A stretch of 64,000 nt of DNA from Rhodovulum sulfidophilum DSM 1374 (lineage in GTDB: Bacteria > Pseudomonadota > Alphaproteobacteria > Rhodobacterales > Rhodobacteraceae), in contig NZ_CP015418.1 of the NCBI RefSeq assembly GCF_001633165.1, forward strand, positions 1,034,501 to 1,098,500, written 5' to 3'. Below are positions 1-64,000 of the stretch, one piece after another (positions within the stretch are counted from its first letter, which is position 1; each line of letters starts with the position of its first letter). The notes under the pieces were generated by a model, which was not told the DNA's origin, searched no databases, and was given only the letters and a program-made list of their open reading frames with translations. Made by a program: the position numbers and the translations under genes.

Positions 1-108
1 GGCCGTGCCGCCGGGTCCGTAGGCCGGGCGGAAGCCGCAGCCCGCCAGCGACAGCCCGGCTGCGCTCAGCCCCGAAACGAGGAAGGTACGGCGGTCAGAT
101 GACGACAT
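1..108 (-). CDS. lptE: LPS-assembly lipoprotein LptE, N-terminal part (runs off the window)
   Basis: Only the first 36 codons lie in the window. They give a short basic N-terminus, a hydrophobic stretch and a lipobox (LAGC, Cys at about residue 24) followed by GFRPAYGP, the usual start of the LptE/RlpB outer-membrane lipoprotein that plugs LptD for LPS export. The ATG lies inside the end of leuS, overlapping its stop by 14 bases. The leuS-lptE-holA order is common in proteobacteria, which supports the call. The rest of the protein cannot be judged here. Confidence 0.75.
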
Positions 109-2716
109 TGACGATGCGGCCCGGTACGACGATCAGCTTCTTCGGGGCGCCGCCCTCCAGCGCCTTGACCACAGCATCGTCGGCCAGAACCAGCTTTTCA
201 ACCTCTTCCTTGGGCAGGTCCTTGGCGACCCGGAGCTCGGACCGGCGCTTGCCGTTGATCTGGATCGGCAGCGTCACGCTGTCCTCGACCAGCATCGCCG
301 GATCGGCCTCGGGCCAGGGGATGTCGGCCACCAGCCCGTCGCCGCCCAGCATCTCCCAGATCTCCTCGGCGAGGTGGGGCGTCATCGGCGCCATCAGCTG
401 CGCCATCGCCATCGCGGCGTCTCGCCGCGCGGCAAGGCTGGCACTGGATTTCGCGAGGGTATTGGTGAATGCGTAAAGTTTTGCCACCGAGCTATTGAAG
501 CCGAAGCTCTCGATACCCATTGTCACATCGTGGATGGTTTTATGCAGGGCGCGGCGGAGGGCCAGGTCGTCTCCCCCCCTTTCGGCCGCGCCCGGACCGT
601 TCGCTGACCGCGCCGCTTCGGCCGGAGCCTCTTCCTCGTAAGCCGCGATCCCGCCGCCATTCATCTCTTCGGCAATGGCTTCGGCAATGCGCCAGACCCG
701 GCCCAGATGCCGGAACGCCGCCTCGGCGCCCGCCGCCGTCCATTCGACATCGCGTTCGGGCGGGCTGTCGGACAGCACGAACCAGCGCGCGGTATCGGCA
801 CCGAAGGCCTGGATGATGTTGACCGGGTCGACCACGTTCTTTTTCGATTTCGACATCTTGGCCGAAGGCACGATCTCGACCGCCTCGCCGGTGGCCTTCA
901 GCGTGCCGTTCTCGACCTCTTCGGGCAGGTGATAGACCGGCCGGCCCCTGGCATCGCGGGTCATGTAGATCTCATGCGTGACCATGCCCTGGGTGAACAG
1001 CGCGTCGAAGGGCTCGATCGCCTTTTCGGGCAGATGGCCGGTGATCTGCATCGCCCGGGCGAAGAAGCGCGAATAGAGCAGGTGCAGGATCGCATGCTCG
1101 ATCCCGCCGATATACTGGTCGACATTCATCCAGTATTCGGCATCGGCCATCTGGGTCGGCGTCGCCGCATGCGGCGCGGTGAAGCGCGCGTAATACCAGG
1201 ACGAATCGACGAAGGTGTCCATCGTGTCGGTTTCGCGCTTGGCCGGCTTGCCGCAGCTGGGGCAGGCACAGTCGCGCCAGGTCGGGTGGCGGTCCAGCGG
1301 GTTGCCGGGCTGGTCGAAGGTCACGTCATCGGGCAGGCGGACCGGCAGGTTTTCCTTCTTCTCGGGCACCACGCCGCAATCGGGACAATGCACCACCGGG
1401 ATCGGGCAGCCCCAGTAGCGTTGCCGCGACAGCCCCCAGTCGCGCAGGCGGAACTTGGTCACGCCCTGGCCCACGCCCTTCGCCTCGCAATGCGCGATGG
1501 CGGCGTCAACGGCCTCGTCGCCGGTGGCGGTCTCGTCCCAGCCATAGGCCTTCAGCCAGCGCACCTTCTCGGATTTCGGCGGGGTGAAGGCCTCGGTCCC
1601 GACCGGGGCGCCGCCATCCAGAGCCTCGAAGGTGTCGATCACCGGAAGCCCGTATTTCCGCGCGAAATCGAGGTCGCGCTGGTCATGGGCCGGGCAGCCG
1701 AAGATCGCGCCGGTGCCGTAATCCATCAGGATGAAATTGGCGATGTAGACCGGCAGTTCCCATGTTTCGTCAAAGGGATGGCGCACCGTCAGCCCAGTGG
1801 CAAAGCCCTTCTTCTCGGCCTTTTCAAGGTCTTCCTCGCTGGTGCCGGTGCGGCGGCACTCAGCGCAGAAGGCGGCCATCTCGGGGTTGTCCGCCTCAAG
1901 CGCCTTCGCCAGCGGATGGTCGGGCGAGATGCCCAGAAAGCTTGCCCCCAACAGCGTGTCGGGCCGGGTGGTGTAGACCTCGAGCCGGTCGAATCCCTCG
2001 GGCGCGTCCACCAGATCGAAGGCCATCTGCAGCCCGCGGCTCTTGCCGATCCAGTTGCGCTGCATCAGCTTGACCTTCTCGGGCCAGTTGTCGAGCCCGT
2101 CCAGCGCCTCGAGCAGCTCCTCGGCGAAATCCGAGATCTTGAAGAACCACTGGGTCAGCTCGCGCCGCTCGACCGCTGCGCCCGAGCGCCAGCCCTTGCC
2201 CTCGATCACCTGCTCATTGGCCAGCACGGTCATGTCGACCGGGTCCCAGTTCACGGTGGCATTCTTGCGATAGACTAGTCCCGCGCCCAGCATGTCGATG
2301 AACATCGCCTGCTGCTGGCCATAATATTCGGGGTCGCAGGTGGCGAATTCGCGCGACCAGTCGATCGACAGGCCCAGCGGCTTCATCTGCGCGCGCATGT
2401 CGGCGATGTTGCCGTAGGTCCAGTCCTTCGGATGGCCGCCGCGTTCCATCGCCGCGTTCTCGGCGGGCATCCCGAAGGCGTCCCAGCCCATCGGATGCAG
2501 CACGCTGAAGCCGCAGGACATCTTGTAGCGCGCCACCACGTCGCCCATGGTGTAGTTGCGCACATGGCCCATATGGATGCGCCCCGACGGGTAGGGGAAC
2601 ATCTCGAGCACGTAATATTTCGGCCGGGCCGCGTCGCGGGTGGCGGTGAAGGTGCCGCCCTCCTCCCATGCGGATTGCCATTTCGGCTCGATCTCTGCCG
2701 GGGTGTAGCGCGCCAT
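95..2716 (-). CDS. leuS: Leucyl-tRNA synthetase
   Basis: Class I aminoacyl-tRNA synthetase that charges tRNA-Leu in the cytoplasm; 873 residues, normal for bacterial LeuS. The HIGH-type motif is HMGH at residues 48-51, the CP1 editing domain carries [10 protein letters not shown], and the KMSKS loop ([11 protein letters not shown]) is near residue 620. CxxC pairs in the middle (CPDCG, CPSCG) fit the zinc-binding insertion of LeuS. An in-frame ATG 17 codons upstream is open, but [10 protein letters not shown] at 2716 matches the family N-terminus and has AAGGA about 9 bases upstream. The gene overlaps lptE at its 3' end, so the two are probably co-transcribed. Confidence 0.98.
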
Positions 2717-2832
2717 GTCTTGCGGTCCTTCGTTCGGGGCGGTCGTTTCGGGGCACGGCGATGTCAATAGTCGCCCGGGCGCAGGGCGTCCAGTGTCGCC
2801 TGCGCCGCGCCGTCACGCCGGGGATGATAGGG

Positions 2833-3354
2833 TCAGAGCCTGCTGTCGCGGACCCGGATCTGGCGGGCGCGGGTCAGGATCGCATCCTCGACGGCGCGCA
2901 CCGTCTCCTGGCTGACCGGGCCGCCCTTCGATTGCAGCGACACCTTGAGCGAGCGCGCGTCAAGCGCGGGGTCCTGTACATAGACGGTGGCGCGATAGGC
3001 GCGGCCGCCGCCCGGAGGTGTGCCGTAATCGGTGACGATGACGCCGGTGAACGGATCGACCGAGCGGACCGGCAGGAAGTTCAGCACTTCCAGCGAGGCC
3101 TGCCAGAGATACTTGTTGACCTCGACCTTCACATTGGGGTCGTCGCCGTTGAACAGGTCCCAGACGGTCGAGGTCGACCGGCGTTCCCGCTGCATCTCGG
3201 CCATCGGCGTGTTCTGGTACTGCGCGTCCAGATTGGCCTGCCGCGCGTCCGGGTCCGAGCCGCCGCCGAACCAGCCGCCGCCGCAGCCCGAAAGACCGGC
3301 CGTTGTCACGGCGATCAGCGCCACGCGCGAAAAGCTCGAAATGGTCATGCGCAT
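2833..3354 (-). CDS. DUF3576 family lipoprotein
   Basis: Predicted lipoprotein of 173 residues. A hydrophobic N-terminus ends in a lipobox-like LSGC, followed by a Gly-rich stretch (GGGWFGGG). The conserved body, with NPDVxVxVNKYLWQASLEVL-like sequence and a closing VRDSRL, matches alphaproteobacterial DUF3576 proteins often found just upstream of leuS. Function is unknown; the envelope location is inferred from the lipobox. I chose the ATG at 3354, with AAGGGG a few bases upstream; an ATG two codons later is equally possible. A much longer open frame continues upstream across the porin gene, but that is antisense read-through. It sits 116 bp upstream of leuS and may share a transcript with it. 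Confidence 0.85.
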   Translation of the reverse strand: MRMTISSFSRVALIAVTTAGLSGCGGGWFGGGSDPDARQANLDAQYQNTPMAEMQRERRSTSTVWDLFNGDDPNVKVEVNKYLWQASLEVLNFLPVRSVDPFTGVIVTDYGTPPGGGRAYRATVYVQDPALDARSLKVSLQSKGGPVSQETVRAVEDAILTRARQIRVRDSRL

Positions 3355-3618
3355 TATCCCCTTCGGTCCTTTCCGGGTCTTTACCGGAGGCATGGAAAGC
3401 CGACAAGGTTTTTCCCTTTGCCCGCGCTCCTTTGAGACTCGCGCGCGAGCCTCCGGCCCCGGCAGCCGCGCTGTGTGGCATCGCTGCATCAATCGGGCGG
3501 AGCCTTCGCGGGGCCGGGTCGTGTTTCTTGCAATTCGGGGGGCGAGGAGCGACACCACCATCATACTCAGTTCGGGGCTCCGGTCTGAGGTGCATCTAGA
3601 AACGAATGAGGGAAAACC
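3355..3618. promoter_or_regulatory. Divergent intergenic region between the DUF3576 gene and the porin gene
   Basis: This 264-bp spacer must hold the promoters of both divergent genes. A TTGCAA at 3528 and a CATACT at 3562 resemble promoter hexamers but are 28 bp apart, too far for a standard sigma-70 promoter, so I do not assign one. The porin ribosome-binding site (GAGGGAA) lies just before position 3619. No small gene or repeat was seen. Confidence 0.3.
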
Positions 3619-4704
3619 ATGAAAAAGGTTCTCTTCGCGACCACTGCGCTGGTTGCCTCGGCCGGCTTCGCTGCGGCTGACATCACCTTCTCGGGCAACG
3701 CTGAAATGGGTATCGTCGGCGGCGGCAAAGACGTCCCCGGCGTCAGCTCCTACAAAGGCAACGGCGACGACTCGACCACCGAGTTCAACAACGACTTCAC
3801 CCTGACCGTCGTCGGTTCGGGCCAGACCGACAGCGGCCTGTCCTTCGGCATCTCGGTCGACTTCTCGACCGACGCCGAGCCGGATGCCAACGGCAACGTC
3901 TCGCTCGACAACGAAGCGGTCTTCATCTCGGGCGATTTCGGCACCCTGACCCTGGGTGAAATCGACGGCGCCGTCGACAAGCAGCTGACCGAAGTCAACA
4001 ACGCCATCGGCCAGTACTCGATCGGCGATGACGAAACCGTCCATGCCGGTTTCCAGGGCTCTTATGGTGACGGCGCCTATGACAACCAGATCCTGCGCTA
4101 TGACTATGCCTTCGGCGATTTCGGCTTCTCGGCGTCGATGGAGCTGAACGACGACAAGGCGGTTAACCCAACAACCGGTGCTCGCATCGAGAACAACGCC
4201 GACAACGGTTACGCCCTGGCCATCAGCTACAAAACCGAAATGGGCGGTGCCAACCTCGGCTTCGGCCTCGGCTACCAATACCTGGAAGCCGGCGTTGGTG
4301 GTTGGGCTCCGGGCAACATCAAAACATACGGCGTCGCCTGGGAACAGGGCACCGAAGTCGACATCATCGCCGCGACCGTGTCGGCCGACTTCAACAACGG
4401 CTTCACCGCTGGCTTCGAATACTCGAACTACGATCCCGATGTCCCGTCGGGTCGGTACGACAACGACATCGATCACTACGCGCTCGGCCTGGGCTACAGC
4501 GTCAACGCCCTGTCGCTGGGCGCCAGCTACGGCAAGTTCGACACCGACGGTGCCGATGCCGACGGTTGGGCTCTGACCGCGGCCTATGATCTGGGCGGTG
4601 GTGCCTCGGTCGTCGCCGGTTACAGCGACTCGGACATCAATGGCGCGGGTGTCGACAACAACGACTACGAAACCTACTCGCTGGGTGTCGTGATGAACTT
4701 CTAA
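3619..4704 (+). CDS. Outer-membrane porin (Rhodobacter type)
   Basis: General diffusion porin of 361 residues. A typical Sec signal peptide (MKKVLFATTALVASAGFAAA) ends at residue 20, with DITFSGNAEMG starting the mature beta-barrel. The rest is rich in Asp, Gly and alternating hydrophobic beta-strand patterns, and the chain ends in VVMNF with the C-terminal Phe needed by the BAM complex, as in the 16-strand Rhodobacter porins. The ribosome-binding site GAGGGAA lies upstream of the ATG. Codon use is strongly biased towards preferred codons, consistent with an abundant protein, and a strong terminator follows. Confidence 0.95.
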   Translation: MKKVLFATTALVASAGFAAADITFSGNAEMGIVGGGKDVPGVSSYKGNGDDSTTEFNNDFTLTVVGSGQTDSGLSFGISVDFSTDAEPDANGNVSLDNEAVFISGDFGTLTLGEIDGAVDKQLTEVNNAIGQYSIGDDETVHAGFQGSYGDGAYDNQILRYDYAFGDFGFSASMELNDDKAVNPTTGARIENNADNGYALAISYKTEMGGANLGFGLGYQYLEAGVGGWAPGNIKTYGVAWEQGTEVDIIAATVSADFNNGFTAGFEYSNYDPDVPSGRYDNDIDHYALGLGYSVNALSLGASYGKFDTDGADADGWALTAAYDLGGGASVVAGYSDSDINGAGVDNNDYETYSLGVVMNF

Positions 4705-4758
4705 GTCCTTCCGGACTTGGAATTGGGAAGGGCGGGCCTTTGGGTCCGCTCTTTTCAT
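4703..4758 (+). terminator. Porin transcription terminator (two hairpins)
   Basis: A small hairpin (AAGTCC, loop TTCC, GGACTT at 4703-4718) overlaps the porin stop. It is followed by a nine-base stem at 4730-4738 and 4743-4751 with a TTTG loop and a run of T (TTTTCATTTT). This is a classic Rho-independent terminator. Confidence 0.85.
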
Positions 4759-4874
4759 TTTGGGGGCGTCGCGCTTCCCGCCCTCCCGCCCCCGGCGCGA
4801 AATCGACAAGGCCGTGGCGGCATGCTACGCCCGATCCGATACCGACCCGACACCGACCCGGAAGGAGCAAGACC

Positions 4875-7067
4875 ATGCTGCCGCTCAGCCAGACCGAGAC
4901 GAGGCGTCGGCTCGACGCGGCGCAGCGCCTGCAGCGCGCGGGCCGGATCGAGGCCGCCGAGGCCGCCTATCGCAGCCTGCTCGACGGCCAGCCCGGCCTT
5001 GCCGCGGCGGCGTTCCAGCTGGGCCGGATCGCGCTGGGTCGGGGCTCCGTCGAGGAGGCCGCCGCCCGGTTCGAAGCGGCGCGCAAGGCCCGGCCTCAAG
5101 AGGCCCCGATCTGGCAGATGGAGGCCGAGGCGCTGGCCCGGCTGGGCGATGGGCCTCGAAATACCCGCTTTCTGAAGGCAGCGCGCAAGGCGGGGCTGCC
5201 CCCGGCCCTGCTCTCGGCGATCGAGGCGCGGCTTGCTCCCGAAAAGGCCCCGGCAAAGGGCGCGCGCCGCGCGCCGCTCGGCTCTGCACCGCCGAAGGCG
5301 GCAGAGGCGGTGGTGGCCGAGCTTCGGGCCGGGCGCGCCGAGGCGGCCGAGGCGAAGGCGCTGGCCCTGACCCGGGCGCATCCTGATTCGGCGCTGGCCT
5401 TCAACCTTCTGGCCACGGCCCGGACCGAGCGCGGCCGGACCGCCGAGGCGCGTGCGAGCTTCGAGGCAGGGCTGGCGCTCGCCCCGGATTATGCCGAGTT
5501 GCGCGTCGGGCTCGGGCGGCTTCTGGTCGAGACCGGCGAGACCGGCGAGACCGCGGCGGGGGTGCGGCATCTGGAGGCGGCGCTGGCGCGCCTGCCCGCG
5601 CATCCGCCCGGGCAGCTGGCGCTGGGCAAGGGGCTGGCGCAGCTTGGCCGGAAGGATGAGGCCGAGGCGGCGCTGCGCCGGGCGGTGGCGGCGGACGGGC
5701 GCTATCTCGAGGCGTATCTGGCGCTGGCGCATCACCTGATGGAGACCGGAAATCCGGCGGCGGCGGAGGAGGTCCTGGAGAGCGCGCTGGCGGCCGGGCA
5801 TGACCGCGCCATCATCCGCGTCCGTCTGGCCGAGGCGCAGGCGAAGCAGGGCAGGACAGAGACCGCGCGGGCAGGCTTTGACGCGGCCATCGCCGCCGAT
5901 CCGGGCTTCGCCCTGGCCTACAGCCTGCGCGGCATGCTGCTTCAGACCCTGGGCGAGTTTGCCGCGGCCGAGGCCGATTTCCGTCAGGCCATCGCGCTGG
6001 AGCCCCGGAATGGCGAGCATTACCGGACCATGCTGGCAACCTACAAGGTGACCCCGGACGATCCGCTGCTGGCCGAGATGGAGGCGCTGTTCGACGACCC
6101 GACCCTGGGCGACGAAAGCCGGATGCATCTGGGCTTTGCGCTGTCGCGTGCGATGGAGCAGATCAAGGCGCATGATCGGGTCTTCACCTATCTGCGTCCG
6201 GCCAATGACCTGATGCGCGCGCGTCATCCCTATGACATCTCCGAGCGCCGGGCCGAGATCGACGCGGTGATGGCGGCCTTCGAGGGCACCGATTTTTCCG
6301 TACGAAAAATCGAGGGCGCCCCGGATTACGCGCCGATCTTCGTCACCGGCATGCCGCGCTCGGGCACCACGCTGGTCGAACAGATCGTGGCCAGCCATTC
6401 CCGCGTCACCGGCGGCGGCGAGATCGGCTATGTCGCGGGCGAGGGGCTGGCGCTGTTGCATGAGACCGGGGGCGGGCTGCGGTCGCTCGAGCGGGTCGGC
6501 GATGCCGAGATCGCGGCGCTGGGCGGCCGTATCGAGGCCATGTTCCGCGAACGGTTTCCGGGCTCGGACCTGGTCAGCGACAAGTCGATCCAGACCTACA
6601 TGATGGCCGGGCTGGTGCGGCTGGCGCTGCCGCAGGCGAAGATCGTGGTGGTGCATCGGGATCCGCGCGACATCTGTCTTTCGATCTACAAGAACATGTT
6701 CGCCGAAGGCACCCATCGCTATTCGACCGATCTGCGCGATCTGGGGCTTTACTACCGGATGTTCCTCGAGATGATCGCGTTCTGGCGCGATAAGCTGCCC
6801 GGGGGCTTCCACGAGATCCGCTATGAGGATCTGATTGCCGATCCGGAGGCCGAGGCCCGGGCGCTGGTTGCGGCCTGCGGTCTCGACTGGCAGGACAACT
6901 GTCTGAATTTTCACAAGACCGAGCGCCGGGTGGCGACGCTCAGCCTGGCGCAGGTGCGCCAGCCGATCTATGCCAGCTCGATGCGGGCCTGGCAGCGGCA
7001 TGCCGATGAGCTGGCAGAGTTGACCGAGGCGTTGGGTGATGCGATCGGAGGCGAGAATGGGGCTTGA
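4875..7067 (+). CDS. TPR-repeat sulfotransferase
   Basis: 730-residue protein with two halves. Residues 1 to about 430 are Ala/Leu/Glu-rich tetratricopeptide-like repeats (for example AEAAYRSLLDGQPGLAAAAF). From about 480 there is a P-loop sulfotransferase domain: PIFVTGMPRSGTTLVEQI at about residue 488 is the 5'-phosphosulfate loop and VVHRDPRDICLS near 591 the 3'-phosphate loop of PAPS binding. TPR-sulfotransferases are common in Rhodobacterales; the acceptor is unknown and could be a protein, glycan or lipid. The ATG at 4875 has AAGGAG seven bases upstream. The 3' end overlaps yggS by 11 bases. Confidence 0.9.
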   Translation: MLPLSQTETRRRLDAAQRLQRAGRIEAAEAAYRSLLDGQPGLAAAAFQLGRIALGRGSVEEAAARFEAARKARPQEAPIWQMEAEALARLGDGPRNTRFLKAARKAGLPPALLSAIEARLAPEKAPAKGARRAPLGSAPPKAAEAVVAELRAGRAEAAEAKALALTRAHPDSALAFNLLATARTERGRTAEARASFEAGLALAPDYAELRVGLGRLLVETGETGETAAGVRHLEAALARLPAHPPGQLALGKGLAQLGRKDEAEAALRRAVAADGRYLEAYLALAHHLMETGNPAAAEEVLESALAAGHDRAIIRVRLAEAQAKQGRTETARAGFDAAIAADPGFALAYSLRGMLLQTLGEFAAAEADFRQAIALEPRNGEHYRTMLATYKVTPDDPLLAEMEALFDDPTLGDESRMHLGFALSRAMEQIKAHDRVFTYLRPANDLMRARHPYDISERRAEIDAVMAAFEGTDFSVRKIEGAPDYAPIFVTGMPRSGTTLVEQIVASHSRVTGGGEIGYVAGEGLALLHETGGGLRSLERVGDAEIAALGGRIEAMFRERFPGSDLVSDKSIQTYMMAGLVRLALPQAKIVVVHRDPRDICLSIYKNMFAEGTHRYSTDLRDLGLYYRMFLEMIAFWRDKLPGGFHEIRYEDLIADPEAEARALVAACGLDWQDNCLNFHKTERRVATLSLAQVRQPIYASSMRAWQRHADELAELTEALGDAIGGENGA
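6290..6312. repeat. Inverted repeat CGATTTTTC/GAAAAATCG inside the TPR-sulfotransferase gene
   Basis: Perfect nine-base arms (6290-6298 and 6304-6312) around a five-base loop. The same arms occur again at 7721-7741 with a three-base loop. Here it is in frame and encodes DFSVRKIE, between the TPR and sulfotransferase domains. Confidence 0.7.
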
Positions 7068-7710
7068 GGATATTCGCGCGCGGCTGGCGAAGGCAGAGCA
7101 GGAGGCCGGGCGCGCGCCCGGCTCGGTGACCTTGGTCGCGGTGTCGAAAGTGCAGCCGCTGGCGCGGGTCGAGGCGGTGCTGGAACAGGGGCAGCGCATT
7201 TTCGGCGAGAACAAGGTGCAGGAGGCGGCGGGCAAGTGGCCCGGCTTCCGCGACCGCTTCGACGGGGTCGAGTTGCATCTGATCGGGCCGCTGCAAAGCA
7301 ACAAGTCGCGCCAGGCGGTGGAGCTCTTCGATGCGATTCATTCGCTCGACCGGCCGAAGCTGGCGCGACGGCTCGCCGATCATGCCCAGGAAGGCGGGGC
7401 CTGCCCGGACCTCTTCATTCAGGTGAATACCGGCGAGGAGCCGCAGAAGGCCGGCGTGCTGCCTGCGGAGACGGATGCCTTCGTCGCCGAATGCCGCGGG
7501 ATGGATTTGCCTATCCGGGGGCTGATGTGCATTCCGCCGGTCGGAGAGACGCCCTCCCTGCATTTTGCGCTGTTGGCCAAGATCGCGGCGCGGAACGGCC
7601 TGGCCGGGCTTTCGATGGGGATGAGCGACGATTTCGAGCAGGCGGTTGCGCTGGGCGCGACCCATGTTCGGGTCGGCAGCGCGATTTTCGGCACGCGTAG
7701 CAACGGCTGA
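7057..7710 (+). CDS. yggS: YggS/PLPBP family PLP homeostasis protein
   Basis: 217-residue PLP-binding protein of the YggS/PROSC family, a fold-type III alanine-racemase-like barrel that buffers pyridoxal phosphate in the cytoplasm. The PLP lysine is K31 in VAVSKVQPL. Family motifs FGENKVQE, LHLIGPLQSNK and GMSDDFEQAVALGATHVRVGSAIFG are all present. Length is normal for a slightly short family member. The start at 7057 (MGLEDIRARL) has GGAGG six bases upstream, inside the end of the previous gene; an ATG seven codons earlier is less likely. Co-transcription with the TPR-sulfotransferase is probable. Confidence 0.95.
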   Translation: MGLEDIRARLAKAEQEAGRAPGSVTLVAVSKVQPLARVEAVLEQGQRIFGENKVQEAAGKWPGFRDRFDGVELHLIGPLQSNKSRQAVELFDAIHSLDRPKLARRLADHAQEGGACPDLFIQVNTGEEPQKAGVLPAETDAFVAECRGMDLPIRGLMCIPPVGETPSLHFALLAKIAARNGLAGLSMGMSDDFEQAVALGATHVRVGSAIFGTRSNG

Positions 7711-7720
7711 AGCCCGGCTT

Positions 7721-7741
7721 CGATTTTTCCGCGAAAAATCG
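7721..7741. terminator. Hairpin after yggS, second copy of the CGATTTTTC repeat
   Basis: Perfect nine-base stem (7721-7729 and 7733-7741) with a CGC loop, eleven bases after the yggS stop. It could end the transcript, but it lacks a proper T run beyond the stem and its arms match the repeat inside the upstream coding sequence, so it may instead be a dispersed palindromic element. Confidence 0.5.
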
Positions 7742-7797
7742 CCTCGCAGCACGGTTCGTGACGCAGGGGCCGGTCGGGCTCTTGCCTTGCTGTGGAT

Positions 7798-7833
7798 GTT
7801 ATCTTAAAAATGACGTTATAAGATAACATAACA
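7798..7833. promoter_or_regulatory. Zur-like operator in front of the COG0523 GTPase gene
   Basis: An A/T-rich palindrome in an otherwise GC-rich region. The core GTTAT-AAG-ATAAC lies at 7815-7827, and a wider inverted repeat, GTTATCTTA/TAAGATAAC, spans 7798-7827. The core resembles proteobacterial Zur boxes (GTTATNNNATAAC type). It ends 14 bases before the start codon, where a bound repressor would block transcription. The assignment to Zur is inference from box shape plus the downstream zinc-linked gene family. Confidence 0.65.
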
Positions 7834-7841
7834 GGTGCGCC

Positions 7842-9038
7842 ATGTCCGACCGACTTCCCGTCACCGTTCTTTCCGGCTTTCTCGGGGCCGGAAAGACGAC
7901 CGTTCTCAACCATGTCCTGGGCAACCGCGAGGGCCGTCGGGTGGCGGTGATCGTGAATGACATGTCCGAGGTGAATATCGACGCCGATCTGGTTCGGGCC
8001 GGCAGCACGCTTGAGCGTGGCGAAGAGCGTCTGGTCGAAATGACCAATGGCTGCATCTGCTGCACGCTGCGCGACGATCTTCTGGTCGAGGTGCGGCGGC
8101 TCGCGGAAGAGGGCCGGTTCGACAGCCTGCTGATCGAAAGTACCGGCGTGTCCGAGCCGTTGCCGGTCGCGGCGACCTTCGAGTTTCGCGACGAAGAGGG
8201 CCGGTCGCTGTCGGATATCGCCCGCCTCGATACCATGGTCACCGTGGTCGATGCCGCCAACCTGCTGCGCGACTTCTCATCCCGGGATTTCCTGGCCGAT
8301 CGCGGCGAGGAACTCGGCCCCGAAGATGAGCGCAGCCTGGTCGATCTGCTGACCGACCAGATCGAATTCGCCGATGTGATCGTCCTGAACAAGGTGTCCG
8401 AGGCCACCCCGGCCGATCTTGCCGCCGCCCGCAAGATCTTGCGCGCGCTGAATGCCGATGCCCGTATCGTCGAGACCGATTACGGTCGCGTCGACGCCTC
8501 CGGGATTCTCGATACCGGGCTTTTCAGCTTCGAGGCCGCGCATCGCCACCCGACCTGGGTGAAGGAGCTTTACGGCTTTGCCGACCATGTGCCGGAAGAT
8601 GCCGAATACGGCATCACCAGCTTCGTCTACCGTGCCGACCGGCCGTTCGATCCGACCCGGCTGGCCAGTTTCTTCGAGACCCCGCTGCCCGGCGTGATCC
8701 GCGCCAAGGGGCATTTCTGGATCGCGACCCGGCCGCATTGGGCGGGCGAGTTCTCGATGGCGGGCTCCATGGTCGAGGTGCGCGGGCTGGGGCTCTGGTG
8801 GGCCGCCGTGCCCGAGGCACATTGGCCGCCCGAGGCGCGCGAGCGGATGGCCGAGCGCGTGGCCGGGGAATTCGGCGACCGCCGCCAGGAGATGGTCTTC
8901 ATCGGCACGCTGGGCAGCATGAACCGTGACCGGATCTCGGCCATGCTCGACCGTTGCCTGGTGCCCGAGACCCGGTTCTGCCCCGAGCTCTGGTCGGGCC
9001 TGCCCGATCCGTTTCCGCAATGGGGCGAAGCGGCGTGA
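7842..9038 (+). CDS. COG0523 (CobW/ZagA-like) GTPase, probable zinc chaperone
   Basis: 398-residue G3E-family P-loop GTPase. The Walker A loop is GFLGAGKTT (residues 12-20), and the metal-binding CxCC motif is C71-I-C73-C74 in [16 protein letters not shown] follows, and the C-terminal CobW_C domain ([17 protein letters not shown] onward) is intact. COG0523 proteins deliver or allocate metals. The Zur-like box directly upstream points to zinc rather than cobalt, as for YciC/ZagA proteins made under zinc starvation. No cobalamin genes are nearby. The next small ORF overlaps its stop by GTGA. Confidence 0.9.
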
Positions 9039-9295
9039 CCGGCAACGCATCGAGCAGGCTGCGGCGACGGCGCCGGAGCTGTCCGATGGCCGCGCATGAC
9101 CGGCTGCCCGCCCCGGCCCGGGCCTGGGTGGCGCGGGCGGTGTTGCCCTGGAGCGCGACCTCGGTCGCCCGGATCTGGACCCGGGCGATGGCCGAGACCG
9201 GCTCGGAGGCCGCGGCGCTGGACCGGCTCGCCGCGGCCGAACGCGCGACGCTTGCGCGCGAGGCGGCCCTGGCCTGCCGGGGCGGGACGGGCTGA
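9035..9295 (+). CDS. Small DUF6525-like protein
   Basis: 86 residues starting at a GTG that overlaps the stop of the COG0523 gene. Sequence shows an Arg-rich N-terminus (SRLRRRRR), then [20 protein letters not shown] and SVARIWTRA. This matches my memory of small Rhodobacterales proteins annotated DUF6525, which have DRLP..LRAWL..A.LPW.P.S motifs. Function is unknown. Translational coupling puts it under the same zinc-type control. An internal ATG (9086) would shorten it and cut the conserved Arg-rich start. Confidence 0.6.
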
Positions 9296-9353
9296 GGCGC
9301 TCGGGTATCGAGCTTTTGTGAACATCGCCCGCTTGCGGTGGCCGCCGAACATG

Positions 9354-9380
9354 TTATCAGGCTAATCATTACCCTGATAA
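9354..9380. promoter_or_regulatory. Palindromic operator upstream of the MarR-type regulator
   Basis: A 27-bp palindrome made of TTATCAGG (9354-9361) and its exact complement CCTGATAA (9373-9380) around a central TAATCATTA. It lies 18 bp before the marR start. The position and symmetry fit autoregulation by the MarR dimer and control of the efflux genes that follow. Confidence 0.7.
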
Positions 9381-9398
9381 TGGAATAGCGGTCCCGCG

Positions 9399-9833
9399 AT
9401 GCATGTCGTGCAAAAGACGTTTCTGCCCGAAGTGTTCGGGCTGGTGCGGGCGATCCGCAAGCGGTTCGATGCCCGTGCCACCTCGATCGACATGACCTAT
9501 GCCCGCGCCCAGGCGCTGATGAGCATCGCCAGTTGCGAAGGGCTGACCCAGGTCGACCTGGCCGAGCGGCTCGATATCCGGACCCCCTCGATGAACCGGA
9601 CCCTCGATAATCTCGAGGCGGCGGGCCTGATCGAGCGCCGCGCCTCGGCCGAGGACAAGCGCGTGCGCCGGCTTTATCTGACCCCGGCGGCGCGGGCCCG
9701 GGCCGAGGCCGTCGTCGACTTCACCGATGAGCTTCGGCGCGAGGTCTATCGCGGCATCGACCCGGCCGAGCTGGACCGGGCGCTGGCAACGATCCGCAAG
9801 ATCCAGGCCAACCTCGCCGCGATGGAACGGTGA
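9399..9833 (+). CDS. MarR-family transcriptional regulator
   Basis: 144-residue winged-helix regulator. The HTH is GLTQVDLAERLDIRTPSMNRTLDNLEAAGLI, followed by the wing RRASAEDKRVRRLYLT, both characteristic of MarR. It probably represses its own operon through the palindrome at 9354-9380 and releases DNA on binding a small toxic compound. It is translationally coupled (TGATG) to the MFS pump gene. The inducing ligand cannot be inferred. Confidence 0.93.
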   Translation: MHVVQKTFLPEVFGLVRAIRKRFDARATSIDMTYARAQALMSIASCEGLTQVDLAERLDIRTPSMNRTLDNLEAAGLIERRASAEDKRVRRLYLTPAARARAEAVVDFTDELRREVYRGIDPAELDRALATIRKIQANLAAMER

Positions 9834-11464
9834 TGGCAGCCGCAGTGCCGTCCGACGCGCCCGCCCCGGCGCCCAAAGCCGAACCGACGGGTCTGACCCG
9901 GCCCCTGCCGCTGGCCGCCGCCTATATGCTGGCCTCGATGTTCATCGCGCTGTCGCAATCGCTGGGGCAGGGATTTCTCGCGGCCAATATCCCCACGCTG
10001 GCGGGCGAGCTCGGGGCGACCCAGAGCCAGACCGTCTGGCTGATGGTCGCCTTCATGGCGCCGCGTGCTTCGCTGCCGCTGATGCTGATCAAGATCCGCA
10101 GCCAGTACGGGCTGCGCCGTTTCGCCGAGGTCTCGATCGCGCTTTACGCGGCGGTGGCGCTGCTGAGCCTGCTGACCCGCGACCTGCGCTCGGCGCTTCT
10201 GGTCGAGCTGCTCTCGGGGATCTCGGCCGCGCCGCTTGCGACGCTGGCCTTCCTTTATGCGCTCGAACCGCTGCCGCAGCGGCTGAAGCTGACGGTGGGC
10301 CTGCCCTTCGCGCTCAGCTTCATCGCGCTGGGCATGCCGCTGGCCCGCGCCATCAGCCCCACCGTCCTGACCGATGGCGGCTGGACCGACATCCTCCTGC
10401 TCAAGCTCGGCATGGCGATGGTCTGCCTGTTCCTGGTGTTCCTGCTGCCGCTGCCGCATGGCGAGCGGACCCGCTCGATCCGCGGGCTCGACCTGATCTC
10501 CTTCTCGCTGATTGCCGCCTCCTTCGGCGGGCTCGTGGCCTGCTTCACCACCGGCTACATCTACTGGTGGACCGCGGCGGCCTGGATGGGGCCGGTGCTG
10601 GCGCTGTCCATCGCAGGCCTGGTCCTGGCGCTGGTGATCGAGTTGCACCGGACGGCGCCGCTACTCGATGTGCGCTGGCTGGCGACGCCCGAGATGCTGC
10701 ACCTGACCGCGGCGCTCCTGATCTTTCGCGTCATCCTGTCGGAACAGACCGCCGGGGCGCCCGGCCTGTTTCGGACCCTGGGCTTCGCGCCCGAGCAGAT
10801 CGCGCCCCTGTTCTGGGGGATCTCGCTGGCCACGCTTGCCGGTGGCGCCGCCTGCGCGCTGGTGATGAAGCTGGACAGGGTGCCCGCGATCCATGTCGCC
10901 GCGCTGCTTCTGATCGCGCTGGGCTCGGCGATGGATGCCCATGCCAATACCGATGTGAGCCCGACCCTGATGATCGCAAGCCAGGCCATGGTCGGCTTCG
11001 CCGCGGCGATGTTCCTGCCCTCGGCGATGGCGGCGGGGCTGGTCAAGGCGCTGAGCAAGGGACCGCAATACCTTCTGAGCTTCGTCATCGTGTTCCTGTC
11101 GAGCCAGATCCTCGGCGGCACGGTCGGCGCGGGGCTGTTCAGGACCTTCGTGGCGGTGCGGACCACGGCGCATTCGCAGGCGCTGGCCGCCGGGCTGCAG
11201 ACCGGCGACCCGCTGGTCGCGGAGCGGCTGGCCGGGATCGCAGCGCAGCTTTCGACGACGGTGACCGATCCGGTCCGGCTCAAGGCCGAGGCGGTTGCGC
11301 AGCTGGCGGCCGACACTGCACGCCAGGCCACCGTTTCGGCCTATAATGATGTTTTCGCCCTGATCTCGGCCCTGGCCCTGTGTGCCCTGGCCGCGCTTCT
11401 GGGGCATATTGCGCGGGACTGGCTGCGGGCACGGATGGCCCGCCGGGTCCCGGCCGACGGATAA
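9833..11464 (+). CDS. DHA2-family MFS drug exporter (EmrB-like)
   Basis: 543-residue polytopic membrane protein with about 14 hydrophobic segments, as in DHA2 proton-drug antiporters. MLASMFIALSQSLGQGFL and TQSQTVWLMVAFMAP near the N-terminus resemble EmrB-type TM1-TM2. With the HlyD-type adaptor downstream it should form a tripartite pump across both membranes together with an outer-membrane channel that is not in this window. The ATG at 9833 overlaps the marR stop by one base. The substrate is unknown. The C-terminal third is more divergent than in EmrB, so drug specificity should not be assumed. Confidence 0.85.
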   Translation: MAAAVPSDAPAPAPKAEPTGLTRPLPLAAAYMLASMFIALSQSLGQGFLAANIPTLAGELGATQSQTVWLMVAFMAPRASLPLMLIKIRSQYGLRRFAEVSIALYAAVALLSLLTRDLRSALLVELLSGISAAPLATLAFLYALEPLPQRLKLTVGLPFALSFIALGMPLARAISPTVLTDGGWTDILLLKLGMAMVCLFLVFLLPLPHGERTRSIRGLDLISFSLIAASFGGLVACFTTGYIYWWTAAAWMGPVLALSIAGLVLALVIELHRTAPLLDVRWLATPEMLHLTAALLIFRVILSEQTAGAPGLFRTLGFAPEQIAPLFWGISLATLAGGAACALVMKLDRVPAIHVAALLLIALGSAMDAHANTDVSPTLMIASQAMVGFAAAMFLPSAMAAGLVKALSKGPQYLLSFVIVFLSSQILGGTVGAGLFRTFVAVRTTAHSQALAAGLQTGDPLVAERLAGIAAQLSTTVTDPVRLKAEAVAQLAADTARQATVSAYNDVFALISALALCALAALLGHIARDWLRARMARRVPADG

Positions 11465-11474
11465 GGACCCCTAC

Positions 11475-12515
11475 ATGCATCTTCTGAAACACCATGTTCC
11501 CACGGTTCTGATCGTTCTGATCGGGGTGCTCGGTGTCGTCGTCGTGCTTTTTGCCTGGCATCTGCCGCCGTTCGGCGGCTCCGAGATCCGGACCGAGAAC
11601 GCCTATGTCAGGGGAAATGTGGCGACGCTGTCGCCGCAGATCGCGGGCTATGTGACCGAGGTCCGGGTCACGGATTTCCAGACCGTCTCCACGGGCGACA
11701 TCCTGGTCCGGCTCGACGACCGGATCGCGCGCCAGACGGTGGCCCGGGCCGAGGCCGAGCTCGACAGCGCCCGCGCCGCGTTGAAGGCCAATGACCAGGA
11801 CATCAATTCCGCCGACGCGACGCTTGGGTCGCGCCGTGCCGCGGCCGAGGCCGCGCGGGCGGCGGTCGATACCGCCCGCGCGGAATGGGACCGGCATGAC
11901 CGGCTGCGCCGGAAGGGGGTGATTTCGGCCTCCGATGCCGAGGATGCCGAGCTGCGCCTGCGCCAGGCCGAGGCGGCGCTGACCGAGGCGCTGAGCGACG
12001 TCGCCGTCGCGCGCGAGGATCTGGCCACCGCGAAGGTCCGCACCGATACGCTGAGCGCCAGCGTGACCTCGGCGCTGGCGGCGGTCGAGCTGGCCAAGAT
12101 CGAGCTTGAACACACCGTCATCCGCGCGCCGCAGAACGGACGTCTGGGCCAGGTCAATGTCCGGGTCGGCCAGTATGTGACCGCGGGCACCGCGCTGGTG
12201 TCGCTGGTCTCGTCGCGGGTCTGGGTGATCGCCAATATCAAGGAGACCGATCTCGCCGGGCTCCATTCCGGCCAGAAGGTGCGCTTCGCGGTCGATGCGC
12301 TGGGCGGCCAGCCGTTCACGGGCAAGGTGGCGCTGCTGTCTCCGGCCACCGCCTCCGAATTCAGCATCCTCGGCAATTCGACCGCGACGGGCAATTTCAC
12401 CAAGATCGCCCAGCGGCTTCCGGTGCGGATCGAGGTCGATCCGGGCCAGGAGGGGCAGGACCGTCTGGCGCCGGGCATGTCGGTCGTGGTTCACATCCCG
12501 CGCGACCGCGGCTGA
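11475..12515 (+). CDS. HlyD/EmrA-family membrane-fusion protein
   Basis: 346 residues. A single N-terminal membrane anchor (about residues 8-28) precedes the first half of a biotinyl-lipoyl domain (NVATLSPQIAGYVTEVRV), an Ala-rich alpha-helical hairpin of about 100 residues and the closing half (HTVIRAPQNGRLGQVNVRVGQ), then a beta-barrel domain. This is the periplasmic adaptor of a tripartite efflux system, partnering the MFS protein ten bases upstream. Its end faces the ALDH gene in convergent orientation across 23 bp. Confidence 0.92.
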   Translation: MHLLKHHVPTVLIVLIGVLGVVVVLFAWHLPPFGGSEIRTENAYVRGNVATLSPQIAGYVTEVRVTDFQTVSTGDILVRLDDRIARQTVARAEAELDSARAALKANDQDINSADATLGSRRAAAEAARAAVDTARAEWDRHDRLRRKGVISASDAEDAELRLRQAEAALTEALSDVAVAREDLATAKVRTDTLSASVTSALAAVELAKIELEHTVIRAPQNGRLGQVNVRVGQYVTAGTALVSLVSSRVWVIANIKETDLAGLHSGQKVRFAVDALGGQPFTGKVALLSPATASEFSILGNSTATGNFTKIAQRLPVRIEVDPGQEGQDRLAPGMSVVVHIPRDRG

Positions 12516-12538
12516 GCCCGCAGGGCTGCGGCTTCGGG

Positions 12539-14047
12539 TCAGATGTCGAAGACGACGCCCTGCGCCAGTGGCAGCTCGCGCGAATAGTTGATGGTGTTGG
12601 TGGCGCGCCGCATGTAGCTTTTCCAGGCGTCCGAGCCGCTTTCGCGGCCGCCGCCGGTCTCCTTCTCGCCACCGAAGGCCCCGCCGATCTCGGCGCCCGA
12701 GGTGCCGATATTGACATTGGCGATGCCGCAATCCGAGCCGCGTGCCGACAGGAACAGCTCCATCTCGCGCAGGTCGGTGGTGAAGATCGACGAGGACAGC
12801 CCCGCGCCGACCGCGTTATGGGCCTCGAGCACGGCGTCGAAATCGCTGTATCTCATCACGTAGAGGATGGGGGCGAAGGTCTCTTCCAGCACCGGACCGG
12901 TCTGGGCGGGCATTTCGACCAGCGCGGGGCGGGCGTAATAGGCGCTGTCGGGGCCGATGTCTTCGCGCGTGCCGCCATGGACGGTGCCGCTCGCCGCGCG
13001 CGCCGCCTCCAGCGCCTCCTGCATCGCCCGATAGGCGGCGCCGTCGATCAGCGGCCCGACCAGCGCGTCGGTTTCCAGCGGGTTGCCGACGCTGACCGAG
13101 GCATAGGCCCGGATCAGCCCCGGCACCAGCGCGTCGTAGATGTCGTCATGCACGAACAGCCTGCGCATCGTGGTGCAGCGCTGTCCGGCGGTGCCCATCG
13201 CGCCGAAGGCGACCGCGCGCAGCGTCATCGCGGTATCGGCCGAGGGGCAGACGATGCCGGCATTGTTTCCGCCCAGCTCCAGGATCGAGCGGCCGAAGCG
13301 TGCGGCGACCTTGGGGCCGACGATCCGCCCCATCCGGGTCGAGCCGGTGGCCGAGACCAGCGCCACATCGGGGCTTTCGACCAGCGCGTTGCCCAGCTCG
13401 GGGCCGCCGGGCAGCACCTGCACCAACGCCTCGGGGGGCGCGCCGAACCGGGCCAGGGCCCGGCCAAGCACCGCGTCGCAGGCCAGCGCCGTCAGCGGGG
13501 TCTTTTCCGAGGGTTTCCAGATCACCGGATCGCCGCAGACCAGCGCCAGCGCGGCGTTCCAGGCCCAGACCGCGACTGGAAAGTTGAAGGCGGTGATCAC
13601 GCCGACCGGGCCCAGCGGGTGCCAGGTCTCCATCATCCGGTGGCCGGGGCGCTCGGTCGCGATGGTCAGCCCGTAAAGCTGGCGCGAGAGGCCGACCGCG
13701 AAATCGCAGATGTCGATCATCTCCTGCACCTCGCCCGCGCCCTCGGACGGGCTCTTGCCGGCCTCGACCGAGACCAGCCGGCCGAGATCGTCCTTGGCCG
13801 CGCGCAACTCCTCGCCCAAGAGCCGCACCAGCTCGCCCCGCCTGGGCGCCGGGACCATCCGCCAGTCGCGGAAAGCGGCCTTCGCGGCGGCGATGGCCGC
13901 GGCCGCATCCGCAACGCTGGCCGGAGAGATGTCGGCGATCCGCTCGCCGGTGAGCGGCGAGACGCAGGCCATGCTGCCGCCGCTCAGCGCGTCGGCGGCG
14001 ACGCCGAGGCGCGACATCAGGCATTCGGTCTCGGAACGGAGGGTCAT
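12539..14047 (-). CDS. ALDH7-type L-aminoadipate-semialdehyde / piperideine-6-carboxylate dehydrogenase
   Basis: 502-residue NAD-dependent aldehyde dehydrogenase. The catalytic Cys is at about residue 291 in GTAGQRCTTMRR and the general-base Glu in LELGGNN. The NAD site motif FNFPVAVWAWNAALALVCGD and the end ETGGGRESGSDAWKSYMRRAT are characteristic of the ALDH7/antiquitin group. It oxidises alpha-aminoadipate semialdehyde (in equilibrium with piperideine-6-carboxylate) to aminoadipate in lysine breakdown. Start ATG at 14047 has GGAAGGA upstream. An Lrp-type regulator lies 268 bp upstream on the same strand and may control it. No lysine aminotransferase is visible nearby. Confidence 0.85.
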   Translation of the reverse strand: MTLRSETECLMSRLGVAADALSGGSMACVSPLTGERIADISPASVADAAAAIAAAKAAFRDWRMVPAPRRGELVRLLGEELRAAKDDLGRLVSVEAGKSPSEGAGEVQEMIDICDFAVGLSRQLYGLTIATERPGHRMMETWHPLGPVGVITAFNFPVAVWAWNAALALVCGDPVIWKPSEKTPLTALACDAVLGRALARFGAPPEALVQVLPGGPELGNALVESPDVALVSATGSTRMGRIVGPKVAARFGRSILELGGNNAGIVCPSADTAMTLRAVAFGAMGTAGQRCTTMRRLFVHDDIYDALVPGLIRAYASVSVGNPLETDALVGPLIDGAAYRAMQEALEAARAASGTVHGGTREDIGPDSAYYARPALVEMPAQTGPVLEETFAPILYVMRYSDFDAVLEAHNAVGAGLSSSIFTTDLREMELFLSARGSDCGIANVNIGTSGAEIGGAFGGEKETGGGRESGSDAWKSYMRRATNTINYSRELPLAQGVVFDI

Positions 14048-14315
14048 TTGCGGTCCTTCCTGTCATCCTGTCGGACGGCGCTGTCTGCGGGACGCCGTGC
14101 GCGCGCCCCGCCCGAAGCTCCCATGAAGGCGCGGGCGTTTCAACCGGTTCCGGGTTGCGGGCGCCGTCCGTCGACAGCGCCCGCCCTGCCGATCGCGGGC
14201 GCAGGTCCCGGCGATATGATGGGCTCCCGTCGCGCGAGGCCCGGATCCAGGCTTCGGGGTTGCCGCGCGGCGCCCGCGATTTCAACCGGACCGCAGCTTA
14301 TGCGTGGGCCGGACC

Positions 14316-14831
14316 TCAGAGATAGGTGCTTGGCACCGCGGTGGTGAATTTCAGCTCTTCCATCGAGATCGAGGAATTGATCTGCGAGAAATCGAGCCGC
14401 TCGATCATCGCCTTGTAGACCCGGTCATAGGTCGAGATGTCGGGAACCACCACCTTCAGGATGTAATCCGTCGCCCCGGTCAGCCGGTAGGCCTCGACGA
14501 TCTCGGGCAGGTCGTCGATCAGCGCCCGGAACTGGTTCAGCCAGGCCGTTTCGTGCCGGGGCGCGGTGATCCCGATGAAGACGGTCATGCCGACATTGGC
14601 GCGGGCGTGATCCACGATCGCCACCCGCCCCTTGATCACGCCCGCCTCTTCCAGCCGCTTGATCCGCCGCCAGCAGGGCGTGGGGCTGAGCCCCACGATA
14701 TCGGCCAGCGCGTTCACCGCCAGATCGGAATCGCGCTGCAGGATCTCGAGGATCTTGCGGTCGATCTCGTCGAAATCGGGCATCTCGGCCGATTTCCGAT
14801 CCGCGCCGCGGGTCTTGCGGCCGGTGCTCAT
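14316..14831 (-). CDS. Lrp/AsnC-family transcriptional regulator
   Basis: 171 residues: an N-terminal HTH (DEIDRKILEILQRDSDLAVNALADIVGLSPTPCWRRIKRLEEAGVI) followed by the RAM ligand-binding domain (VVVPDISTYDRVYKAMIERL). These regulators usually sense amino acids. The ATG at 14831 overlaps the stop of the VOC gene (ATGA); a second ATG 16 codons later (MPDFDE) is the alternative start. The location between amino-acid catabolic genes suggests lysine or a related ligand, which is inference. Confidence 0.93.
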   Translation of the reverse strand: MSTGRKTRGADRKSAEMPDFDEIDRKILEILQRDSDLAVNALADIVGLSPTPCWRRIKRLEEAGVIKGRVAIVDHARANVGMTVFIGITAPRHETAWLNQFRALIDDLPEIVEAYRLTGATDYILKVVVPDISTYDRVYKAMIERLDFSQINSSISMEELKFTTAVPSTYL

Positions 14832-15688
14832 CTCTGCCGGAACTCCAGCACCGCCCCGGCGCAATCGGAGGGCGCCAGCGCGATCCCGCGCGCGGTCTCG
14901 ACCGGCGAGACCCCGGATGCGGCAAGACAGGCCGCGGTGGCCGCCATGTCTTCGGAATGAAGCGCAAGCCCGGCAAAGCCCTCGGCGGGGGCGGCGGACA
15001 GGTCGAGCCCGGGGAAGTAATCGGCCAGCGCGGCCCCGGTCAGGCAGAGGATGGGGGCCGAGGCCGGGCCGGTCTCGACCCGGTAGCCGCCTGCGGCGGG
15101 CGCGACCCGCCCACTGGCGTAAAGCCGGGCCAGACGCTGCGCGGCGGCCTCGGGATCGGCGCTTTGCGCGACGATCTCGGCCAGACCGCAGGCGCGGTTC
15201 GGATGGGTCAGAAGCTCGGGCAGCCAGACCGTGTCGCGGGTCCGGTGCTGGCACATGAAGACGATGCCGAAGGGCAGCTCGCTGTCTGCGAAGGGCATGG
15301 TCGAGAAGGCTGCGCGCCCGGTCCCGCCGTCCGGAAGCGGCACCGGACGCTCGAAATGGCCGACCTCCCCGGTCGCGATGCCAAGCGCTTCCAGCGCCGT
15401 CTTCGCGGCCTCGGCATCGTCGATCCGGCAGGCCACGGCCCGCAGCCCCTCGCCCTCGCGCGCCAGTGCCGCGCGCCGGGGGGCGTTGCCCTCGGTCGGC
15501 GTCACGATGCCCAGAAGCTCCATGTAGTCGCCGGGGAACATGAGGGTGTAATTCGCCGTGCCCTTGGCCGCGCTGTGCAGTCCTTTCGGCGACAGCGTGA
15601 AGCCGAGCCGTCGGTAGGCCTCGGCGGCGCGGTCGAGATCCTCGACCATGAGGAAGACGTGATCGACGCCTTTGACGGGATGGGTCAT
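14828..15688 (-). CDS. VOC-family (glyoxalase-like) protein
   Basis: 286 residues made of two vicinal-oxygen-chelate modules: HPVKGVDHVFLMVEDLDRAAEAYRRLGFTLSP starts the first and FAGLALHSEDMAATAACLAASGVSP lies in the second. The pattern fits the Glyoxalase_3-like group (long VOC proteins with a GDYMELLGI motif) found in many proteobacteria with no known reaction. I chose ATG 15688, with AAGGAG upstream, over one nine codons earlier. It is coupled to the Lrp gene by ATGA and follows the SDR gene, so the three are probably one operon. Confidence 0.85.
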   Translation of the reverse strand: MTHPVKGVDHVFLMVEDLDRAAEAYRRLGFTLSPKGLHSAAKGTANYTLMFPGDYMELLGIVTPTEGNAPRRAALAREGEGLRAVACRIDDAEAAKTALEALGIATGEVGHFERPVPLPDGGTGRAAFSTMPFADSELPFGIVFMCQHRTRDTVWLPELLTHPNRACGLAEIVAQSADPEAAAQRLARLYASGRVAPAAGGYRVETGPASAPILCLTGAALADYFPGLDLSAAPAEGFAGLALHSEDMAATAACLAASGVSPVETARGIALAPSDCAGAVLEFRQR

Positions 15689-15715
15689 GGAAGCTCCTTC
15701 GGTTCGGCGGGTCAT

Positions 15716-16429
15716 TCAGCGGGCGGCGCGCTGCACGGGCGCAAGGGTTATTTCATGTATCGCGACATTCGGGTTCATGCCCGCGACATGAAGCGCCAGT
15801 GCCGCCATGTCCTCGGGCTGGATCATCTCGGCCGCGCGGGCCGGGTCGAAGCCGGGCCGTCCGTTCAGCAGCGGCGTCGCCACCTCGCCGGGGCAGAGCG
15901 CGGTCGACCGGATGCCGTTTTCGCCCTCCTGCGCGTTGAGGCTGGCGCTGAGATCGGTCAGCGCATGTTTCGAGGCGCCATAGGGCACCCCCGCCACTGG
16001 CGCGTGAAACCGCCCGGCCCAGGACGAGGTATGGATCATCACGCCCGATTGCTGCCGCCGCATCGGCCCCAGGGCCGCGGCGATGACATTCAGCGCGCCG
16101 GTCAGATTGGTGGCGATCACCCGGTCCCAGCTGTCCCAGTCAAGCTCGTCCCAGCGCCGGAGCGGCACGTTCAGCCCAGCATTGTTGCACAGCACATCGA
16201 TCCGTCCCGCCCACTGGACGATCTCTTCGGCAATTGCCAAAATGCGCGCCCGGTCGGTGACATCGCCTGCAAAGACCCGTACAGCCCCGCCGAGTTCGTC
16301 GGCCAGCGCGGTCAGGCGGTCCTCCGAGCGCGCGGTCAGCGCGACGCGGTATCCCGCACCGGCAAAGGTCCGCGCCATGGCCGCGCCGATACCGGAACCG
16401 GCGCCCGTTATCCAGACACAGTTCTGCAT
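15716..16429 (-). CDS. Short-chain dehydrogenase/reductase
   Basis: 237-residue classical SDR with Rossmann cofactor motif TGAGSGIG near residue 9, the NNAG motif, catalytic Ser in HTSSWAG and the YxxxK pair in VPYGASKHAL. It oxidises or reduces an alcohol/carbonyl substrate with NAD(P); the substrate is not predictable. It is the first gene of the leftward SDR-VOC-Lrp group and diverges from the ABC importer across about 200 bp. Confidence 0.9.
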   Translation of the reverse strand: MQNCVWITGAGSGIGAAMARTFAGAGYRVALTARSEDRLTALADELGGAVRVFAGDVTDRARILAIAEEIVQWAGRIDVLCNNAGLNVPLRRWDELDWDSWDRVIATNLTGALNVIAAALGPMRRQQSGVMIHTSSWAGRFHAPVAGVPYGASKHALTDLSASLNAQEGENGIRSTALCPGEVATPLLNGRPGFDPARAAEMIQPEDMAALALHVAGMNPNVAIHEITLAPVQRAAR

Positions 16430-16625
16430 ATTTGTTCACCCTTTCTGCGAATATGGGGGAATGTTTTCGCGCAGTATAGCCAAAAAGGTAGGATTTTCTT
16501 CCGAAAATGATAGTGCCCGCGCAAAAAGTGCATTGACCTCGGTGGCGGGTTGCCGCTTTTTGTTCGGGCGGACACGTCCGGGACGGATGCCCGGACGGCA
16601 AGACCACAAAAACAGGGATTTCGAC

Positions 16626-18233
16626 ATGATCACGACCTGCAGATCGGCCGGCAGACCGGGATGGGGCTGGCTTCTGGCCGGGGCCGCGCTTGCGACTATG
16701 GCGGGTCCGGCAGCGGCCGAGGAACCTCAGCGCGGCGGCACCGCCATCGTTCACATGGTGTCGGAACAGCGCGTGCTGAACCCCGCGCTCCGGGCCTCGA
16801 CCGGGGTCTACAACATCACCGGCAAGATCATGGAGCCGCTGATCGACAAGTCCTATGACGGCCCCGTGGGGGTGCTGGCGACGGACTGGTCCTCGACCGA
16901 TGACGGGCTGCACATCACCGTCAATCTGCGCGAGGGCGTCAACTGGCATGATGGCGAGCCCTTCACCTGCGACGACGTCGCCTTCTCGGCGATGGAGCTG
17001 TGGAAGCCGCTGCTCAACTATTCCTCGACGCTGCAGCAATATCTCGAGTCGGTCGACTGCACCGATGCCCATACCGCCGTCTTCAACTATTCCCAGCCGA
17101 TGCCGCTGGGCCTCTTCGTCGCGGCGATGCCCGATCTCGGCCACCCGGTGCCGAAGCACCTCTATGAGGGCACCGACATCATGCGAAACCCCCACAACAC
17201 CGCGCCGGTGGGGACGGGGCCGTTCAAGTTCGTCGAATACAAGCGCGGCCAATATGTCATCGCCGAGCGCAACGACGATTACTGGCGTGGCGAGGAATAT
17301 CCCTATCTCGACCGCATCGTCTGGCGCTTCATCCCCGACAAGTCGGCGGCCGCGGCGGCGATGGAGGCCGGGGAAATCCACGAATCCGGGACCAACAGCC
17401 TGTCGATGGCCGATATCGAGCGGTTCTCGAAGATGGACGGCTTCGATGTCGGCACCAAGGGCTACGAGAACAACGTCGCCCACTCGACCGTCGAGTTCAA
17501 TCACCGCAACCCGATCCTTGCCGATCTGAAGGTGCGGCAGGCGATCTATCACGGGCTCGATATCGACTACGCGATCAAGACCATCATGCGCGGCTACGCC
17601 AAGCCGGGGCGCGGTCCGATCCCCTCGACGGGCGGGGCCAACTATACCGATGACGTGACCACCTATGACTACGATCCCGAGCTGGCGAAGCAGATGCTCG
17701 ACGAGGCGGGCTATCCGGCCGGCGAGGACGGCATCCGATTCAAGCTGCGGCACCGGCCCGCGCCCTGGGGTGAATATACCCAGCTCTGGGCCGAGTATTT
17801 CGCCCAGGCGATGGGGGAGATCGGCATCGATGTCGAGATCCTGACCAATGACGCGCCGGGCTTCCTGAACGGGGTCTATCGCGACCACGATTTCGACACC
17901 GCCAATGGCTGGCACCAGTTCCGGTCGGACCCGGCGGTCTCGACCATGGTCTGGCTGCGCTCGGGCTCGCCCAAGGGGACCCCCTGGTCGAACCAGTTCG
18001 GCTGGAAATCCGACGAGATGGACCGGATGATCGACGAGGCGCAGGCCGAGCTCGACCCCGCGGAACGGGCGGCCGACTATCACGCGATCCAGGCGAAGGC
18101 GATGGAAGAGCTGCCGCTGATCTTCGCCATCGAGCATCCCTTCATCTCGGTCACCTCGCAGAAGCTCCACAACCACCACAACAACCCGCGCTGGATCTCG
18201 TCGAGCTGGTACGATCTCTGGATCGAGCACTGA
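16626..18233 (+). CDS. Periplasmic substrate-binding protein of a peptide/opine-type ABC importer
   Basis: 535-residue SBP family 5 (DppA/OppA type). The signal peptide is about 31 residues (ends AGPAAA). Then follow typical family-5 stretches: NITGKIMEPLIDKSYDGPVGVLATDW, FTCDDVAFSAMELW and NTAPVGTGPFKFVEYKRGQYVIAERNDDYW. It would capture a peptide-like or opine-like ligand in the periplasm. The ATG at 16626 follows a weak CAGGGA site. It heads an eight-gene operon running to 26,435 whose downstream enzymes suggest the ligand is degraded after uptake. Confidence 0.92.
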   Translation: MITTCRSAGRPGWGWLLAGAALATMAGPAAAEEPQRGGTAIVHMVSEQRVLNPALRASTGVYNITGKIMEPLIDKSYDGPVGVLATDWSSTDDGLHITVNLREGVNWHDGEPFTCDDVAFSAMELWKPLLNYSSTLQQYLESVDCTDAHTAVFNYSQPMPLGLFVAAMPDLGHPVPKHLYEGTDIMRNPHNTAPVGTGPFKFVEYKRGQYVIAERNDDYWRGEEYPYLDRIVWRFIPDKSAAAAAMEAGEIHESGTNSLSMADIERFSKMDGFDVGTKGYENNVAHSTVEFNHRNPILADLKVRQAIYHGLDIDYAIKTIMRGYAKPGRGPIPSTGGANYTDDVTTYDYDPELAKQMLDEAGYPAGEDGIRFKLRHRPAPWGEYTQLWAEYFAQAMGEIGIDVEILTNDAPGFLNGVYRDHDFDTANGWHQFRSDPAVSTMVWLRSGSPKGTPWSNQFGWKSDEMDRMIDEAQAELDPAERAADYHAIQAKAMEELPLIFAIEHPFISVTSQKLHNHHNNPRWISSSWYDLWIEH

Positions 18234-18243
18234 TCCGCTGACC

Positions 18244-18275
18244 CGCGAGGCCGGGCATCCGCGCCCGGCCTCGCG
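18244..18275 (+). promoter_or_regulatory. Perfect hairpin between SBP and permease genes
   Basis: A 13-base perfect stem (18244-18256 with 18263-18275) and a six-base loop lie eleven bases after the SBP stop. Such intercistronic hairpins commonly stabilise the SBP message or attenuate transcription so that the binding protein is made in excess over the permease. There is no T run, so complete termination is unlikely. Confidence 0.6.
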
Positions 18276-18329
18276 CCTCACGGCGGCCGAAACCGAAAGC
18301 CCCCCGAAAAGCCCCCCGGAACCCGCAAA

Positions 18330-19313
18330 ATGCAACTGACCCAAGTCCTCACCTACGCGATGCGGCGGCTTCTGCAGGCCGTGCCGGTGGTGATCCTGAT
18401 CATGGTGGGCACGTTCCTGCTGCTGAAACTGGCGCCCGGCGATACCGTCGATGCGCTGGTCGGCGACATGGGCGGCGCCGATGCCGCCTATATCGCCCGG
18501 CTCCGCGCCGAATACGGGCTCGACCAGCCGGTCTGGGTCCAGCTCGGGCGCTACATGGCCAAGCTGATCCAGTTCGATTTCGGCTGGTCCTTCGTCTACG
18601 AACAGCCGGTTTCGGCGATCCTGTGGGAACGGCTCGGCACCACCCTGATGCTGATGGGCACCTCGCTGAGCCTTGCCTTCTCGATCGGCGTCGGCCTCGG
18701 CGCCATCGCCGCGCGGCGCGCCTATTCGCTGACCGACAACGCGATCTCGACGCTGGGACTGGTCTTCTACGCCACGCCCAGCTTCTTCCTGTCGCTGATG
18801 ATGATCCTCCTGTTCTCGGTCAAGCTGGGCTGGCTGCCGGTCGGCGGGCTGACCGATGTCGCCGCCTTCTATACCGGCTGGGACCACGTGCTCGACGTGG
18901 TGTTGCACCTGATCATGCCGACCGCGGCGCTGTCGCTGATCTACCTGTCCTTTTATCTGCGGCTGATGCGGGCCAGCGTGCTCGAGGTTGCCGATCTCGA
19001 TTTCGTGCGGACCGCGCGGGCCAAGGGCGCGGGCGAGACACGGCTGATGGTCCATCACATCATGCGCAACGCGCTGTTGCCGGTGGTCACGCTTCTGGGG
19101 CTGCAATTCTCGACCGTGCTGGGGGGCTCGGTGGTGGTCGAGACCATCTTCGCGCTGCCGGGGCTTGGCCAGCTGGCCTATCAGTCGGTGATCCAGCGCG
19201 ACATGAACATGCTGATGGGGATCATCTTCCTCTGCGCGATCATCGTCGTCATCGTGAACTTCCTCACCGACCTGCTTTATGCCCGCCTCGATTCAAGGAT
19301 CGCCCTGAAATGA
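18330..19313 (+). CDS. ABC importer permease 1 (DppB-type)
   Basis: 327 residues with six predicted membrane helices. The N-terminus MRRLLQAVPVVILIMVGTFLLLKLAPGD is typical of DppB/OppB, and the EAA-type loop DFVRTARAKGAGETRLMVHHIMRNAL contacts the ATPase. It forms the inner-membrane channel with permease 2. Its stop overlaps the next start (ATGA). Confidence 0.93.
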   Translation: MQLTQVLTYAMRRLLQAVPVVILIMVGTFLLLKLAPGDTVDALVGDMGGADAAYIARLRAEYGLDQPVWVQLGRYMAKLIQFDFGWSFVYEQPVSAILWERLGTTLMLMGTSLSLAFSIGVGLGAIAARRAYSLTDNAISTLGLVFYATPSFFLSLMMILLFSVKLGWLPVGGLTDVAAFYTGWDHVLDVVLHLIMPTAALSLIYLSFYLRLMRASVLEVADLDFVRTARAKGAGETRLMVHHIMRNALLPVVTLLGLQFSTVLGGSVVVETIFALPGLGQLAYQSVIQRDMNMLMGIIFLCAIIVVIVNFLTDLLYARLDSRIALK

Positions 19314-20188
19314 CCGCCGCGACCACAGATCTGCCGCGCCCCGAGGTCCGCCCCGCCGTCGCGCTCTGGCGCCGCTTTGCCCGCAACCGCGCCGCCCTGC
19401 TGGGGCTGGTGCTGTTCGGGGCCGTCCTCGTGATGGCCGCGACCGCCGGGCTGATCGAGCCCGTCGACCCGTTGCGCCGCGCGGGCGATCCGCTGACGAA
19501 ACCCTTCATCGACTGGGCCGTGCCGCTCGGCACCGACCAGCTTGGCCGCGACATCCTGGCCGAGCTGTTTCACGGCGCCCGGATCTCGCTTCTGGTCGGC
19601 GTGCTGGCGACGCTCCTGTCGATCGGCATCGGCGTCGTCGTTGGCGCCGTTTCGGGCTTCTTCGGCGGCTGGGTCGACGATGTGCTGATGCGGGTGACCG
19701 AGGCGTTCCAGACCATTCCCAATTTCGTGCTGCTCTTGGCGCTGGTGGCGATTCTGGGCTCGTCCATCGAATATATCACGCTGGCCATCGCCATCGTGTC
19801 CTGGACCGCGCCCGCGCGCATGGTCCGGGCCGAGTTCCTGTCGCTGCGCAGCCGCGAATTCGTCGATGCGGCGCGCAATCTGGGCGTCTCGAACGGGGCG
19901 CTGATCTTTCGCGAGATCCTGCCCAACGCGCTGCCGCCGGTGATCGTCTACGCCTCGGTCATCATGGCGCTGTCGATCCTTCTGGAAAGCGCGCTGGCCT
20001 TCCTGGGGCTGGGCGATCCCAACTATGCCAGCTGGGGCAACATGATCGGGCAGGGGCGCGCGGTCTTGCGCACCGACTGGTACTGCGCCGTCATTCCCGG
20101 CATCGCCATCGTGCTGACGGTTCTGTCCTTCTCGCTTCTGGGCGAGGGGCTGAACGATGCGCTCAATCCGAGGCAGAAGAAACAATGA
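19310..20188 (+). CDS. ABC importer permease 2 (DppC-type)
   Basis: 292 residues. N-terminal RRFARNRAALLGLVLFGAVLVMA and GTDQLGRDILAELFHGARISLLVG are diagnostic of DppC/OppC, and the EAA loop is EFVDAARNLGVSNGALIFREILPNALPP. The start is the ATG overlapping permease 1; a longer open frame upstream is only read-through in another gene. It overlaps the ATPase gene by four bases. Confidence 0.93.
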   Translation: MTAATTDLPRPEVRPAVALWRRFARNRAALLGLVLFGAVLVMAATAGLIEPVDPLRRAGDPLTKPFIDWAVPLGTDQLGRDILAELFHGARISLLVGVLATLLSIGIGVVVGAVSGFFGGWVDDVLMRVTEAFQTIPNFVLLLALVAILGSSIEYITLAIAIVSWTAPARMVRAEFLSLRSREFVDAARNLGVSNGALIFREILPNALPPVIVYASVIMALSILLESALAFLGLGDPNYASWGNMIGQGRAVLRTDWYCAVIPGIAIVLTVLSFSLLGEGLNDALNPRQKKQ

Positions 20189-21822
20189 CCGATCCCGTTC
20201 TCGACATACGCGGCCTCAAGATCGCCCTGCCCAAGGGCGCGGACCGGCCCTTCGCGCTGGCCGGGCTGGACCTGAGCGTGCGCCCCGGCGAGATCGTCTG
20301 CCTCGTCGGCGAAAGCGGGTCCGGCAAGTCGTTGACCGCGGGCGCGATCATGCGGCTTCTGCCCGAACCCCATGTCCGCGTCGCCGAAGGCACGATCCGC
20401 TTCGAGGGCCAGGACCTCTTGGCCTTGTCCGAACGCGAGATGAAGCAGATCCGCGGCGACCGCATCGCCCAGATCTTCCAGGAGCCGATGACCGCGCTCA
20501 ACCCGCAGAAGACCGTGGGCTGGCAGATCGACGAGGTGCTGCGGCTGCATACCCGGCTGGGCCGCAAGGCGCGCCGCGCGCGGGTGCTGGAACTGCTCGA
20601 TCTGGTGCATATCCCCGACCCGCCTTCGGTCTTCAACGCCTATCCGCATCAGGTCTCGGGCGGGCAGCGGCAGCGGGTGATGATCGCGATGGCGCTGGCC
20701 TGCGAGCCGAAGCTGATCATCGCCGACGAGCCGACCACCGCGCTTGACGTCACCACCCAGCTGCAGATCCTCAAGCTGATCCGCGAGCTGCAGGAAAAGG
20801 AAGGCGCGGGGATCCTTTTCATCACCCATGATTTCGGCGTGGTGGCCGAGATCGCCGACCGGGTGGTGGTGCTGAGCAAGGGCGAGATGGTCGAACAGGG
20901 CCCCGCCGCCGAGATCCTGAACCGGCCGCGGCACCCCTATACCCGCGCGCTGATCGGGGCGATCCCGGCGCTGGTGCCCCCCGCGCCGCGCGATTTCGAC
21001 GCCGCGCCGGTGGTCCTGAAGGCCGAGGGGCTGGTCAAGACCTTCGCCGCGCGCGGCAGCCTGATCTCGGGCAAGCGCGCGCCCGTGAAGGCGGTCGACA
21101 ACCTGTCCTTCACGCTGCGCCGGGGCGAGACGCTGGGTGTCGTCGGCGAAAGCGGCTCGGGCAAGACCACGGTGTCGCGGATCGTGACCCGGCTGCTGGA
21201 ATCCGATTGCGGCGCGGTCGAGGTCGACGGCACCGACCTGCTGGCCTGTTCGCCGCGCGAGCTGCGCGAGATGCGGCGCCATATCCAGATGGTGTTCCAG
21301 GACCCGATGGCCTCGCTGAACCCGCGAAAGCGCGTCGAGGACCTGATCGCCCAGGGGCCCATCGTCCATGGCGCCGAGCCCCGCGCCGCCCGCGCCCGCG
21401 CCCGCGAATTGCTGGAGCTGGTCGAGCTGTCGCCCGCCGCCGCCACCCGCTATCCGCATGAATTCTCGGGCGGGCAGCGCCAGCGGATCGGCATCGCGAG
21501 GGCACTGGCAATGGAGCCGAAGGTGATCGTCGCCGACGAGCCGGTCTCGGCGCTCGACGTTTCGGTGCAGGCGCAGGTGCTGAGGCTTCTGGCCGATCTG
21601 CGCGACCGGCTGCATCTGTCGCTTCTCTTCGTCACCCATGACCTGCGGGTCGCAGCCCAGCTCTGCGACCGGGTGATCGTGATGCAGAAGGGCCGGATCG
21701 TCGAGACCGGCATCACCGCCGAGCTTTTTGCCGATCCCCGCCACCCCTATACGCAACAGCTTCTGGCCTCGATCCCGGGCCGCGGGTGGACCCCGCCCAG
21801 CCTGGAAACGGACGCCGCCTGA
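20185..21822 (+). CDS. Fused double ATPase of the ABC importer (DppD-DppF type)
   Basis: 545 residues containing two complete nucleotide-binding domains. The first has Walker A GESGSGKS, signature [15 protein letters not shown] and Walker [13 protein letters not shown]. The second has [24 protein letters not shown] and [14 protein letters not shown]. Each carries the oligopeptide-type C-terminal region ([25 protein letters not shown]). One protein therefore replaces the usual DppD and DppF pair, a common variant in alphaproteobacteria. It energises import through the two permeases. Confidence 0.94.
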
Positions 21823-21833
21823 AGGACCTTCCC

Positions 21834-23480
21834 ATGTCTCTGCAATTCGATGACATCCGCCGCGCCCTGATCGGGGAGGGCACCGCCATTCCCGGTCCCT
21901 TCGGTCCGCGCGCCCTGATCTATGCCGATTACGTGGCCTCGGGCCGGGCGCTCGGCTTTGTCGAGGACGCGATCCGGCAGCATGTGCTGCCCTATTACGG
22001 CAATACCCATACCGAGACCTCCTTCACCGGGCGGCGCACCACCGAGCTGCGCGAACTGGCGCGGGCCTCGGTGCGCGAGGGCATGGGCGCCGATGACGGC
22101 CATGCCGTCGTGTTCTGCGGCGCGGGCAGCACCGCGGCCACCGACAAGCTGGTCCGGGCGTTGCAGATGGGGGTGCCGGCCGGCCGGCTCGGCCCCGATG
22201 CGGTGGTCTTCGTCGGCCCCTACGAACATCACTCGAACGACCTGCCCTGGCGCGAAAGCGGGGCGAAGCTGGTGCGGATCCCGCTGGATGCGGCGGGGAC
22301 GCTCTGCCTTGAGACGCTAAAGCGCGAGATCGCGGCCCATGCCGGTGCCGGGCTGATCCTGGGGGCCTTCTCGGCGGCCTCGAACGTGACCGGCATCCGC
22401 ACCGATATCGGCGCGGTGGCGCGGCTTCTGCACGAGGCGGGCGGCTGGTGCGTCATCGATTTCGCCGCCGCCGCCCCCTATGTCGCGATCCGGCTGGCCG
22501 AAAGCGCGCCCGGCGCGGGCGACCGGATCGACGCGGCGCTGATTTCCCCGCACAAGTTTCCGGGCGGTCCCGGCGCCTCGGGCCTGCTGATCGCCGATTG
22601 CGCGCTTCTGGCCGCGGCGCGGCCGACCGTGGTGGGCGGCGGCACCGTCAGCTTCGTCAGCGCGGCCGGGCAATGCTATATCGACGGCGTCGAGGCGCGC
22701 GAAGAGGCGGGCACGCCCTCGATCGTCGGCAATATCCGCGCCGGCATGGTGATGGCGCTGAAGACCGAGCTTGGCGCCGAGGCCATCGAGACCCGCGAGG
22801 GCGAGCTGCGCGCGCGCCTCGATGCCGCGCTGTCGGCCGAGCCGGGGATCGAGCTTCTGGGGCCGCGCAACGCGCCCCGGCTGGGGATCTTCTCGTTCAA
22901 CATCCGCATCGGCGCGCGGCATCTGCATCACGGCTTCGTCGTGGCGGTTCTGAACGATCTGTTCGGCATCCAGGCCCGTGGCGGCTGTTCCTGCGCCGGT
23001 CCCTATGGCCACCATCTGCTGCAGATCGACGACGATCGCAGCCAGCGTTTCTCCGAGGCGGTGGCGCGCGGCCATACCGCGTTCCGGCCCGGCTGGGTGC
23101 GGCTGGGGGTGAACTACTTCTTCTCGGACGAGGATGTCGACCGGCTGGCCCGCGCGCTGGTCTTCATCGCGCGGAACGGGCTGGCGCTGCTGCCGCTGTA
23201 CCGGCTCGATGTCGAACACGGCGTCTGGCGTGCCCTTGATGGCGCGCGCAGCCCCGCGCCCGAAAGCCTTGCCGCGCTCTGGGCCGAGACGCCGGACACC
23301 CCGGAGCCCCCCGATTTCGACACCTGCCTTGCCGAGGCCGCGCGTCTGGCCGAAACCGGACGGGCGCGGGCCGATGCGGTGGCGGGCACCCCGCTTCATC
23401 CCGAGGACGAGGCCCTGCGCTGGTTCTGGCTGCCCGAAGAGGCCGCCGCCGCGCTGACCGACGAGGAGACCCCTGCATGA
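21834..23480 (+). CDS. Class V PLP-dependent aminotransferase / cysteine-desulfurase-like enzyme
   Basis: 548-residue fold-type I PLP enzyme. The Schiff-base lysine is about K241 in ISPHKFPGGPGASG, and YYGNTHTETSFTGRRTTELR and VFCGAGSTAATDKL fit the SufS/NifS-like class V family. A Cys-rich loop GGCSCAGPYG near residue 385 sits where desulfurases carry their active Cys. It is about 140 residues longer than SufS, the extra part being C-terminal. It could act on a sulfur-containing amino acid; with the ATC-hydrolase gene nearby this is attractive but unproven. SD GAAGGA precedes the ATG; the stop overlaps the oxidase gene. Confidence 0.8.
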   Translation: MSLQFDDIRRALIGEGTAIPGPFGPRALIYADYVASGRALGFVEDAIRQHVLPYYGNTHTETSFTGRRTTELRELARASVREGMGADDGHAVVFCGAGSTAATDKLVRALQMGVPAGRLGPDAVVFVGPYEHHSNDLPWRESGAKLVRIPLDAAGTLCLETLKREIAAHAGAGLILGAFSAASNVTGIRTDIGAVARLLHEAGGWCVIDFAAAAPYVAIRLAESAPGAGDRIDAALISPHKFPGGPGASGLLIADCALLAAARPTVVGGGTVSFVSAAGQCYIDGVEAREEAGTPSIVGNIRAGMVMALKTELGAEAIETREGELRARLDAALSAEPGIELLGPRNAPRLGIFSFNIRIGARHLHHGFVVAVLNDLFGIQARGGCSCAGPYGHHLLQIDDDRSQRFSEAVARGHTAFRPGWVRLGVNYFFSDEDVDRLARALVFIARNGLALLPLYRLDVEHGVWRALDGARSPAPESLAALWAETPDTPEPPDFDTCLAEAARLAETGRARADAVAGTPLHPEDEALRWFWLPEEAAAALTDEETPA

Positions 23481-24781
23481 CCGATCCCGTGACCTTCCCG
23501 CCCTCGCTCTGGGCCGATACCGCCCCCGACCGGGTCCCGGCGCCGCCGCTGCAAGGCACGATCGAGGCCGATACGGTCATCATCGGCGGCGGCTTCACCG
23601 GTCTGTCGGCGGCGCTGCATCTGGCGCGCGAGGGCCGCAAGGTGGTGTTGCTGGAAGGCCAGGCGGTCGGCTGGGGCGCCTCGGGGCGCAACAATGGCCA
23701 GGTGATCCCGACCCTGACCGCGGCCGAGCCCGATGCCTGGGTCGCGCGTTTCGGCGAGACCGGGCGGCGCTTTGCCGAGCTGATCGGCGGTTCGGCCGGG
23801 CTTCTCTTCGACATCGTCCGCCGCGAGGGGCTGAAGGCCGAGGCCGAGCAGAGCGGCTGGTTCCAGCCCGCCCATTCGCCGGGCCGCGTAAAGCTGAGCG
23901 AAAAGCGGGTCGAGGCCTGGCGCCGCTTCGGCTTCGACGTGTCGCTGAAGGATGCAAGGGAAACCGCCGAGCTGCTGGGCAGCGAATTCTGGAATGGCGG
24001 GATGTATGCGCCCTCGGGCGGGCATATCAACCCGCTGGCACTGGCGCGCGAGCTGGCCCGCGCCGCCGAAGGCCATGGCGCGGTGATCCACGAACAGAGC
24101 CCGGTGAAATGGTTCGAGCGGCAGGGTGCCGAATGGGTTGCGGCGACCGCGGCGGGCAAGGTCAGGGCGCGCGCCCTGATCCTGGCCAGCAACGCCTATA
24201 CCGGCAAGCTGGCGGGCGGGCTGGCGCCGAAGATCGCGCGGAGCTTCATTCCGGTCCATTCCTGGCAGATGGCGACCGAGCCTCTGGGCGAGGATCTGCG
24301 CCGCAGGATCCTGCCGGGCCGGCAGGCGGTGTCGGATACCCGGGGCGATCTGCGCTTCTTCCGCTATGACGCGCGCAACCGGCTGATCACCGGCGCCGCG
24401 ATCATTCCCGGCTGGAACGATGCCGGGCGGGCCGAGGCCAAGGCCGCGCAGAATCTCGGGGAGGCCTTCCCCGAACTCGGCATGCCGAAGATGACCCATG
24501 TCTGGTCGGGCTATCTGTCGATGAACTGGGACCGCTTCCCCCGTGTTCATAACCTGGGCCCCGACGGCTGGGCCTGGGCCGGCTGCAACGGGCGCGGCGT
24601 GGCGCTGGGCACGGCGCTTGGCCGCGAGATGGCGCGCGCCGTCGCGGGCGAGGACCCGCGCGGGCTGGCGCTGCCGGTGACCGAGCCGCAGGCCTTCCCC
24701 TATCACGCCCTGCTGACCCGCCTGGCGCCGGCCTATCTGGCCTGGCTGCGCCGCAAGGACCTGCATGAACCCGATCTCTGA
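23477..24781 (+). CDS. FAD-dependent amine/D-amino-acid-type oxidoreductase (DAO family)
   Basis: 434 residues. The N-terminal FAD dinucleotide-binding motif is TVIIGGGFTGLSAALHLAREGRKVVLLE, with WGASGRNNGQV just after, as in gamma-glutamylputrescine oxidase (PuuB) and related oxidases. The C-terminal WAGCNGRGVALGTALGREMA closes the FAD site. It would oxidise the C-N bond of a secondary amine or amino acid to an imine, which fits breakdown of an imported opine-like or N-substituted compound. Starts with ATGA overlap on the PLP-enzyme gene. Confidence 0.87.
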   Translation: MTDPVTFPPSLWADTAPDRVPAPPLQGTIEADTVIIGGGFTGLSAALHLAREGRKVVLLEGQAVGWGASGRNNGQVIPTLTAAEPDAWVARFGETGRRFAELIGGSAGLLFDIVRREGLKAEAEQSGWFQPAHSPGRVKLSEKRVEAWRRFGFDVSLKDARETAELLGSEFWNGGMYAPSGGHINPLALARELARAAEGHGAVIHEQSPVKWFERQGAEWVAATAAGKVRARALILASNAYTGKLAGGLAPKIARSFIPVHSWQMATEPLGEDLRRRILPGRQAVSDTRGDLRFFRYDARNRLITGAAIIPGWNDAGRAEAKAAQNLGEAFPELGMPKMTHVWSGYLSMNWDRFPRVHNLGPDGWAWAGCNGRGVALGTALGREMARAVAGEDPRGLALPVTEPQAFPYHALLTRLAPAYLAWLRRKDLHEPDL

Positions 24782-24797
24782 GCCAGGAGCCAAGAGC

Positions 24798-25265
24798 ATG
24801 AAAGACCTTCCGATCCTCGAACGCCGCCGCATCGAGGCAATGATCCTGAAACATGTCTTCGACGTGCTCTCGGAACGCTCCGGCCGGGCCGAGGCCGAGG
24901 CGGTGATCGGCGAGACCTGCTCGCGCTCGGCGATCGAGCAGGGAAAGGCGCTGGCCGCCGATCTGGACCATCCGCCGACGCTCGAGGATTTCGCGGCGAT
25001 CCTGCCCAACTGGACGAAGGAGGACGCGCTGTCCATCGAGCCGATCGAGACCTCGGCCGAGAAGATGGATTTCAACGTTACCCGCTGCCGTTATGCCGAG
25101 ATGTATCGCGAGATGGGGCTGGGCGAGATCGGGCATCTGCTCTCGTGCAACCGCGATGGCGATTTCTGCATCGGCTACAACCCCGAGATCGAGATGACCC
25201 GGACCCAGACCATCATGAAGGGTGCGAGCCATTGCGATTTCCGTTACCGAATGAAGAAGGACTGA
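24798..25265 (+). CDS. L-2-amino-thiazoline-4-carboxylate (ATC) hydrolase family protein
   Basis: 155 residues resembling the ATC_hydrolase family (PF14196). RRRIEAMILKHVFDVLSERSGRAEAEAVIGETCS at the N-terminus and the C-terminal CNRDGDFCIGYNPEIEMTRTQTIMKGASHCDFRYRMKK are the family hallmarks, with conserved Cys residues. The named founder opens the thiazoline ring in Pseudomonas cysteine formation from ATC; most relatives are uncharacterised. Start ATG 24798 has AGGAG upstream. It sits directly before an M20 amidohydrolase, mirroring the ATC hydrolase plus carbamoyl-cysteine amidohydrolase pair of Pseudomonas. Confidence 0.8.
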   Translation: MKDLPILERRRIEAMILKHVFDVLSERSGRAEAEAVIGETCSRSAIEQGKALAADLDHPPTLEDFAAILPNWTKEDALSIEPIETSAEKMDFNVTRCRYAEMYREMGLGEIGHLLSCNRDGDFCIGYNPEIEMTRTQTIMKGASHCDFRYRMKKD

Positions 25266-25268
25266 GGC

Positions 25269-26435
25269 ATGGCCGTCGAGAACTGGGTCGCGAAACACAT
25301 TCCGGAACTGGTGGCGTTTCGCCATGACATGCACCGCAACCCCGAACTGCTTTACGACCTGCCCCGGACCTCGGCCCGGGTCGCCGAGGCGCTGCGCGCG
25401 GCGGGGGTGGACGAGGTGCATGAGGGCATCGGCCGGACCGGCGTCGTCGGCGTGATCCGGGGCCAGAGCAACGTCTCGGGGCGGACCATCGGGCTGCGCT
25501 CTGACATGGACGCGCTGCCGATCCATGAGGAGACCGGCGCCGACTGGGCCTCGACGGTGCCGGGCAAGATGCATGCCTGCGGCCATGACGGACACATGAC
25601 CATGCTGCTGGGCGCGGCGCGGCATCTGGCCGACAGCCGGGCCTTCGACGGCACCGTGATCGTGATCTTCCAGCCCGCCGAAGAGGGCGGCGCGGGTGCG
25701 AAGGCGATGATCGATGACGGGCTGTTCGCGCGCTGGCCCTGCGACGAGGTCTACGGGATGCATAACCGTCCCGGCCTGCCGGTCGGGCAGTTCACCATCG
25801 CGCCGGGCCCGATCATGGCCTCGGTCGACGAGATCCGGATCACCGTTTCCGGGCGCGGCGGCCATGCCGGGCGGCCGCATCTGTCGGTCGATCCGATGCC
25901 TGCCGCGGCGGCGGTGATCCAGGCGGTGCAGGCGATCACCGCGCGCAGCGTCGATCCGATCGACAGCGCCACCATCTCGCTTTGCACCATCCAGGGCGGC
26001 AATGCCTTCAACGTGATCCCGACCGAGGTGACGCTTACCGGCACGGTGCGGGCGCTGCGCGAGGAGGTCCGCGACCATATCGAGGCCCGCCTGGCCGAGA
26101 CCGTGGCGGGCGTCGCGTCGGGCTTCGGTGCGACCGGCACGCTCGACTACATCCGCCATTACCCGGTGACGGTGAACCACGAGGCCCAGACCGATCTGGC
26201 CGCTGCCGCTGCGCGTGTGGTGGCGGGCGACGAGGCGGTCACCACCGACATGCCGCCGACGCTTGGCGGCGAGGATTTCTCGTTCATGCTGAACGAGGTG
26301 CCGGGCGCGCTGATCAATATCGGCAACGGGCCGAGCCAGGGGCTGCATCACCCGCGTTACGATTTCGACGACGAGGCCATCGGCTGGGGCTGTTCCTACT
26401 GGACGACGCTGGTGCGTCAGCGCCTGCCGCTCTGA
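25269..26435 (+). CDS. M20 family amidohydrolase (HipO/amino-acylase type)
   Basis: 388-residue metal-dependent amidohydrolase. RHDMHRNPELLYDL, RSDMDALPIHEETG, MHACGHDGHM (metal ligands), QPAEEGGAGAKAMIDDGLF and GRGGHAGRPH follow the order of hippurate hydrolase / N-acyl-amino-acid amidohydrolases, and LGGEDFSFML supplies the last metal ligand region. It removes an acyl or carbamoyl group from an amino acid in the cytoplasm. Last gene of the importer operon; a perfect GC-rich hairpin follows. Confidence 0.92.
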   Translation: MAVENWVAKHIPELVAFRHDMHRNPELLYDLPRTSARVAEALRAAGVDEVHEGIGRTGVVGVIRGQSNVSGRTIGLRSDMDALPIHEETGADWASTVPGKMHACGHDGHMTMLLGAARHLADSRAFDGTVIVIFQPAEEGGAGAKAMIDDGLFARWPCDEVYGMHNRPGLPVGQFTIAPGPIMASVDEIRITVSGRGGHAGRPHLSVDPMPAAAAVIQAVQAITARSVDPIDSATISLCTIQGGNAFNVIPTEVTLTGTVRALREEVRDHIEARLAETVAGVASGFGATGTLDYIRHYPVTVNHEAQTDLAAAAARVVAGDEAVTTDMPPTLGGEDFSFMLNEVPGALINIGNGPSQGLHHPRYDFDDEAIGWGCSYWTTLVRQRLPL

Positions 26436-26451
26436 GCCAGACCTCGCGCGC

Positions 26452-26476
26452 CGGGGCGGAGAAAGCCTCCGCCCCG
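26452..26476. terminator. Bidirectional terminator between convergent genes
   Basis: Perfect ten-base GC-rich stem (26452-26461 with 26467-26476) with an AAAGC loop between the ends of the M20 gene (+) and the ABC-2 permease gene (-). No T run, but its symmetry and position suit both transcripts. Confidence 0.7.
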
Positions 26477-26507
26477 CTCGGGGTCCGTTTGGGCCGAGAT
26501 GCCGCGC

Positions 26508-27305
26508 TCAGGCGTCGATCACCGCGCTGCGGTTGCGCATCAGCAGGAACCCGCCCAGCAGGAAGCAGAAGGCCGCGACGCCGAGGGGAAAGCCGAGCAC
26601 GACGTAATTGCCCTCATAGACCGGGTAGAACGCCTTCCGGGCCTCGCCGACGCAATGCACGATGGGGTTCCAGAACAGGATCTCGCGGGCGTTCCTGGGC
26701 AGGCTCTCATAGGTGAAGAACACCGCCGACAGGATGAAGAGCGGCCGGTTGATGATGCTCCAGACCCGTTGCCAGAGCGGCACGAAGGCGAAGATCACCG
26801 CATTCAGCGTGCCGACCCCCAGCCCCAGCAGCGCTGCCGAGCCGATGGCGGCGAAGAGCGGGCCCAGTTGCAGCCGCACCGGGTCGTCGGTGATGACGAG
26901 CAGGGTCGAGAAGACCAGCACGCAGACGATGACGATGGTCAGGAACGAGAGGAAGAACCGCGCCAGTACCGCGTCGAGCGGCGTCACGATCGGGAAATGC
27001 ATCAGCGGCCGGTTCACCGTGACCGAATTGCTGACCCCGCCCGCGATCTCGGAATAGGCGTGGAACGGGAGATATCCGGTCGCGTAGAACAGGATGAAGC
27101 TCTCGCCCAGGGGCGGCGTGTGGATGAATTGCGAGAAGGCCAGGGCCAGGATCGCGATCATGCCCGCGGGCTCCAGCACCGCCCAGATATAGCCGCCCGG
27201 AGACCGGCCATAGCGGGTGATCATCTCGCGGATCACCAAGGCTCCGAAGACACGCAGCGAGGGCAGGCGCCAGCCGGGGCGGGGCTGCGGGCGGAACAGG
27301 GACAT
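26508..27305 (-). CDS. ABC-2 polysaccharide export permease (KpsM-like)
   Basis: 265 residues with six hydrophobic segments. VFGALVIREMITRYGRSPGGYIWAVLEPAG is the typical start of KpsM/Wzm-type ABC-2 permeases for capsule export. The matching ATPase (28568) is on the opposite strand beyond the KpsE-like gene, so the exporter genes are divergent rather than one operon. ATG 27305 has GAGGAGG upstream. It should form the inner-membrane pore for a lipid-linked surface glycan made by the downstream locus. Confidence 0.9.
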   Translation of the reverse strand: MSLFRPQPRPGWRLPSLRVFGALVIREMITRYGRSPGGYIWAVLEPAGMIAILALAFSQFIHTPPLGESFILFYATGYLPFHAYSEIAGGVSNSVTVNRPLMHFPIVTPLDAVLARFFLSFLTIVIVCVLVFSTLLVITDDPVRLQLGPLFAAIGSAALLGLGVGTLNAVIFAFVPLWQRVWSIINRPLFILSAVFFTYESLPRNAREILFWNPIVHCVGEARKAFYPVYEGNYVVLGFPLGVAAFCFLLGGFLLMRNRSAVIDA

Positions 27306-27397
27306 GCGACCTCCTCGAGAGGATTTTCACTCTGGCGTTGCGTCGTCATGGCTTTCATCTACCATTGCCTGCACGATTCCGGTAGCTGGGCAGTACC

Positions 27398-28564
27398 GTG
27401 CAAGTATCTTCCAACATCGATGGTGGCCTTCGCGTCACCGGAGCGGTTTCCGACAAGGCGGAAACCCGGGCGCAGACCCGTCATCGGGTGATGCGCTTCG
27501 GATTTCTCGGCACGGTCGTTCTGCCGACCCTGCTGACCGCCGCCTATCTGTGGCTTTTCGCCGCTGACCAGTACCATTCCGAGGCCGCCTTCTCGGTCCG
27601 GTCCGAGGATTTCTCGAACCCGCTCGAGGCGCTCAGCGCCTTCACCCAGGTCGGGTCCTCGTCCTCGTCGGATTCGCAGATCCTCTATGATTTCATCCGT
27701 TCGCAGCCCCTGATCCAGAAGGTCGATGCCTCGCTCGACCTGCGCCGCATCTACGGCAAGCCCTCGCACGATCCGGTCTTCTCGCTGGAGGACGATGCCT
27801 CGCGCGAGGACAAGCTCGATTACTGGCGGCGCATGGTGAAGGTCGCGGTCGATCCCTCGACCGGCGTGCTGTCGCTGCAGGTGCGGGCCTTCACGCCCGA
27901 GGATGCCCAGGCCGTCGCCCAGGAGATCCTGACCGAAAGCGGCTTCATGGTCGACGATCTCAGCCGCATCGCCCGGCAGGATGCGATCCGCTTCGCGCTC
28001 GAGGATGTCGAGGAAGCCGAGGCGATGCTGCGCGATATCCGCCGCAATGTGCGGGTGTTCCGGCTGGAAAACGACATCATCGACCCGACCGAGGTGGCCG
28101 AGTCGCAGATGGGCGTGATCGCGGCATTGGAATCGCAGCTTGCCAGCGCCCTGGTCGAACGCGAGACCATCGCCGGTTTCGCCGGTCAGGAGGATCAGCG
28201 CGTCAAGCGGATCGACCGCCGGATCGAGGCGGTGCGCAGCCAGATCGACCAGGAACGGCGCCGGATCGGCAAGTCGACCTCGGGCCCGACCTCGCTGGTC
28301 GACGTGATCGGCGCCTATGAGGAACTGCTGGTCGATCTCGAATTCGCGCAGCAGGCCTATACCGCCGCGCTCGCCTCGGAAGAACAGGCCCGGGCCGAGG
28401 CCCGCCGCACCAGCCGCTATCTTGCCGTGCATATCCCGCCGACCCTGGCCGAGGACAGCATCTATCCGCAGCGCTGGCTGCTGATCCTGCTGGTGCTGAT
28501 CTGTTCGCTGGCTGCCTATGCCACGGTGCTGCTGGTCTATTACAACATCCGCGACCGGGGCTGA
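27398..28564 (+). CDS. Capsule export inner-membrane protein (KpsE/BexC/CtrB-like)
   Basis: 388-residue polysaccharide co-polymerase-like protein. A basic N-terminus is followed by a membrane helix (about residues 33-55), a periplasmic domain (YHSEAAFSVRSEDFSNPLEALSAF), a long Glu/Arg/Ala-rich coiled coil (about 200-330) and a C-terminal membrane helix (LLILLVLICSLAAYATVLLVYY). This is the KpsE/BexC layout linking ABC exporter and outer-membrane channel. The only upstream start is a GTG at 27398 without a clear ribosome-binding site, so the exact start is uncertain. Three bases separate it from the ATPase gene. Confidence 0.88.
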   Translation: MQVSSNIDGGLRVTGAVSDKAETRAQTRHRVMRFGFLGTVVLPTLLTAAYLWLFAADQYHSEAAFSVRSEDFSNPLEALSAFTQVGSSSSSDSQILYDFIRSQPLIQKVDASLDLRRIYGKPSHDPVFSLEDDASREDKLDYWRRMVKVAVDPSTGVLSLQVRAFTPEDAQAVAQEILTESGFMVDDLSRIARQDAIRFALEDVEEAEAMLRDIRRNVRVFRLENDIIDPTEVAESQMGVIAALESQLASALVERETIAGFAGQEDQRVKRIDRRIEAVRSQIDQERRRIGKSTSGPTSLVDVIGAYEELLVDLEFAQQAYTAALASEEQARAEARRTSRYLAVHIPPTLAEDSIYPQRWLLILLVLICSLAAYATVLLVYYNIRDRG

Positions 28565-28567
28565 GCC

Positions 28568-29227
28568 ATGCTCGAATTCCGTGCCGTGGAAAAGGCCTTC
28601 CGGCTGCCGGGCGGGGGGCGGCGCCGTATTCTCAGCGGGCTGACGCTCGATCTGCCGCAAAAATACCGGGTGGCGATCATCGGACGCAACGGCGCGGGCA
28701 AGTCGACCTTCCTGCGGATGGTGGCGGGCACGCTTCAGCCCGATCACGGCGAGATCCGGCGGCTGGGTCGAATAAGCTGGCCGATGGGCTTTTCCGGCGG
28801 CTTCCATCCGGCGCTGACCGGGCGGCAGAATGCGCGCTTCGTGGCGCGGATCTATGGCGCCGATACCGATGACCTGGTCGAGGAGGTGCAGGCCTTCTGC
28901 GATCTCGGGCCCTATTTCGACGCCCGCCTGCAGACCTATTCCTCGGGCATGAAGGCGCGGCTGGCGCTGGGGGTCAGCCTCGCCACCAATTTCGACTGCT
29001 ATCTGGTCGACGAGATCACCGCGGTCGGGGACGCGGCCTTTCGCAAGAAGGCGCAGCGCACCTTTGCCGAGCGGCTCGACAGGGTGCAGGTGATCATGGT
29101 GTCGCATTCCGAGGCGACGTTGCGCGAATACTGCAATTCGGCGCTGTTCCTGCAGGATGGCGAGGGCTGGTTCTTCGAGGATCTCGACGAGGGGCTTGCC
29201 GCCTATCGCAAGTCCATCGCGTCGTGA
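28568..29227 (+). CDS. Polysaccharide export ATPase (KpsT-like)
   Basis: 219-residue ABC ATPase: Walker A GRNGAGKSTF, signature YSSGMKARLALG, Walker B CYLVDEITAVGD, and the short length of KpsT/BexA/CtrD proteins. LVRPDHGEI-type sequence after Walker A and MGFSGGFHPALTGRQNARF match capsule ATPases. It powers the KpsM-like permease encoded at 26508-27305. It is coupled by GTGA to the following glycosyltransferase-like gene. Confidence 0.93.
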   Translation: MLEFRAVEKAFRLPGGGRRRILSGLTLDLPQKYRVAIIGRNGAGKSTFLRMVAGTLQPDHGEIRRLGRISWPMGFSGGFHPALTGRQNARFVARIYGADTDDLVEEVQAFCDLGPYFDARLQTYSSGMKARLALGVSLATNFDCYLVDEITAVGDAAFRKKAQRTFAERLDRVQVIMVSHSEATLREYCNSALFLQDGEGWFFEDLDEGLAAYRKSIAS

Positions 29228-30246
29228 GCCGGGGGCCGGTCTTCGGCCAGCCGCGCTTTCTTGCCGGTCCGCAATCGCCGACGGCCGATCTCTATCTGGG
29301 CTTTTCCCTTGCCGGGGCCATTGCGGCCGGTCGGATCCGGCGGCTGGCGCCGACGGTGTTTCTTGCGGGCGATGCCCTGATCGTCATGCGCCACCTCGCC
29401 GGGCTCGGCCTGCTGCCGCGCTACCGCCGTCTGATCTATCTGATCGATGACGACATCCCGGCGGGGCTTCGCGACCGGGCCCTGCCGCGCGCCTATCGGG
29501 CCAAGCTCGCGGCGCTCGAGCTGCCCGCCCTCCTGCGCTGCGGCGCTGCGGCCGAGGCGGTGGTCGCGACCAGTCCGGCGCTGGTCGCGCAGTGGCGCGC
29601 CCGGCATCCCGGAAAGACCGTGATCGGGACCGCGCCGGCCTGGCCCGTGGCCGAGATGCCTGTGCCGCGGCCAGCGGCGCCGCTGCGGCGGATCGCGCTG
29701 ATCATGGGGCGCAGCCATGCCCGCGACGCGGCCCCGCTCTGGGCGCCGCTTCTGGCGCTGCTCGACCGGCGGACCGCGCTGGGCCTGACGGTGTCGGGCA
29801 ATCTCGACCTGCCCGCCCCGGTCCGGAGCCATCCCCGGGTGGATATCCTGCCCGCCCGGGGCTGGGAGGACTATCTGGGCTGGCTGCGGACCGCCCGGGC
29901 CGATATCGGGCTGGTGCCGCATTTCGCCTCGCGGGACTTCAACGCGGCGCGCTCGGGCAGCAAGCTTGGCGAATATGCGATGACCGGTGCGGCGGTGCTG
30001 GGCGCCGAGGCCTGGGCCGAGGGGCGCGCCGCTGCGGCGGCGGGCCGCTGTCTGGCAGTGCCGCCCGACCCGGCCGCCTGGGTCGCCGCGATCGAGCGGC
30101 TGGCCGAGGCGCCGGATGAGGCCCGCGCCCTCGCGGCCCGCAACCGCTCTGCGCTGATCGCCGAGGATGCCTGCGGTCGCCAGCAGCGGCTCTGGTCCGA
30201 CCTTCTGGGCATGGATCTTCGAGGCGTTCCGGCGGAACCGGGCTGA
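29224..30246 (+). CDS. Putative glycosyltransferase
   Basis: 340 residues, Ala/Arg/Leu-rich. LIYLIDDDIPAGLRDRALPRAYRAKL, AVVATSPALVAQWRARHPG, IALIMGRSHARDAAPLW and ADIGLVPHFASRDFNAARSGSKLGEYAMTGAAVLG resemble the two-domain GT-B fold, where the last motif (with SKLGEYA) is the donor-sugar site of GT4-like enzymes. Starts at a GTG overlapping the KpsT stop, so it is translated with the exporter. Donor and acceptor cannot be told; the adjacency points to the same surface glycan. Confidence 0.65.
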   Translation: MSRGPVFGQPRFLAGPQSPTADLYLGFSLAGAIAAGRIRRLAPTVFLAGDALIVMRHLAGLGLLPRYRRLIYLIDDDIPAGLRDRALPRAYRAKLAALELPALLRCGAAAEAVVATSPALVAQWRARHPGKTVIGTAPAWPVAEMPVPRPAAPLRRIALIMGRSHARDAAPLWAPLLALLDRRTALGLTVSGNLDLPAPVRSHPRVDILPARGWEDYLGWLRTARADIGLVPHFASRDFNAARSGSKLGEYAMTGAAVLGAEAWAEGRAAAAAGRCLAVPPDPAAWVAAIERLAEAPDEARALAARNRSALIAEDACGRQQRLWSDLLGMDLRGVPAEPG

Positions 30247-30492
30247 TCCGTTCCGGCCGTCACGGCCATTGCCCGCCGGGTCGCCGAGCGTCCCGCCCGG
30301 CATGAATGGGCCAATAGCTGGCCACCGCGCGGCTCTGCCCTGTCCTGCAAGCCCGAGGCCCGCCTCAAGCCCCTGAGTGTCCGGCTTTGGCCTCCCGGAA
30401 CCGGGTGCTATATTCGGGCAGCGAACGGAATATCCGCGGAGGGTCCGGCAGGGCCCGGACAAGGGGGGCAGACATGAACCAGGAAGCAGGGC

Positions 30493-30779
30493 TTGGGGGT
30501 GCTTTTCGTCGCCGGGTTCGGCCCGATCACCACGGATGCCGAGAGCAGCCGGGAGCTTTATGTCGAGACACTCGGCCTGCCGCTCTGCCGAGGCCTCAGG
30601 CATGGCTGGAATTCGATGTCGAGAATATCGCCGTCGCCACCGAAGGACTGCTGGCGCGGGGCTGTCAGCTTCTGGTGGCCGACAGGCAAGAGCCCTGGGG
30701 CCAGAGAGTGACGCGCTTTCTCAGCCCCGAGGGCCTGCTGCTTGCCGTGAGCGAAACGCCGTGGTTGCGCGGTTCCTGA
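30493..30779 (+). pseudogene. Decayed VOC-family gene (internal deletion and frameshift)
   Basis: Two pieces of one VOC protein lie in different frames. The N-terminal strand (LFVAGFGPITTDAESSRELYVETLGLPL) reads from about 30493. After about 30590 the match moves to another frame with PRPQAWLEFDVENIAVATEGLLARGCQLLVADRQEPWGQRVTRFLSPEGLLLAVSETPW, the usual VOC C-terminus. Intact relatives have roughly 40-50 residues between these parts, including FALWPL-like sequence, missing here. No single start gives the whole protein, so I read it as a pseudogene rather than a working gene. Confidence 0.75.
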
Positions 30780-31076
30780 GATCGCGACCGACCGTCGGCC
30801 GCCTGGAAAACAAGCCCTTACGCTGCGTGGATCTTCGTTGCCGGTCGAGAGCGGCCGGGATGTCCTCAAAAGGGCGGTGAAGACAGGGCCAGATCCGCTT
30901 GCCTCCCGGCAGTGAAGACACGGGGATCAGCCCGGCTGCGGCTCTGCAAGGGACCGTCGGTTCTCCCTCGCGAGGCTCCCCATCCGCGATCCCTGAGGAA
31001 CGCTGTCCCGATCCCTTCGAAGGCCGATGACCCCGGGCTGGGCTCGGCAGGGCGGCGGAGGCGGAACGCCCGGCCT
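30780..31076. other. Intergenic stretch with no recognised feature
   Basis: About 300 bp between the VOC pseudogene and the convergent TPR-acyltransferase gene. I see short open frames but none with a recognisable domain or ribosome-binding site, and no clear hairpin. Together with the pseudogene it looks like a decaying segment in the middle of the polysaccharide locus. Confidence 0.4.
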
Positions 31077-33479
31077 TTACGCGGTTGAGGCCTTTGCGGC
31101 GGGCGTGTCCCGGAGCTTGCCTGACAGCGGTGTGAACAGCAGCCAGCGCCAGAGCATCGCCTGAAGGTTCTGGTTCTCGGGCGCGCCGCGCATCATCCAC
31201 TCGATCCGCTCGAGATAGGCCGCGGCCCAGCGGTCGAGCCAGGCCTGCCCGTCCTCGCCGGTCTCGGGTCGGGGCAGCGGCGCGATGTCGAAAGAGATGC
31301 GCCCGTCGCGCCAGAGCGGCTGCAGCATGATGCTGGGCAGCTTCAGCCCGGCAGCCAGCTTGGGCATGGTGTCGAGAAGCCCGATGGGCTGGCCGAAAAG
31401 CCGCCCCCGCGCGAGGCCGCCCCCGGGCCCGCGGCGCATGGCGGGGCCGGGCATGTCATGCGTCATCAGCACGATACTGCCCTTGCGCAGCGCCCGCATG
31501 GCGTCGGCCGCGGCCTGTTTCGGGTGGGACGCCGCCGGGATCAGCCGACCCAGGTTGTCGGTGGCCGGGTTCGCCGCCGAGCGCGCGCCCAAATAGTGAA
31601 AGTCGTCGTACAGCTCGTGCAGAATCGAGAAGACCAGCGGCCCGAAATGGGTGGCCGCGAGGATGCAGGGCCGGGGCAGGGCGCGCAGCCTGTCGATCTC
31701 GCCGTCCCGCAGCCAGGGCTCCAGCGCGGCGGCATCGGCCGGGGCGGCGGCCAGCCAGCGCCAGACCGCGCCTGCCCGCTCGGCCCGCCGGGTCCATTCG
31801 AGCTGTCCGTGCGATCTGTCGCGGGCCAGGTGCCAGGCCAGCGGGCCGGAGGGCGGGATAACGGAGGGGGCGAGCGGCGGGCCGGTTTCGAAATCGAACA
31901 GCCGCGCCAGCTGGGCGGCCCCGGTGGTCGCCCGGTCGGGGGCGCCGATCATGTTCCGGCGACTGCGCACGACGCGGGGAAGGATCGCGGTCGCGTCTTC
32001 GGGGCGACCCCGCGCCGTCAGTTCATTCGCCAGAAAGAGGTTCGGCGTGCCGCGCGCGATGCGCAACGTGGCGTCCAGCAGCTTTCGGGCCGCGTCATGT
32101 CGGCCGGTCAGGTCGAGGTCGCGGATAAGCTCGACATCGCTTCGCGCGCGGGCGCTGTCGGGATGCGCCTGCTGCTTCAGGCGCCGCGCAAGATAGTCTT
32201 CGGGTCTGCCCGAGGCCAGACAGAGCGTGTCCATCAGCTCGTTCCCCCGGCAATGCGCCGGATCGAGCGTCAGCAGCTGCCTCAGCGAGGTTTCGGCCTG
32301 AGCGGTCCGGCCAAGCGCGAGACTGGCACGCGCCCGCAGGTGAAGCAGCGATGTATCCGCGCCCTGGCGGTCGAGCAGGCGGGCGCAGATCCGTTCGGTG
32401 CGCGGCCAGTCGCCGATCTGGGCCTCGATTTCGGCACGGATGCGGTCCGCGTTGCGATGGCCCGCCGCGCAAAGCCGGGCGACGAGGCCGTAAAGGTCGC
32501 GGCGGACCGGTTCGACCCGGTCCAGTTCCTGCGCCGCGGCGATCCGGCCGCCGGCCGCCGCGGGCAGGAGCCCTCCGGTTTCGAGCGCGGCGGCGAAGGC
32601 GGCATCGGCCTCTTCGGGACGGCCCAGGCGCAGCAACCCATTGCCCCGCGCGATCAGAAGCGCCGGCGCCAGCGGGGCGTCGGGCAGGAGGGCGAGCGCG
32701 GCTTCGGGGCCGTCCAGCGCCAGCCTCGTGGCGAAGCGGGCCTGTGTGATCCCGATCCGGCCGGGAAAGCGGTCGGCGGCCTCCGCCCCCCAGCTTTCGG
32801 CGGCGTCGAAGCGCCAGAGCATGCGGGCCGCCGCGATCCGCAATGGCCAGGCGCCGGCGCGGTCGGGCGCGCGCGCGATCACCACCTCGCTCAGCTGCAG
32901 CGCTTCTTCGGGGGCTTCGTCAAGCAGGCTCTGCGCCCGTGCGAGGTCTGTTTCGGGGTCTCCGGGGCGCTGGGCGGCGAGCGCCTCTAGCCGGTCGCGG
33001 GCGGCCAGGACATGGCCCCGCTGCAGCATCAGCCGGGCCTGGCGCAGCCGCAGCGGCAGATCGCCGGGCAAGGCTGCCAGCGCCGCCTCGGTCGCCTCGA
33101 GGGCGAGATCGTAGCGCAGTTCCTGCGCCGCGGCCTCGATCCGGGCGACGAGGGCCTGCCGCTGGTGCGGATCGGCCTTCAGCAGTTCCTGAAGGGTTTC
33201 GCCGGCCTCTGCGTGGCGTCCGGCCCGGCGCAGGCTGGCGGCCAGCTCGATCCCGACCCAGAGCGCCCGCGGCGCCTCGGCGGCCAGCCCGCGCAGATGC
33301 GTCAGGCTGTCTTCGACCCGCCCGGCCTCGCGCAGCAACACGCCCTGCCGAAGCCGCAATGACAGGTCGTCCGGGCGCCGCGTCAGCGCATGGGCCAGCA
33401 GTTCGAGCGCGGGTCCGGACGCCCCCGAGGCCTCGAGCACTCTGACCCTCTGGATGATTTCCGCAAGCTCGTCCTGCAT
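31077..33479 (-). CDS. TPR-repeat protein fused to an LpxL/HtrB-like acyltransferase domain
   Basis: 800 residues. The first 480 or so are TPR-like helical repeats (ALELLAHALTRRPDDLSLRLRQGVLLREAGR and many similar units). The C-terminal ~280 residues resemble lysophospholipid/lipid A acyltransferases: ILAATHFGPLVFSILHELYDDFHYLGAR (catalytic-type His near residue 608), GSIVLMTHDMPGPAMRRGPGGGLARGRLFGQPIGL and the closing WLDRWAAAYLERIEWMMRGAPENQNL. The usual HX4D is not clear-cut (HFGPLV), so catalysis is uncertain. Start ATG 33479 with GGAAGG upstream. An acyl acceptor in the surface glycan or lipid is an inference from context. Confidence 0.7.
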   Translation of the reverse strand: MQDELAEIIQRVRVLEASGASGPALELLAHALTRRPDDLSLRLRQGVLLREAGRVEDSLTHLRGLAAEAPRALWVGIELAASLRRAGRHAEAGETLQELLKADPHQRQALVARIEAAAQELRYDLALEATEAALAALPGDLPLRLRQARLMLQRGHVLAARDRLEALAAQRPGDPETDLARAQSLLDEAPEEALQLSEVVIARAPDRAGAWPLRIAAARMLWRFDAAESWGAEAADRFPGRIGITQARFATRLALDGPEAALALLPDAPLAPALLIARGNGLLRLGRPEEADAAFAAALETGGLLPAAAGGRIAAAQELDRVEPVRRDLYGLVARLCAAGHRNADRIRAEIEAQIGDWPRTERICARLLDRQGADTSLLHLRARASLALGRTAQAETSLRQLLTLDPAHCRGNELMDTLCLASGRPEDYLARRLKQQAHPDSARARSDVELIRDLDLTGRHDAARKLLDATLRIARGTPNLFLANELTARGRPEDATAILPRVVRSRRNMIGAPDRATTGAAQLARLFDFETGPPLAPSVIPPSGPLAWHLARDRSHGQLEWTRRAERAGAVWRWLAAAPADAAALEPWLRDGEIDRLRALPRPCILAATHFGPLVFSILHELYDDFHYLGARSAANPATDNLGRLIPAASHPKQAAADAMRALRKGSIVLMTHDMPGPAMRRGPGGGLARGRLFGQPIGLLDTMPKLAAGLKLPSIMLQPLWRDGRISFDIAPLPRPETGEDGQAWLDRWAAAYLERIEWMMRGAPENQNLQAMLWRWLLFTPLSGKLRDTPAAKASTA

Positions 33480-33564
33480 CGGTTCGGCCTTCCGCGCTTT
33501 GCAGGCCCGGGGCGACCGTTCCGGCCCCGGACGGAAGGCAGTGTCTTCGGCCGGGGCCGACCGA

Positions 33565-34326
33565 TCAAGACCCGTCGGAGGAGAGCAGGTCTGCCATCAG
33601 CGCGTCGTCGAGGGACGTGAATTCGGCGAGCCGGGCGGCCGAGGCATCGCTTTCGAACCGGGCGAGAAGCTTGGGCCAGCGCCGCTCGCCCCGGACATGC
33701 TCGCCGGCATTCACGACCCGTCCGGCCAGCGCCACCGGCCTGCCGAACCGCGCCGACAGATCCTGTTCCAGCCGTTGCAGGCGGTCGACCTCGTAGATCC
33801 CCTGCAGCGTCGCCGCGCCCTGCCGGGCCCGGTCCAGTCGCTCGGCCTCGCTCAGCCCGCGCAGCCGCTGCCGTCCCCGCATCCGCCGCGTCGCCAGATA
33901 GGTGGTGTAGAAATTGTCGTAATGATCGCGCACGAAGGTCTGCCAGCCGGGCGTGCCCCCGAAGAAATAGTCATCGGCCGAAAGCTCGAGCACCGCGCGC
34001 TTGCCGGTATTCTCGGGACGCGCCAGAGCCTCGGGCGACAGCGCCCGCGCCTCCTTCAGCAGGAAGAAGTAGAACGAGGCGATCCGTTCGCGCGGGTCGC
34101 GCAGCACCGTGAAGGCGAAGCGGTCGGGCGGCAGGGTGTCGAGCTCGGTCCAGTCGATATGGCCGGAATAGAGATCGTAACCCGGCGGCATCTGCGATCC
34201 GGCCCGGCATTGGGTATGCACCCGGACCGGCGAGACGCGCCCGGGATCGCCGACCAGCGTCTCGAGCGCGGCATGGATGCCCTGACCCGCCGTCTTCGGA
34301 ATATGCAGGAAGACGATCGGGCTCAT
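33565..34326 (-). CDS. Sulfotransferase family 2-like protein
   Basis: 253 residues. The N-terminus MSPIVFLHIPKTAGQGIHAALE contains the HIPKTAG 5'-phosphosulfate loop, and FTVLRDPRERIASFYFFLLKEA is the 3'-phosphate loop of PAPS-dependent sulfotransferases acting on carbohydrates. A longer frame upstream is open but the family starts here, and the ATG overlaps the stop of the acetyltransferase gene (ATGA). Likely adds sulfate to the exported glycan. Confidence 0.87.
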   Translation of the reverse strand: MSPIVFLHIPKTAGQGIHAALETLVGDPGRVSPVRVHTQCRAGSQMPPGYDLYSGHIDWTELDTLPPDRFAFTVLRDPRERIASFYFFLLKEARALSPEALARPENTGKRAVLELSADDYFFGGTPGWQTFVRDHYDNFYTTYLATRRMRGRQRLRGLSEAERLDRARQGAATLQGIYEVDRLQRLEQDLSARFGRPVALAGRVVNAGEHVRGERRWPKLLARFESDASAARLAEFTSLDDALMADLLSSDGS

Positions 34327-35054
34327 GGCGCGCCGGTCCCGAGGTCGATCACGTCGGGCCGGAACTCGGGCGTGTCGGTCATCTGCAGCGCGCCCTCGGC
34401 AAAGGCCGCGGGATCGGTCGCGTCGAGATGGGTCAGCTGCCAGGGGGCAAAGCGCCACCACCGTGCGCGCTGCATCATCTCGATCTGGTCCGGCGGCAGG
34501 CGGAACTTCTTGATCTCGGCAGGGTTTCCCGCCACCACCGCATAGGGCGGCACGTCGCGCACCACGACCGAACGCGCGGCCACCATGGCGCCGTCGCCGA
34601 TGGTCACCCCGGCCCGGATCATCGCGCCATGGCCGATCCAGACATCGTTGCCGATGGTGGTGATCTTGGCCCTGGTCGGGGGCTTGCCATTGGCGAAGCG
34701 GTAGTCGTGATACTCCTTCGCGCCGGCGAAACCGTTGCCGAGATCGAACACCCGGTCATGCAGATAGAACATCGGGCTGGTCGAGGCCCAGGTCAGCGGG
34801 TGGTCCTGACGGCCGATCTGCACCTCCTCGCCGAAGGAGCAATAGCGCCCGATCCGCGCGCCGAAGCAATAGCCCGAGACCTGATAGGAGAAGGCGCCGA
34901 GTTCGAGCGAGAACTCGTATTGCGTCCATTTCAGGCTGCAGGGCGCCTCGAGCCGGGTGCGGCGTGGCATCCGGAGTTTCGCGGAGTCGCCCCGCGGGAG
35001 GACTTCGACGCCTTTCCGCGTCAAGTTGCCTATGGAAACAGTGATGCTGCTCAT
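34323..35054 (-). CDS. Hexapeptide-repeat (left-handed beta-helix) acetyltransferase
   Basis: 243 residues. The core ARIGRYCSFGEEVQIGRQDHPLTWASTSPMF and TTIGNDVWIGHGAMIRAGVTIGDGAMVAARSVVVRDVPPYAVVAGNPAEIKKFR is the XAT/CatB-like beta-helix that O-acetylates sugars using acetyl-CoA; His in QDHP is the likely catalytic residue. Start MSSITVSIGN at 35054 has GAGGAG four bases upstream. Coupled to the sulfotransferase gene, so glycan acetylation and sulfation are probably made together. Confidence 0.9.
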   Translation of the reverse strand: MSSITVSIGNLTRKGVEVLPRGDSAKLRMPRRTRLEAPCSLKWTQYEFSLELGAFSYQVSGYCFGARIGRYCSFGEEVQIGRQDHPLTWASTSPMFYLHDRVFDLGNGFAGAKEYHDYRFANGKPPTRAKITTIGNDVWIGHGAMIRAGVTIGDGAMVAARSVVVRDVPPYAVVAGNPAEIKKFRLPPDQIEMMQRARWWRFAPWQLTHLDATDPAAFAEGALQMTDTPEFRPDVIDLGTGAP

Positions 35055-35106
35055 TTTTCTCCTCGTTAAAGATACAGGCTGAACTCGTACGGGCCGACTG
35101 GCGCGC

Positions 35107-37530
35107 TCAGGCCGGAAGCGCGGGCGGCAGCGTGACGCCGGCGCCCAGATGCCGCCGCAGGTGGCGGTCGAGCGCCGCGCCCTCGCAGCCCAGCGGCAGA
35201 AGATGGCCGTTGATCGCCGCCGCCGCCGCACCGGCCTGCGCTCCGATGTCGTAGACGAAGACCGGCAGCCCCGTCGCCAGCGTTTCATGCACGGCAAAGC
35301 AGAAGGTCTCGGGCCAGATCGACGGGATCAGCCAGCAGCGGATGCGGTAATGCTCGGCCAGATCGGCGATCTCTTCGCGGCGATAGGCGCCATGCACGCG
35401 GATGCGGTGATGGGCGAAGGCCGGGTCGATCCTGCCGATGACCACGATCCCGAGATCGGGTGCGGCATGCCGGGCCAGATCGTGCAGAATGCCCGCGCCC
35501 TTGTTGTGGCCGATCGAGCCCAGCACGCCGACGGTCAACGGACCCTCCGGCGGCGGGACGATCCGGCGCGGCAGATGCTCCGGGCGGTGCGGCTGCAGCT
35601 CGATCCGCCCGGCGAGATCGGGCCAGACCCGGGCAAGCTGGGCGCGGCTGTCCTCGGAGAAGGCGATCAGCTCGTCGGCGCGGTCCATCACCTTGCGCCA
35701 TCCGGCCCGCCAGGTGTCGATGGCGGCCGGGCGCTTGCCGGATGTGACGGCGAGCCGGGCATAGCAGGCCTGACAGGCCTCGCGGCCGGGCAGACCGCAG
35801 AACCGCCCCTTGCTGCCGATCAGCGTGTAGGAGGGGCAAAGCGGCAGGAAGTCGTGGAACAGCACCGACAGCCGGTCGTCGGGCGCGAGCCAGGACAGCG
35901 CGCTGTCGATCAGCCCCAGCGGATCCTCGGCGCCGACGAGGTTGGAATAGACCAGATGGCGGGCCTCGGCGCCTGCCAGCATCGCGGCCAGATCGGCTGG
36001 CGCGACCAGGCATCTCGTGACCCCCTCGCGGCAATAAAGCTCGACCTGAAGCCGGTCGGGGTCGGGGGCGTCGCGCACCACCAGTGCCGCGCCGTTTTGC
36101 GTCACGACCTCTTCAAGGCGGGTTTGCAGCCAGAACTCGGACCCGCCGCCCAGCCGGTGCGCCAGATAGATCCGGAGCGGCGCGCCCTGGCCGAGCATCC
36201 CGATCCCGACCGCGAGGCGCGGTCCGACCAGCGGGTCCTTGTCGCGGAATTGCTGCACCATCAGGTCGTAGCCCGGATAGCGGTTCGAGATCAGCCGGTT
36301 GTTGGTACGCACCCGTTCGGCCTTCTCGGCGCCGAACGAGCTGCCCGAGCGGTGCTCGACGAAGAGATACGCGGCGCAGACATGGCGCGCGCCCAGTGCC
36401 GCGGCCTTGCGGCACCAGTCGACCTCTTCGCCATAGCCGCGGCCGAAGGCGGTATCGAGATCGGGGAGAAGCTCGAGCCAGGGCCGGGCCATCGCCATGC
36501 AGAACCCGACGCCGACCGGCGCGTCGCAGAGCGCGGATCGCCAGTTCAGCCGGGCCGCGGCACGGTCTGCGGCCTCGGCTTCGCCCGGGCCAAGCGGCCG
36601 CGCCCGGCACTCGACCGGAACATCGAAGATCTCGGCATCGTTCGACAAGGGCGTCACCGAGGCGATCGCTGGGTCGTCGAGGATCGGCGCCATCAGGCGG
36701 GTCAGCCAGCCCGGCGGCACCAGCGCGTCGCTGTTGAGCAGGACGACATGGCCGCGCGCTTCGGCGAGGCCGCGATTGACGGTGCCGATGAAGCCCAGAT
36801 TCTGCGGATTGACCAGCAGCCGGGCCTGCGGATGGCGGCGGAGGACGTCTTCCAGCAGCGGCCGCACCTGCGGGTCGGGAGAGGCGTCGTCGATCAGGAT
36901 CAGCCGATGCGGCTCGGGCGTGTTGGCGGCGATCCGTTCAAGGCAGAGCGCCAGCACATCGGCCGCGTCATAGACCGGCAGAATGATGTCGACGGGCTCG
37001 GTCAGCGGCGGCATGGGGCCGGCGCCGAACAGGCCGGTCGCGGCGTCGGGCGGGTGGTCGGCTGCGGCGAGCTGCGGCAGCAGCGCGCGTTCCAGCCGGT
37101 CGCCGGCGGCACTGTCGCCCTTGAGGAAATAGCCGATGAGATCGGCACCGTGCCGAAACGGGAACAGGGTGAGGCTGAAGCCGGTGCGCAGGCTGCCGAG
37201 AACGTAGTCATGTGCCCGGTAAAGTGGCACACGGATTTCCCGGCCAGTTGGGATATCGTGCCAGAGCAGGAAACGCATGCCCGGAAGATCGTGCCTGATC
37301 CTGCCTTCCTCGTCGGGGGCCAGCAGCACCGTTGCGGCCTCGGAGCCGATCCGTGCGGCGCGCGCAGCCGTTGCCGCGATCCGGATGACGCCGTCCGCTG
37401 CCCGTATGTCGAGCTGTCCCGGGCGAACATGGTCAAACCGCAGCGCGAAGCCCGTCCGGCGTCCGCACATCCGCATCCAGAAAAATGTCCTGAGTACCCG
37501 CCGCATCGCCGCGAGCCGTGAGGTCGCCAT
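35107..37530 (-). CDS. Large two-domain glycosyltransferase (GT2 + GT4-like)
   Basis: 807 residues. Around residue 175 a GT2 domain begins (DIILPVYDAADVLALCLERI, with NPQNLGFIGTVNRGL and VLLNSDA as the nucleotide-sugar/DXD region, then CMAMARPW). The C-terminal third is GT4-like, with SYTLIGSKGRFCGLPGREACQACYARL, LTVGVLGSIGHNKGAGILHDLA and IPSIWPETFCFAVHETLATGLPVFVYD. Such chained enzymes can add two sugars or polymerise. I chose MATSRLAAMRR at 37530; the ribosome-binding site is weak and an ATG eight codons later is possible. Confidence 0.85.
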   Translation of the reverse strand: MATSRLAAMRRVLRTFFWMRMCGRRTGFALRFDHVRPGQLDIRAADGVIRIAATAARAARIGSEAATVLLAPDEEGRIRHDLPGMRFLLWHDIPTGREIRVPLYRAHDYVLGSLRTGFSLTLFPFRHGADLIGYFLKGDSAAGDRLERALLPQLAAADHPPDAATGLFGAGPMPPLTEPVDIILPVYDAADVLALCLERIAANTPEPHRLILIDDASPDPQVRPLLEDVLRRHPQARLLVNPQNLGFIGTVNRGLAEARGHVVLLNSDALVPPGWLTRLMAPILDDPAIASVTPLSNDAEIFDVPVECRARPLGPGEAEAADRAAARLNWRSALCDAPVGVGFCMAMARPWLELLPDLDTAFGRGYGEEVDWCRKAAALGARHVCAAYLFVEHRSGSSFGAEKAERVRTNNRLISNRYPGYDLMVQQFRDKDPLVGPRLAVGIGMLGQGAPLRIYLAHRLGGGSEFWLQTRLEEVVTQNGAALVVRDAPDPDRLQVELYCREGVTRCLVAPADLAAMLAGAEARHLVYSNLVGAEDPLGLIDSALSWLAPDDRLSVLFHDFLPLCPSYTLIGSKGRFCGLPGREACQACYARLAVTSGKRPAAIDTWRAGWRKVMDRADELIAFSEDSRAQLARVWPDLAGRIELQPHRPEHLPRRIVPPPEGPLTVGVLGSIGHNKGAGILHDLARHAAPDLGIVVIGRIDPAFAHHRIRVHGAYRREEIADLAEHYRIRCWLIPSIWPETFCFAVHETLATGLPVFVYDIGAQAGAAAAAINGHLLPLGCEGAALDRHLRRHLGAGVTLPPALPA

Positions 37531-37857
37531 GGCAGCCCGTCTTCGTTCAGCAGTCGTCCTGCGGTAGCCGATGACAGGCCCGGGTGCAACTCCCGGGATT
37601 TTGCAGGCGCACCTCCCGGGATTTTTCCGATGCGCCGCTGGCAATTATCCGCACAGGGTAAGTGGTTTTCGCGTTTTGGTTGAAACGGGGCGAGAAAACG
37701 TGTAGGAATATTAAAGAATGGGAAAGTTAAGTTACGGGCATTTGTTCCGGGTTTTCCTGTATGTGTCGCCCTCGCGCGCGATTTCAGTTCCATGTTTTTC
37801 GAGTAAGCCTTTGACCGAGGGGCGAATTATACGGCGATAGCCCGCAAGGGATCGACC
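37531..37857. promoter_or_regulatory. A/T-richer divergent control region of the glycan locus
   Basis: 327-bp gap between divergent glycosyltransferase genes, clearly richer in A/T in its right half than its surroundings. It should hold the promoters of the leftward set ending at 31,077 and of the long rightward operon starting at 37,858. A TTGACC at 37811 and TATACG at 37828 are too close together for one sigma-70 promoter. Two direct repeats lie in it (next entry). Confidence 0.5.
37590..37625. repeat. Two direct copies of CTCCCGGGATTTT
   Basis: Identical 13-mers at 37590-37602 and 37613-37625, start-to-start 23 bp (about two helical turns), each with a CCCGGG palindromic core. They lie 60-95 bp upstream of the leftward GT start. 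Spacing and identity suggest a paired binding site for a regulator. Confidence 0.55.
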
Positions 37858-40137
37858 ATGGTTTCATTATTCGGCCGTTTCGCTGCATCTCCTCACAATT
37901 CCAAGATCATGCGCGCGATCGCGTCCGAATTCGATGCCGACTGGTATCTTTCCCATTATTCGGATGTGGCGGATGCCGGTGTCGACCCGCTTGCGCATTA
38001 TGTGCGCTACGGTGCCCGCGAGGGGCGCAATCCGCGGCCAGATTTCGACGGGACAAGCTATCTGATAATCAATCCCGATGTGCGCGATGCCGGGATGAAC
38101 CCCTTTTACCACTGGGTTCTTTACGGACGCGCCGAGGGCCGTGTCATCTCGCATGACCAGGGGATCGCGGGCGGTTCTTCCGGCGAGATGCCGGTGCTGG
38201 AATTCTCGGGTCTGCTTACGCCGCTCGACTGTCTCGCATCGTCGCAGCTGCGGCGGCTCAATCTCTCGGCCCTGCCGGACAAGCTGATGGGGCGCGGCTT
38301 TCCCTACGGGATGGCGCCCGGCCCGGTGAGCTTTCCGCTCGTGCTGTTTCGCGACGGTCCGGGCGAGGTGCCGGCCGATCGCATCCAGCAGGCGCTGGCC
38401 CTGACCACCGGCGCGGTCCATGTGCTGAGCCGGAATGCCGGGCGGCGGCGCGGCAAGGGGCGCGACCGGCTGCGCCACTGGAGCCTCACCGGCGACGCTG
38501 CGCTGGCCGATTTGAAAGCCGTGCTGAAGGGGCTCGATTCCGAATTCGTGGGGCTTTGGGACGCCGCATTCTCGCCCGCGATTTCGGCCTGGCATTTTCT
38601 CGAGGCGGCCTTGCAGCAGGATCCCGTGCTTGCCCATGTCGGGGCCTCGCTGGTGCGGCGCGACGGTCGGCTCTGGCGTTCCGGGTTCCGGGAGCGGGCG
38701 GGTGAGGCCGGTCTTGCGGCGCTGGGGCGCGACGCCCATTTCCTCGATCCCTACCAGTTCCGGCTGAGGCCCTCGGCCATGCTCGATCCGTGCTTCGGCC
38801 TGGCCCGGGTCGCGGCGCTGCGCGATGCCGCGGCCCATGTCGGGCGTCGCGACGGGCCGCGCATGACCGAGGCCATCCTTCGGCTCGCGGCCCCGCTGGC
38901 ACGGCTCGGTCAGCCGGTCTTCGCTGCGCAGGGCTGCGCCCTGGCCCTGTCCGAAGACGAACCCTACCAGCCGCTGAAGTCGGCGAAAGCCGATGACGGC
39001 GTGTTGCCGAACGATCCCGGGCCGGTCGAAGCCGTGGTGTTCGTCGACAGCGTGCCGCCGATGCCCGATCAGGATGCCGGTTCGGTGACCGCGTCGAATT
39101 TTATCGACATCTTCCTCGAACGCGGCGCCGAGGTGGTGTTCTACAGCACCGCCCAGCGGAACTGGAACAACCCCTACGCGCTGGCGCTGGCGGCGCGCGG
39201 CGTGGTCTGCCTGACCGATCCGGTGGTGCGCAACTATACCCAGGCCTGCGAACATATCGCCGCCGCGGGATATGACCGGCTCTCCTTCCTGCTGACCCGG
39301 ATCTATGCCGGCGGCGAACTGGTCGAGCAGACCCGCGCCCGGTTTCCGCAGGCGCGGCTGATCTTCAACACCGTCGATCTGCATGGCCTGCGCGAGCTGC
39401 GCGAGGCCCGGATCGCCGGAAGCCCCGCGCGCGAGTTCTCGGCCCAGGCCACCTTCGCCCGCGAACGCGACATCATTCAGCGTTGCGATGCGACGATCCT
39501 GTTGTCCGAGGCCGAGATGACCGAGCTTTCGCCGACGCTCGGCCATGCCAATCTGCACCTGATCCCGATGGTCAACGAGTTCAGCCCGCCCAAGGCCAGA
39601 TACAGCCAGCGCCGGGGGCTGATGTTCATCGGCGGTTTCGCGCATTATCCCAATGTCGACGCGGTCGAGTACATTCTCGATGAGCTCTGGGCGCCGATCC
39701 GGGCTCGCGATCCCGACATGGTGCTGCAGATCGTCGGACCGCATTTCCCCGATCGGTTGCGTGACCGCTTGCCCGAAGGGGTCGAGGCGCTGGGCTTCGT
39801 GCCCGATCTGGGCGCGGCCCTCGAAAAGGTGCGGCTGACCCTGGCGCCGCTGCGCTACGGGGCGGGCATCAAGGGCAAGATCGGCACCAGCCTCGCCCAT
39901 GGCGTGCCCTGCGTCGCCACCTCGCTGGCGGCCGAGGGCATGGGATTGCAGGCCGGTCGCGACATCCTCGTCGCCGACACCCCCGAGGCCTTTGCCGAGG
40001 CCGTGATCCGCCTTCACGGAGATGAGATGCGCTGGACCCGAATGAGCCGCGCCGGATACGATTTCTGCGAGGCCCGCTATTCGCGCCGCGCGGTCGCGGC
40101 GAAACTGAACGCGCTGCTCGACGGGGTCCCGGCATGA
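37858..40137 (+). CDS. Glycosyltransferase family 4-like protein with N-terminal tandem repeats
   Basis: 759 residues. The N-terminus carries two copies of a ~35-residue motif (FDADWYLSHYSDVADAGVD with YGAREGRNP, and SYLIINPDVRDAGMNPF with YGRAEGR) often found fused to surface-glycan glycosyltransferases. The C-terminal GT4 domain includes RLIFNTVDLHGLRELREARI, RRGLMFIGGFAHYPNVDAVEYIL, LTLAPLRYGAGIKGKIGTSLAHGVPCVATSLAAEGMGL. First gene of the rightward operon that runs to 53,643; stop overlaps the next start (ATGA). Confidence 0.87.
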   Translation: MVSLFGRFAASPHNSKIMRAIASEFDADWYLSHYSDVADAGVDPLAHYVRYGAREGRNPRPDFDGTSYLIINPDVRDAGMNPFYHWVLYGRAEGRVISHDQGIAGGSSGEMPVLEFSGLLTPLDCLASSQLRRLNLSALPDKLMGRGFPYGMAPGPVSFPLVLFRDGPGEVPADRIQQALALTTGAVHVLSRNAGRRRGKGRDRLRHWSLTGDAALADLKAVLKGLDSEFVGLWDAAFSPAISAWHFLEAALQQDPVLAHVGASLVRRDGRLWRSGFRERAGEAGLAALGRDAHFLDPYQFRLRPSAMLDPCFGLARVAALRDAAAHVGRRDGPRMTEAILRLAAPLARLGQPVFAAQGCALALSEDEPYQPLKSAKADDGVLPNDPGPVEAVVFVDSVPPMPDQDAGSVTASNFIDIFLERGAEVVFYSTAQRNWNNPYALALAARGVVCLTDPVVRNYTQACEHIAAAGYDRLSFLLTRIYAGGELVEQTRARFPQARLIFNTVDLHGLRELREARIAGSPAREFSAQATFARERDIIQRCDATILLSEAEMTELSPTLGHANLHLIPMVNEFSPPKARYSQRRGLMFIGGFAHYPNVDAVEYILDELWAPIRARDPDMVLQIVGPHFPDRLRDRLPEGVEALGFVPDLGAALEKVRLTLAPLRYGAGIKGKIGTSLAHGVPCVATSLAAEGMGLQAGRDILVADTPEAFAEAVIRLHGDEMRWTRMSRAGYDFCEARYSRRAVAAKLNALLDGVPA

Positions 40138-42056
40138 ATGACGGGACCATGATCGCTCCGTATCTTCGCGTCGTCCCGGAAAACCGGTCCGCGCTGCGCT
40201 TCTTCACGATCTGCGCCCGCAACTTCCTGCCGGGGGCGCAAATCCTCTGCGACAGCGTGCGTCGCGCCCATCCCGGCGCGGATTTCACCGTCTATCTCTG
40301 CGATCGTGACATGGGCTACGATGCCGAGGCGCTGGGGATGGATATCGAGCCGCTGGAGGCGCTGGGCATTCCCGCGCTCGAGCGGATGATCCGGACCTAC
40401 AACATCACCGAGCTCTGTACCGCGATCAAACCCTACTGCTTCCTCAGGGAATTCGCCCGGGGCCCGGAGACGGGGGCGGGGACGGAGGCGGGGGCGGCGG
40501 AGCAGTCCCCCCATGTGGTCTATCTCGACCCCGATATCGAGCTTTTCAGCCCGCTGGTCGAGGTTGCCGAGGCGCTCGATGCGGGCGCGTCCGCGGTGCT
40601 GACGCCGCATGTCCTGAAACCGGCCGAACGCGCCGAGTTCGCGGATGATCATTTCCTGCGCTACGGGATCTACAATCTCGGCTTCATCGCGCTTCGTGCG
40701 ACCGAGGCGGTGGCCGATGTGGTCCGCTGGTGGGCGCGGCGGATGGTCGACCAGTGCATCATCGATCTGCCGCAGGGCATCTTCGTCGACCAGAAATGGA
40801 TGGATCTGCTGCCGGCCTTTCTCGACGGTGTCCATGTGCTGCGCCATCCGGGCTACAATGTCGCCTACTGGAACCTGCACGAACGCCGCATCCACGGCCC
40901 CGACACCGCCCTGCAATGCAACGGCCAGCCGCTCCGCTTCGTGCATTACAGCGGCATCATCCTCGAGGATGTCGAGCAGTTGTCGCGCCATAGCGGCATG
41001 TTCTACGTCTCGAACTCGTTCGGCTACGGGCCGCTGGTCCGGCGCTACCGCGCAAGGCTGACCGCGCCCGAGAACCGGCGGCTCAGGCAGTTGCCCTATG
41101 CCTTCTTCTGGAACGGCGCGGGGGACAGCAACGCGCATACGCCCGGCGGTGGCGGGGCGCCCGCCTGGAGACGGCCCGACTCCTTCCTGTTCGCGCGGCA
41201 GGCCTTCAGCCTGGAGCAGTATCTCGGCTACCTGAGCGCCGAGGCCCGCGAGATCGAGAGCCAACGCGCGACCGAGGCGGCTCTGACGCCGAAGGGCCGC
41301 CGCGAGGCGTTCGAGTTCACCTGCTATTGCGCCGTCTGCGGCGGTCGCCATCCGATGGTGACCAGCTTCATGTACAGCTGTGCGACCGATGGCGAGGGCA
41401 ACCCGATCCCGAACTGGCGCGAGCATATCGCCTGCCGGTCCTGCGGCCTGCCGAACCGGGTGCGCGCCTCGGTTCACCTGTTCCTGCAGGAATTCGACCC
41501 GGCGCCGGACAGCCGGATCTACATCACCGAACAGAAGACCGCGCTTTACACTCTGCTGTCCGGCCGGTTCTCGCGGCTGACCGGCAGCGAGTATTTCGGC
41601 AACCGCGTGCCGAAGGGCGCCATGTTCGACGGCGTCAGGAACGAGAATTTCGAGGCGCTGAGCTTCCAGTCCGAAAGCTTCGACTACCTGCTCAGCTTCG
41701 ACGTGCTCGAACATGTGCCGCATCCCGAGCGCGCCTTTGCCGAGGCGTTCCGGGTGCTCGAACCGGGCGGCAGCCTGATCTTCAGCGTGCCTGCCCATCT
41801 TGACCGCTATCCCAGCACGATCCGCGCCGAGCTCGCGCCCGACGGCCAGATCGTCCATCACCTGCCGGCCGAGATCCACGGCAATCCGGTCGATGAGAAG
41901 GGCGGCGCGCTGTGCTTCCGGTATTTCGGCTGGGACGTGATGGACATGCTGCGCGAGGCCGGGTTCCGGCGGCCCTTCCTCTACCATTACTGGTCGCGCG
42001 AATTCGGCTATTTCGGCCCCGGTCAGGCCCTTTTCGTGGCCGAGAAGCCCAGATGA
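40134..42056 (+). CDS. Glycosyltransferase fused to a SAM methyltransferase
   Basis: 640 residues in two parts. Residues 1 to about 350 are a GT-A-type transferase: SALRFFTICARNFLPGAQILCDSV, YLCDRDMG, and HVVYLDPDIELFSPL with the metal-binding DPD. Residues from about 395 have a Cys-rich segment (CYCAVCGGRHP, CRSCGLPNRVR) and then a class I methyltransferase (SFDYLLSFDVLEHVPHPERAFAEAFRVLEPGGSLIFSVP). The Cys pairs between the domains may bind zinc. The two activities probably add a sugar and O-methylate it. Confidence 0.83.
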   Translation: MNDGTMIAPYLRVVPENRSALRFFTICARNFLPGAQILCDSVRRAHPGADFTVYLCDRDMGYDAEALGMDIEPLEALGIPALERMIRTYNITELCTAIKPYCFLREFARGPETGAGTEAGAAEQSPHVVYLDPDIELFSPLVEVAEALDAGASAVLTPHVLKPAERAEFADDHFLRYGIYNLGFIALRATEAVADVVRWWARRMVDQCIIDLPQGIFVDQKWMDLLPAFLDGVHVLRHPGYNVAYWNLHERRIHGPDTALQCNGQPLRFVHYSGIILEDVEQLSRHSGMFYVSNSFGYGPLVRRYRARLTAPENRRLRQLPYAFFWNGAGDSNAHTPGGGGAPAWRRPDSFLFARQAFSLEQYLGYLSAEAREIESQRATEAALTPKGRREAFEFTCYCAVCGGRHPMVTSFMYSCATDGEGNPIPNWREHIACRSCGLPNRVRASVHLFLQEFDPAPDSRIYITEQKTALYTLLSGRFSRLTGSEYFGNRVPKGAMFDGVRNENFEALSFQSESFDYLLSFDVLEHVPHPERAFAEAFRVLEPGGSLIFSVPAHLDRYPSTIRAELAPDGQIVHHLPAEIHGNPVDEKGGALCFRYFGWDVMDMLREAGFRRPFLYHYWSREFGYFGPGQALFVAEKPR

Positions 42057-42964
42057 GCGCGGGCGGCGGCAAACGGCTCTGCGGCGTGACCGGTCCCGGC
42101 GGCTTCGTCGGCGGCCATCTCATGCCGGTCCTGTCGGCGCGGGGCTGGCAGATCCTGCCGATGGGACGTGCCGCCGCCGATTTCTCGGATCCCGAGGCGC
42201 TGGCCGCCTGTCTCGCCCGCCATGGCGTCACCGACATCGTGCATCTGGCCGCGGAATCGAACCCCGCGGGCGGCGATGCCCGCGCCTTCTACGAGACCAA
42301 TGCCTTCCTGACCGAGCGGCTGTTGCAGGCGGCCGCGACGGCCGGGCTGCCGGGCCGGTTCCTGCTGGTCAGCGCCACCAGCGTCTATGGCGATAGCGGG
42401 CCCGCGCCCCAGCGCGAGGACGACCCGAAGCAGCCGCCAAATCATTACGGTGCCTCCAAGCTTTTGGCCGAGGTCTTCGCGGGCTGGTATCGCGACCGGC
42501 TCGACGTCACGATCGCGCGGCCCTCGAACTGCATGGGGGCGGGGCAGAACCCGCGCTATCTGGTGCCGAAACTGGTCCGGGCCTTCGCCGAACGCGCTCC
42601 CGAGATCGCGATGGGCGATACCGCCATCACCCGCGATTTCGTCGATATCCGCGATGCCGCCGACATTCTCGCCCGCGCGCTCGACGCCCCGGCGCGCAGC
42701 CTCGATGCGATCAATGTCTCCAGCGGCCGCGCCACGGCCATTGCCGAGATCCTCGAGACCCTGACCCGGATCACCGGCCACGCCCCCGAGATCCGTCGCG
42801 ACGACCGCTTCATCCGCAAGGGCGACATGCGCTTCCAGGCCTGCGACAGCGCGCGGGCCCGAAGCCTCGGCCATGTGCCGCGCCATGATCTGGAAGACAC
42901 CCTGAGCTGGATGCTCGCCGCCGCCCCTGCCGTTCCGGAACCAGTCGAGATGAGGTTGCCCTGA
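42053..42964 (+). CDS. NAD-dependent epimerase/reductase (GDP-4-keto-6-deoxy-sugar reductase-like)
   Basis: 303-residue extended SDR. Cofactor motif GVTGPGGFVGGHL near the N-terminus, HLAAESNP, catalytic Ser in SATSVYGDSG and YxxxK in NHYGASKLLAEV. Placement before a Gmd-like dehydratase gene suggests the pair makes a GDP-6-deoxy-hexose or GDP-6-deoxy-heptose (Rmd or DmhB/DdahC role). The start is the ATG overlapping the previous stop; a longer in-frame opening upstream is read-through. Confidence 0.83.
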   Translation: MSAGGGKRLCGVTGPGGFVGGHLMPVLSARGWQILPMGRAAADFSDPEALAACLARHGVTDIVHLAAESNPAGGDARAFYETNAFLTERLLQAAATAGLPGRFLLVSATSVYGDSGPAPQREDDPKQPPNHYGASKLLAEVFAGWYRDRLDVTIARPSNCMGAGQNPRYLVPKLVRAFAERAPEIAMGDTAITRDFVDIRDAADILARALDAPARSLDAINVSSGRATAIAEILETLTRITGHAPEIRRDDRFIRKGDMRFQACDSARARSLGHVPRHDLEDTLSWMLAAAPAVPEPVEMRLP

Positions 42965-43978
42965 ATGCCCAAGCGCGCGCTGATAACCGGGATCACCGGG
43001 ATGGTCGGCTCTCACCTGACCGATTTCCTGCTGGCCGAGACCGACTGGGACATCATCGGCATGGCCCGCTGGCGCAGCCCGATGGACAATATCGCCCACC
43101 TGACCGACCGCATCAATCAGCGCGACCGGCTGCGGCTGGTCCATGGCGACCTGCGCGATTCCCTGTCGTTGCTGCACGCGGTCGAGGAGGCGCGGCCCGA
43201 TTACGTCTTCCACCTGGCCGCGCAATCCTATCCCAGGACCTCCTTCGAGGCGCCGCTCGAGACCTATGACACCAATGTCGAGGGCACCTCGCGCCTGCTC
43301 GAGGCGATCAAGCGGACGGTGCCCGGGGCCGTCATCCATGTCTGCGCCTCTTCCGAGGTCTTCGGCCGGGTCCCGCGCGAGAAGCTGCCCATCGACGAGG
43401 AATGCACCTTCCACCCGGCCTCGCCCTACGCGATCTCGAAGGTGGGCACCGATCTCATCGGCCGCTTTTATGGCGAAGCCTATGGCATGACCGTGATGAC
43501 CACGCGGATGTTCACCCATACCGGCCCGCGCCGGGGCGATGTCTTCGCGGAATCCTCCTTTGCCAAGCAGATCGCGCTGATCGAGGCCAATGCCATCCCG
43601 CCGGTGATCAGGGTCGGCAATCTCGACAGTCTGCGCACCTTCGCCGATGTCCGCGACGCGGTGCGGGCCTATTACCTGCTGGTGACGGTGAAACCCCAGC
43701 CCGCCGCCTATTACAATATCGGCGGCGCGCATAGCTGCACCATCCGCGAGATGCTGGATCACCTGATCGGGCTCTCTTCGGCGCGCGACAGCATCCGGGT
43801 CGAGACCGATCCCGAGCGCCTGCGTCCGATCGATGCCGACCTGCAGGTGCCCGACACCGCCAAGTTCCGCGCCCATACCGGCTGGGCGCCGGAAATTCCG
43901 TTCGAGACCACGATGCTGGACCTGCTCGACTACTGGCGCGGCCGCGTTGCCGAGGGCGCGGTCCGGCTGGTGCGGTAG
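42965..43978 (+). CDS. GDP-sugar 4,6-dehydratase (Gmd/DmhA-like)
   Basis: 337 residues. ALITGITGMVGSHLTDFLL cofactor loop, RLVHGDLRDSLSLLHAVEEARPDYVFHLAAQSYPRTSFEAPLETYDTNVEGTSRLLEAI and SPYAISKVGTDLIGRFY are those of GDP-mannose 4,6-dehydratases. The nearby heptokinase and nucleotidyltransferase genes raise the alternative that the substrate is GDP-D-glycero-D-manno-heptose, as for Yersinia DmhA and Campylobacter DdahA. Start directly follows the reductase stop. Confidence 0.87.
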   Translation: MPKRALITGITGMVGSHLTDFLLAETDWDIIGMARWRSPMDNIAHLTDRINQRDRLRLVHGDLRDSLSLLHAVEEARPDYVFHLAAQSYPRTSFEAPLETYDTNVEGTSRLLEAIKRTVPGAVIHVCASSEVFGRVPREKLPIDEECTFHPASPYAISKVGTDLIGRFYGEAYGMTVMTTRMFTHTGPRRGDVFAESSFAKQIALIEANAIPPVIRVGNLDSLRTFADVRDAVRAYYLLVTVKPQPAAYYNIGGAHSCTIREMLDHLIGLSSARDSIRVETDPERLRPIDADLQVPDTAKFRAHTGWAPEIPFETTMLDLLDYWRGRVAEGAVRLVR

Positions 43979-44000
43979 GAAGCAACAGGAGCGCAACGAG

Positions 44001-45044
44001 ATGAAGTCTGCATTGATATGCCCCGGGCCGGGGAGATCGGGAACGTCATTATTGCATTTCATGTTTGCGAACATAAAGGGGTGCTACGGGCCGCGCGAAG
44101 GAAAGGAGTATTCCTTCTTCGCGAAAGATCGTGATTTCCCCTATGAAAGAAATTTTGACGTCGACGGGGATGATGCCGATGCCCTGAGGTTCGAATTCAG
44201 CCCACGCTACACGACAGTCACCGCGCCTTCCTGGCAAAGAAGTGTTGTCGAGAGAATCCGGAATAGCGTCGACAATCCGTTCGTGATTTTCCCCATCAGG
44301 GAGCCCGTGGCACGCAGTATCTCTGCCTACCGCCATTTTCTTCATCCCTATGCAAGATTCGGGAAAGAAAGGTATTCGGCGGAACAGCGCTGCCTGTCGG
44401 ATCCCTATCGGAGGACTTTCGATCAGGCCGTCCGCTCCGACCAGTTGGTCGGTTGCCTCTTGTCGGACATCGTGGGTCTTTATGTCGATAGCTTCGGCAA
44501 GGACAATGTCATGTTCTTTTTCCTCGAGGAGGACGCGGCATCGTTCGATCGTTTTTACGATTTCGTTCTCGACCGGACCGGCTTTCATGTGCCGAACACG
44601 CGCCGCGGTTCGGAAATCCCGAAGTTTTCCAAATCCAAGGGGCATCCAAGATATTATTATTCGCAGGATCATGACATCTGCATTCGCAACAGGAAAGGTC
44701 GCGAGGCATATCTGTCGGCGGGTCAGTTCTATATCTGCAATGAGCGCGGACATGAGATCATAAGCGACATGGATCCCGAAGTCGCGGCTTCCTGCATGGA
44801 CGCACAGAAGCTCTGGACCCGCGAATTCAGTGCCGCTTACCAGTCCGATATCTTCGATGAATTGTTCCGGGAGGATTTTCAAAAGCTGTCGGATTATTGG
44901 GTGCCGGGCAGCTATGCCGGAGCGGTCCCGGATTATTTCAACTGGAGCTACAGGGACAAGGTCTTTCCCTATGCCGAGCCGGATTTCGATCTGCTGAACG
45001 ATGCTTCGCCTGAGCTGAAAAAGGCTTCGCTTTCGGACGTGTGA
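44001..45044 (+). CDS. Sulfotransferase-like protein in an A/T-richer segment
   Basis: 347 residues. PGPGRSGTSLLHFMF at residue 8 onward is a 5'-phosphosulfate-type loop and FVIFPIREPVARSISAYRHF a 3'-phosphate loop; the rest (YYYSQDHDICIRNRKGREAYLSAGQFYI) is not recognised. Base and codon use are visibly more A/T-rich than the genes on either side, suggesting recent transfer. Start 44001 with AGGAG upstream; the open frame starting 56 codons earlier overlaps the dehydratase gene and is not real. Confidence 0.7.
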   Translation: MKSALICPGPGRSGTSLLHFMFANIKGCYGPREGKEYSFFAKDRDFPYERNFDVDGDDADALRFEFSPRYTTVTAPSWQRSVVERIRNSVDNPFVIFPIREPVARSISAYRHFLHPYARFGKERYSAEQRCLSDPYRRTFDQAVRSDQLVGCLLSDIVGLYVDSFGKDNVMFFFLEEDAASFDRFYDFVLDRTGFHVPNTRRGSEIPKFSKSKGHPRYYYSQDHDICIRNRKGREAYLSAGQFYICNERGHEIISDMDPEVAASCMDAQKLWTREFSAAYQSDIFDELFREDFQKLSDYWVPGSYAGAVPDYFNWSYRDKVFPYAEPDFDLLNDASPELKKASLSDV

Positions 45045-45045
45045 G

Positions 45046-46050
45046 ATGAGAATGACCCGACGCGTTATCCTGCATATTGGCCGGCACAAGACCGGGACGA
45101 CCGGGCTTCAGCTTTTCCTTGAAAGCCGGCGCGCCGATCTGACGAAGGCCGGTTTCTGCTATCCGCTGTCGGGACGCAACCAGTCGCCGGGGCAATCCCG
45201 CGAAGACCAGTCCGCGCATCATGGTCTTGCCCGCAGTCTCATCGGACCGCGCGATGTCGTGCGCCAGAGGTTGCAGGCCTTGCGCCCGGCTTTTCTCGAT
45301 GAAGTCAGGGACGCCCACACCGTGATCCTCAGCAGCGAAGGGTTCCAGAATGTCGAGCATCTGGACCTTCTTGCCGAGTTTCTGGACGGTTTTGAAATCG
45401 AGACGATCTGCTATCTGCGAGAGTATCTTTCCTATGTGGCCAGCGCCTATGCCCAGGAAATCAAGGGGTCGGGCATGGCCACCGATTTCATTTTCTTCGA
45501 GCAGAATTTCGGGTTTTACCTGCCGCAATTCATCGCGCCCTGGAAACATATCGCGCGACGTTCCGAATGGCGGCTTTACGATCGCGCGAGGTTGGTCGAC
45601 GGCAATGTGATCGCGGATTTCGTCACCATTGCGGGACTTCCGCTGGAGCCATCCCGGGTCGAGCTCGATTCAAATATGTCGATCTCGGGAAATCTTCTGG
45701 GTTTCAAGTTTATTTTGAACATGCTGGGGCTGCACGCGAACGCTCTCGGGGCGCCGATGAATGCGCTGGCGATGGAATATCCCCGGTTCCGTGGGCCGTT
45801 TCATATGGACCTTGCAACGCAGAAACGGTTGCGGGTCAATAATTCCTGCAATCGGACCTTGAGGGACATGTTCGGCGACATTTCGGAATTCGATTTCGAG
45901 GCCGGGAACAGGGTGTTCGACCCGACCTGCCTGGAGCAGGACATGAAAACGATCCTGCGGGAATTCGCGCAATTCGAAGCTGTCGCCAACCACCCGCTGA
46001 TCGCGGCCTTGGAACGCGGGCAGATGGTTGCCGGGGAGATGCCGAGGTGA
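45046..46050 (+). CDS. P-loop sulfotransferase-like protein (paralogue A)
   Basis: 334 residues. VILHIGRHKTGTTGLQLFLESRR is the P-loop. ILSSEGFQN, IETICYLREYLSYVASAYAQEIK and ISGNLLGFKFILNMLGLH recur almost unchanged in the protein at 47687-48691, which has exactly the same length, so the two are paralogues with probably related acceptors. Part of the A/T-richer stretch. The enzyme class is inferred from the GRHKTGT loop; activity is unproven. Confidence 0.75.
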   Translation: MRMTRRVILHIGRHKTGTTGLQLFLESRRADLTKAGFCYPLSGRNQSPGQSREDQSAHHGLARSLIGPRDVVRQRLQALRPAFLDEVRDAHTVILSSEGFQNVEHLDLLAEFLDGFEIETICYLREYLSYVASAYAQEIKGSGMATDFIFFEQNFGFYLPQFIAPWKHIARRSEWRLYDRARLVDGNVIADFVTIAGLPLEPSRVELDSNMSISGNLLGFKFILNMLGLHANALGAPMNALAMEYPRFRGPFHMDLATQKRLRVNNSCNRTLRDMFGDISEFDFEAGNRVFDPTCLEQDMKTILREFAQFEAVANHPLIAALERGQMVAGEMPR

Positions 46051-46868
46051 GCCCGAATGACAGCCAGCATATCTTGTCGGGGCGGGGCGAGCGCGCGGTG
46101 ACCAAGCCCGTGATCCTGGTCCATTACCATGTCTACAAGAATGCGGGCAGCAGCGTCGATCTGGCGAACCGCGCGGCGGTCGGCGCCGCCAATTTCATCG
46201 AACTGGACAAGCATCGCGGGTTTCGCAAGGCGCCCGCCTTCAACGCGGCGCTGGTCCGCCAGGTCCTGCGCGCCCATCCCGGCATGCGCTGCTTTTCCTG
46301 TCACAACTTCGTTCCGACCGTGCACAGATGTCCCGATTTCACCGCCCTGCCGATCGTGTTCCTGCGCCATCCGCTGTTGCGGCTGGCCTCGGTCTACCGC
46401 TTCGAGGCGATTTCGGAGGCCCACAAGCATACGCCCGCCGGCAGACTGGCGCAAAAGGTGGACTTTCCGGAATGGCTGGAGGCGTTCCTCCATATGCCCA
46501 ACGGCAAGAACTACCAGACCTGCGTTCTGTCGAGGACGGAAGATGGCGGGCACAGCCCCTTCACCAACGATCATCCCCGCCATATCGGCGATATCCGCGT
46601 CGCCGCCGAGCGGCTCGACGAGGTGAACGCGTTGACCGGCGTCGGCATCGTCGAGGATTTCGAGGCCTCGGCCGCCCGGATCGAGGCGAAGGTGGTGCGC
46701 CACATGCCCGGCTTCCGGCTGTCCGGCGCGGCGGCCAACCAGACCAAGAAGATCGGGAACTGGCGAGAGGAACTGGCCGCGCTCGAACGCTCGCTTCCGG
46801 CCGATCTGCTGGCCCGCACGGTGATGGCCAACGCCTCGGATTACGCGCTTTACGACCGCTACCGCTGA
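46047..46868 (+). CDS. Sulfotransferase-like protein
   Basis: 273 residues. VILVHYHVYKNAGSSVDLANR is a variant of the HIPKTAGSS 5'-phosphosulfate loop, and LPIVFLRHPLLRLASVYRFEA the 3'-phosphate loop. The GTG start at 46047 overlaps the previous stop and has GGGGAG eight bases upstream; a GTG at 46098 is an alternative. The overall GC content is back to the level of the locus. Probably sulfates the same glycan as its neighbours. Confidence 0.72.
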   Translation: MSPNDSQHILSGRGERAVTKPVILVHYHVYKNAGSSVDLANRAAVGAANFIELDKHRGFRKAPAFNAALVRQVLRAHPGMRCFSCHNFVPTVHRCPDFTALPIVFLRHPLLRLASVYRFEAISEAHKHTPAGRLAQKVDFPEWLEAFLHMPNGKNYQTCVLSRTEDGGHSPFTNDHPRHIGDIRVAAERLDEVNALTGVGIVEDFEASAARIEAKVVRHMPGFRLSGAAANQTKKIGNWREELAALERSLPADLLARTVMANASDYALYDRYR

Positions 46869-46913
46869 TCTTTCCCCACCGCCGCAACGGCGCCTTTTGG
46901 AGCATTGGATGAG

Positions 46914-47690
46914 ATGACAGATCTGGCAGACACCCTTGCGGACGAGATGACGGCGCGGCTGAAGGACGACGTGCTCTTCATCGAGACGGACCGTTCGGTC
47001 GAGGAGACCGAGGCCTTCTGCACCCGCCACGCGCCCTGGCGGTCGGTCTACCGGTTTTCGAACGGGGTCACGACCGAAAGCTTCCCGCGCTCCGAGCACG
47101 TGCCCAATCCGCGCTGCCTGGCCAAGCTGCGCCGGTTCCACGCCCGGATCGACCTGTCCCGTTTCGCCGGCAAGCGGGTGCTCGATCTGGGGTTCAACGA
47201 GGGCTACCAATCCATCTTCATGGCGAAATACCTGGGCTGCCAGGTCGACGGGATCGAGGCCTACCAGGTTGCGGTCGACCGGACCTCGGCCATCGCCGAA
47301 TTCTGCGGCGCGCCCTGCAATTTCTGGGTCGCGGATGCCAACAGCTTCGTCGCCCCCGAAACCTATGACGTCATCCTGCATTGCGGCCTTCTCTACCACC
47401 TGCACGATGTCTGGAGCGCGGTGAAGAACACCTGCCGGTCGCTGAAGCCCGGCGGCGAGGTGCTGCTGGAGACGACGTCCTACGAGGGCGCCGACAAGTT
47501 CGACTGCAAGTTCATGAACTGGCACGCCAAGGGCAACCACAATTACTGGGCGCTGAGCCCCGAGACGATCCGTTACCTGTTCGCCGAGTTCGGCTGTACC
47601 GAGGGCCGGGAGGTCGACAGTTTCGAGGTCGGCGCGCTTGCCGGAACCGGCATGAAGCGCACCATGATGTGGTTCCGGAAACCGGCATGA
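46914..47690 (+). CDS. Class I SAM-dependent methyltransferase
   Basis: 258 residues. FAGKRVLDLGFNEGYQSIFMAKYLGCQVDGIEAY holds the SAM loop (DLGFNEG in place of the usual DxGxGxG), then TYDVILHCGLLYHLHDVWSAVKNTCRSLKPGGEVLLETT. The pattern resembles CmoB-like/DUF1698 methyltransferases, here probably acting on a sugar. The ATG at 46914 is preferred to a TTG three codons earlier because GGAG lies 11 bases before it. The stop overlaps the next start (ATGA). Confidence 0.82.
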   Translation: MTDLADTLADEMTARLKDDVLFIETDRSVEETEAFCTRHAPWRSVYRFSNGVTTESFPRSEHVPNPRCLAKLRRFHARIDLSRFAGKRVLDLGFNEGYQSIFMAKYLGCQVDGIEAYQVAVDRTSAIAEFCGAPCNFWVADANSFVAPETYDVILHCGLLYHLHDVWSAVKNTCRSLKPGGEVLLETTSYEGADKFDCKFMNWHAKGNHNYWALSPETIRYLFAEFGCTEGREVDSFEVGALAGTGMKRTMMWFRKPA

Positions 47691-48691
47691 TCCGGCGCCT
47701 GATCCTCCATATCGGGCGGCACAAGACCGGCACCTCGGCGGTGCAGCGCTATCTGGCCGACCACCGCGCGGCCTATGCCGCCGAGGGCATCGTCGTGCCC
47801 GATCTCGGCGGTGACGAGCGGCCCGATGCCGAGCCCGCCGACCGTGCCGCCCACCACCGGATCGCGCTGGATTGCGGGACCGGCCCCGTGGCGGAGGCCC
47901 GGCGCCGCGCCGAGGCCGCCGATGGCTGGCGGGCGCGGCTGGCCGCGGCGGCCGAGGGCGGACATACCCTGGTGCTGAGCAGCGAGGCGTTCCAGAACTG
48001 CGGCGATTTCGCGGCGCTCCGCGCGCTCTGCCGCGATCATTACGTCGAGGCGGTCTGCTACCTGCGCGAATATCTCGACTATGCGCTCAGCGCCTATGCC
48101 CAGGAGGTCAAGAAGGTCGGGCTTTACGCGGGCTTCTTCGAGTTCGAGCGGGGCTTCGACCCGCAGCTCGGGCGCTTCGTCGCGCGGTGGGAGGAATTCG
48201 CCAATCGCTGCAACTGGCGGCTTTACGACCGCACCCTGCTGGCCGAGGGCGACGTGGTGCAGGATTTCCTGGCCACCGCCGGTCTGCCCGATTTCGGCGG
48301 CGACCGGTTCCAGAGCGAGAATCCCCGGCTGGGCGGAAGCCTGCTCGGCTTCAAGCTGATGGCAAATGGCGCGGGGCTGCATTCGCTGCGGCTTGCCCGT
48401 GCGCTCGAACCGCTGGCCGCCGCCCGGTCCGACTTCCGCGCGCCCTGGCGGATCGAGCCCGGGCGGCAGGCGCAGCTGCGCGCCGGGCGCAACTATAACG
48501 CGGCGCTCGAAGGGCTGGTGGGCGAGGTCCGGCTGGCCGATGTCGCGACCGGAACGCTGCCCTTCGAAAGCCCCGGATTCGCCGCCGACCTGACCGGGAT
48601 CCTCGCCGCGCTCGAGGGCTTCCCGGCCCTGCGCGCCCATCCGCTTTTCGCCGTTTGCCAGGAGGCCGGCCCTTGTCCGATCCCCCCCTGA
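47687..48691 (+). CDS. P-loop sulfotransferase-like protein (paralogue B)
   Basis: 334 residues. LILHIGRHKTGTSAVQRYLADHRAAYAAEG is the P-loop, with VLSSEAFQNCGDF, VEAVCYLREYLDYALSAYAQEVKKVG and LGGSLLGFKLMANGAGLHSL shared with the protein at 45046-46050. Unlike that copy it has the high GC and codon use of the locus, so the two copies have different histories or one has been recoded over time. Starts at the ATG overlapping the methyltransferase stop. Confidence 0.78.
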   Translation: MIRRLILHIGRHKTGTSAVQRYLADHRAAYAAEGIVVPDLGGDERPDAEPADRAAHHRIALDCGTGPVAEARRRAEAADGWRARLAAAAEGGHTLVLSSEAFQNCGDFAALRALCRDHYVEAVCYLREYLDYALSAYAQEVKKVGLYAGFFEFERGFDPQLGRFVARWEEFANRCNWRLYDRTLLAEGDVVQDFLATAGLPDFGGDRFQSENPRLGGSLLGFKLMANGAGLHSLRLARALEPLAAARSDFRAPWRIEPGRQAQLRAGRNYNAALEGLVGEVRLADVATGTLPFESPGFAADLTGILAALEGFPALRAHPLFAVCQEAGPCPIPP

Positions 48692-49722
48692 CCACCCGTG
48701 CCCGTGCCCCGCTGCGCCTCGGTCTCGCCGGCGGTGGCACCGACCTGTCGCCCTATTGCGACCTCTATGGCGGGGCGGTCCTGAACGCCACGATCAACCG
48801 CTTCGCCTTCGCCTCGATCGAGGCCCGCGCCGATGGCCGCATCGCCTTCATCGCCAACGATCTTGGGCTTTCGGAAAGCTTCGACCGCGACGACGATCTG
48901 TCCGGGGCGCGGCTTGCGCTCCATCGCGCGGTCTATGAACGGATGGTGGCCGAGTTCAACGACGGCCGCCGCTTCGGCGCCACGATCCAGACCAATGTCG
49001 AGGCGCCCGCGGGGTCGGGGCTCGGGTCCTCCTCGGCGCTGGTGGTGGTGCTGGTCGATGCCTTCCGCGCCCATCTTTCAGCCCCGCTCGGCCAGTATGA
49101 CGTGGCGCATCTGGCCTATGAGATAGAACGCATCGATCTGGGTCTCGCGGGCGGCAAGCAGGACCAGTATGCCGCGGCCTTCGGCGGGGTGAACTTCATC
49201 GAGTTCCTGGCGGGCGACCGGGTGATCGTGAACCCGCTGCGCATTCCGCGCGATATCCTCAACGAGCTGGAAAGCCGTCTGGTGACCTGCTTTTCGGGGG
49301 TGTCGCGCCATTCCGCCGACATCATCGAGCGTCAGACCGCCAGCGTGCAGAAATCGGACCGGGCCGCGGTCGAGGCGATGCACAGCCTGAAATCCGACAG
49401 CATCGAGATGAAGCGGTCGCTGATGACCGGCGATTTCGACGGGCTGGCGGAGATCCTGAACCATTCCTGGATTGCCAAGAAGGCGACCGCCAAGACCGTC
49501 TCCTCGCCTCATATCGAAGAGATGTTCGCCCATGCGCTGGCCCATGGCGCCGAGGCGGGCAAGGTTTCGGGCGCGGGCGGCGGCGGGTTCATGTTCTTCC
49601 TCGTCGATCCGCCGCGCCGCCATGGCCTGATCGCGGCCTTGCGCGAGATCGGCGGCGATGCCGATCCGGTCGTCTTCACCAGGGCCGGCTGCCAGAGCTG
49701 GCAGATGCCATGCCGACGCTGA
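48673..49722 (+). CDS. hddA: GHMP-family D-glycero-D-manno-heptose 7-phosphate kinase (HddA-like)
   Basis: 349 residues from a TTG start. RAPLRLGLAGGGTDLSPYCDLYGGAVLNATINRFAF is the diagnostic N-terminus of HddA kinases; the GHMP ATP loop is PAGSGLGSSSALVVVLVD and the C-terminal loop KVSGAGGGGFMFF. It would phosphorylate heptose 7-phosphate at O-1 on the way to GDP-heptose. An ATG six codons upstream (48655) lacks a ribosome-binding site, while CAGGAGG sits eight bases before the TTG. The gene overlaps the sulfotransferase before it and the nucleotidyltransferase after it. Confidence 0.87.
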   Translation: MSDPPLTTRARAPLRLGLAGGGTDLSPYCDLYGGAVLNATINRFAFASIEARADGRIAFIANDLGLSESFDRDDDLSGARLALHRAVYERMVAEFNDGRRFGATIQTNVEAPAGSGLGSSSALVVVLVDAFRAHLSAPLGQYDVAHLAYEIERIDLGLAGGKQDQYAAAFGGVNFIEFLAGDRVIVNPLRIPRDILNELESRLVTCFSGVSRHSADIIERQTASVQKSDRAAVEAMHSLKSDSIEMKRSLMTGDFDGLAEILNHSWIAKKATAKTVSSPHIEEMFAHALAHGAEAGKVSGAGGGGFMFFLVDPPRRHGLIAALREIGGDADPVVFTRAGCQSWQMPCRR

Positions 49723-50963
49723 CCGCCCCCTTGCCGCGTCAGGCGGCGATCCTCTGTGGCGGGCTCGGCACCCGGCTCGGGCCGCTGACCGCGCAGTGCC
49801 CCAAGCCCCTTCTGCCGGTCGGCGATACGCCCTTCCTGTCGGTGCTGATCGCCGAGCTGGCGCGGCAGGGGATCGAACGGGTGCTGCTGCTGGCGGCCTT
49901 CGAGGCCGACCGGATCGAGGACTTCGCCCGCGACCTGCCCCGCCGCCTGCCCCGCCCGGTCGGGATAGAGGTCGCGCGCGAGGCTCGGCCGGCGGGGACC
50001 TCGGGGGCGCTCTGGCAGGCCCGCGACCGGCTGGAGGACCGGTTCCTGATGCTGAACGGCGACAGCTGGTTCGACATCCTGCTGGCCGATCTGGCCGCCG
50101 CGCAGGCCGCCCGTCCGGGGCTTTTGGGCGCGCTGGCGCTGCGCCGGGTGCCGGAGGCGGACCGCTACGGCACCGTCAGGCTCGAGGACGGGCTGCTGCG
50201 CGCCTTCGAGCCGCGCGGTGCCGGGAGGGGCGCCAAGACCGGTCCTGTGCTGATCAATGGCGGCGTCTATTGCTTCTCGCGCGGGATCGTCGATCACCTG
50301 GTCGAGGACGGTTCGCTCGAGGCCGAGGTACTGCCGCGGCTTGCCGCCGACGGGCGGCTGGCCGGGATCGAGCGGGCGGGGTTCTTCCTCGATATCGGCG
50401 TGCCCGGGGATTTCGAGGCGGCGCAGAGCCTCGTTCCGGCCCAAAGGCGGCGTCCGGCCATCGTCTTCGACCGCGACGGGGTGCTCAATCTCGACCACGG
50501 CCATGTCGGGCATCCCGACCGGCTCGACTGGACCGAAGGCGCCATCGCCGCCGTGCGCCGGGTCAACGAGGCCGGCTGGTACGCCTTCGTCGCCACCAAC
50601 CAGGCGGGCATCGCCAAGGGCTATTACAGCGAGGCTGACTATCTGGCGCTGCGCGCGCAGATGTATCGCGACCTCGCCGCGGCGGGCGCCCATATCGATG
50701 ACGAGCGCCACTGTCCGACCCATCCCGACGGCACCGTGCCCGCGCTCGCCGTGCGTTCGGACCGGCGCAAGCCCGGCCCCGGCATGCTCCTGGAACTGAA
50801 GGCGCGCTGGCCGGTCGACTGGTCCCGCAGCGCGATGATCGGCGACAAGGACAGCGACATGCGGGCGGCGGCGGCGGCCGGGCTCGACGGCATCCTGTTC
50901 ACCGGCGGCAATCTCGACCTGCTGGTCGAGCAGGTGCTGCAGAGCCGAGGAGGCGCCCCATGA
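49710..50963 (+). CDS. Heptose-phosphate guanylyltransferase fused to GmhB-type phosphatase (HddC-GmhB)
   Basis: 417 residues, two domains. Residues 1-240 form a nucleotidyltransferase (AAILCGGLGTRLGPLTAQCPKPLLPVGDTPFL, FLMLNGDSWFDI). Residues from about 245 are a HAD histidinol-phosphatase-type domain (AIVFDRDGVLNLDHGHVG, FVATNQAGIAKGYY, RKPGPGMLLELKARW, AMIGDKDSDMRAAAAAG). Together they would do the dephosphorylation and GDP-transfer steps of heptose activation. The GmhB zinc loop is degraded: CPTHPDG keeps the first Cys and His but the CxCRKP part is SDRRKP. Starts 13 bases inside hddA. Confidence 0.85.
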   Translation: MPTLTAPLPRQAAILCGGLGTRLGPLTAQCPKPLLPVGDTPFLSVLIAELARQGIERVLLLAAFEADRIEDFARDLPRRLPRPVGIEVAREARPAGTSGALWQARDRLEDRFLMLNGDSWFDILLADLAAAQAARPGLLGALALRRVPEADRYGTVRLEDGLLRAFEPRGAGRGAKTGPVLINGGVYCFSRGIVDHLVEDGSLEAEVLPRLAADGRLAGIERAGFFLDIGVPGDFEAAQSLVPAQRRRPAIVFDRDGVLNLDHGHVGHPDRLDWTEGAIAAVRRVNEAGWYAFVATNQAGIAKGYYSEADYLALRAQMYRDLAAAGAHIDDERHCPTHPDGTVPALAVRSDRRKPGPGMLLELKARWPVDWSRSAMIGDKDSDMRAAAAAGLDGILFTGGNLDLLVEQVLQSRGGAP

Positions 50964-52207
50964 CCCCGCCGACCGAGACCCCTGCCTCCGGGTCGGCGCG
51001 CTCCGCGGTGCCGTTCGAGGTAGGCTCGGCCCCCGTGGCGGCGCCGCTGGCCGCCTTCCGCGACTGGATCGAGACACGGGCGCTGCCGTTTCAGGCGCAG
51101 GCGGTGCGCGACCCGGCCGGGGGCTTTCACGAACGCATCGCGCCCGACGGGCACCCGGTCGCGATGCCGCGCCGGGCCCGCGTCGCCGCGCGCCAGCTTT
51201 ACGCCTTCTCGCGGCTTGCGGGGCTCGGGCTCGGTGACACTGTCGGCCCGGGGCTGGCCGGGCATGCCCGCGACATGCTGCTTGGCGCCCATATCCGGCC
51301 CGACGGGCGGATCGTGCCGCTGGCGGGCGGGCCGGAGGGGTATGATCTCTATGACATCGCCTTCTGTCTTTTCGCGCTGGCGGCCGCGCCCGAGGCGGTG
51401 CTGCCCCGCGCCGGGGCCTGCGCGCTGGCGGCGCAGATCCTGACCCGGCTCGAAGCCGGCTGGCGGCATCCCGAGATGGGCTTCGAGGAGGCCATGCCGC
51501 GCCGCCTGCCGCTTCGGTCAAACCCGCATATGCATCTCTTCGAGGCCAGTCTCGAATGGCTGGCGACCGGGCCCTGCGACCCCCGTTTCGAGGCGCTGGC
51601 AGACGAGATCGCCGGACTTTGCCTGGCGCGCTTCCTCGACCCCGCGACCGGCGCGCTGCGCGAGCTTTTCGACGGCGACTGGCAGATCGCGCCCGGTGCC
51701 GAGAATGCGGTCGAGCCGGGGCATCAATATGAATGGGGCTGGCTCCTGCTGCGCTGGGGCGTGCTGCGCGACCGGGCCGAGGCCCGGAGGGCGGGGCTTG
51801 GGCTGATCGATCTGGCCGAGGCGCGGGGGCTGAATGCCGACGGGCTTGCCGCGAGCCTGCTCGACCCGGCGCTGGCGATGGCGGACCCGACCGCCCGGCT
51901 CTGGCCGCAGACCGAGCGGATCAAGGCCTGGGCGCTGCGGGCCCGGCTGGCGACCCGGCGCGCCGATGCGACCCTCACCGAGGCGAAGGCGGTCGAGGCC
52001 TGCCAGGGGCTGATGCGCTTTTTCCAGCATCCGCTGCGCGGCAGCTGGTGGGAGAACCTCGCGGAGGGCGGCGCGCCGCGCCGGGAGCCGGCGCGCACCA
52101 GCAGCCTTTATCACATCGTCGGAGCCTATCACGAACTGGCGGCGCTGGAGGCCCGCCGCTCGCTGCCCATCGCCAAGGAGGAGACCCGCGCATCATCGAC
52201 CGCCTGA
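50960..52207 (+). CDS. AGE-family epimerase/isomerase (mannose-6-phosphate isomerase-like)
   Basis: 415 residues of (alpha/alpha)6-barrel type. DPAGGFHERIAPDGHP, RRARVAARQLYAFSRLAG, GYDLYDIAFCLFALAAA, RSNPHMHLFEASLEWL and EPGHQYEWGWLLLRWG carry the His and Glu residues of the N-acylglucosamine 2-epimerase superfamily. It could isomerise a keto/aldo sugar or sugar phosphate. Since no GmhA is in the window, it might serve the first step of heptose formation, which is speculation. Four-base overlap with the preceding gene. Confidence 0.85.
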   Translation: MTPPTETPASGSARSAVPFEVGSAPVAAPLAAFRDWIETRALPFQAQAVRDPAGGFHERIAPDGHPVAMPRRARVAARQLYAFSRLAGLGLGDTVGPGLAGHARDMLLGAHIRPDGRIVPLAGGPEGYDLYDIAFCLFALAAAPEAVLPRAGACALAAQILTRLEAGWRHPEMGFEEAMPRRLPLRSNPHMHLFEASLEWLATGPCDPRFEALADEIAGLCLARFLDPATGALRELFDGDWQIAPGAENAVEPGHQYEWGWLLLRWGVLRDRAEARRAGLGLIDLAEARGLNADGLAASLLDPALAMADPTARLWPQTERIKAWALRARLATRRADATLTEAKAVEACQGLMRFFQHPLRGSWWENLAEGGAPRREPARTSSLYHIVGAYHELAALEARRSLPIAKEETRASSTA

Positions 52208-52285
52208 CCCTGCCGAGATCCCGGATCACGGGCCCGGCCGCATGTCCCGCCCCGGATGTGGCGCCCGGCCGACATTGGAAAGGAA

Positions 52286-52915
52286 ATGACCGACATGGAA
52301 GAGACCCTCGAAAGAACCGAGCTCGAGCGCCTGTTCGCCGAAGCCGGCATCGATTACGACTTCTACAGAAATAAGCAGAACCCGCAGAGCATCGCCTTCA
52401 TGGCCGAGCTGCTGCCGCTTCTGGAACGGCTTTACCCCGCCCGCTACCACAGAAAGACGGTGCTCGATGTCGGCGCGCGGACCGGGTCGGGCAGCGCCTT
52501 GCTGGCGACGATGCTGGACCCCGCGAGCTATGCGCGGCTGAAATGTACGGTGACCGCGCTGGATATCGACGCGAGGATGGCCAGGATCTCGCATGCCCTG
52601 CGCCCCGAGATGGAATACCTCGTCGCCGACATCTTCGAGATCGACGACCGGCAATGGGACATCGTCATCTGTTCGCATTGCATCGAACATGTGCCCGAAC
52701 CCGAACCCTTCCTGACGCAGCTGCGCCGTCTGGCGCGCGAGCATGTGGTGATCTCGACCCCGTTCCGGGAGAATCCCGAGACCCGGATCCCGGCGCATCT
52801 GCACAGCTTCGACGAGACCTTCCTCGACGCGGTGGGGGCAGAGAACATCACGATCTACAATGGCTTTCACTGGCCGCATTCCGAGATCGTGACATTTTCC
52901 CTGCCGCCGCTCTGA
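52286..52915 (+). CDS. SAM-dependent methyltransferase
   Basis: About 209 residues. KTVLDVGARTGSGSALLATML is the SAM loop, then TALDIDARMARISHAL, WDIVICSHCIEHVPEPEPFLTQLRRL. Typical small class I methyltransferase. ATG at 52286 or at 52295 (MEETLERTELERL); the ribosome-binding site AAAGGA fits the second spacing better, while the first keeps more sequence. Sits in the glycan operon after the AGE gene; a sugar hydroxyl is the likely acceptor. Confidence 0.82.
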   Translation: MTDMEETLERTELERLFAEAGIDYDFYRNKQNPQSIAFMAELLPLLERLYPARYHRKTVLDVGARTGSGSALLATMLDPASYARLKCTVTALDIDARMARISHALRPEMEYLVADIFEIDDRQWDIVICSHCIEHVPEPEPFLTQLRRLAREHVVISTPFRENPETRIPAHLHSFDETFLDAVGAENITIYNGFHWPHSEIVTFSLPPL

Positions 52916-52950
52916 CCCCGGACCGGACCCGAACCGCAAGGAAGACCCGC

Positions 52951-53643
52951 ATGCAGGACGACATCTACCGTTTCGGCAACGGCGTCCGGGTCTTCCGGCG
53001 CCATGTGCTCGACCATCAGGTCAACCGCTATGTGAAGGCGCAGGCGGGCAATCTGCACGAGCCGGTCGAGGAACACTGGTTCCGGACGCTCTTGGGCGGG
53101 ATCGCGGCCCCCGACCCGCTGGTCTACGATATCGGCGGCGGCATCGGCTATTACACGCTTCTGCTCTTGCGCGACCGGCCCGGGGCCGAGGCCGTGGTCT
53201 TCGAGCCGCTGCCCGAACATGCCGCCGCGATCCGCGAGAACCTGGCACTGAACGGGATCGCACCCGACCGGCTGCGGCTGATCGAGGCCGCCGCCCATGT
53301 CGACGAGGGCGAGGTCTGCTTCGAGGCGGCCGATTTCTCGTCCCATGTCGCGGCGGAGGGGGCCCTGCGGGTCGCGGCCCATGACATCGCGGCAATGCTT
53401 GCGGCCGAGGCCCGGCCGGTCGATCTGGCCAAGCTCGACGTGCAGGGGGCCGAACTGGCACTCTTGCGGCGGATCGTCGAGGCCGGGCTGGCCGAGCGGG
53501 TGCGGCGCTGGATCGTCGGCACCCATGGCGACGATCTCTTCGCCGAGTGCCGCGCGCTTCTGGACCGGCACTGGCGCGTGGTCCATAGCGACCCGGCCCC
53601 CGCGCATCAGCCCGACGGGCTGATCGTGGCGGTGCGGGACTGA
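52951..53643 (+). CDS. FkbM-family methyltransferase
   Basis: 230 residues. PLVYDIGGGIGYYTLLLLRDRPGAEAVVFEPLPEHAAAIRENLALNGI and VDLAKLDVQGAELALLRRI are the FkbM motifs. FkbM enzymes O-methylate sugars or natural products. Start 52951 has AAGGAAG upstream. Last gene of the rightward operon, converging on the carbamoyltransferase gene 15 bp away. Confidence 0.9.
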   Translation: MQDDIYRFGNGVRVFRRHVLDHQVNRYVKAQAGNLHEPVEEHWFRTLLGGIAAPDPLVYDIGGGIGYYTLLLLRDRPGAEAVVFEPLPEHAAAIRENLALNGIAPDRLRLIEAAAHVDEGEVCFEAADFSSHVAAEGALRVAAHDIAAMLAAEARPVDLAKLDVQGAELALLRRIVEAGLAERVRRWIVGTHGDDLFAECRALLDRHWRVVHSDPAPAHQPDGLIVAVRD

Positions 53644-53661
53644 GCCTGGGGCCAAGGCTCA
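53641..53661. terminator. Short hairpin between the convergent operons
   Basis: Seven-base perfect stem TGAGCCT/AGGCTCA with a GGGGCCA loop. It begins at the FkbM stop codon and ends at the carbamoyltransferase stop, so it may end both transcripts. No T run. Confidence 0.45.
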
Positions 53662-55344
53662 GGAGGGCACGGGCTTCTCGATCAGGATGTCCTCGATCAG
53701 GACCGCGTCGAGCCCGGTGGTCGCCAGCATCCCCAGCGCGTCCTCGACCGAATGCAGGATCGGCTTGCCCATGATGTTGAAGCTGGTGTTCAGAACCACC
53801 GGCACGCCGGTCTTGTGCCCGAAGGCCGCGACCAGATCGGCCATCCAGGGCGCGCTGTCGGGGCCCACCGTCTGCACCCGCCCGGTGCCGTCGTCATGCA
53901 CGACGGCGGGCACCCGGTCGCGGACGCCGTGCCGCCAGGGCAGCGTCATCGACATGTAGGGCGAGGGCTGCGGCCGCTCGAACCACTCGGCCAGATCGGC
54001 CTCGGCCAGAACCGGGGCGAAGGGTCGGTAGGGCTCGCGCCCCTTCACCCGGGCATTGATCGCGTCCTTCATGTCCCCGGGCCTCGGATCGGCCAGGATC
54101 GAGCGGTTGCCAAGCGCACGCGGCCCGAATTCGGCCCGGCCGCGCATCACGCCGAGGATGCGGCCCCGTGCCAGCAGCCCGGCCGCCGCCTCGGCCGAGC
54201 GCCCGGCGAGATCGGTCACCGCATGGCCCGCTGCGGCGGTATGGCGGGCGGTTTCCAGGGTCTTTGCGCGCGGCGCCGATCCGAGGAAGGCCGAGCCGCC
54301 GCCGAAAGGAATGCGCGTGGCCCCGGTATCGGTCATCCAGGCCAGAAGGGCGGCGCCGATGGCATTGCCGTCATCGGCCGGGCAGGGCGGCACGAAGACG
54401 CTTTCGAACCCCGTGCGGCCCGCGATGGTGCCGTTATAGGACGAATTCAGCGCGCAGCCGCCCGACAGGATCAAAGCCGGGCCGTCCTCTGCGATGGCCG
54501 CCAGCACCTGATCGGCCCAAAACGCATAGGCGGCCTGCCCGGCCGCGGCCAGATCGGCGGCGTCGGTCACCGGCGCCCCGGGGGTGCGGGCCAGCGGCGC
54601 GACCGCGGCGCGGATCGCAGCGATGGCGGCCTCATCGGCAAAGCGCAGCCGCCCGTGATCGACCGCCAGCAGCCCGGTCAGGGTCTCGACCAGCGCCGGA
54701 TCGGCCCGGCCGCAGGCCGCAAGCCCCATCACCTTCCATTCCTCGCCCTCGCGCCAGTCGAAGCCGCAAAGCCCGGTGAGCCAGCCATAGAAGGTGCCAA
54801 GGCTGCCCGGCCCCCAGGACCGCCAGCCGCGCGCCAGCCGCCGCCCGGCCAGCCGGAAATGCGAGACCGCGCCGACATCGCCCTCGCCGTCGATCACCAG
54901 ACAGGCGGCCTCCTCCAGCGGCGTGAAATGGCAGGCGGCGACGGCGTGACAGAGGTGATGATCGAAGCGCATAGGCTCGGGGCTCTCGCGGGCATATCCC
55001 AGCCGCAACAGCGCGGCGCCCGCGCTGTGCTGCATGCGCGCCTGCAGGCCCTGCATCCAGAGCGTGTCGGTCGCGGGCAACAGCGCGTCATGCACCTTCA
55101 GCCCCAGATCAGCCTTGACCGAGGCCCAGCTGGTGGCGGGAACGATCCGGTCGCCGGGCCGGGCTCCCACCGCCGCCAGCGCCGAGGCGAGATGCGGCAC
55201 ATGGTCGGGCACCACGCCCCAGGCGCGCTTGTCCTGCAGGAAGCGCTCGGTCGCTTCGGCGAAGACCACGCGACCTGCCGCGTCGACCAGCGCCAGCGCC
55301 GGGTCATGGCCCGAGGTCGAGAGGCCCAGATACCAGCTGCTCAT
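53659..55344 (-). CDS. NodU/CmcH-family O-carbamoyltransferase
   Basis: 561 residues, full length. N-terminal YLGLSTSGHDPALALVDAAG, metal/substrate His cluster FDHHLCHAVAACHF (about 125-135), VIDGEGDVGA, LILSGGCALNSSYNG, and the C-terminal YrdC-like part RAEFGPRALGNRSILADPR near 405 with FNIMGKPILHS. The family makes carbamoyl-adenylate from carbamoyl phosphate and ATP and moves the carbamoyl group to a hydroxyl of a sugar or natural product. It is coupled to the ACP gene (ATGA), ending the five-gene operon. Acceptor may be the acyl product of the operon or a heptose of the adjacent locus. Confidence 0.92.
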   Translation of the reverse strand: MSSWYLGLSTSGHDPALALVDAAGRVVFAEATERFLQDKRAWGVVPDHVPHLASALAAVGARPGDRIVPATSWASVKADLGLKVHDALLPATDTLWMQGLQARMQHSAGAALLRLGYARESPEPMRFDHHLCHAVAACHFTPLEEAACLVIDGEGDVGAVSHFRLAGRRLARGWRSWGPGSLGTFYGWLTGLCGFDWREGEEWKVMGLAACGRADPALVETLTGLLAVDHGRLRFADEAAIAAIRAAVAPLARTPGAPVTDAADLAAAGQAAYAFWADQVLAAIAEDGPALILSGGCALNSSYNGTIAGRTGFESVFVPPCPADDGNAIGAALLAWMTDTGATRIPFGGGSAFLGSAPRAKTLETARHTAAAGHAVTDLAGRSAEAAAGLLARGRILGVMRGRAEFGPRALGNRSILADPRPGDMKDAINARVKGREPYRPFAPVLAEADLAEWFERPQPSPYMSMTLPWRHGVRDRVPAVVHDDGTGRVQTVGPDSAPWMADLVAAFGHKTGVPVVLNTSFNIMGKPILHSVEDALGMLATTGLDAVLIEDILIEKPVPS

Positions 55345-55604
55345 CGTGCCTTGAGGCGGGCGGTGATGTCCGAGGCAAAGCTGGCCAGCGTGTCATGTTC
55401 GAAGATCGTGGCCGGGTCGAGCTCGATCCCGAAATGGTCCTCGACCTCGCCCGACAGAAGCACCGCGTCGATGGATTGCAGCCCCAGATCGACCAGCGCC
55501 GAGTCGGGGCGGATCGCGGCCGGGTCCTGCCTGGTGAAGCGGGCGATGCCGGCGGTCAGGAAGTCGACGACTTCGGGGGCGGGGGAGGTCAGGGTCGTGG
55601 TCAC
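55341..55604 (-). CDS. Stand-alone acyl carrier protein
   Basis: 87 residues. VDLGLQSIDAVLLSGEVEDHFGIEL contains the 4'-phosphopantetheine Ser (S44), in the form DLGLQSI rather than the DLGADSL of fatty-acid-synthesis AcpP, as usual for dedicated ACPs of natural-product pathways. Overlaps the P450 gene upstream and the carbamoyltransferase gene downstream by four bases each. It would receive an acyl chain from the FAAL. No phosphopantetheinyl transferase is encoded in the window. Confidence 0.92.
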   Translation of the reverse strand: MTTTLTSPAPEVVDFLTAGIARFTRQDPAAIRPDSALVDLGLQSIDAVLLSGEVEDHFGIELDPATIFEHDTLASFASDITARLKAR

Positions 55605-57790
55605 GGTCGGTCCTTTCCTGAAGGGCCCAGCCGGCAGGGCAGCGTCGCCAGTGCGACGGTCTGGGTCATGTCGAAATAGCGATGGCGCTGGGGCCGGAGC
55701 GCCAGCCCCGGAAAGCGCGCGAACAGCGCGGGCAGGGCGGTCCGCAGCATCCGTTTGGACAGGGCCGCGCCGACGCAGCGGTGCAGCCCGTGGCCGAAGG
55801 CCAGGTTGCCGGTGCCGACGCCGCGGTCGATGGACAGCAGTTGCAGTCGCAGCGTCTCGTCAGGCCTGATCTCGATCTCGCCGATCCGGGCCGGGCCGCG
55901 CGCCATGCGATAGATGTATTTCGGCGAGGCGCATAGCGAGATCAGACCTTCCAGCTCAGCATCGATCCAGGCCGGATCGGCGGCGTCCCTTCGGTCCTCG
56001 GGCGGCAGGCTCAGCAGGTGGTGCAGGATGTTGCCCAGCGTATGCGCCATGTTGAAGCTTGCGCCATACATGACCAGCACCAGTGCCTTGAGATCCTCGG
56101 GGTCGGTTTCGGGCAGGTCCTCCTCCATCAGCCGGGTCAGGAGCGGCGTGCCGGGCAGTCCTTCGGTCGCGGGTGGGCCGAGGCCTGCGAGGATCTCGCC
56201 GATCACCTCCTGCAGGCGGTCGAGTTCTCGGATCGGCAGCCAGGGTTCCAGCACGTCCTGCAGGATCGGGGCGAGTGCGTCGAACCGCTCGGGATCGGCC
56301 GGGGCAAGACCCAGCACCGGCCCGGCGATGCCGCGAAACAACGGCTCGGCATAATCGGCGATCAGGTCTGGGGCGGGCGCACTGGCCAGCCGGGTCAGCG
56401 CGGCCCGGGTCTCGGCCTCGATCAGCGGCTGCCAGCAGGCCAGCCGGTTGCCGCCCAGGCTGTCGGCCACCGCCCGGCGGATCGCGGCATGGCGCGGCCC
56501 CGACATGAAGAACATCGCGTTGCGCGCCACCAGCCGGGCCAGCCCCAGATCGCGGCCGCTGCGTTCGGCCAGCGCGTCCAGATAGGGCTCCATCCGGGGC
56601 GGCGACCAGGTGTCGTCGTCATTGACGATGGCACGGGCCTCGTCCAGGTCGCGGATCTCGACCATCCGCCCGGTCAATCGGCGCGAGCGCGCGTCGCGGG
56701 TGACCGGCAGCGCCACGGGATATTGCACCAGCGGCGTGACGTGGAACCGCACGCCGTCGCGATGCAGCGCCAGCCGCGGAAAGCGCCGCGCCAGCGCCGG
56801 GATCGCCCGGGCGAGAAACATCCGCGACAGTGGCGCCCCGGGGCATTTATGCGGACCCGCGCCGAAGGACAGATGCGCAGACCCGTCAGGCCCCCGGCGG
56901 CGCAGCGCGGCATTGGCGCCGACCACATCCATCACCGCCGTCTCGCCCTTGTGACACGGACAGCCGCCGATCCGGGCCCCGTCCCCGGCGATCCTGACCA
57001 GGGTGAGCGTCGAGGGATAAAGCGATATCGCCCGGTCGAGCCCGGCATCGGTCCAGCCGGGCCGGGCCGCGGCCTGCCACGCCCCGAGATCGCCCAGCAG
57101 CATGCCGTGAAGCGCCAGTGCCAGAGACTGGGCCACGGTATGGCTGCCGACCAGCGCCGAGAGCGCGACATAGGGGGCGGCCTCCGGATCTGCCAGCCGG
57201 TCTGCACGGTGCCCTAGAAAGGCAGGGAAGGAGACCAGCCCGGGCTCGAGCCCCGGGACCGGCGCGGTCGAGAGATGGTCCAGAAGCTCGCCCAGCGCGG
57301 AGTCGATCCGGCCCAGCGCCTTCAGCGACAGCATCGGCCGGGTCGTCTCGTTGGCCAGCCGGATCAGGTCCAGCACCCGGTCATCGGCGCCGCCCGGGCA
57401 ACCGCAAAAGGCGCGGATGAAATCTAGAAAGGCGGCCTCGCAATAGTCGCGCATGAGGTCGGGGGAGCGGCTGGTTTCAAGGCTCGCCAGTGCGGCGGCG
57501 ATGGCGCGTTCGGCGACCGGCGTCCAGGCGGCGAGGGCGGGCGCGGCGAAGAAGGGCGCGGTGGCGCGGCGCGCGGCCAGATGGGGCTCGCCGCTCTGGA
57601 AGGCGAAGGCATGGCGCGCCATCGCCTCCAGATGCGGAAAGCGCGGGCCGCCCCGCGCCACGATCTCGTCGAGATGCGCGGTCAGCTGGCTGACGGTGAA
57701 ATGCGGGTCGCGGAGCACGGCGGCGACATCGTCGGGATCGGTCAGGAACCGGTCCGGATCGGTCCAGGCAGAGCTGTTCACGGCAGGCAT
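55601..57790 (-). CDS. Tandem (two-domain) cytochrome P450
   Basis: 729 residues from the ATG at 57790, with GGGGAG seven bases upstream; an ATG 13 codons earlier lies deeper inside the FAAL gene. It consists of two P450 modules of about 360 residues each. Domain 1 has the heme Cys in FGAGPHKCPGAPLSR (about C316) and an I-helix Thr in LVGSHTVAQ. Domain 2 has the heme Cys in LAFGHGLHRCVGAALSK (about C672) but no Thr at the equivalent I-helix site (YGASFNM). Neither has the K-helix ExxR (LDRAISLYP and LEGLISLCA stand in its place), while the later Arg of the triad is kept (LVRIA, YIYRMA). No reductase domain. Likely oxidises an ACP-bound acyl chain. Confidence 0.9.
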   Translation of the reverse strand: MPAVNSSAWTDPDRFLTDPDDVAAVLRDPHFTVSQLTAHLDEIVARGGPRFPHLEAMARHAFAFQSGEPHLAARRATAPFFAAPALAAWTPVAERAIAAALASLETSRSPDLMRDYCEAAFLDFIRAFCGCPGGADDRVLDLIRLANETTRPMLSLKALGRIDSALGELLDHLSTAPVPGLEPGLVSFPAFLGHRADRLADPEAAPYVALSALVGSHTVAQSLALALHGMLLGDLGAWQAAARPGWTDAGLDRAISLYPSTLTLVRIAGDGARIGGCPCHKGETAVMDVVGANAALRRRGPDGSAHLSFGAGPHKCPGAPLSRMFLARAIPALARRFPRLALHRDGVRFHVTPLVQYPVALPVTRDARSRRLTGRMVEIRDLDEARAIVNDDDTWSPPRMEPYLDALAERSGRDLGLARLVARNAMFFMSGPRHAAIRRAVADSLGGNRLACWQPLIEAETRAALTRLASAPAPDLIADYAEPLFRGIAGPVLGLAPADPERFDALAPILQDVLEPWLPIRELDRLQEVIGEILAGLGPPATEGLPGTPLLTRLMEEDLPETDPEDLKALVLVMYGASFNMAHTLGNILHHLLSLPPEDRRDAADPAWIDAELEGLISLCASPKYIYRMARGPARIGEIEIRPDETLRLQLLSIDRGVGTGNLAFGHGLHRCVGAALSKRMLRTALPALFARFPGLALRPQRHRYFDMTQTVALATLPCRLGPSGKDRP

Positions 57791-59430
57791 GACGCCATCT
57801 CCCCGGCCTGCCATTTGCCCGCGCGCCACAGCTCGGCCGCGGCGCGGCGGCGGATCTTGCCGCTGCTGGTGCGGGGCAGGCGGCCGCGCGGCAGGAACAG
57901 GATCCGGTCAAGCGTGAGCCCCCATTCGCCCGCGACCGCTTGGCGGATGGCACGGGCCAGTGCCTCGGCGTCGGGCGGGAGCCGGGCGGTTCGGGTCTCG
58001 GCGATCAGGACCGCGCGGTCGCTTGCCTCGGGGTCGGGCATGAAAAGGGCGGCCGCCATCGGGTTCAGCGCGGGCGAGAGGCCGCAGGCCAGCCATTCGA
58101 TCTCGGGCGCGGACAGGGTCCGGCCGTTGCAGAAGACCACATCCTTGATCCGGCCGGTGACATAAAGCGCCCCGCCCTCGATCCGCCCCAGATCGCCGCT
58201 GCGAAGCCAGCCCGGGTGGCCGTCCAGCCGGGCACCGAAACTCCCGGCGCTGTGTTGGGGCGGCCCGATATAGCCCGCCCCGACCGAGGCGCCGCATAGC
58301 CAGATCTCGCCTTCGGCGCCGTCGGGACGGCGCGCGCCGGTCTCGGGGTCGACGATGGCAAGGCCCGCGACAAGGTCGGGGGTCAATCCGCAGGGCGCGA
58401 CCCCGCCGGAACCGTCCCCGGTCCCCGGCAGCCCGGCGGCGAAAAGCGTCATCTCGGCCATCCCATAGCAGGCAAAGACCGCCTCGCGGCGGAGCCCGGC
58501 CGGGGCGAAACGGGCCCGGAAGGCGGCGGGCAGCCCGGCGGGCACGGGTTCCGCACCGATGAAGGCGCGGCGCCAGCAGGACAGATCGTAGGCCGCCGCC
58601 TGCTCGGGGCCGATACGGGAGAGGCAGTCGGAAAATGCGAAGGCCGGGCCACCGCTGAAGCCCGCACGTTCGGCCGCGATCGCCGCGATCCAGGTCGCGG
58701 GGTTGCGGATGAAGTCGAGCGGGCTCATCTGCGCCGAGACCCCGCCGCAGAGAAGCGGGTAGAGGATGCCGCCCATCAGCCCCATGTCATGGTAATGCGG
58801 CAGCCAGTTCACGAAGCGCGCGGTCTCGTCCATGCCCCAGGCGCGCGCCACCAGCGCCGCGTTGGCGAGGATGTTCTCGGGCATCACCCGCACGCCCTTC
58901 GGCAGCCGGGTCGAGCCCGAGGTGTATTGCACCACGGCGGGCGCGGCGCCCTCGGGCGCGCGGCCCGGGGCCGGGGCGGGTAGCCTGGCCGGGTCGAGCG
59001 GCAGGGTCGCGACCGGGCAGGGCGCCGGGCCGTCGAGGCAAAGCGCGGCCCGCACCGCATCCGCATGGGCGGGCAGGCACAGCAGGCCGGCCGCCCCGCT
59101 ATCGGCGGCGATATGGCGGAAGCGGTCGGAATGGCTGCCCGGGCGCGGCAGCGGCACCGGCACCAGCGTCAGCCCGGCCAGCATTCCGCCCAGCAGCGCA
59201 AGGATGAAATCGGTCCCGGTGGGCAGGGCCAGCACGAGAGTGCGCGGCGGGGGGCCGAGCCAGCCCCGGAAGGTCTCGGCCAGCGCGCCCGCCTCGGTTC
59301 CGAGCCGGGTGCCGGTGAAGACCTCGCGGCCGCCATGGCGGGTCCGGATCGCGATCTGTTCGGCAGAGGCGCGCGCCTCGAAGGCGCGAAGGAGGGCCGC
59401 GGCCAGCGGGTTTGGCGGGGGCGGGATCAC
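57778..59430 (-). CDS. Fatty-acyl-AMP ligase (FAAL)
   Basis: 550-residue adenylate-forming enzyme. P-loop VVQYTSGSTRLPKGV near residue 165, FVNWLPHYHDMGLMGGILYPLLCGG (the FAAL-type motif), YGMAEMTLF, WLRSGDLGRIEGGALYVTGRIKDVVFCNGRTLSAPEIEW and the late Lys in RTSSGKIRRRAA. The HYHDMGL and GRTLSAPEIEW forms match FAALs, which activate fatty acids as acyl-AMP and load them on an ACP rather than CoA; the ACP two genes downstream is the probable partner. Its start overlaps the radical-SAM stop (ATGA). Confidence 0.9.
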   Translation of the reverse strand: MIPPPPNPLAAALLRAFEARASAEQIAIRTRHGGREVFTGTRLGTEAGALAETFRGWLGPPPRTLVLALPTGTDFILALLGGMLAGLTLVPVPLPRPGSHSDRFRHIAADSGAAGLLCLPAHADAVRAALCLDGPAPCPVATLPLDPARLPAPAPGRAPEGAAPAVVQYTSGSTRLPKGVRVMPENILANAALVARAWGMDETARFVNWLPHYHDMGLMGGILYPLLCGGVSAQMSPLDFIRNPATWIAAIAAERAGFSGGPAFAFSDCLSRIGPEQAAAYDLSCWRRAFIGAEPVPAGLPAAFRARFAPAGLRREAVFACYGMAEMTLFAAGLPGTGDGSGGVAPCGLTPDLVAGLAIVDPETGARRPDGAEGEIWLCGASVGAGYIGPPQHSAGSFGARLDGHPGWLRSGDLGRIEGGALYVTGRIKDVVFCNGRTLSAPEIEWLACGLSPALNPMAAALFMPDPEASDRAVLIAETRTARLPPDAEALARAIRQAVAGEWGLTLDRILFLPRGRLPRTSSGKIRRRAAAELWRAGKWQAGEMASCLP

Positions 59431-60938
59431 TGGGCCGCCTCCAGCGGTGCCTCGGCCCGGTTTGCCGCCCGGGCGCAGTCCGACAGGTCAAGCGTCAGGG
59501 TCGAGGTCAGGTCATAGCCGATCTCGGGCCGCTCGGCGATCATCTCGCGGACCGCGAGGATGACCCGGCGCGTGCCCTTCTCCTTCATCATCAGCGGCAG
59601 CAGCTCGTGCAGGGGATGGCGGCGCGCGCCGGACTTGACCCAGGCGGTGCGGCCCATGTCCTGGCTTGGGGGGCCCGATGTCCTTGCATAGGCTTCGAAT
59701 CGGACCAGCGCGGCATCGGGGGCAAGGAGTGCAGCCTTCAGCCGGGCGCGGCCCTCGGCCAGCTCTTCGCGGGTGATCTGCACGGGCAGCATGTTGGTCA
59801 TCCGGGCGCCTGCGGCGCTGCCCCGGTGGGTATCGGCGTCGACGCTCCGCCCGGCGCGCTTCATCTCGGCACAAAGCGGCGTGGCATAGGGCGCGACCGG
59901 GGCGCTGACATTGAAGCCGACCACCGGCAGCGCCTGGGCGAAGGCGAATTGGCGCTTGAAACAGCCCAGATCGTCATGGTCGAAGCCTGCGATCGGCCCG
60001 CCCCGGATGGTCAGCCCCGCCGCCACCAGCTTGCGGCATTCCCCGATCAGGCCGACAGGCAGGTTCTGGCGCTTGTTTGCCTCGGCCAGTGTTGCGGGGT
60101 CGGAGGTTTCGAGCCCGACGAAGACCTGCCGCAGCCCGGCCCGGTTGCACCGCGCCAGCAGGTCGGCATCGATCGAGATCCGGGTCGAGAACTGCACCGG
60201 GTCGCGGCCCGCGCTGCCGTTCCAGCCGGTCAAGGCCTCCAGCAAGGCGCGGGTTCGCTTGCGGGAGACGGTGAAATTGTCATCGCTGAGCGAAACCTCG
60301 CGATCGCCCAGCCGGTAAAGCTGACCAGGCTCGGCCGGCACCTTCTCGGGCGGCCTGTGGCGCTGCTTGCGGCCGACATACTGGATCACGTCGCAGAAGG
60401 TGTCGTCGAACGGGCAGCCGCGGCTGGTCTGGACCACGCCCGCAATCGTCCGGTCATTGGGGTAAAGATCCCGGCGGGGCAGCGGCATGGCGGCCATATC
60501 CGCCTTGCCGCAGCGGTATTCGGGTTTCAGCGCGCCCGCCAGCAGGTCGGCGGCGACGTCCGGCGCGGCGGTCTCGCCCTCGCCGATCACCAGACAATCG
60601 GCCTGGCCGCGAAAGATCTCGGGGGCAAGCGAGACATGGGCGCCGCCCAGCACCACCGGCACGCCCCGGCGGCGGAAGGCGCGGGTCAGGTCCAGCCCGC
60701 GCGTCAGCTGCGAGACGTTGATCGACAGCCCGACCGGGTCGACCTCGGCCCCGAGATCGACCTGCTGCCCCACCTCGTCGCAGATCCGGATATCGGTTCC
60801 CCGCGGCAGCCAGGCCGCGACCGAGACGATCCCGGCAGCGGCGGATAACGTGAAGGGGGTTTTGACACCGGCCATGCTGGTTTCGGCGGCGGTGTCCGTC
60901 TTGTCGTCCGGCGCGGGCGCGATCAGGTAAATCCGCAA
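59427..60938 (-). CDS. B12-binding-domain radical-SAM-like protein with altered cluster motif
   Basis: 503 residues from a TTG start that has GGAGGGGG just upstream; the open frame continues further but no better start is seen. The N-terminal half is a cobalamin-binding-like domain (DPVGLSINVSQLTRGLDLTRAFRRRGVPVVLGGAHVSLAPEIFRGQADCLVIGEGE), without a DxHxxG. It is followed by a radical-SAM barrel (TSRGCPFDDTFCDVIQYVGRKQRHRPPEKV, SDDNFTVSRKRTRALLEAL, FVGLETSDPATLAEANKRQN). The cluster motif should be CX3CX2C, but the middle Cys is Asp (C175, D179, C182). First gene of the FAAL-P450-ACP-carbamoyltransferase operon. Possible roles are methylation or C-C rearrangement of the acyl chain, if a cluster still forms. 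Confidence 0.85.
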   Translation of the reverse strand: MRIYLIAPAPDDKTDTAAETSMAGVKTPFTLSAAAGIVSVAAWLPRGTDIRICDEVGQQVDLGAEVDPVGLSINVSQLTRGLDLTRAFRRRGVPVVLGGAHVSLAPEIFRGQADCLVIGEGETAAPDVAADLLAGALKPEYRCGKADMAAMPLPRRDLYPNDRTIAGVVQTSRGCPFDDTFCDVIQYVGRKQRHRPPEKVPAEPGQLYRLGDREVSLSDDNFTVSRKRTRALLEALTGWNGSAGRDPVQFSTRISIDADLLARCNRAGLRQVFVGLETSDPATLAEANKRQNLPVGLIGECRKLVAAGLTIRGGPIAGFDHDDLGCFKRQFAFAQALPVVGFNVSAPVAPYATPLCAEMKRAGRSVDADTHRGSAAGARMTNMLPVQITREELAEGRARLKAALLAPDAALVRFEAYARTSGPPSQDMGRTAWVKSGARRHPLHELLPLMMKEKGTRRVILAVREMIAERPEIGYDLTSTLTLDLSDCARAANRAEAPLEAAQ

Positions 60939-60982
60939 GCTGGCCCCCTCCAGCGGGCGTCTTTCTCGACGACGGCATCGAC

Positions 60983-61012
60983 ATTCTATCTGGAGTTGAC
61001 AAATATCACCAA
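60983..61012 (-). promoter_or_regulatory. Candidate promoter of the radical-SAM/FAAL/P450 operon
   Basis: On the minus strand TTGGTG (61007-61012) and TAGAAT (60983-60988) are 18 bp apart and about 45 bp before the TTG start. The -10 matches five of six consensus bases, the -35 only three. The region is A/T-richer than its neighbours. Confidence 0.4.
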
Positions 61013-61276
61013 GCGCAATCTGGGGTCGGACCGGATTCGGCAAGGCGACGCTGTCCGGCGGGCGGCATAGGGTTGGGCACGCGGGGCGATTCCCCCCGAT
61101 GAAGCTGTCGTGAAAGCGGCGCGGGCGCGGATTTGACCCTTCGGCAGCTGCAGAGCGGCTATGTCCGGATGCTGCCTTTTCAGGCTTTTCGACTGCCGGT
61201 TTTTGCGGCATTCCGCCACGGTGTTTCGCCGATTTGGCCTGTTTTCTTGAGAAATTCCATCAAGAACGCGGTTGTC

Positions 61277-61290
61277 TTGATGCAGATCAA
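61277..61290. promoter_or_regulatory. FNR/FnrL box upstream of the feo genes
   Basis: TTGAT-GCAG-ATCAA is a perfect match to the FNR consensus TTGAT-N4-ATCAA, 76 bp before the feoA start. FnrL is known to activate feo genes in Rhodobacter under low oxygen, when ferrous iron is available. The rest of the ~430-bp gap between the divergent operons shows no gene. Confidence 0.85.
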
Positions 61291-61366
61291 CGAAACGAAA
61301 CTGGAAGCGCGGAATTCCCGACGATAACACTCGGCTATGCCGCCCGCCTCAGAAAGGTCGCAAGAC

Positions 61367-61882
61367 ATGAAGCCAGCCAGATACGACCGGGAAGCCCATG
61401 ACGACCTGCAATCGGATGGTCTGCAATCCCCGGACGCGCCCCGCTTCGGAACCTGTTCCGGCGACGGGGCCGAGCAGATGCACGATCACGGCCACGGCCA
61501 TGGGGGACGGCACCGACATGGCCAGACCCGGGGGCATGACCATCCGCATGGCGAATGCCGTCATGCCGCCGGTCAGCCCTGCAGCAATCCCAATGGTCGT
61601 CCGGACGATTGCGTGGCCGGGCCCGATGCCTGTCCGCTGGCGCTGGCCGACGAGGGGGTCTGGCTGCGGGTGGTGGCGCTGCGTCCCGGACGGGGCGTGC
61701 ATCACCGGCTGATCGATCTTGGCCTGACCGTGGGGGCCCGGGTGCGCATCCTGCAGCGGGGCGGCGGTTGCCCGATGCTGATCGGGCTGGGCGATGCGAG
61801 GCTGGCACTGGGACAGGGGCTGGCGGGCAAGATCATGGTCACGCCAGCCAATGAAGATCCGCAAGACGAAAGAGACTTTTGA
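61367..61882 (+). CDS. feoA: FeoA-domain protein with His-rich N-terminus
   Basis: 171 residues. The last ~75 form a FeoA (SH3-like) domain: WLRVVALRPGRGVHHRLIDLGLTVGARVRILQRGGGCPMLIGLGDARLALGQGLAGKIMV. Before it is a His-rich stretch (HDHGHGHGGRHRHGQ with more His) and several Cys (CRHAAGQPC, CVAGPDACPL) that could bind metal. FeoA regulates or assists the FeoB transporter. Start 61367 has AAAGG upstream; an ATG ten codons earlier lacks one. Confidence 0.85.
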   Translation: MKPARYDREAHDDLQSDGLQSPDAPRFGTCSGDGAEQMHDHGHGHGGRHRHGQTRGHDHPHGECRHAAGQPCSNPNGRPDDCVAGPDACPLALADEGVWLRVVALRPGRGVHHRLIDLGLTVGARVRILQRGGGCPMLIGLGDARLALGQGLAGKIMVTPANEDPQDERDF

Positions 61883-61883
61883 G

Positions 61884-62117
61884 ATGGACAGCATTCTGCC
61901 GACGACCGGGACGACGGCCCGGGTCAAGGGATATGCGCGCGGCGATCGGGCCGGGCGCGAACGCCTTCTGACCATGGGGCTGACCCCGGGCACCGAACTC
62001 ACCGTGACCAGGGTTGCCCCGATGGGCGACCCGATCGAGATCCACGTCCGCGGCTTTGCGCTGTCGCTGCGCAAGGACGAATTCGCGCTGCTCACGCTGG
62101 AGGCTGCCGACCAATGA
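61884..62117 (+). CDS. feoA: FeoA, second copy
   Basis: 77 residues of plain FeoA type: TTARVKGYARGDRAGRERLLTMGLTPGTELTVTRVAPMGDPIEIHVRGFALSLRKDEFALLTL. ATG at 61884 follows the first feoA stop by one base, and its own stop overlaps the feoB start (ATGA), so all three are one operon. Two FeoA proteins before FeoB is a known arrangement. An upstream ATG in frame is inside the first feoA and unlikely. Confidence 0.93.
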   Translation: MDSILPTTGTTARVKGYARGDRAGRERLLTMGLTPGTELTVTRVAPMGDPIEIHVRGFALSLRKDEFALLTLEAADQ

Positions 62118-64000
62118 GCTCGTTCACAATTGCCACCGCAGGCAACCCGAACTGCGGCAAGACCACCCTTTTCAATGCCCTGACCGGCTCGCGGCAGCGG
62201 GTCGGGAACTGGGCTGGCGTCACCGTCGACCGCAAGGAGGGCGTCTTCACCCACAAGGGCGCCGAGGTCGCCGTGGTCGACCTGCCCGGGACCTATTCGC
62301 TGGGCAGCATCTCGGAAACCGGGCTCGATGAGTCGATCGCCCGCGACTACATCCTGTCGGGCGAGCCCGATCTGGTGATCAATATCGTCGATGCCTCGAA
62401 CCTCGAGCGCAACCTCTACCTGACCGCGCAGCTGGTCGAGATGCGGGTGCCGACGATCCTCGCGCTGAACATGATGGACATGGCCGAGGAGAACGGCCTG
62501 AGGATCGATCCGGCGGCGCTGGCCAAGCGGCTGGGCTGTCCGGTGGTGCCGCTGGTCGCCTCCCGCAAGAAGGGCGTCGAGGCGCTGAAGGACGCCATCG
62601 TCGCGGCCGCCGCCGCGCCAAAGCCGCCCACGGCCACCGTCACCCATCCCTCTGCGGTCGAGGAGGCGCTGACCGGGCTTGCCCCCGCGACTGCGCCGGT
62701 CGCGGCCGACAAGGGCGTCGATCCGCGCTGGCTGGCGGTCAAGCTGCTTGACGGCGATGCGGCGGCGCAGGCCATGGTGCCGCCCGCGCTGGCGGCCGAG
62801 GCCGAGGCGGCGCGGCTGAAGGTCGAGGACCTGCTCGACGAGGATATCGACATCCTGCTGGCCGATTCCCGCTACGGCTTCGCCAACGGGCTGGCACGCA
62901 GCGCGGTGCGCCGCACCGGCCGGATCTCGCGCAGCCTCTCGGACCGGATCGACACGGTGGTGCTGAACCGGGTGCTGGGCATCCCGATCTTCCTCTTGAT
63001 CATGTATGTGATGTTCCTCTTCGCGATCAATTTCGCGAGCGCGTTCATCGACTTCTTCGACATTCTGGCGGGCACGCTGCTGGTCGACTGGCCGTCCGAG
63101 GTGATGGCGGATATCGGCGCGCCGGCCTGGGCCATCGCGGTGCTGCCGGGCGGGGTCGGCGCCGGTATCCAGACCGTGGCGACCTTCATCCCGGTGATCG
63201 GCTTTTTGTTCCTGTTCCTGACCTTCCTCGAGGATTCGGGCTACATGGCGCGGGCGGCCTTCGTGATGGACCGCTCGATGCGCGCCATCGGCCTTCCGGG
63301 CAAGTCCTTCATCCCGATGATCCTGGGCTTCGGCTGCACCGTTCCGGCGGTGATGGCGACCCGCACGCTCGACAACCGGCGCGACCGGATCATGACGGTG
63401 ATGATGTCCCCCTTCATGTCCTGCGGCGCACGGCTTCCGGTCTATGCGCTCTTCGCTGCGGCCTTCTTCCCCATGGGCGGGCAGAACATCGTCTTCCTGC
63501 TTTACGTGATCGGCATCCTCGCCGCGATCCTGACCGGGCTGGTGCTGAAGAACACCCTGCTGCGCGGCACCACCTCGCCGCTGATCATGGAGCTGCCGCC
63601 CTATCACATCCCGACCCTGAAATCGGTGCTGCGCACCAGCTGGGACCGGCTCAAGGCATTCCTGTTCAAGGCCGGCAAGATGATCGTCGCGGTGGTCGTG
63701 GTGCTGGGCTTCCTCAATTCGCTGGGCACCGATGGCAGCTTCGGCAACGAGGATACCGATGCCTCGGTCCTGTCCTCGATCGGCAAGGGCATCACCCCCG
63801 TGGTCGAGCCCATGGGCCTGCGTGAGGAAAACTGGCCCGCCACGGTGGGGCTCTTCACCGGGATCTTCGCCAAGGAGGCCGTCGTCGGGACGCTGAACGC
63901 GCTTTACGGCCAGATGGCCGATGAGGGCGAGGCGGACGAGCCCTTCAGCGTGATGGCCGGGATCGGCGAGGCGCTGGCCTCGGTTCCCGCCAATATCGCC
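62114..64000 (+). CDS. feoB: Ferrous iron transporter FeoB (continues beyond the window)
   Basis: 629 codons lie in the window. The N-terminal G-domain has G1 GNPNCGKTT, switch NWAGVTVDRKEG, G3 DLPGTYSLG and G4 NMMD; then come the helical GDI-like region (VEDLLDEDIDILLADSRYGF) and the polytopic part, with Gate motifs GFGCTVPAVMATRTLDNRRDR and MSPFMSCGARLPVYALFAAAFF. It moves Fe2+ through the inner membrane. Expression is probably driven by low oxygen through the FNR box. The C-terminus is outside the window. Confidence 0.97.
   Translation, partial: MSSFTIATAGNPNCGKTTLFNALTGSRQRVGNWAGVTVDRKEGVFTHKGAEVAVVDLPGTYSLGSISETGLDESIARDYILSGEPDLVINIVDASNLERNLYLTAQLVEMRVPTILALNMMDMAEENGLRIDPAALAKRLGCPVVPLVASRKKGVEALKDAIVAAAAAPKPPTATVTHPSAVEEALTGLAPATAPVAADKGVDPRWLAVKLLDGDAAAQAMVPPALAAEAEAARLKVEDLLDEDIDILLADSRYGFANGLARSAVRRTGRISRSLSDRIDTVVLNRVLGIPIFLLIMYVMFLFAINFASAFIDFFDILAGTLLVDWPSEVMADIGAPAWAIAVLPGGVGAGIQTVATFIPVIGFLFLFLTFLEDSGYMARAAFVMDRSMRAIGLPGKSFIPMILGFGCTVPAVMATRTLDNRRDRIMTVMMSPFMSCGARLPVYALFAAAFFPMGGQNIVFLLYVIGILAAILTGLVLKNTLLRGTTSPLIMELPPYHIPTLKSVLRTSWDRLKAFLFKAGKMIVAVVVVLGFLNSLGTDGSFGNEDTDASVLSSIGKGITPVVEPMGLREENWPATVGLFTGIFAKEAVVGTLNALYGQMADEGEADEPFSVMAGIGEALASVPANIA

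Follow-up and report, generated by a model that had tools for sequence, protein, structure and literature searches.

A possible acyl-ACP tailoring cassette for a surface glycan in Rhodovulum sulfidophilum

What is made by an operon that joins a fatty acyl-AMP ligase (FAAL) and its own acyl carrier protein (ACP) to a two-domain P450, a B12-binding/radical SAM protein and a carbamoyltransferase, and how does the product leave the carrier? The question is raised by a stretch of 64,000 nucleotides (the window) from the genome of the purple marine bacterium Rhodovulum sulfidophilum DSM 1374, whose features are listed in Table 1. The operon might be a dedicated acyl-ACP tailoring cassette whose product, an acyl group that is oxidised and probably carbamoylated, goes to a surface glycan or glycolipid, a reading to which we give a probability of about 0.5.

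Table 1. Features of the operon and of the surrounding window (window positions).
Feature	Position	Strand	Remarks
B12-binding/radical SAM protein, 503 aa, first gene	59427..60938	-	TTG start, ORF open to 61211; PF04055, PF02310; probably inactive here
Codon for Asp179, place of middle [4Fe-4S] cysteine	60402..60404	-	GCPFDDTFC in the window
Fatty acyl-AMP ligase (FAAL), 550 aa	57778..59430	-	PF00501 159.5 bits; FAAL subfamilies are top NCBIfam matches
Two-domain P450-fold protein, 729 aa	55601..57790	-	Longest ORF begins at 57829; PF00067; AF2 model; both heme Cys kept
Stand-alone acyl carrier protein, 87 aa	55341..55604	-	PF00550 52 bits; LGLQSID phosphopantetheine site in translation
NodU/CmcH-type O-carbamoyltransferase, 561 aa	53659..55344	-	Over cut-off for PF02543 and PF16861
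TPR protein with VexE-like C-terminal part, 800 aa; candidate release/transfer enzyme	31077..33479	-	NF011721; co-occurrence, co-decay
KpsM/VexB-like ABC permease	26508..27305	-	NF050053 79 bits, VexB 50 bits, both under cut-off
KpsE/VexD-like export protein	27398..28564	+	TIGR01010 233.5 bits, cut-off 437.5
KpsT/VexC-like ABC ATPase	28568..29227	+	Polysaccharide-export ATPase families are best matches, under cut-off
Glycan genes	37858..53643	+	Pfam; synteny in three other Rhodovulum

The five minus-strand reading frames are present, with the domains stated in an earlier note confirmed by Pfam and NCBIfam profiles. That note described three ATGA overlaps; this is correct for 55341-55344, and the other two four-base overlaps (59427-59430 and 55601-55604) are GTGA, with GTG starts of FAAL and ACP. 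The 13-base overlap between FAAL and P450 at 57778 is right if the P450 starts at ATG 57790 (as in P0001). The likeliest start of the radical SAM gene is TTG 60938 (as in P0047), and positions 60939-61012 are therefore most likely upstream DNA. The candidate promoter proposed ahead of the operon is neither supported nor excluded, the consensus scan of 53500-61400 giving 0 sigma-70-like sites and shuffled sequences a mean of 0.3; a consensus scan of the operon gave no terminator site. The view that the five genes form one unit is supported, as is the absence of ketosynthase, NRPS and thioesterase from the operon. A chance run of genes was rejected, the same order being found in nine of nine loci.

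These nine are the loci read that have a complete P450, and FAAL, P450, ACP and carbamoyltransferase stand in constant order in all of them, so that the set is conserved in relatives. The radical SAM gene adjoins the set in six; for the other three it is not in the stretch read, to which that result is confined. A contig-length comparison of all 46 P450 proteins with the first 77 of 120 radical SAM proteins (P0047-P0123) gave at least 14 of 46. Outside the nine stand L014 (G608), a short contig on which P450 and carbamoyltransferase are broken, and L022 (G890), with a single-domain P450. Protein identity to R. visakhapatnamense is 84% for the P450, 71% for FAAL, 74% for the radical SAM protein, 86% for ACP and 90% for the carbamoyltransferase. 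The P450 occurs in 1/385 genomes of a class-wide sample, namely the window's own; the order-level sample comprised 390 genomes (two scans over the same genomes treated as one sample) and another scan 379. The earlier statement that no characterised system has this set agrees with a full-text literature search, in which no paper held all five terms, and such a system is not described in the titles of the best 10 of 36 papers on FAAL with a capsule or lipid anchor.

The FAAL with a dedicated ACP, as earlier proposed, is supported: the top NCBIfam matches of the adenylation domain are FAAL or FAAL-bearing models, every one below its cut-off. By its family, the ligase would activate a fatty acid and load it on the stand-alone ACP. 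The carbamoyltransferase scores 93.9 bits (PF02543) and 209.4 bits (PF16861) for the N- and C-terminal Carbam_trans domains. Of the claim that it adds carbamoyl to a hydroxyl, the NodU/CmcH family assignment holds; the site of the carbamoyl group is what we infer, probably the new hydroxyl of the oxidised chain. NodU acts on sugar. It is improbable, but conceivable, that the carbamoyl group here also goes on a sugar of a glycan to which FAAL, ACP and P450 contribute an acyl chain made separately, in a logic like that of lipochitooligosaccharides. Such an arrangement would agree with NodU (NF041651) being the sole NCBIfam model matched (157.7 bits; equivalog cut-off of 1000 not reached), and with the large glycan locus next to the operon in each of the three Rhodovulum having it. 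However, the carbamoyltransferase gene lies directly 3' of ACP in all nine loci, also in the two whose neighbours are hut and mod or iron-uptake genes instead of recognised glycan genes. In G584, G890 and Phaeobacter G2, a scan of part of the flanking ORFs recognised no glycan genes, which speaks against the surface-glycan reading of the operon. The operon enzyme is like NodU of Nod factor in family but unlike it in score.

The two-domain P450 matches PF00067 with 34.8 bits (cut-off 22.8), and its AF2 model has a P450 fold (pLDDT 89, pTM 0.89). Alignment with 46 homologues, 41 of them at least 700 aa long, reveals that the heme-ligand cysteine of the FGxGxHxC loop is kept in 46/46 sequences for half 1 and 45/45 for half 2, counted over those of the 47 that have a residue at this place. 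The K-helix ExxR arginine is found at the aligned position in 1/47 and 0/46, respectively. Asp/Glu is absent from residues 585-600, the I-helix of half 2, in 46 sequences; at position 230 of half 1, where the register is uncertain by one residue, Asp occurs in 1/46, the rest being mostly His/Asn, then Thr/Ser. Judged by these residues, the protein is a P450-fold protein without the ExxR and I-helix acid-alcohol pair of canonical P450s. The earlier description as a tandem P450 is right in that both halves keep the heme cysteine, but this is not an ordinary P450 pair. P450-derived glycosyltransferase helpers without the heme cysteine exist. A heme-less helper of this kind was rejected as the identity of the protein because the cysteine is kept; the model for P450-derived glycosyltransferase activators (TIGR04515) gave 66.8 bits, below its cut-off of 343.

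By structure, the C-terminal half is closest to P450BioI, of which structures with acyl-ACP are solved (PDB 3ejb, 3ejd, 3eje), and the operon P450 might likewise oxidise the ACP-bound chain. It differs from the single-domain P450BioI in its two fused domains, ~20% identity, absent ExxR arginine and mostly absent I-helix acid. The best phmmer match is CYP154A1, not P450BioI, and a PDB profile search placed OleP entries first (119.2 bits) and BioI next (118.0 bits). A phrase search of the literature for a missing EXXR motif gave no paper; no bacterial double-P450 chain was noticed in titles and abstract starts of 15 of 16 papers on tandem or two-domain P450s, and the titles of the best 6 of 338 papers on P450BioI held no description of such a system. 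With its 46 homologues, the fused family without the arginine offers a way to ask which features a P450 needs.

The radical SAM protein scores just over the cut-offs (PF04055, 32.7 bits against 29.5; PF02310, 32.7 against 32.1) and is a degenerate relative of the B12-dependent radical SAM enzymes, its CxxxCxxC cluster motif being broken (CPFDDTFC). The middle cysteine is absent from 9/9 R. sulfidophilum-type alleles (three of them partial proteins; P0049 and P0050, 92% identical to the window's, counted in), with Asp in the window and Gly in the other eight, while CPxxCxxC is present in 111/111 other homologues (best 120 of 292). R. visakhapatnamense and R. kholense keep the whole motif. Sequencing error was rejected as the cause, since nine alleles from several sources all lack the cysteine. 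With the cysteine replaced, radical SAM C-C chemistry is probably lost in R. sulfidophilum. The C-C chemistry earlier suggested for this gene is thus not supported here, the gene also being absent from the stretch read in three of the nine loci; in relatives keeping the gene, the enzyme would alkylate the chain. A Shinella homologue (41%) sits beside NHLP-type peptide genes, and the wider radical SAM family is therefore no guide to this operon.

Decay of this gene raises the possibility that the whole operon is a relic being lost in R. sulfidophilum, as in Rhodovulum G008, where it is broken. The radical SAM protein is changed at columns conserved in other homologues, and a relative-rate test, restricted to columns in which R. 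visakhapatnamense agrees with R. kholense and the outgroups concur, assigned the R. sulfidophilum branch 21 versus 4 changes for radical SAM and, in a looser test, 33 versus 16 for FAAL. The VexE-like gene described below evolves faster than every other gene in the between-species comparison except FkbM (62% identity to that of R. visakhapatnamense, dN/dS 0.50), which may reflect weak constraint. However, there is no significant branch excess for P450 (2:2), ACP (0:1) or carbamoyltransferase (3:0), and all five frames are open in the window. Moreover, in comparison with a single R. sulfidophilum database protein, P450 reaches 98% and VexE-like protein 97% identity, whereas the radical SAM alleles share 91-94% with one another. 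A relic is very unlikely; the radical SAM gene looks to be decaying while P450, ACP and carbamoyltransferase are retained.

For the step missing from the operon, the earlier note suggested that the chain may be released onto another molecule, perhaps the neighbouring glycan. This suggestion gains support from a gene 20 kb away, on the same strand and outside the operon, from its neighbours in relatives and from its decay in G008. The release enzyme may be this VexE-like TPR protein. Its TPR repeats are confirmed by profile match, and VexE (NF011721) scores 51.0 bits with the whole protein and 55.7 bits with the C-terminal part, for which it is the sole NCBIfam match at E 0.1 (equivalog cut-off 1200 not reached). 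With the C-terminal part, Pfam gave no acyltransferase and nothing over cut-off, a PDB profile search gave no LPLAT-type acyltransferase, and the AF2 model is of low confidence (block pLDDT about 20-55), so that no fold is claimed. A protein search with this part, which needed shared 5-residue words, gave two Rhodovulum proteins only; for relatives further away, the judgement rests on genomes.

Two relatives have a VexE-like gene next to the operon and three others (SC52, G736 and G1024) a DltB-like MBOAT gene, so that one or the other lies beside it in 5/6 non-Rhodovulum loci; neither is adjacent in Phaeobacter G2. In these counts G736 and G1024 are one genus, as are the three Rhodovulum; the profile was built from seeds that include four of the five VexE-like positives, and the gene was first noticed as an operon neighbour. 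The DltB equivalog model (TIGR04091) gave 112-125 bits in the three relatives, below its cut-off of 375, and PF03062 was over cut-off in both DltB-like proteins tested. The finished acyl group would pass, through a separate ACP-dependent acyltransferase, to a surface glycan or its sugar-nucleotide/glycolipid precursor. In Rhodovulum and two further genera this role would fall to the VexE-like protein, and in three other strains to the DltB-like MBOAT together with a partner protein.

Release of a small diffusible lipid, an oxidised, carbamoylated fatty acid or its ester or amide, by hydrolysis or an unlinked enzyme, with the VexE-like gene serving capsule only, is rather unlikely. It would fit the plasmid-borne operon copies in Phaeobacter G2 and SC52, and a Phaeobacter G2 upstream protein with a GNCQG motif, thioesterase-like by eye and with no Pfam or NCBIfam match. 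FAALs are also known mainly from the making of polyketide and peptide natural products (PMC11837247). The 5/6 association speaks against it, as does G008, in which operon and VexE-like gene are both broken while the compared glycan and export genes are kept. That comparison was made without two glycan genes within a 2-kb stretch (window positions 46047-46868 and 46905-47690); an 845-aa ORF has one stop at residue 18, ahead of its likely start, and the aligned N-terminal piece of the FkbM ORF (60%, one stop), which overlaps the preceding gene, was excluded from the identity range. The glycan genes of the window include those for a glycosyltransferase, methyltransferases, a GDP-mannose dehydratase-like protein, a GHMP kinase, a nucleotidyltransferase-HAD protein, a GlcNAc-epimerase-like protein and FkbM.

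Transfer of a tailored acyl group to the surface resembles known systems in part. The Dlt system consists of the ligase DltA, the carrier DltC, the MBOAT DltB and DltD. SC52, G736 and G1024 share with it an adenylating ligase with its own carrier and a DltB-like MBOAT with a partner gene; unlike Dlt, the ligase is for fatty acyl groups rather than D-Ala, P450, carbamoyltransferase and radical SAM are added, and no MBOAT was found in the window's genome. The carbamidocyclophane cluster has a FAAL. It resembles the operon in its carbamoyltransferase within an ACP-based lipid-derived pathway but includes KS and AT domains of polyketide synthase and yields a paracyclophane (PMC4728517), whereas the operon has no ketosynthase.

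VexE is the ACP-dependent enzyme responsible for the lipid terminus of Vi capsule; it has TPR and LPLAT domains with catalytic His466 and Asp532 and acylates UDP-GlcNAc, and the Vi locus has it as the single acyltransferase candidate, tested with a beta-hydroxyacyl-ACP donor (PMC9597891). The VexE-like proteins share the TPR repeats, the matching C-terminal part and, in the window too, KpsM/E/T-like export genes. H611 and D675, which may correspond to the catalytic pair, are invariant in 4/4 of them, with a spacing of 64 residues against 66 in VexE. Their scores (38-59 bits) are far under the cut-off, and the acyl-ACP would come from a dedicated FAAL/ACP/P450/carbamoyltransferase set, unlike the donor tested for Vi.

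Tentatively, the locus may represent an undescribed surface-acylation system. It would build on its own ACP a custom acyl group that is oxidised, carbamoylated and in some lineages also alkylated by radical SAM, would use a fused double P450 lacking the ExxR arginine, and would have a VexE-like or DltB-like transferase swapped between lineages, with R. sulfidophilum losing the radical SAM step and hence having a simpler lipid variant. If true, a surface polysaccharide would be anchored or decorated by a purpose-built acyl chain rather than a housekeeping fatty acid, with the enzymes named. R. visakhapatnamense (intact), R. sulfidophilum (one step lost) and G008 (cassette lost) form a natural series for comparing product and role. 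KpsC/S-type genes lie elsewhere in the window's genome and may provide a classic capsule anchor, a point against the reading of the operon as a source of surface acyl groups.

Five genes on the minus strand, identified from open reading frames and domain searches, are transcribed in the order B12-binding/radical SAM protein, FAAL, 729-aa double P450, 87-aa ACP and NodU/CmcH-type carbamoyltransferase (CmcH). The DNA is that of Rhodovulum sulfidophilum, a protein of that name matching the P450 at 98% identity. The genes overlap at their junctions by 4, 13, 4 and 4 bases. The overlaps described in the earlier note stand, but the four-base ones are not all ATGA, two of them being GTGA. The candidate promoter it had placed before the operon gained no support from a consensus scan. 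Two genes that look by eye like feoA and feoB (iron uptake) flank the operon upstream, and the DNA of this flank is 94% identical to that of G008, a Rhodovulum genome with a broken operon. Locations of features mentioned in the text are collected in the table.

Features mentioned in the text and their locations
Feature	Location	Strand	Remark
VexE-like homologue	window 31077-33479	same as operon	20 kb from operon
Sulfotransferase-looking protein	window 33565-34461
Sulfotransferase-looking protein	window 45046-46050
Sulfotransferase-looking protein	window 46047-46868
feoA- and feoB-looking genes	window 61337-64000
KpsC/KpsS-type matches	G000:C1:1475867-1478202	divergent	window's own genome
Hypothetical protein upstream of FAAL	L007:13295-14107		Phaeobacter sp. 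G2 plasmid
MBOAT-type genes	L008:20167-25567		strain SC52 plasmid
Second small locus	L022:5032-9304		genome G890
Radical SAM relative	L036:7566-9749		Shinella sp. H4-D48 plasmid

The comparison took in nine loci in which the P450 is complete and its flanks were read (the window, R. visakhapatnamense, R. kholense, the plasmids of Phaeobacter sp. G2 and strain SC52, and the genomes G736, G584, G890 and G1024), and the order FAAL-P450-ACP-CmcH is identical in all nine. The lowest protein identity to the window is about 40% for the P450 and 58% for CmcH, and because identity drops this far the set is old. A radical SAM gene lies upstream in six of the nine loci; none is present within the stretch read around the operon in the Phaeobacter plasmid, G584 and G1024. 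At the corresponding position in the Phaeobacter plasmid, a hypothetical protein is encoded which carries a GNCQG motif and is thioesterase-like by eye, with no match in Pfam or NCBIfam. The gene set is rare: the P450 occurs in 1/385 genomes of the class sample, 4/394 of the family sample (one a fragment), 7/390 of the order sample and 3/16 of the genus sample. A protein search admitting only sequences between 0.55 and 1.75 times as long as the query returned 46 P450 homologues, 41 of them of at least 700 aa. At least 14 of the 46 agree exactly in the length of their longest contig with one of the first 77 listed radical SAM relatives, which suggests P450-radical SAM linkage in further strains. 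G890 also has a second small locus with a class-V aminotransferase, an ACP and a single-domain P450. The latter is 26-29% identical to both halves of the fused protein and is possibly a relative of its ancestor.

The cluster motif of the radical SAM protein reads CPFDDTFC in the window and CPFDCTFC in R. visakhapatnamense and R. kholense. Among the best 120 of 292 homologues, the middle cysteine is absent from nine sequences, namely the window protein and eight others (six named R. sulfidophilum, two 92% identical), which also deviate at further well conserved columns, while CPxxCxxC is kept in 111/111 of the remainder. The dN/dS ratios, given first for the window against R. visakhapatnamense and second for R. 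visakhapatnamense against R. kholense, are 0.37 and 0.10 for the radical SAM gene, 0.36 and 0.22 for FAAL, 0.30 and 0.19 for the P450, 0.34 and 0.18 for ACP, 0.22 and 0.16 for CmcH, and 0.50 and 0.21 for the VexE-like gene. In a relative-rate test counting changes on the R. sulfidophilum branch at sites with the same residue in every outgroup, the radical SAM protein shows 21 versus 4 changes (p = 0.0009; looser test 33 versus 13, p = 0.0045) and FAAL 7 versus 1 (looser test 33 versus 16, p = 0.02), with 2 versus 2 for the P450, 3 versus 0 for CmcH and 0 versus 1 for ACP. Six full-length radical SAM alleles are 91-94% identical; the P450 and the VexE-like protein are 98% and 97% identical to the single database protein compared. 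Motif loss, branch excess and allele divergence together indicate that the radical SAM gene is decaying in R. sulfidophilum while P450, ACP and CmcH are retained. Selection on FAAL may be mildly relaxed. By the same comparisons, the VexE-like gene diverges fast between species and is conserved within R. sulfidophilum.

This VexE-like gene adjoins KpsM/E/T-like capsule-export genes in the window. VexE-matching C-terminal parts also occur in the protein encoded directly upstream of FAAL in G584 and in one encoded downstream of CmcH in G890. Searched alone, the C-terminal part of the window protein and three relatives has VexE as its sole NCBIfam match at E 0.1, with 38-59 bits, a long way short of the equivalog cut-off (1200). 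All four share a His and an Asp spaced nearly as in the catalytic pair of VexE (PMC9597891). According to the same paper, VexE acylates UDP-GlcNAc at C-6 with beta-hydroxyacyl-ACP for the lipid terminus of Vi. Several points count against a reading of the operon as the source of a capsule anchor. A classic anchor could come from elsewhere in the genome, where KpsC/S-type genes are present (two divergent PF05159 matches about 0.4 Mb from the capsule-export genes of the window); no glycan genes were recognised among the examined operon neighbours in G584, G890 and Phaeobacter G2; and a structure model with a PDB profile search gave no structural proof of a VexE-like fold. Three proteins of the window that contain stretches resembling FLHIPKTAG or ILHIGRHKTGTTG are sulfotransferase-like by eye, and the two that were scanned have no Pfam match.

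Of 16 Rhodovulum genomes, three carry the P450, and these three and no others have the VexE-like gene at full or almost full length. In G008 the gene is fragmented, interrupted by two stops and missing its C-terminal part, and the operon has lost about 5 kb, leaving just pieces of the radical SAM gene and CmcH. Fifteen compared capsule-export and glycan genes are kept there at 75-97% protein identity with frames open over the parts that probably code; an unread gap takes in two more glycan genes. None of the 12 remaining Rhodovulum genomes has the gene at full length, and in G007 and G011 only its TPR part is matched, weakly and over a short length. In the order-level sample, 5/7 P450-positive genomes and 8/383 others contain VexE-like sequence; because four of the five positives were seeds of the profile, the low rate elsewhere is the informative number. 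Scores in P450-negative genomes reach 85 bits at most, those in the positives at least 405.

In SC52, G736 and G1024, a DltB-like MBOAT gene directly follows CmcH in place of the VexE-like gene and is itself followed by a second conserved gene with no Pfam match. G736 and G1024, two members of one genus that seeded the profile, reach 952-977 bits for this operon-type MBOAT. No other genome among the 379 searched exceeds 214. Of these 379, 63 have an MBOAT match of some kind at E 1e-10, the two seeds among them. Downstream of the SC52 operon lies a pair of MBOAT-type genes with a smaller gene behind each; one of these smaller genes is annotated as an SGNH/GDSL hydrolase.

No description of FAAL, carbamoyltransferase, radical SAM, P450 and ACP jointly was found in the literature searched. 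Two papers joining FAAL, carbamoyltransferase and ACP concern, by their titles, sulfonyladenosine inhibitors and laxaphycins. By term search, the main text of a 2025 FAAL review lacks P450, carbamoyl, polysaccharide and capsule, and that of a paper comparing the genomes of R. visakhapatnamense and R. sulfidophilum lacks polysaccharide and capsule. The carbamidocyclophane cluster (PMC4728517) resembles the operon in having a carbamoyltransferase within an ACP-based pathway but differs in its polyketide synthase domains. The putative donor-making cassette would therefore be the new part, within a known kind of carrier-protein-based acyl transfer to the surface.

Gene content and associations of the cassette are established, and from the protein families we infer each chemical step. 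In the most likely scheme, FAAL would load a fatty acyl group on the ACP and the P450 would then oxidise the chain. CmcH would carbamoylate the chain, although the carbamoyl group could be put on a sugar instead. A VexE-like or DltB-like transferase would hand the acyl group to a glycan, sugar nucleotide or glycolipid; alternatively, the operon product could be diffusible. Where still alive, the radical SAM enzyme of the proposed acyl pathway would alkylate the chain. In Shinella sp. H4-D48, a radical SAM relative with 41% identity is flanked by Nif11/NHLP-type leader peptides, with peptide exporters nearby, and the family therefore occurs in peptide pathways too.
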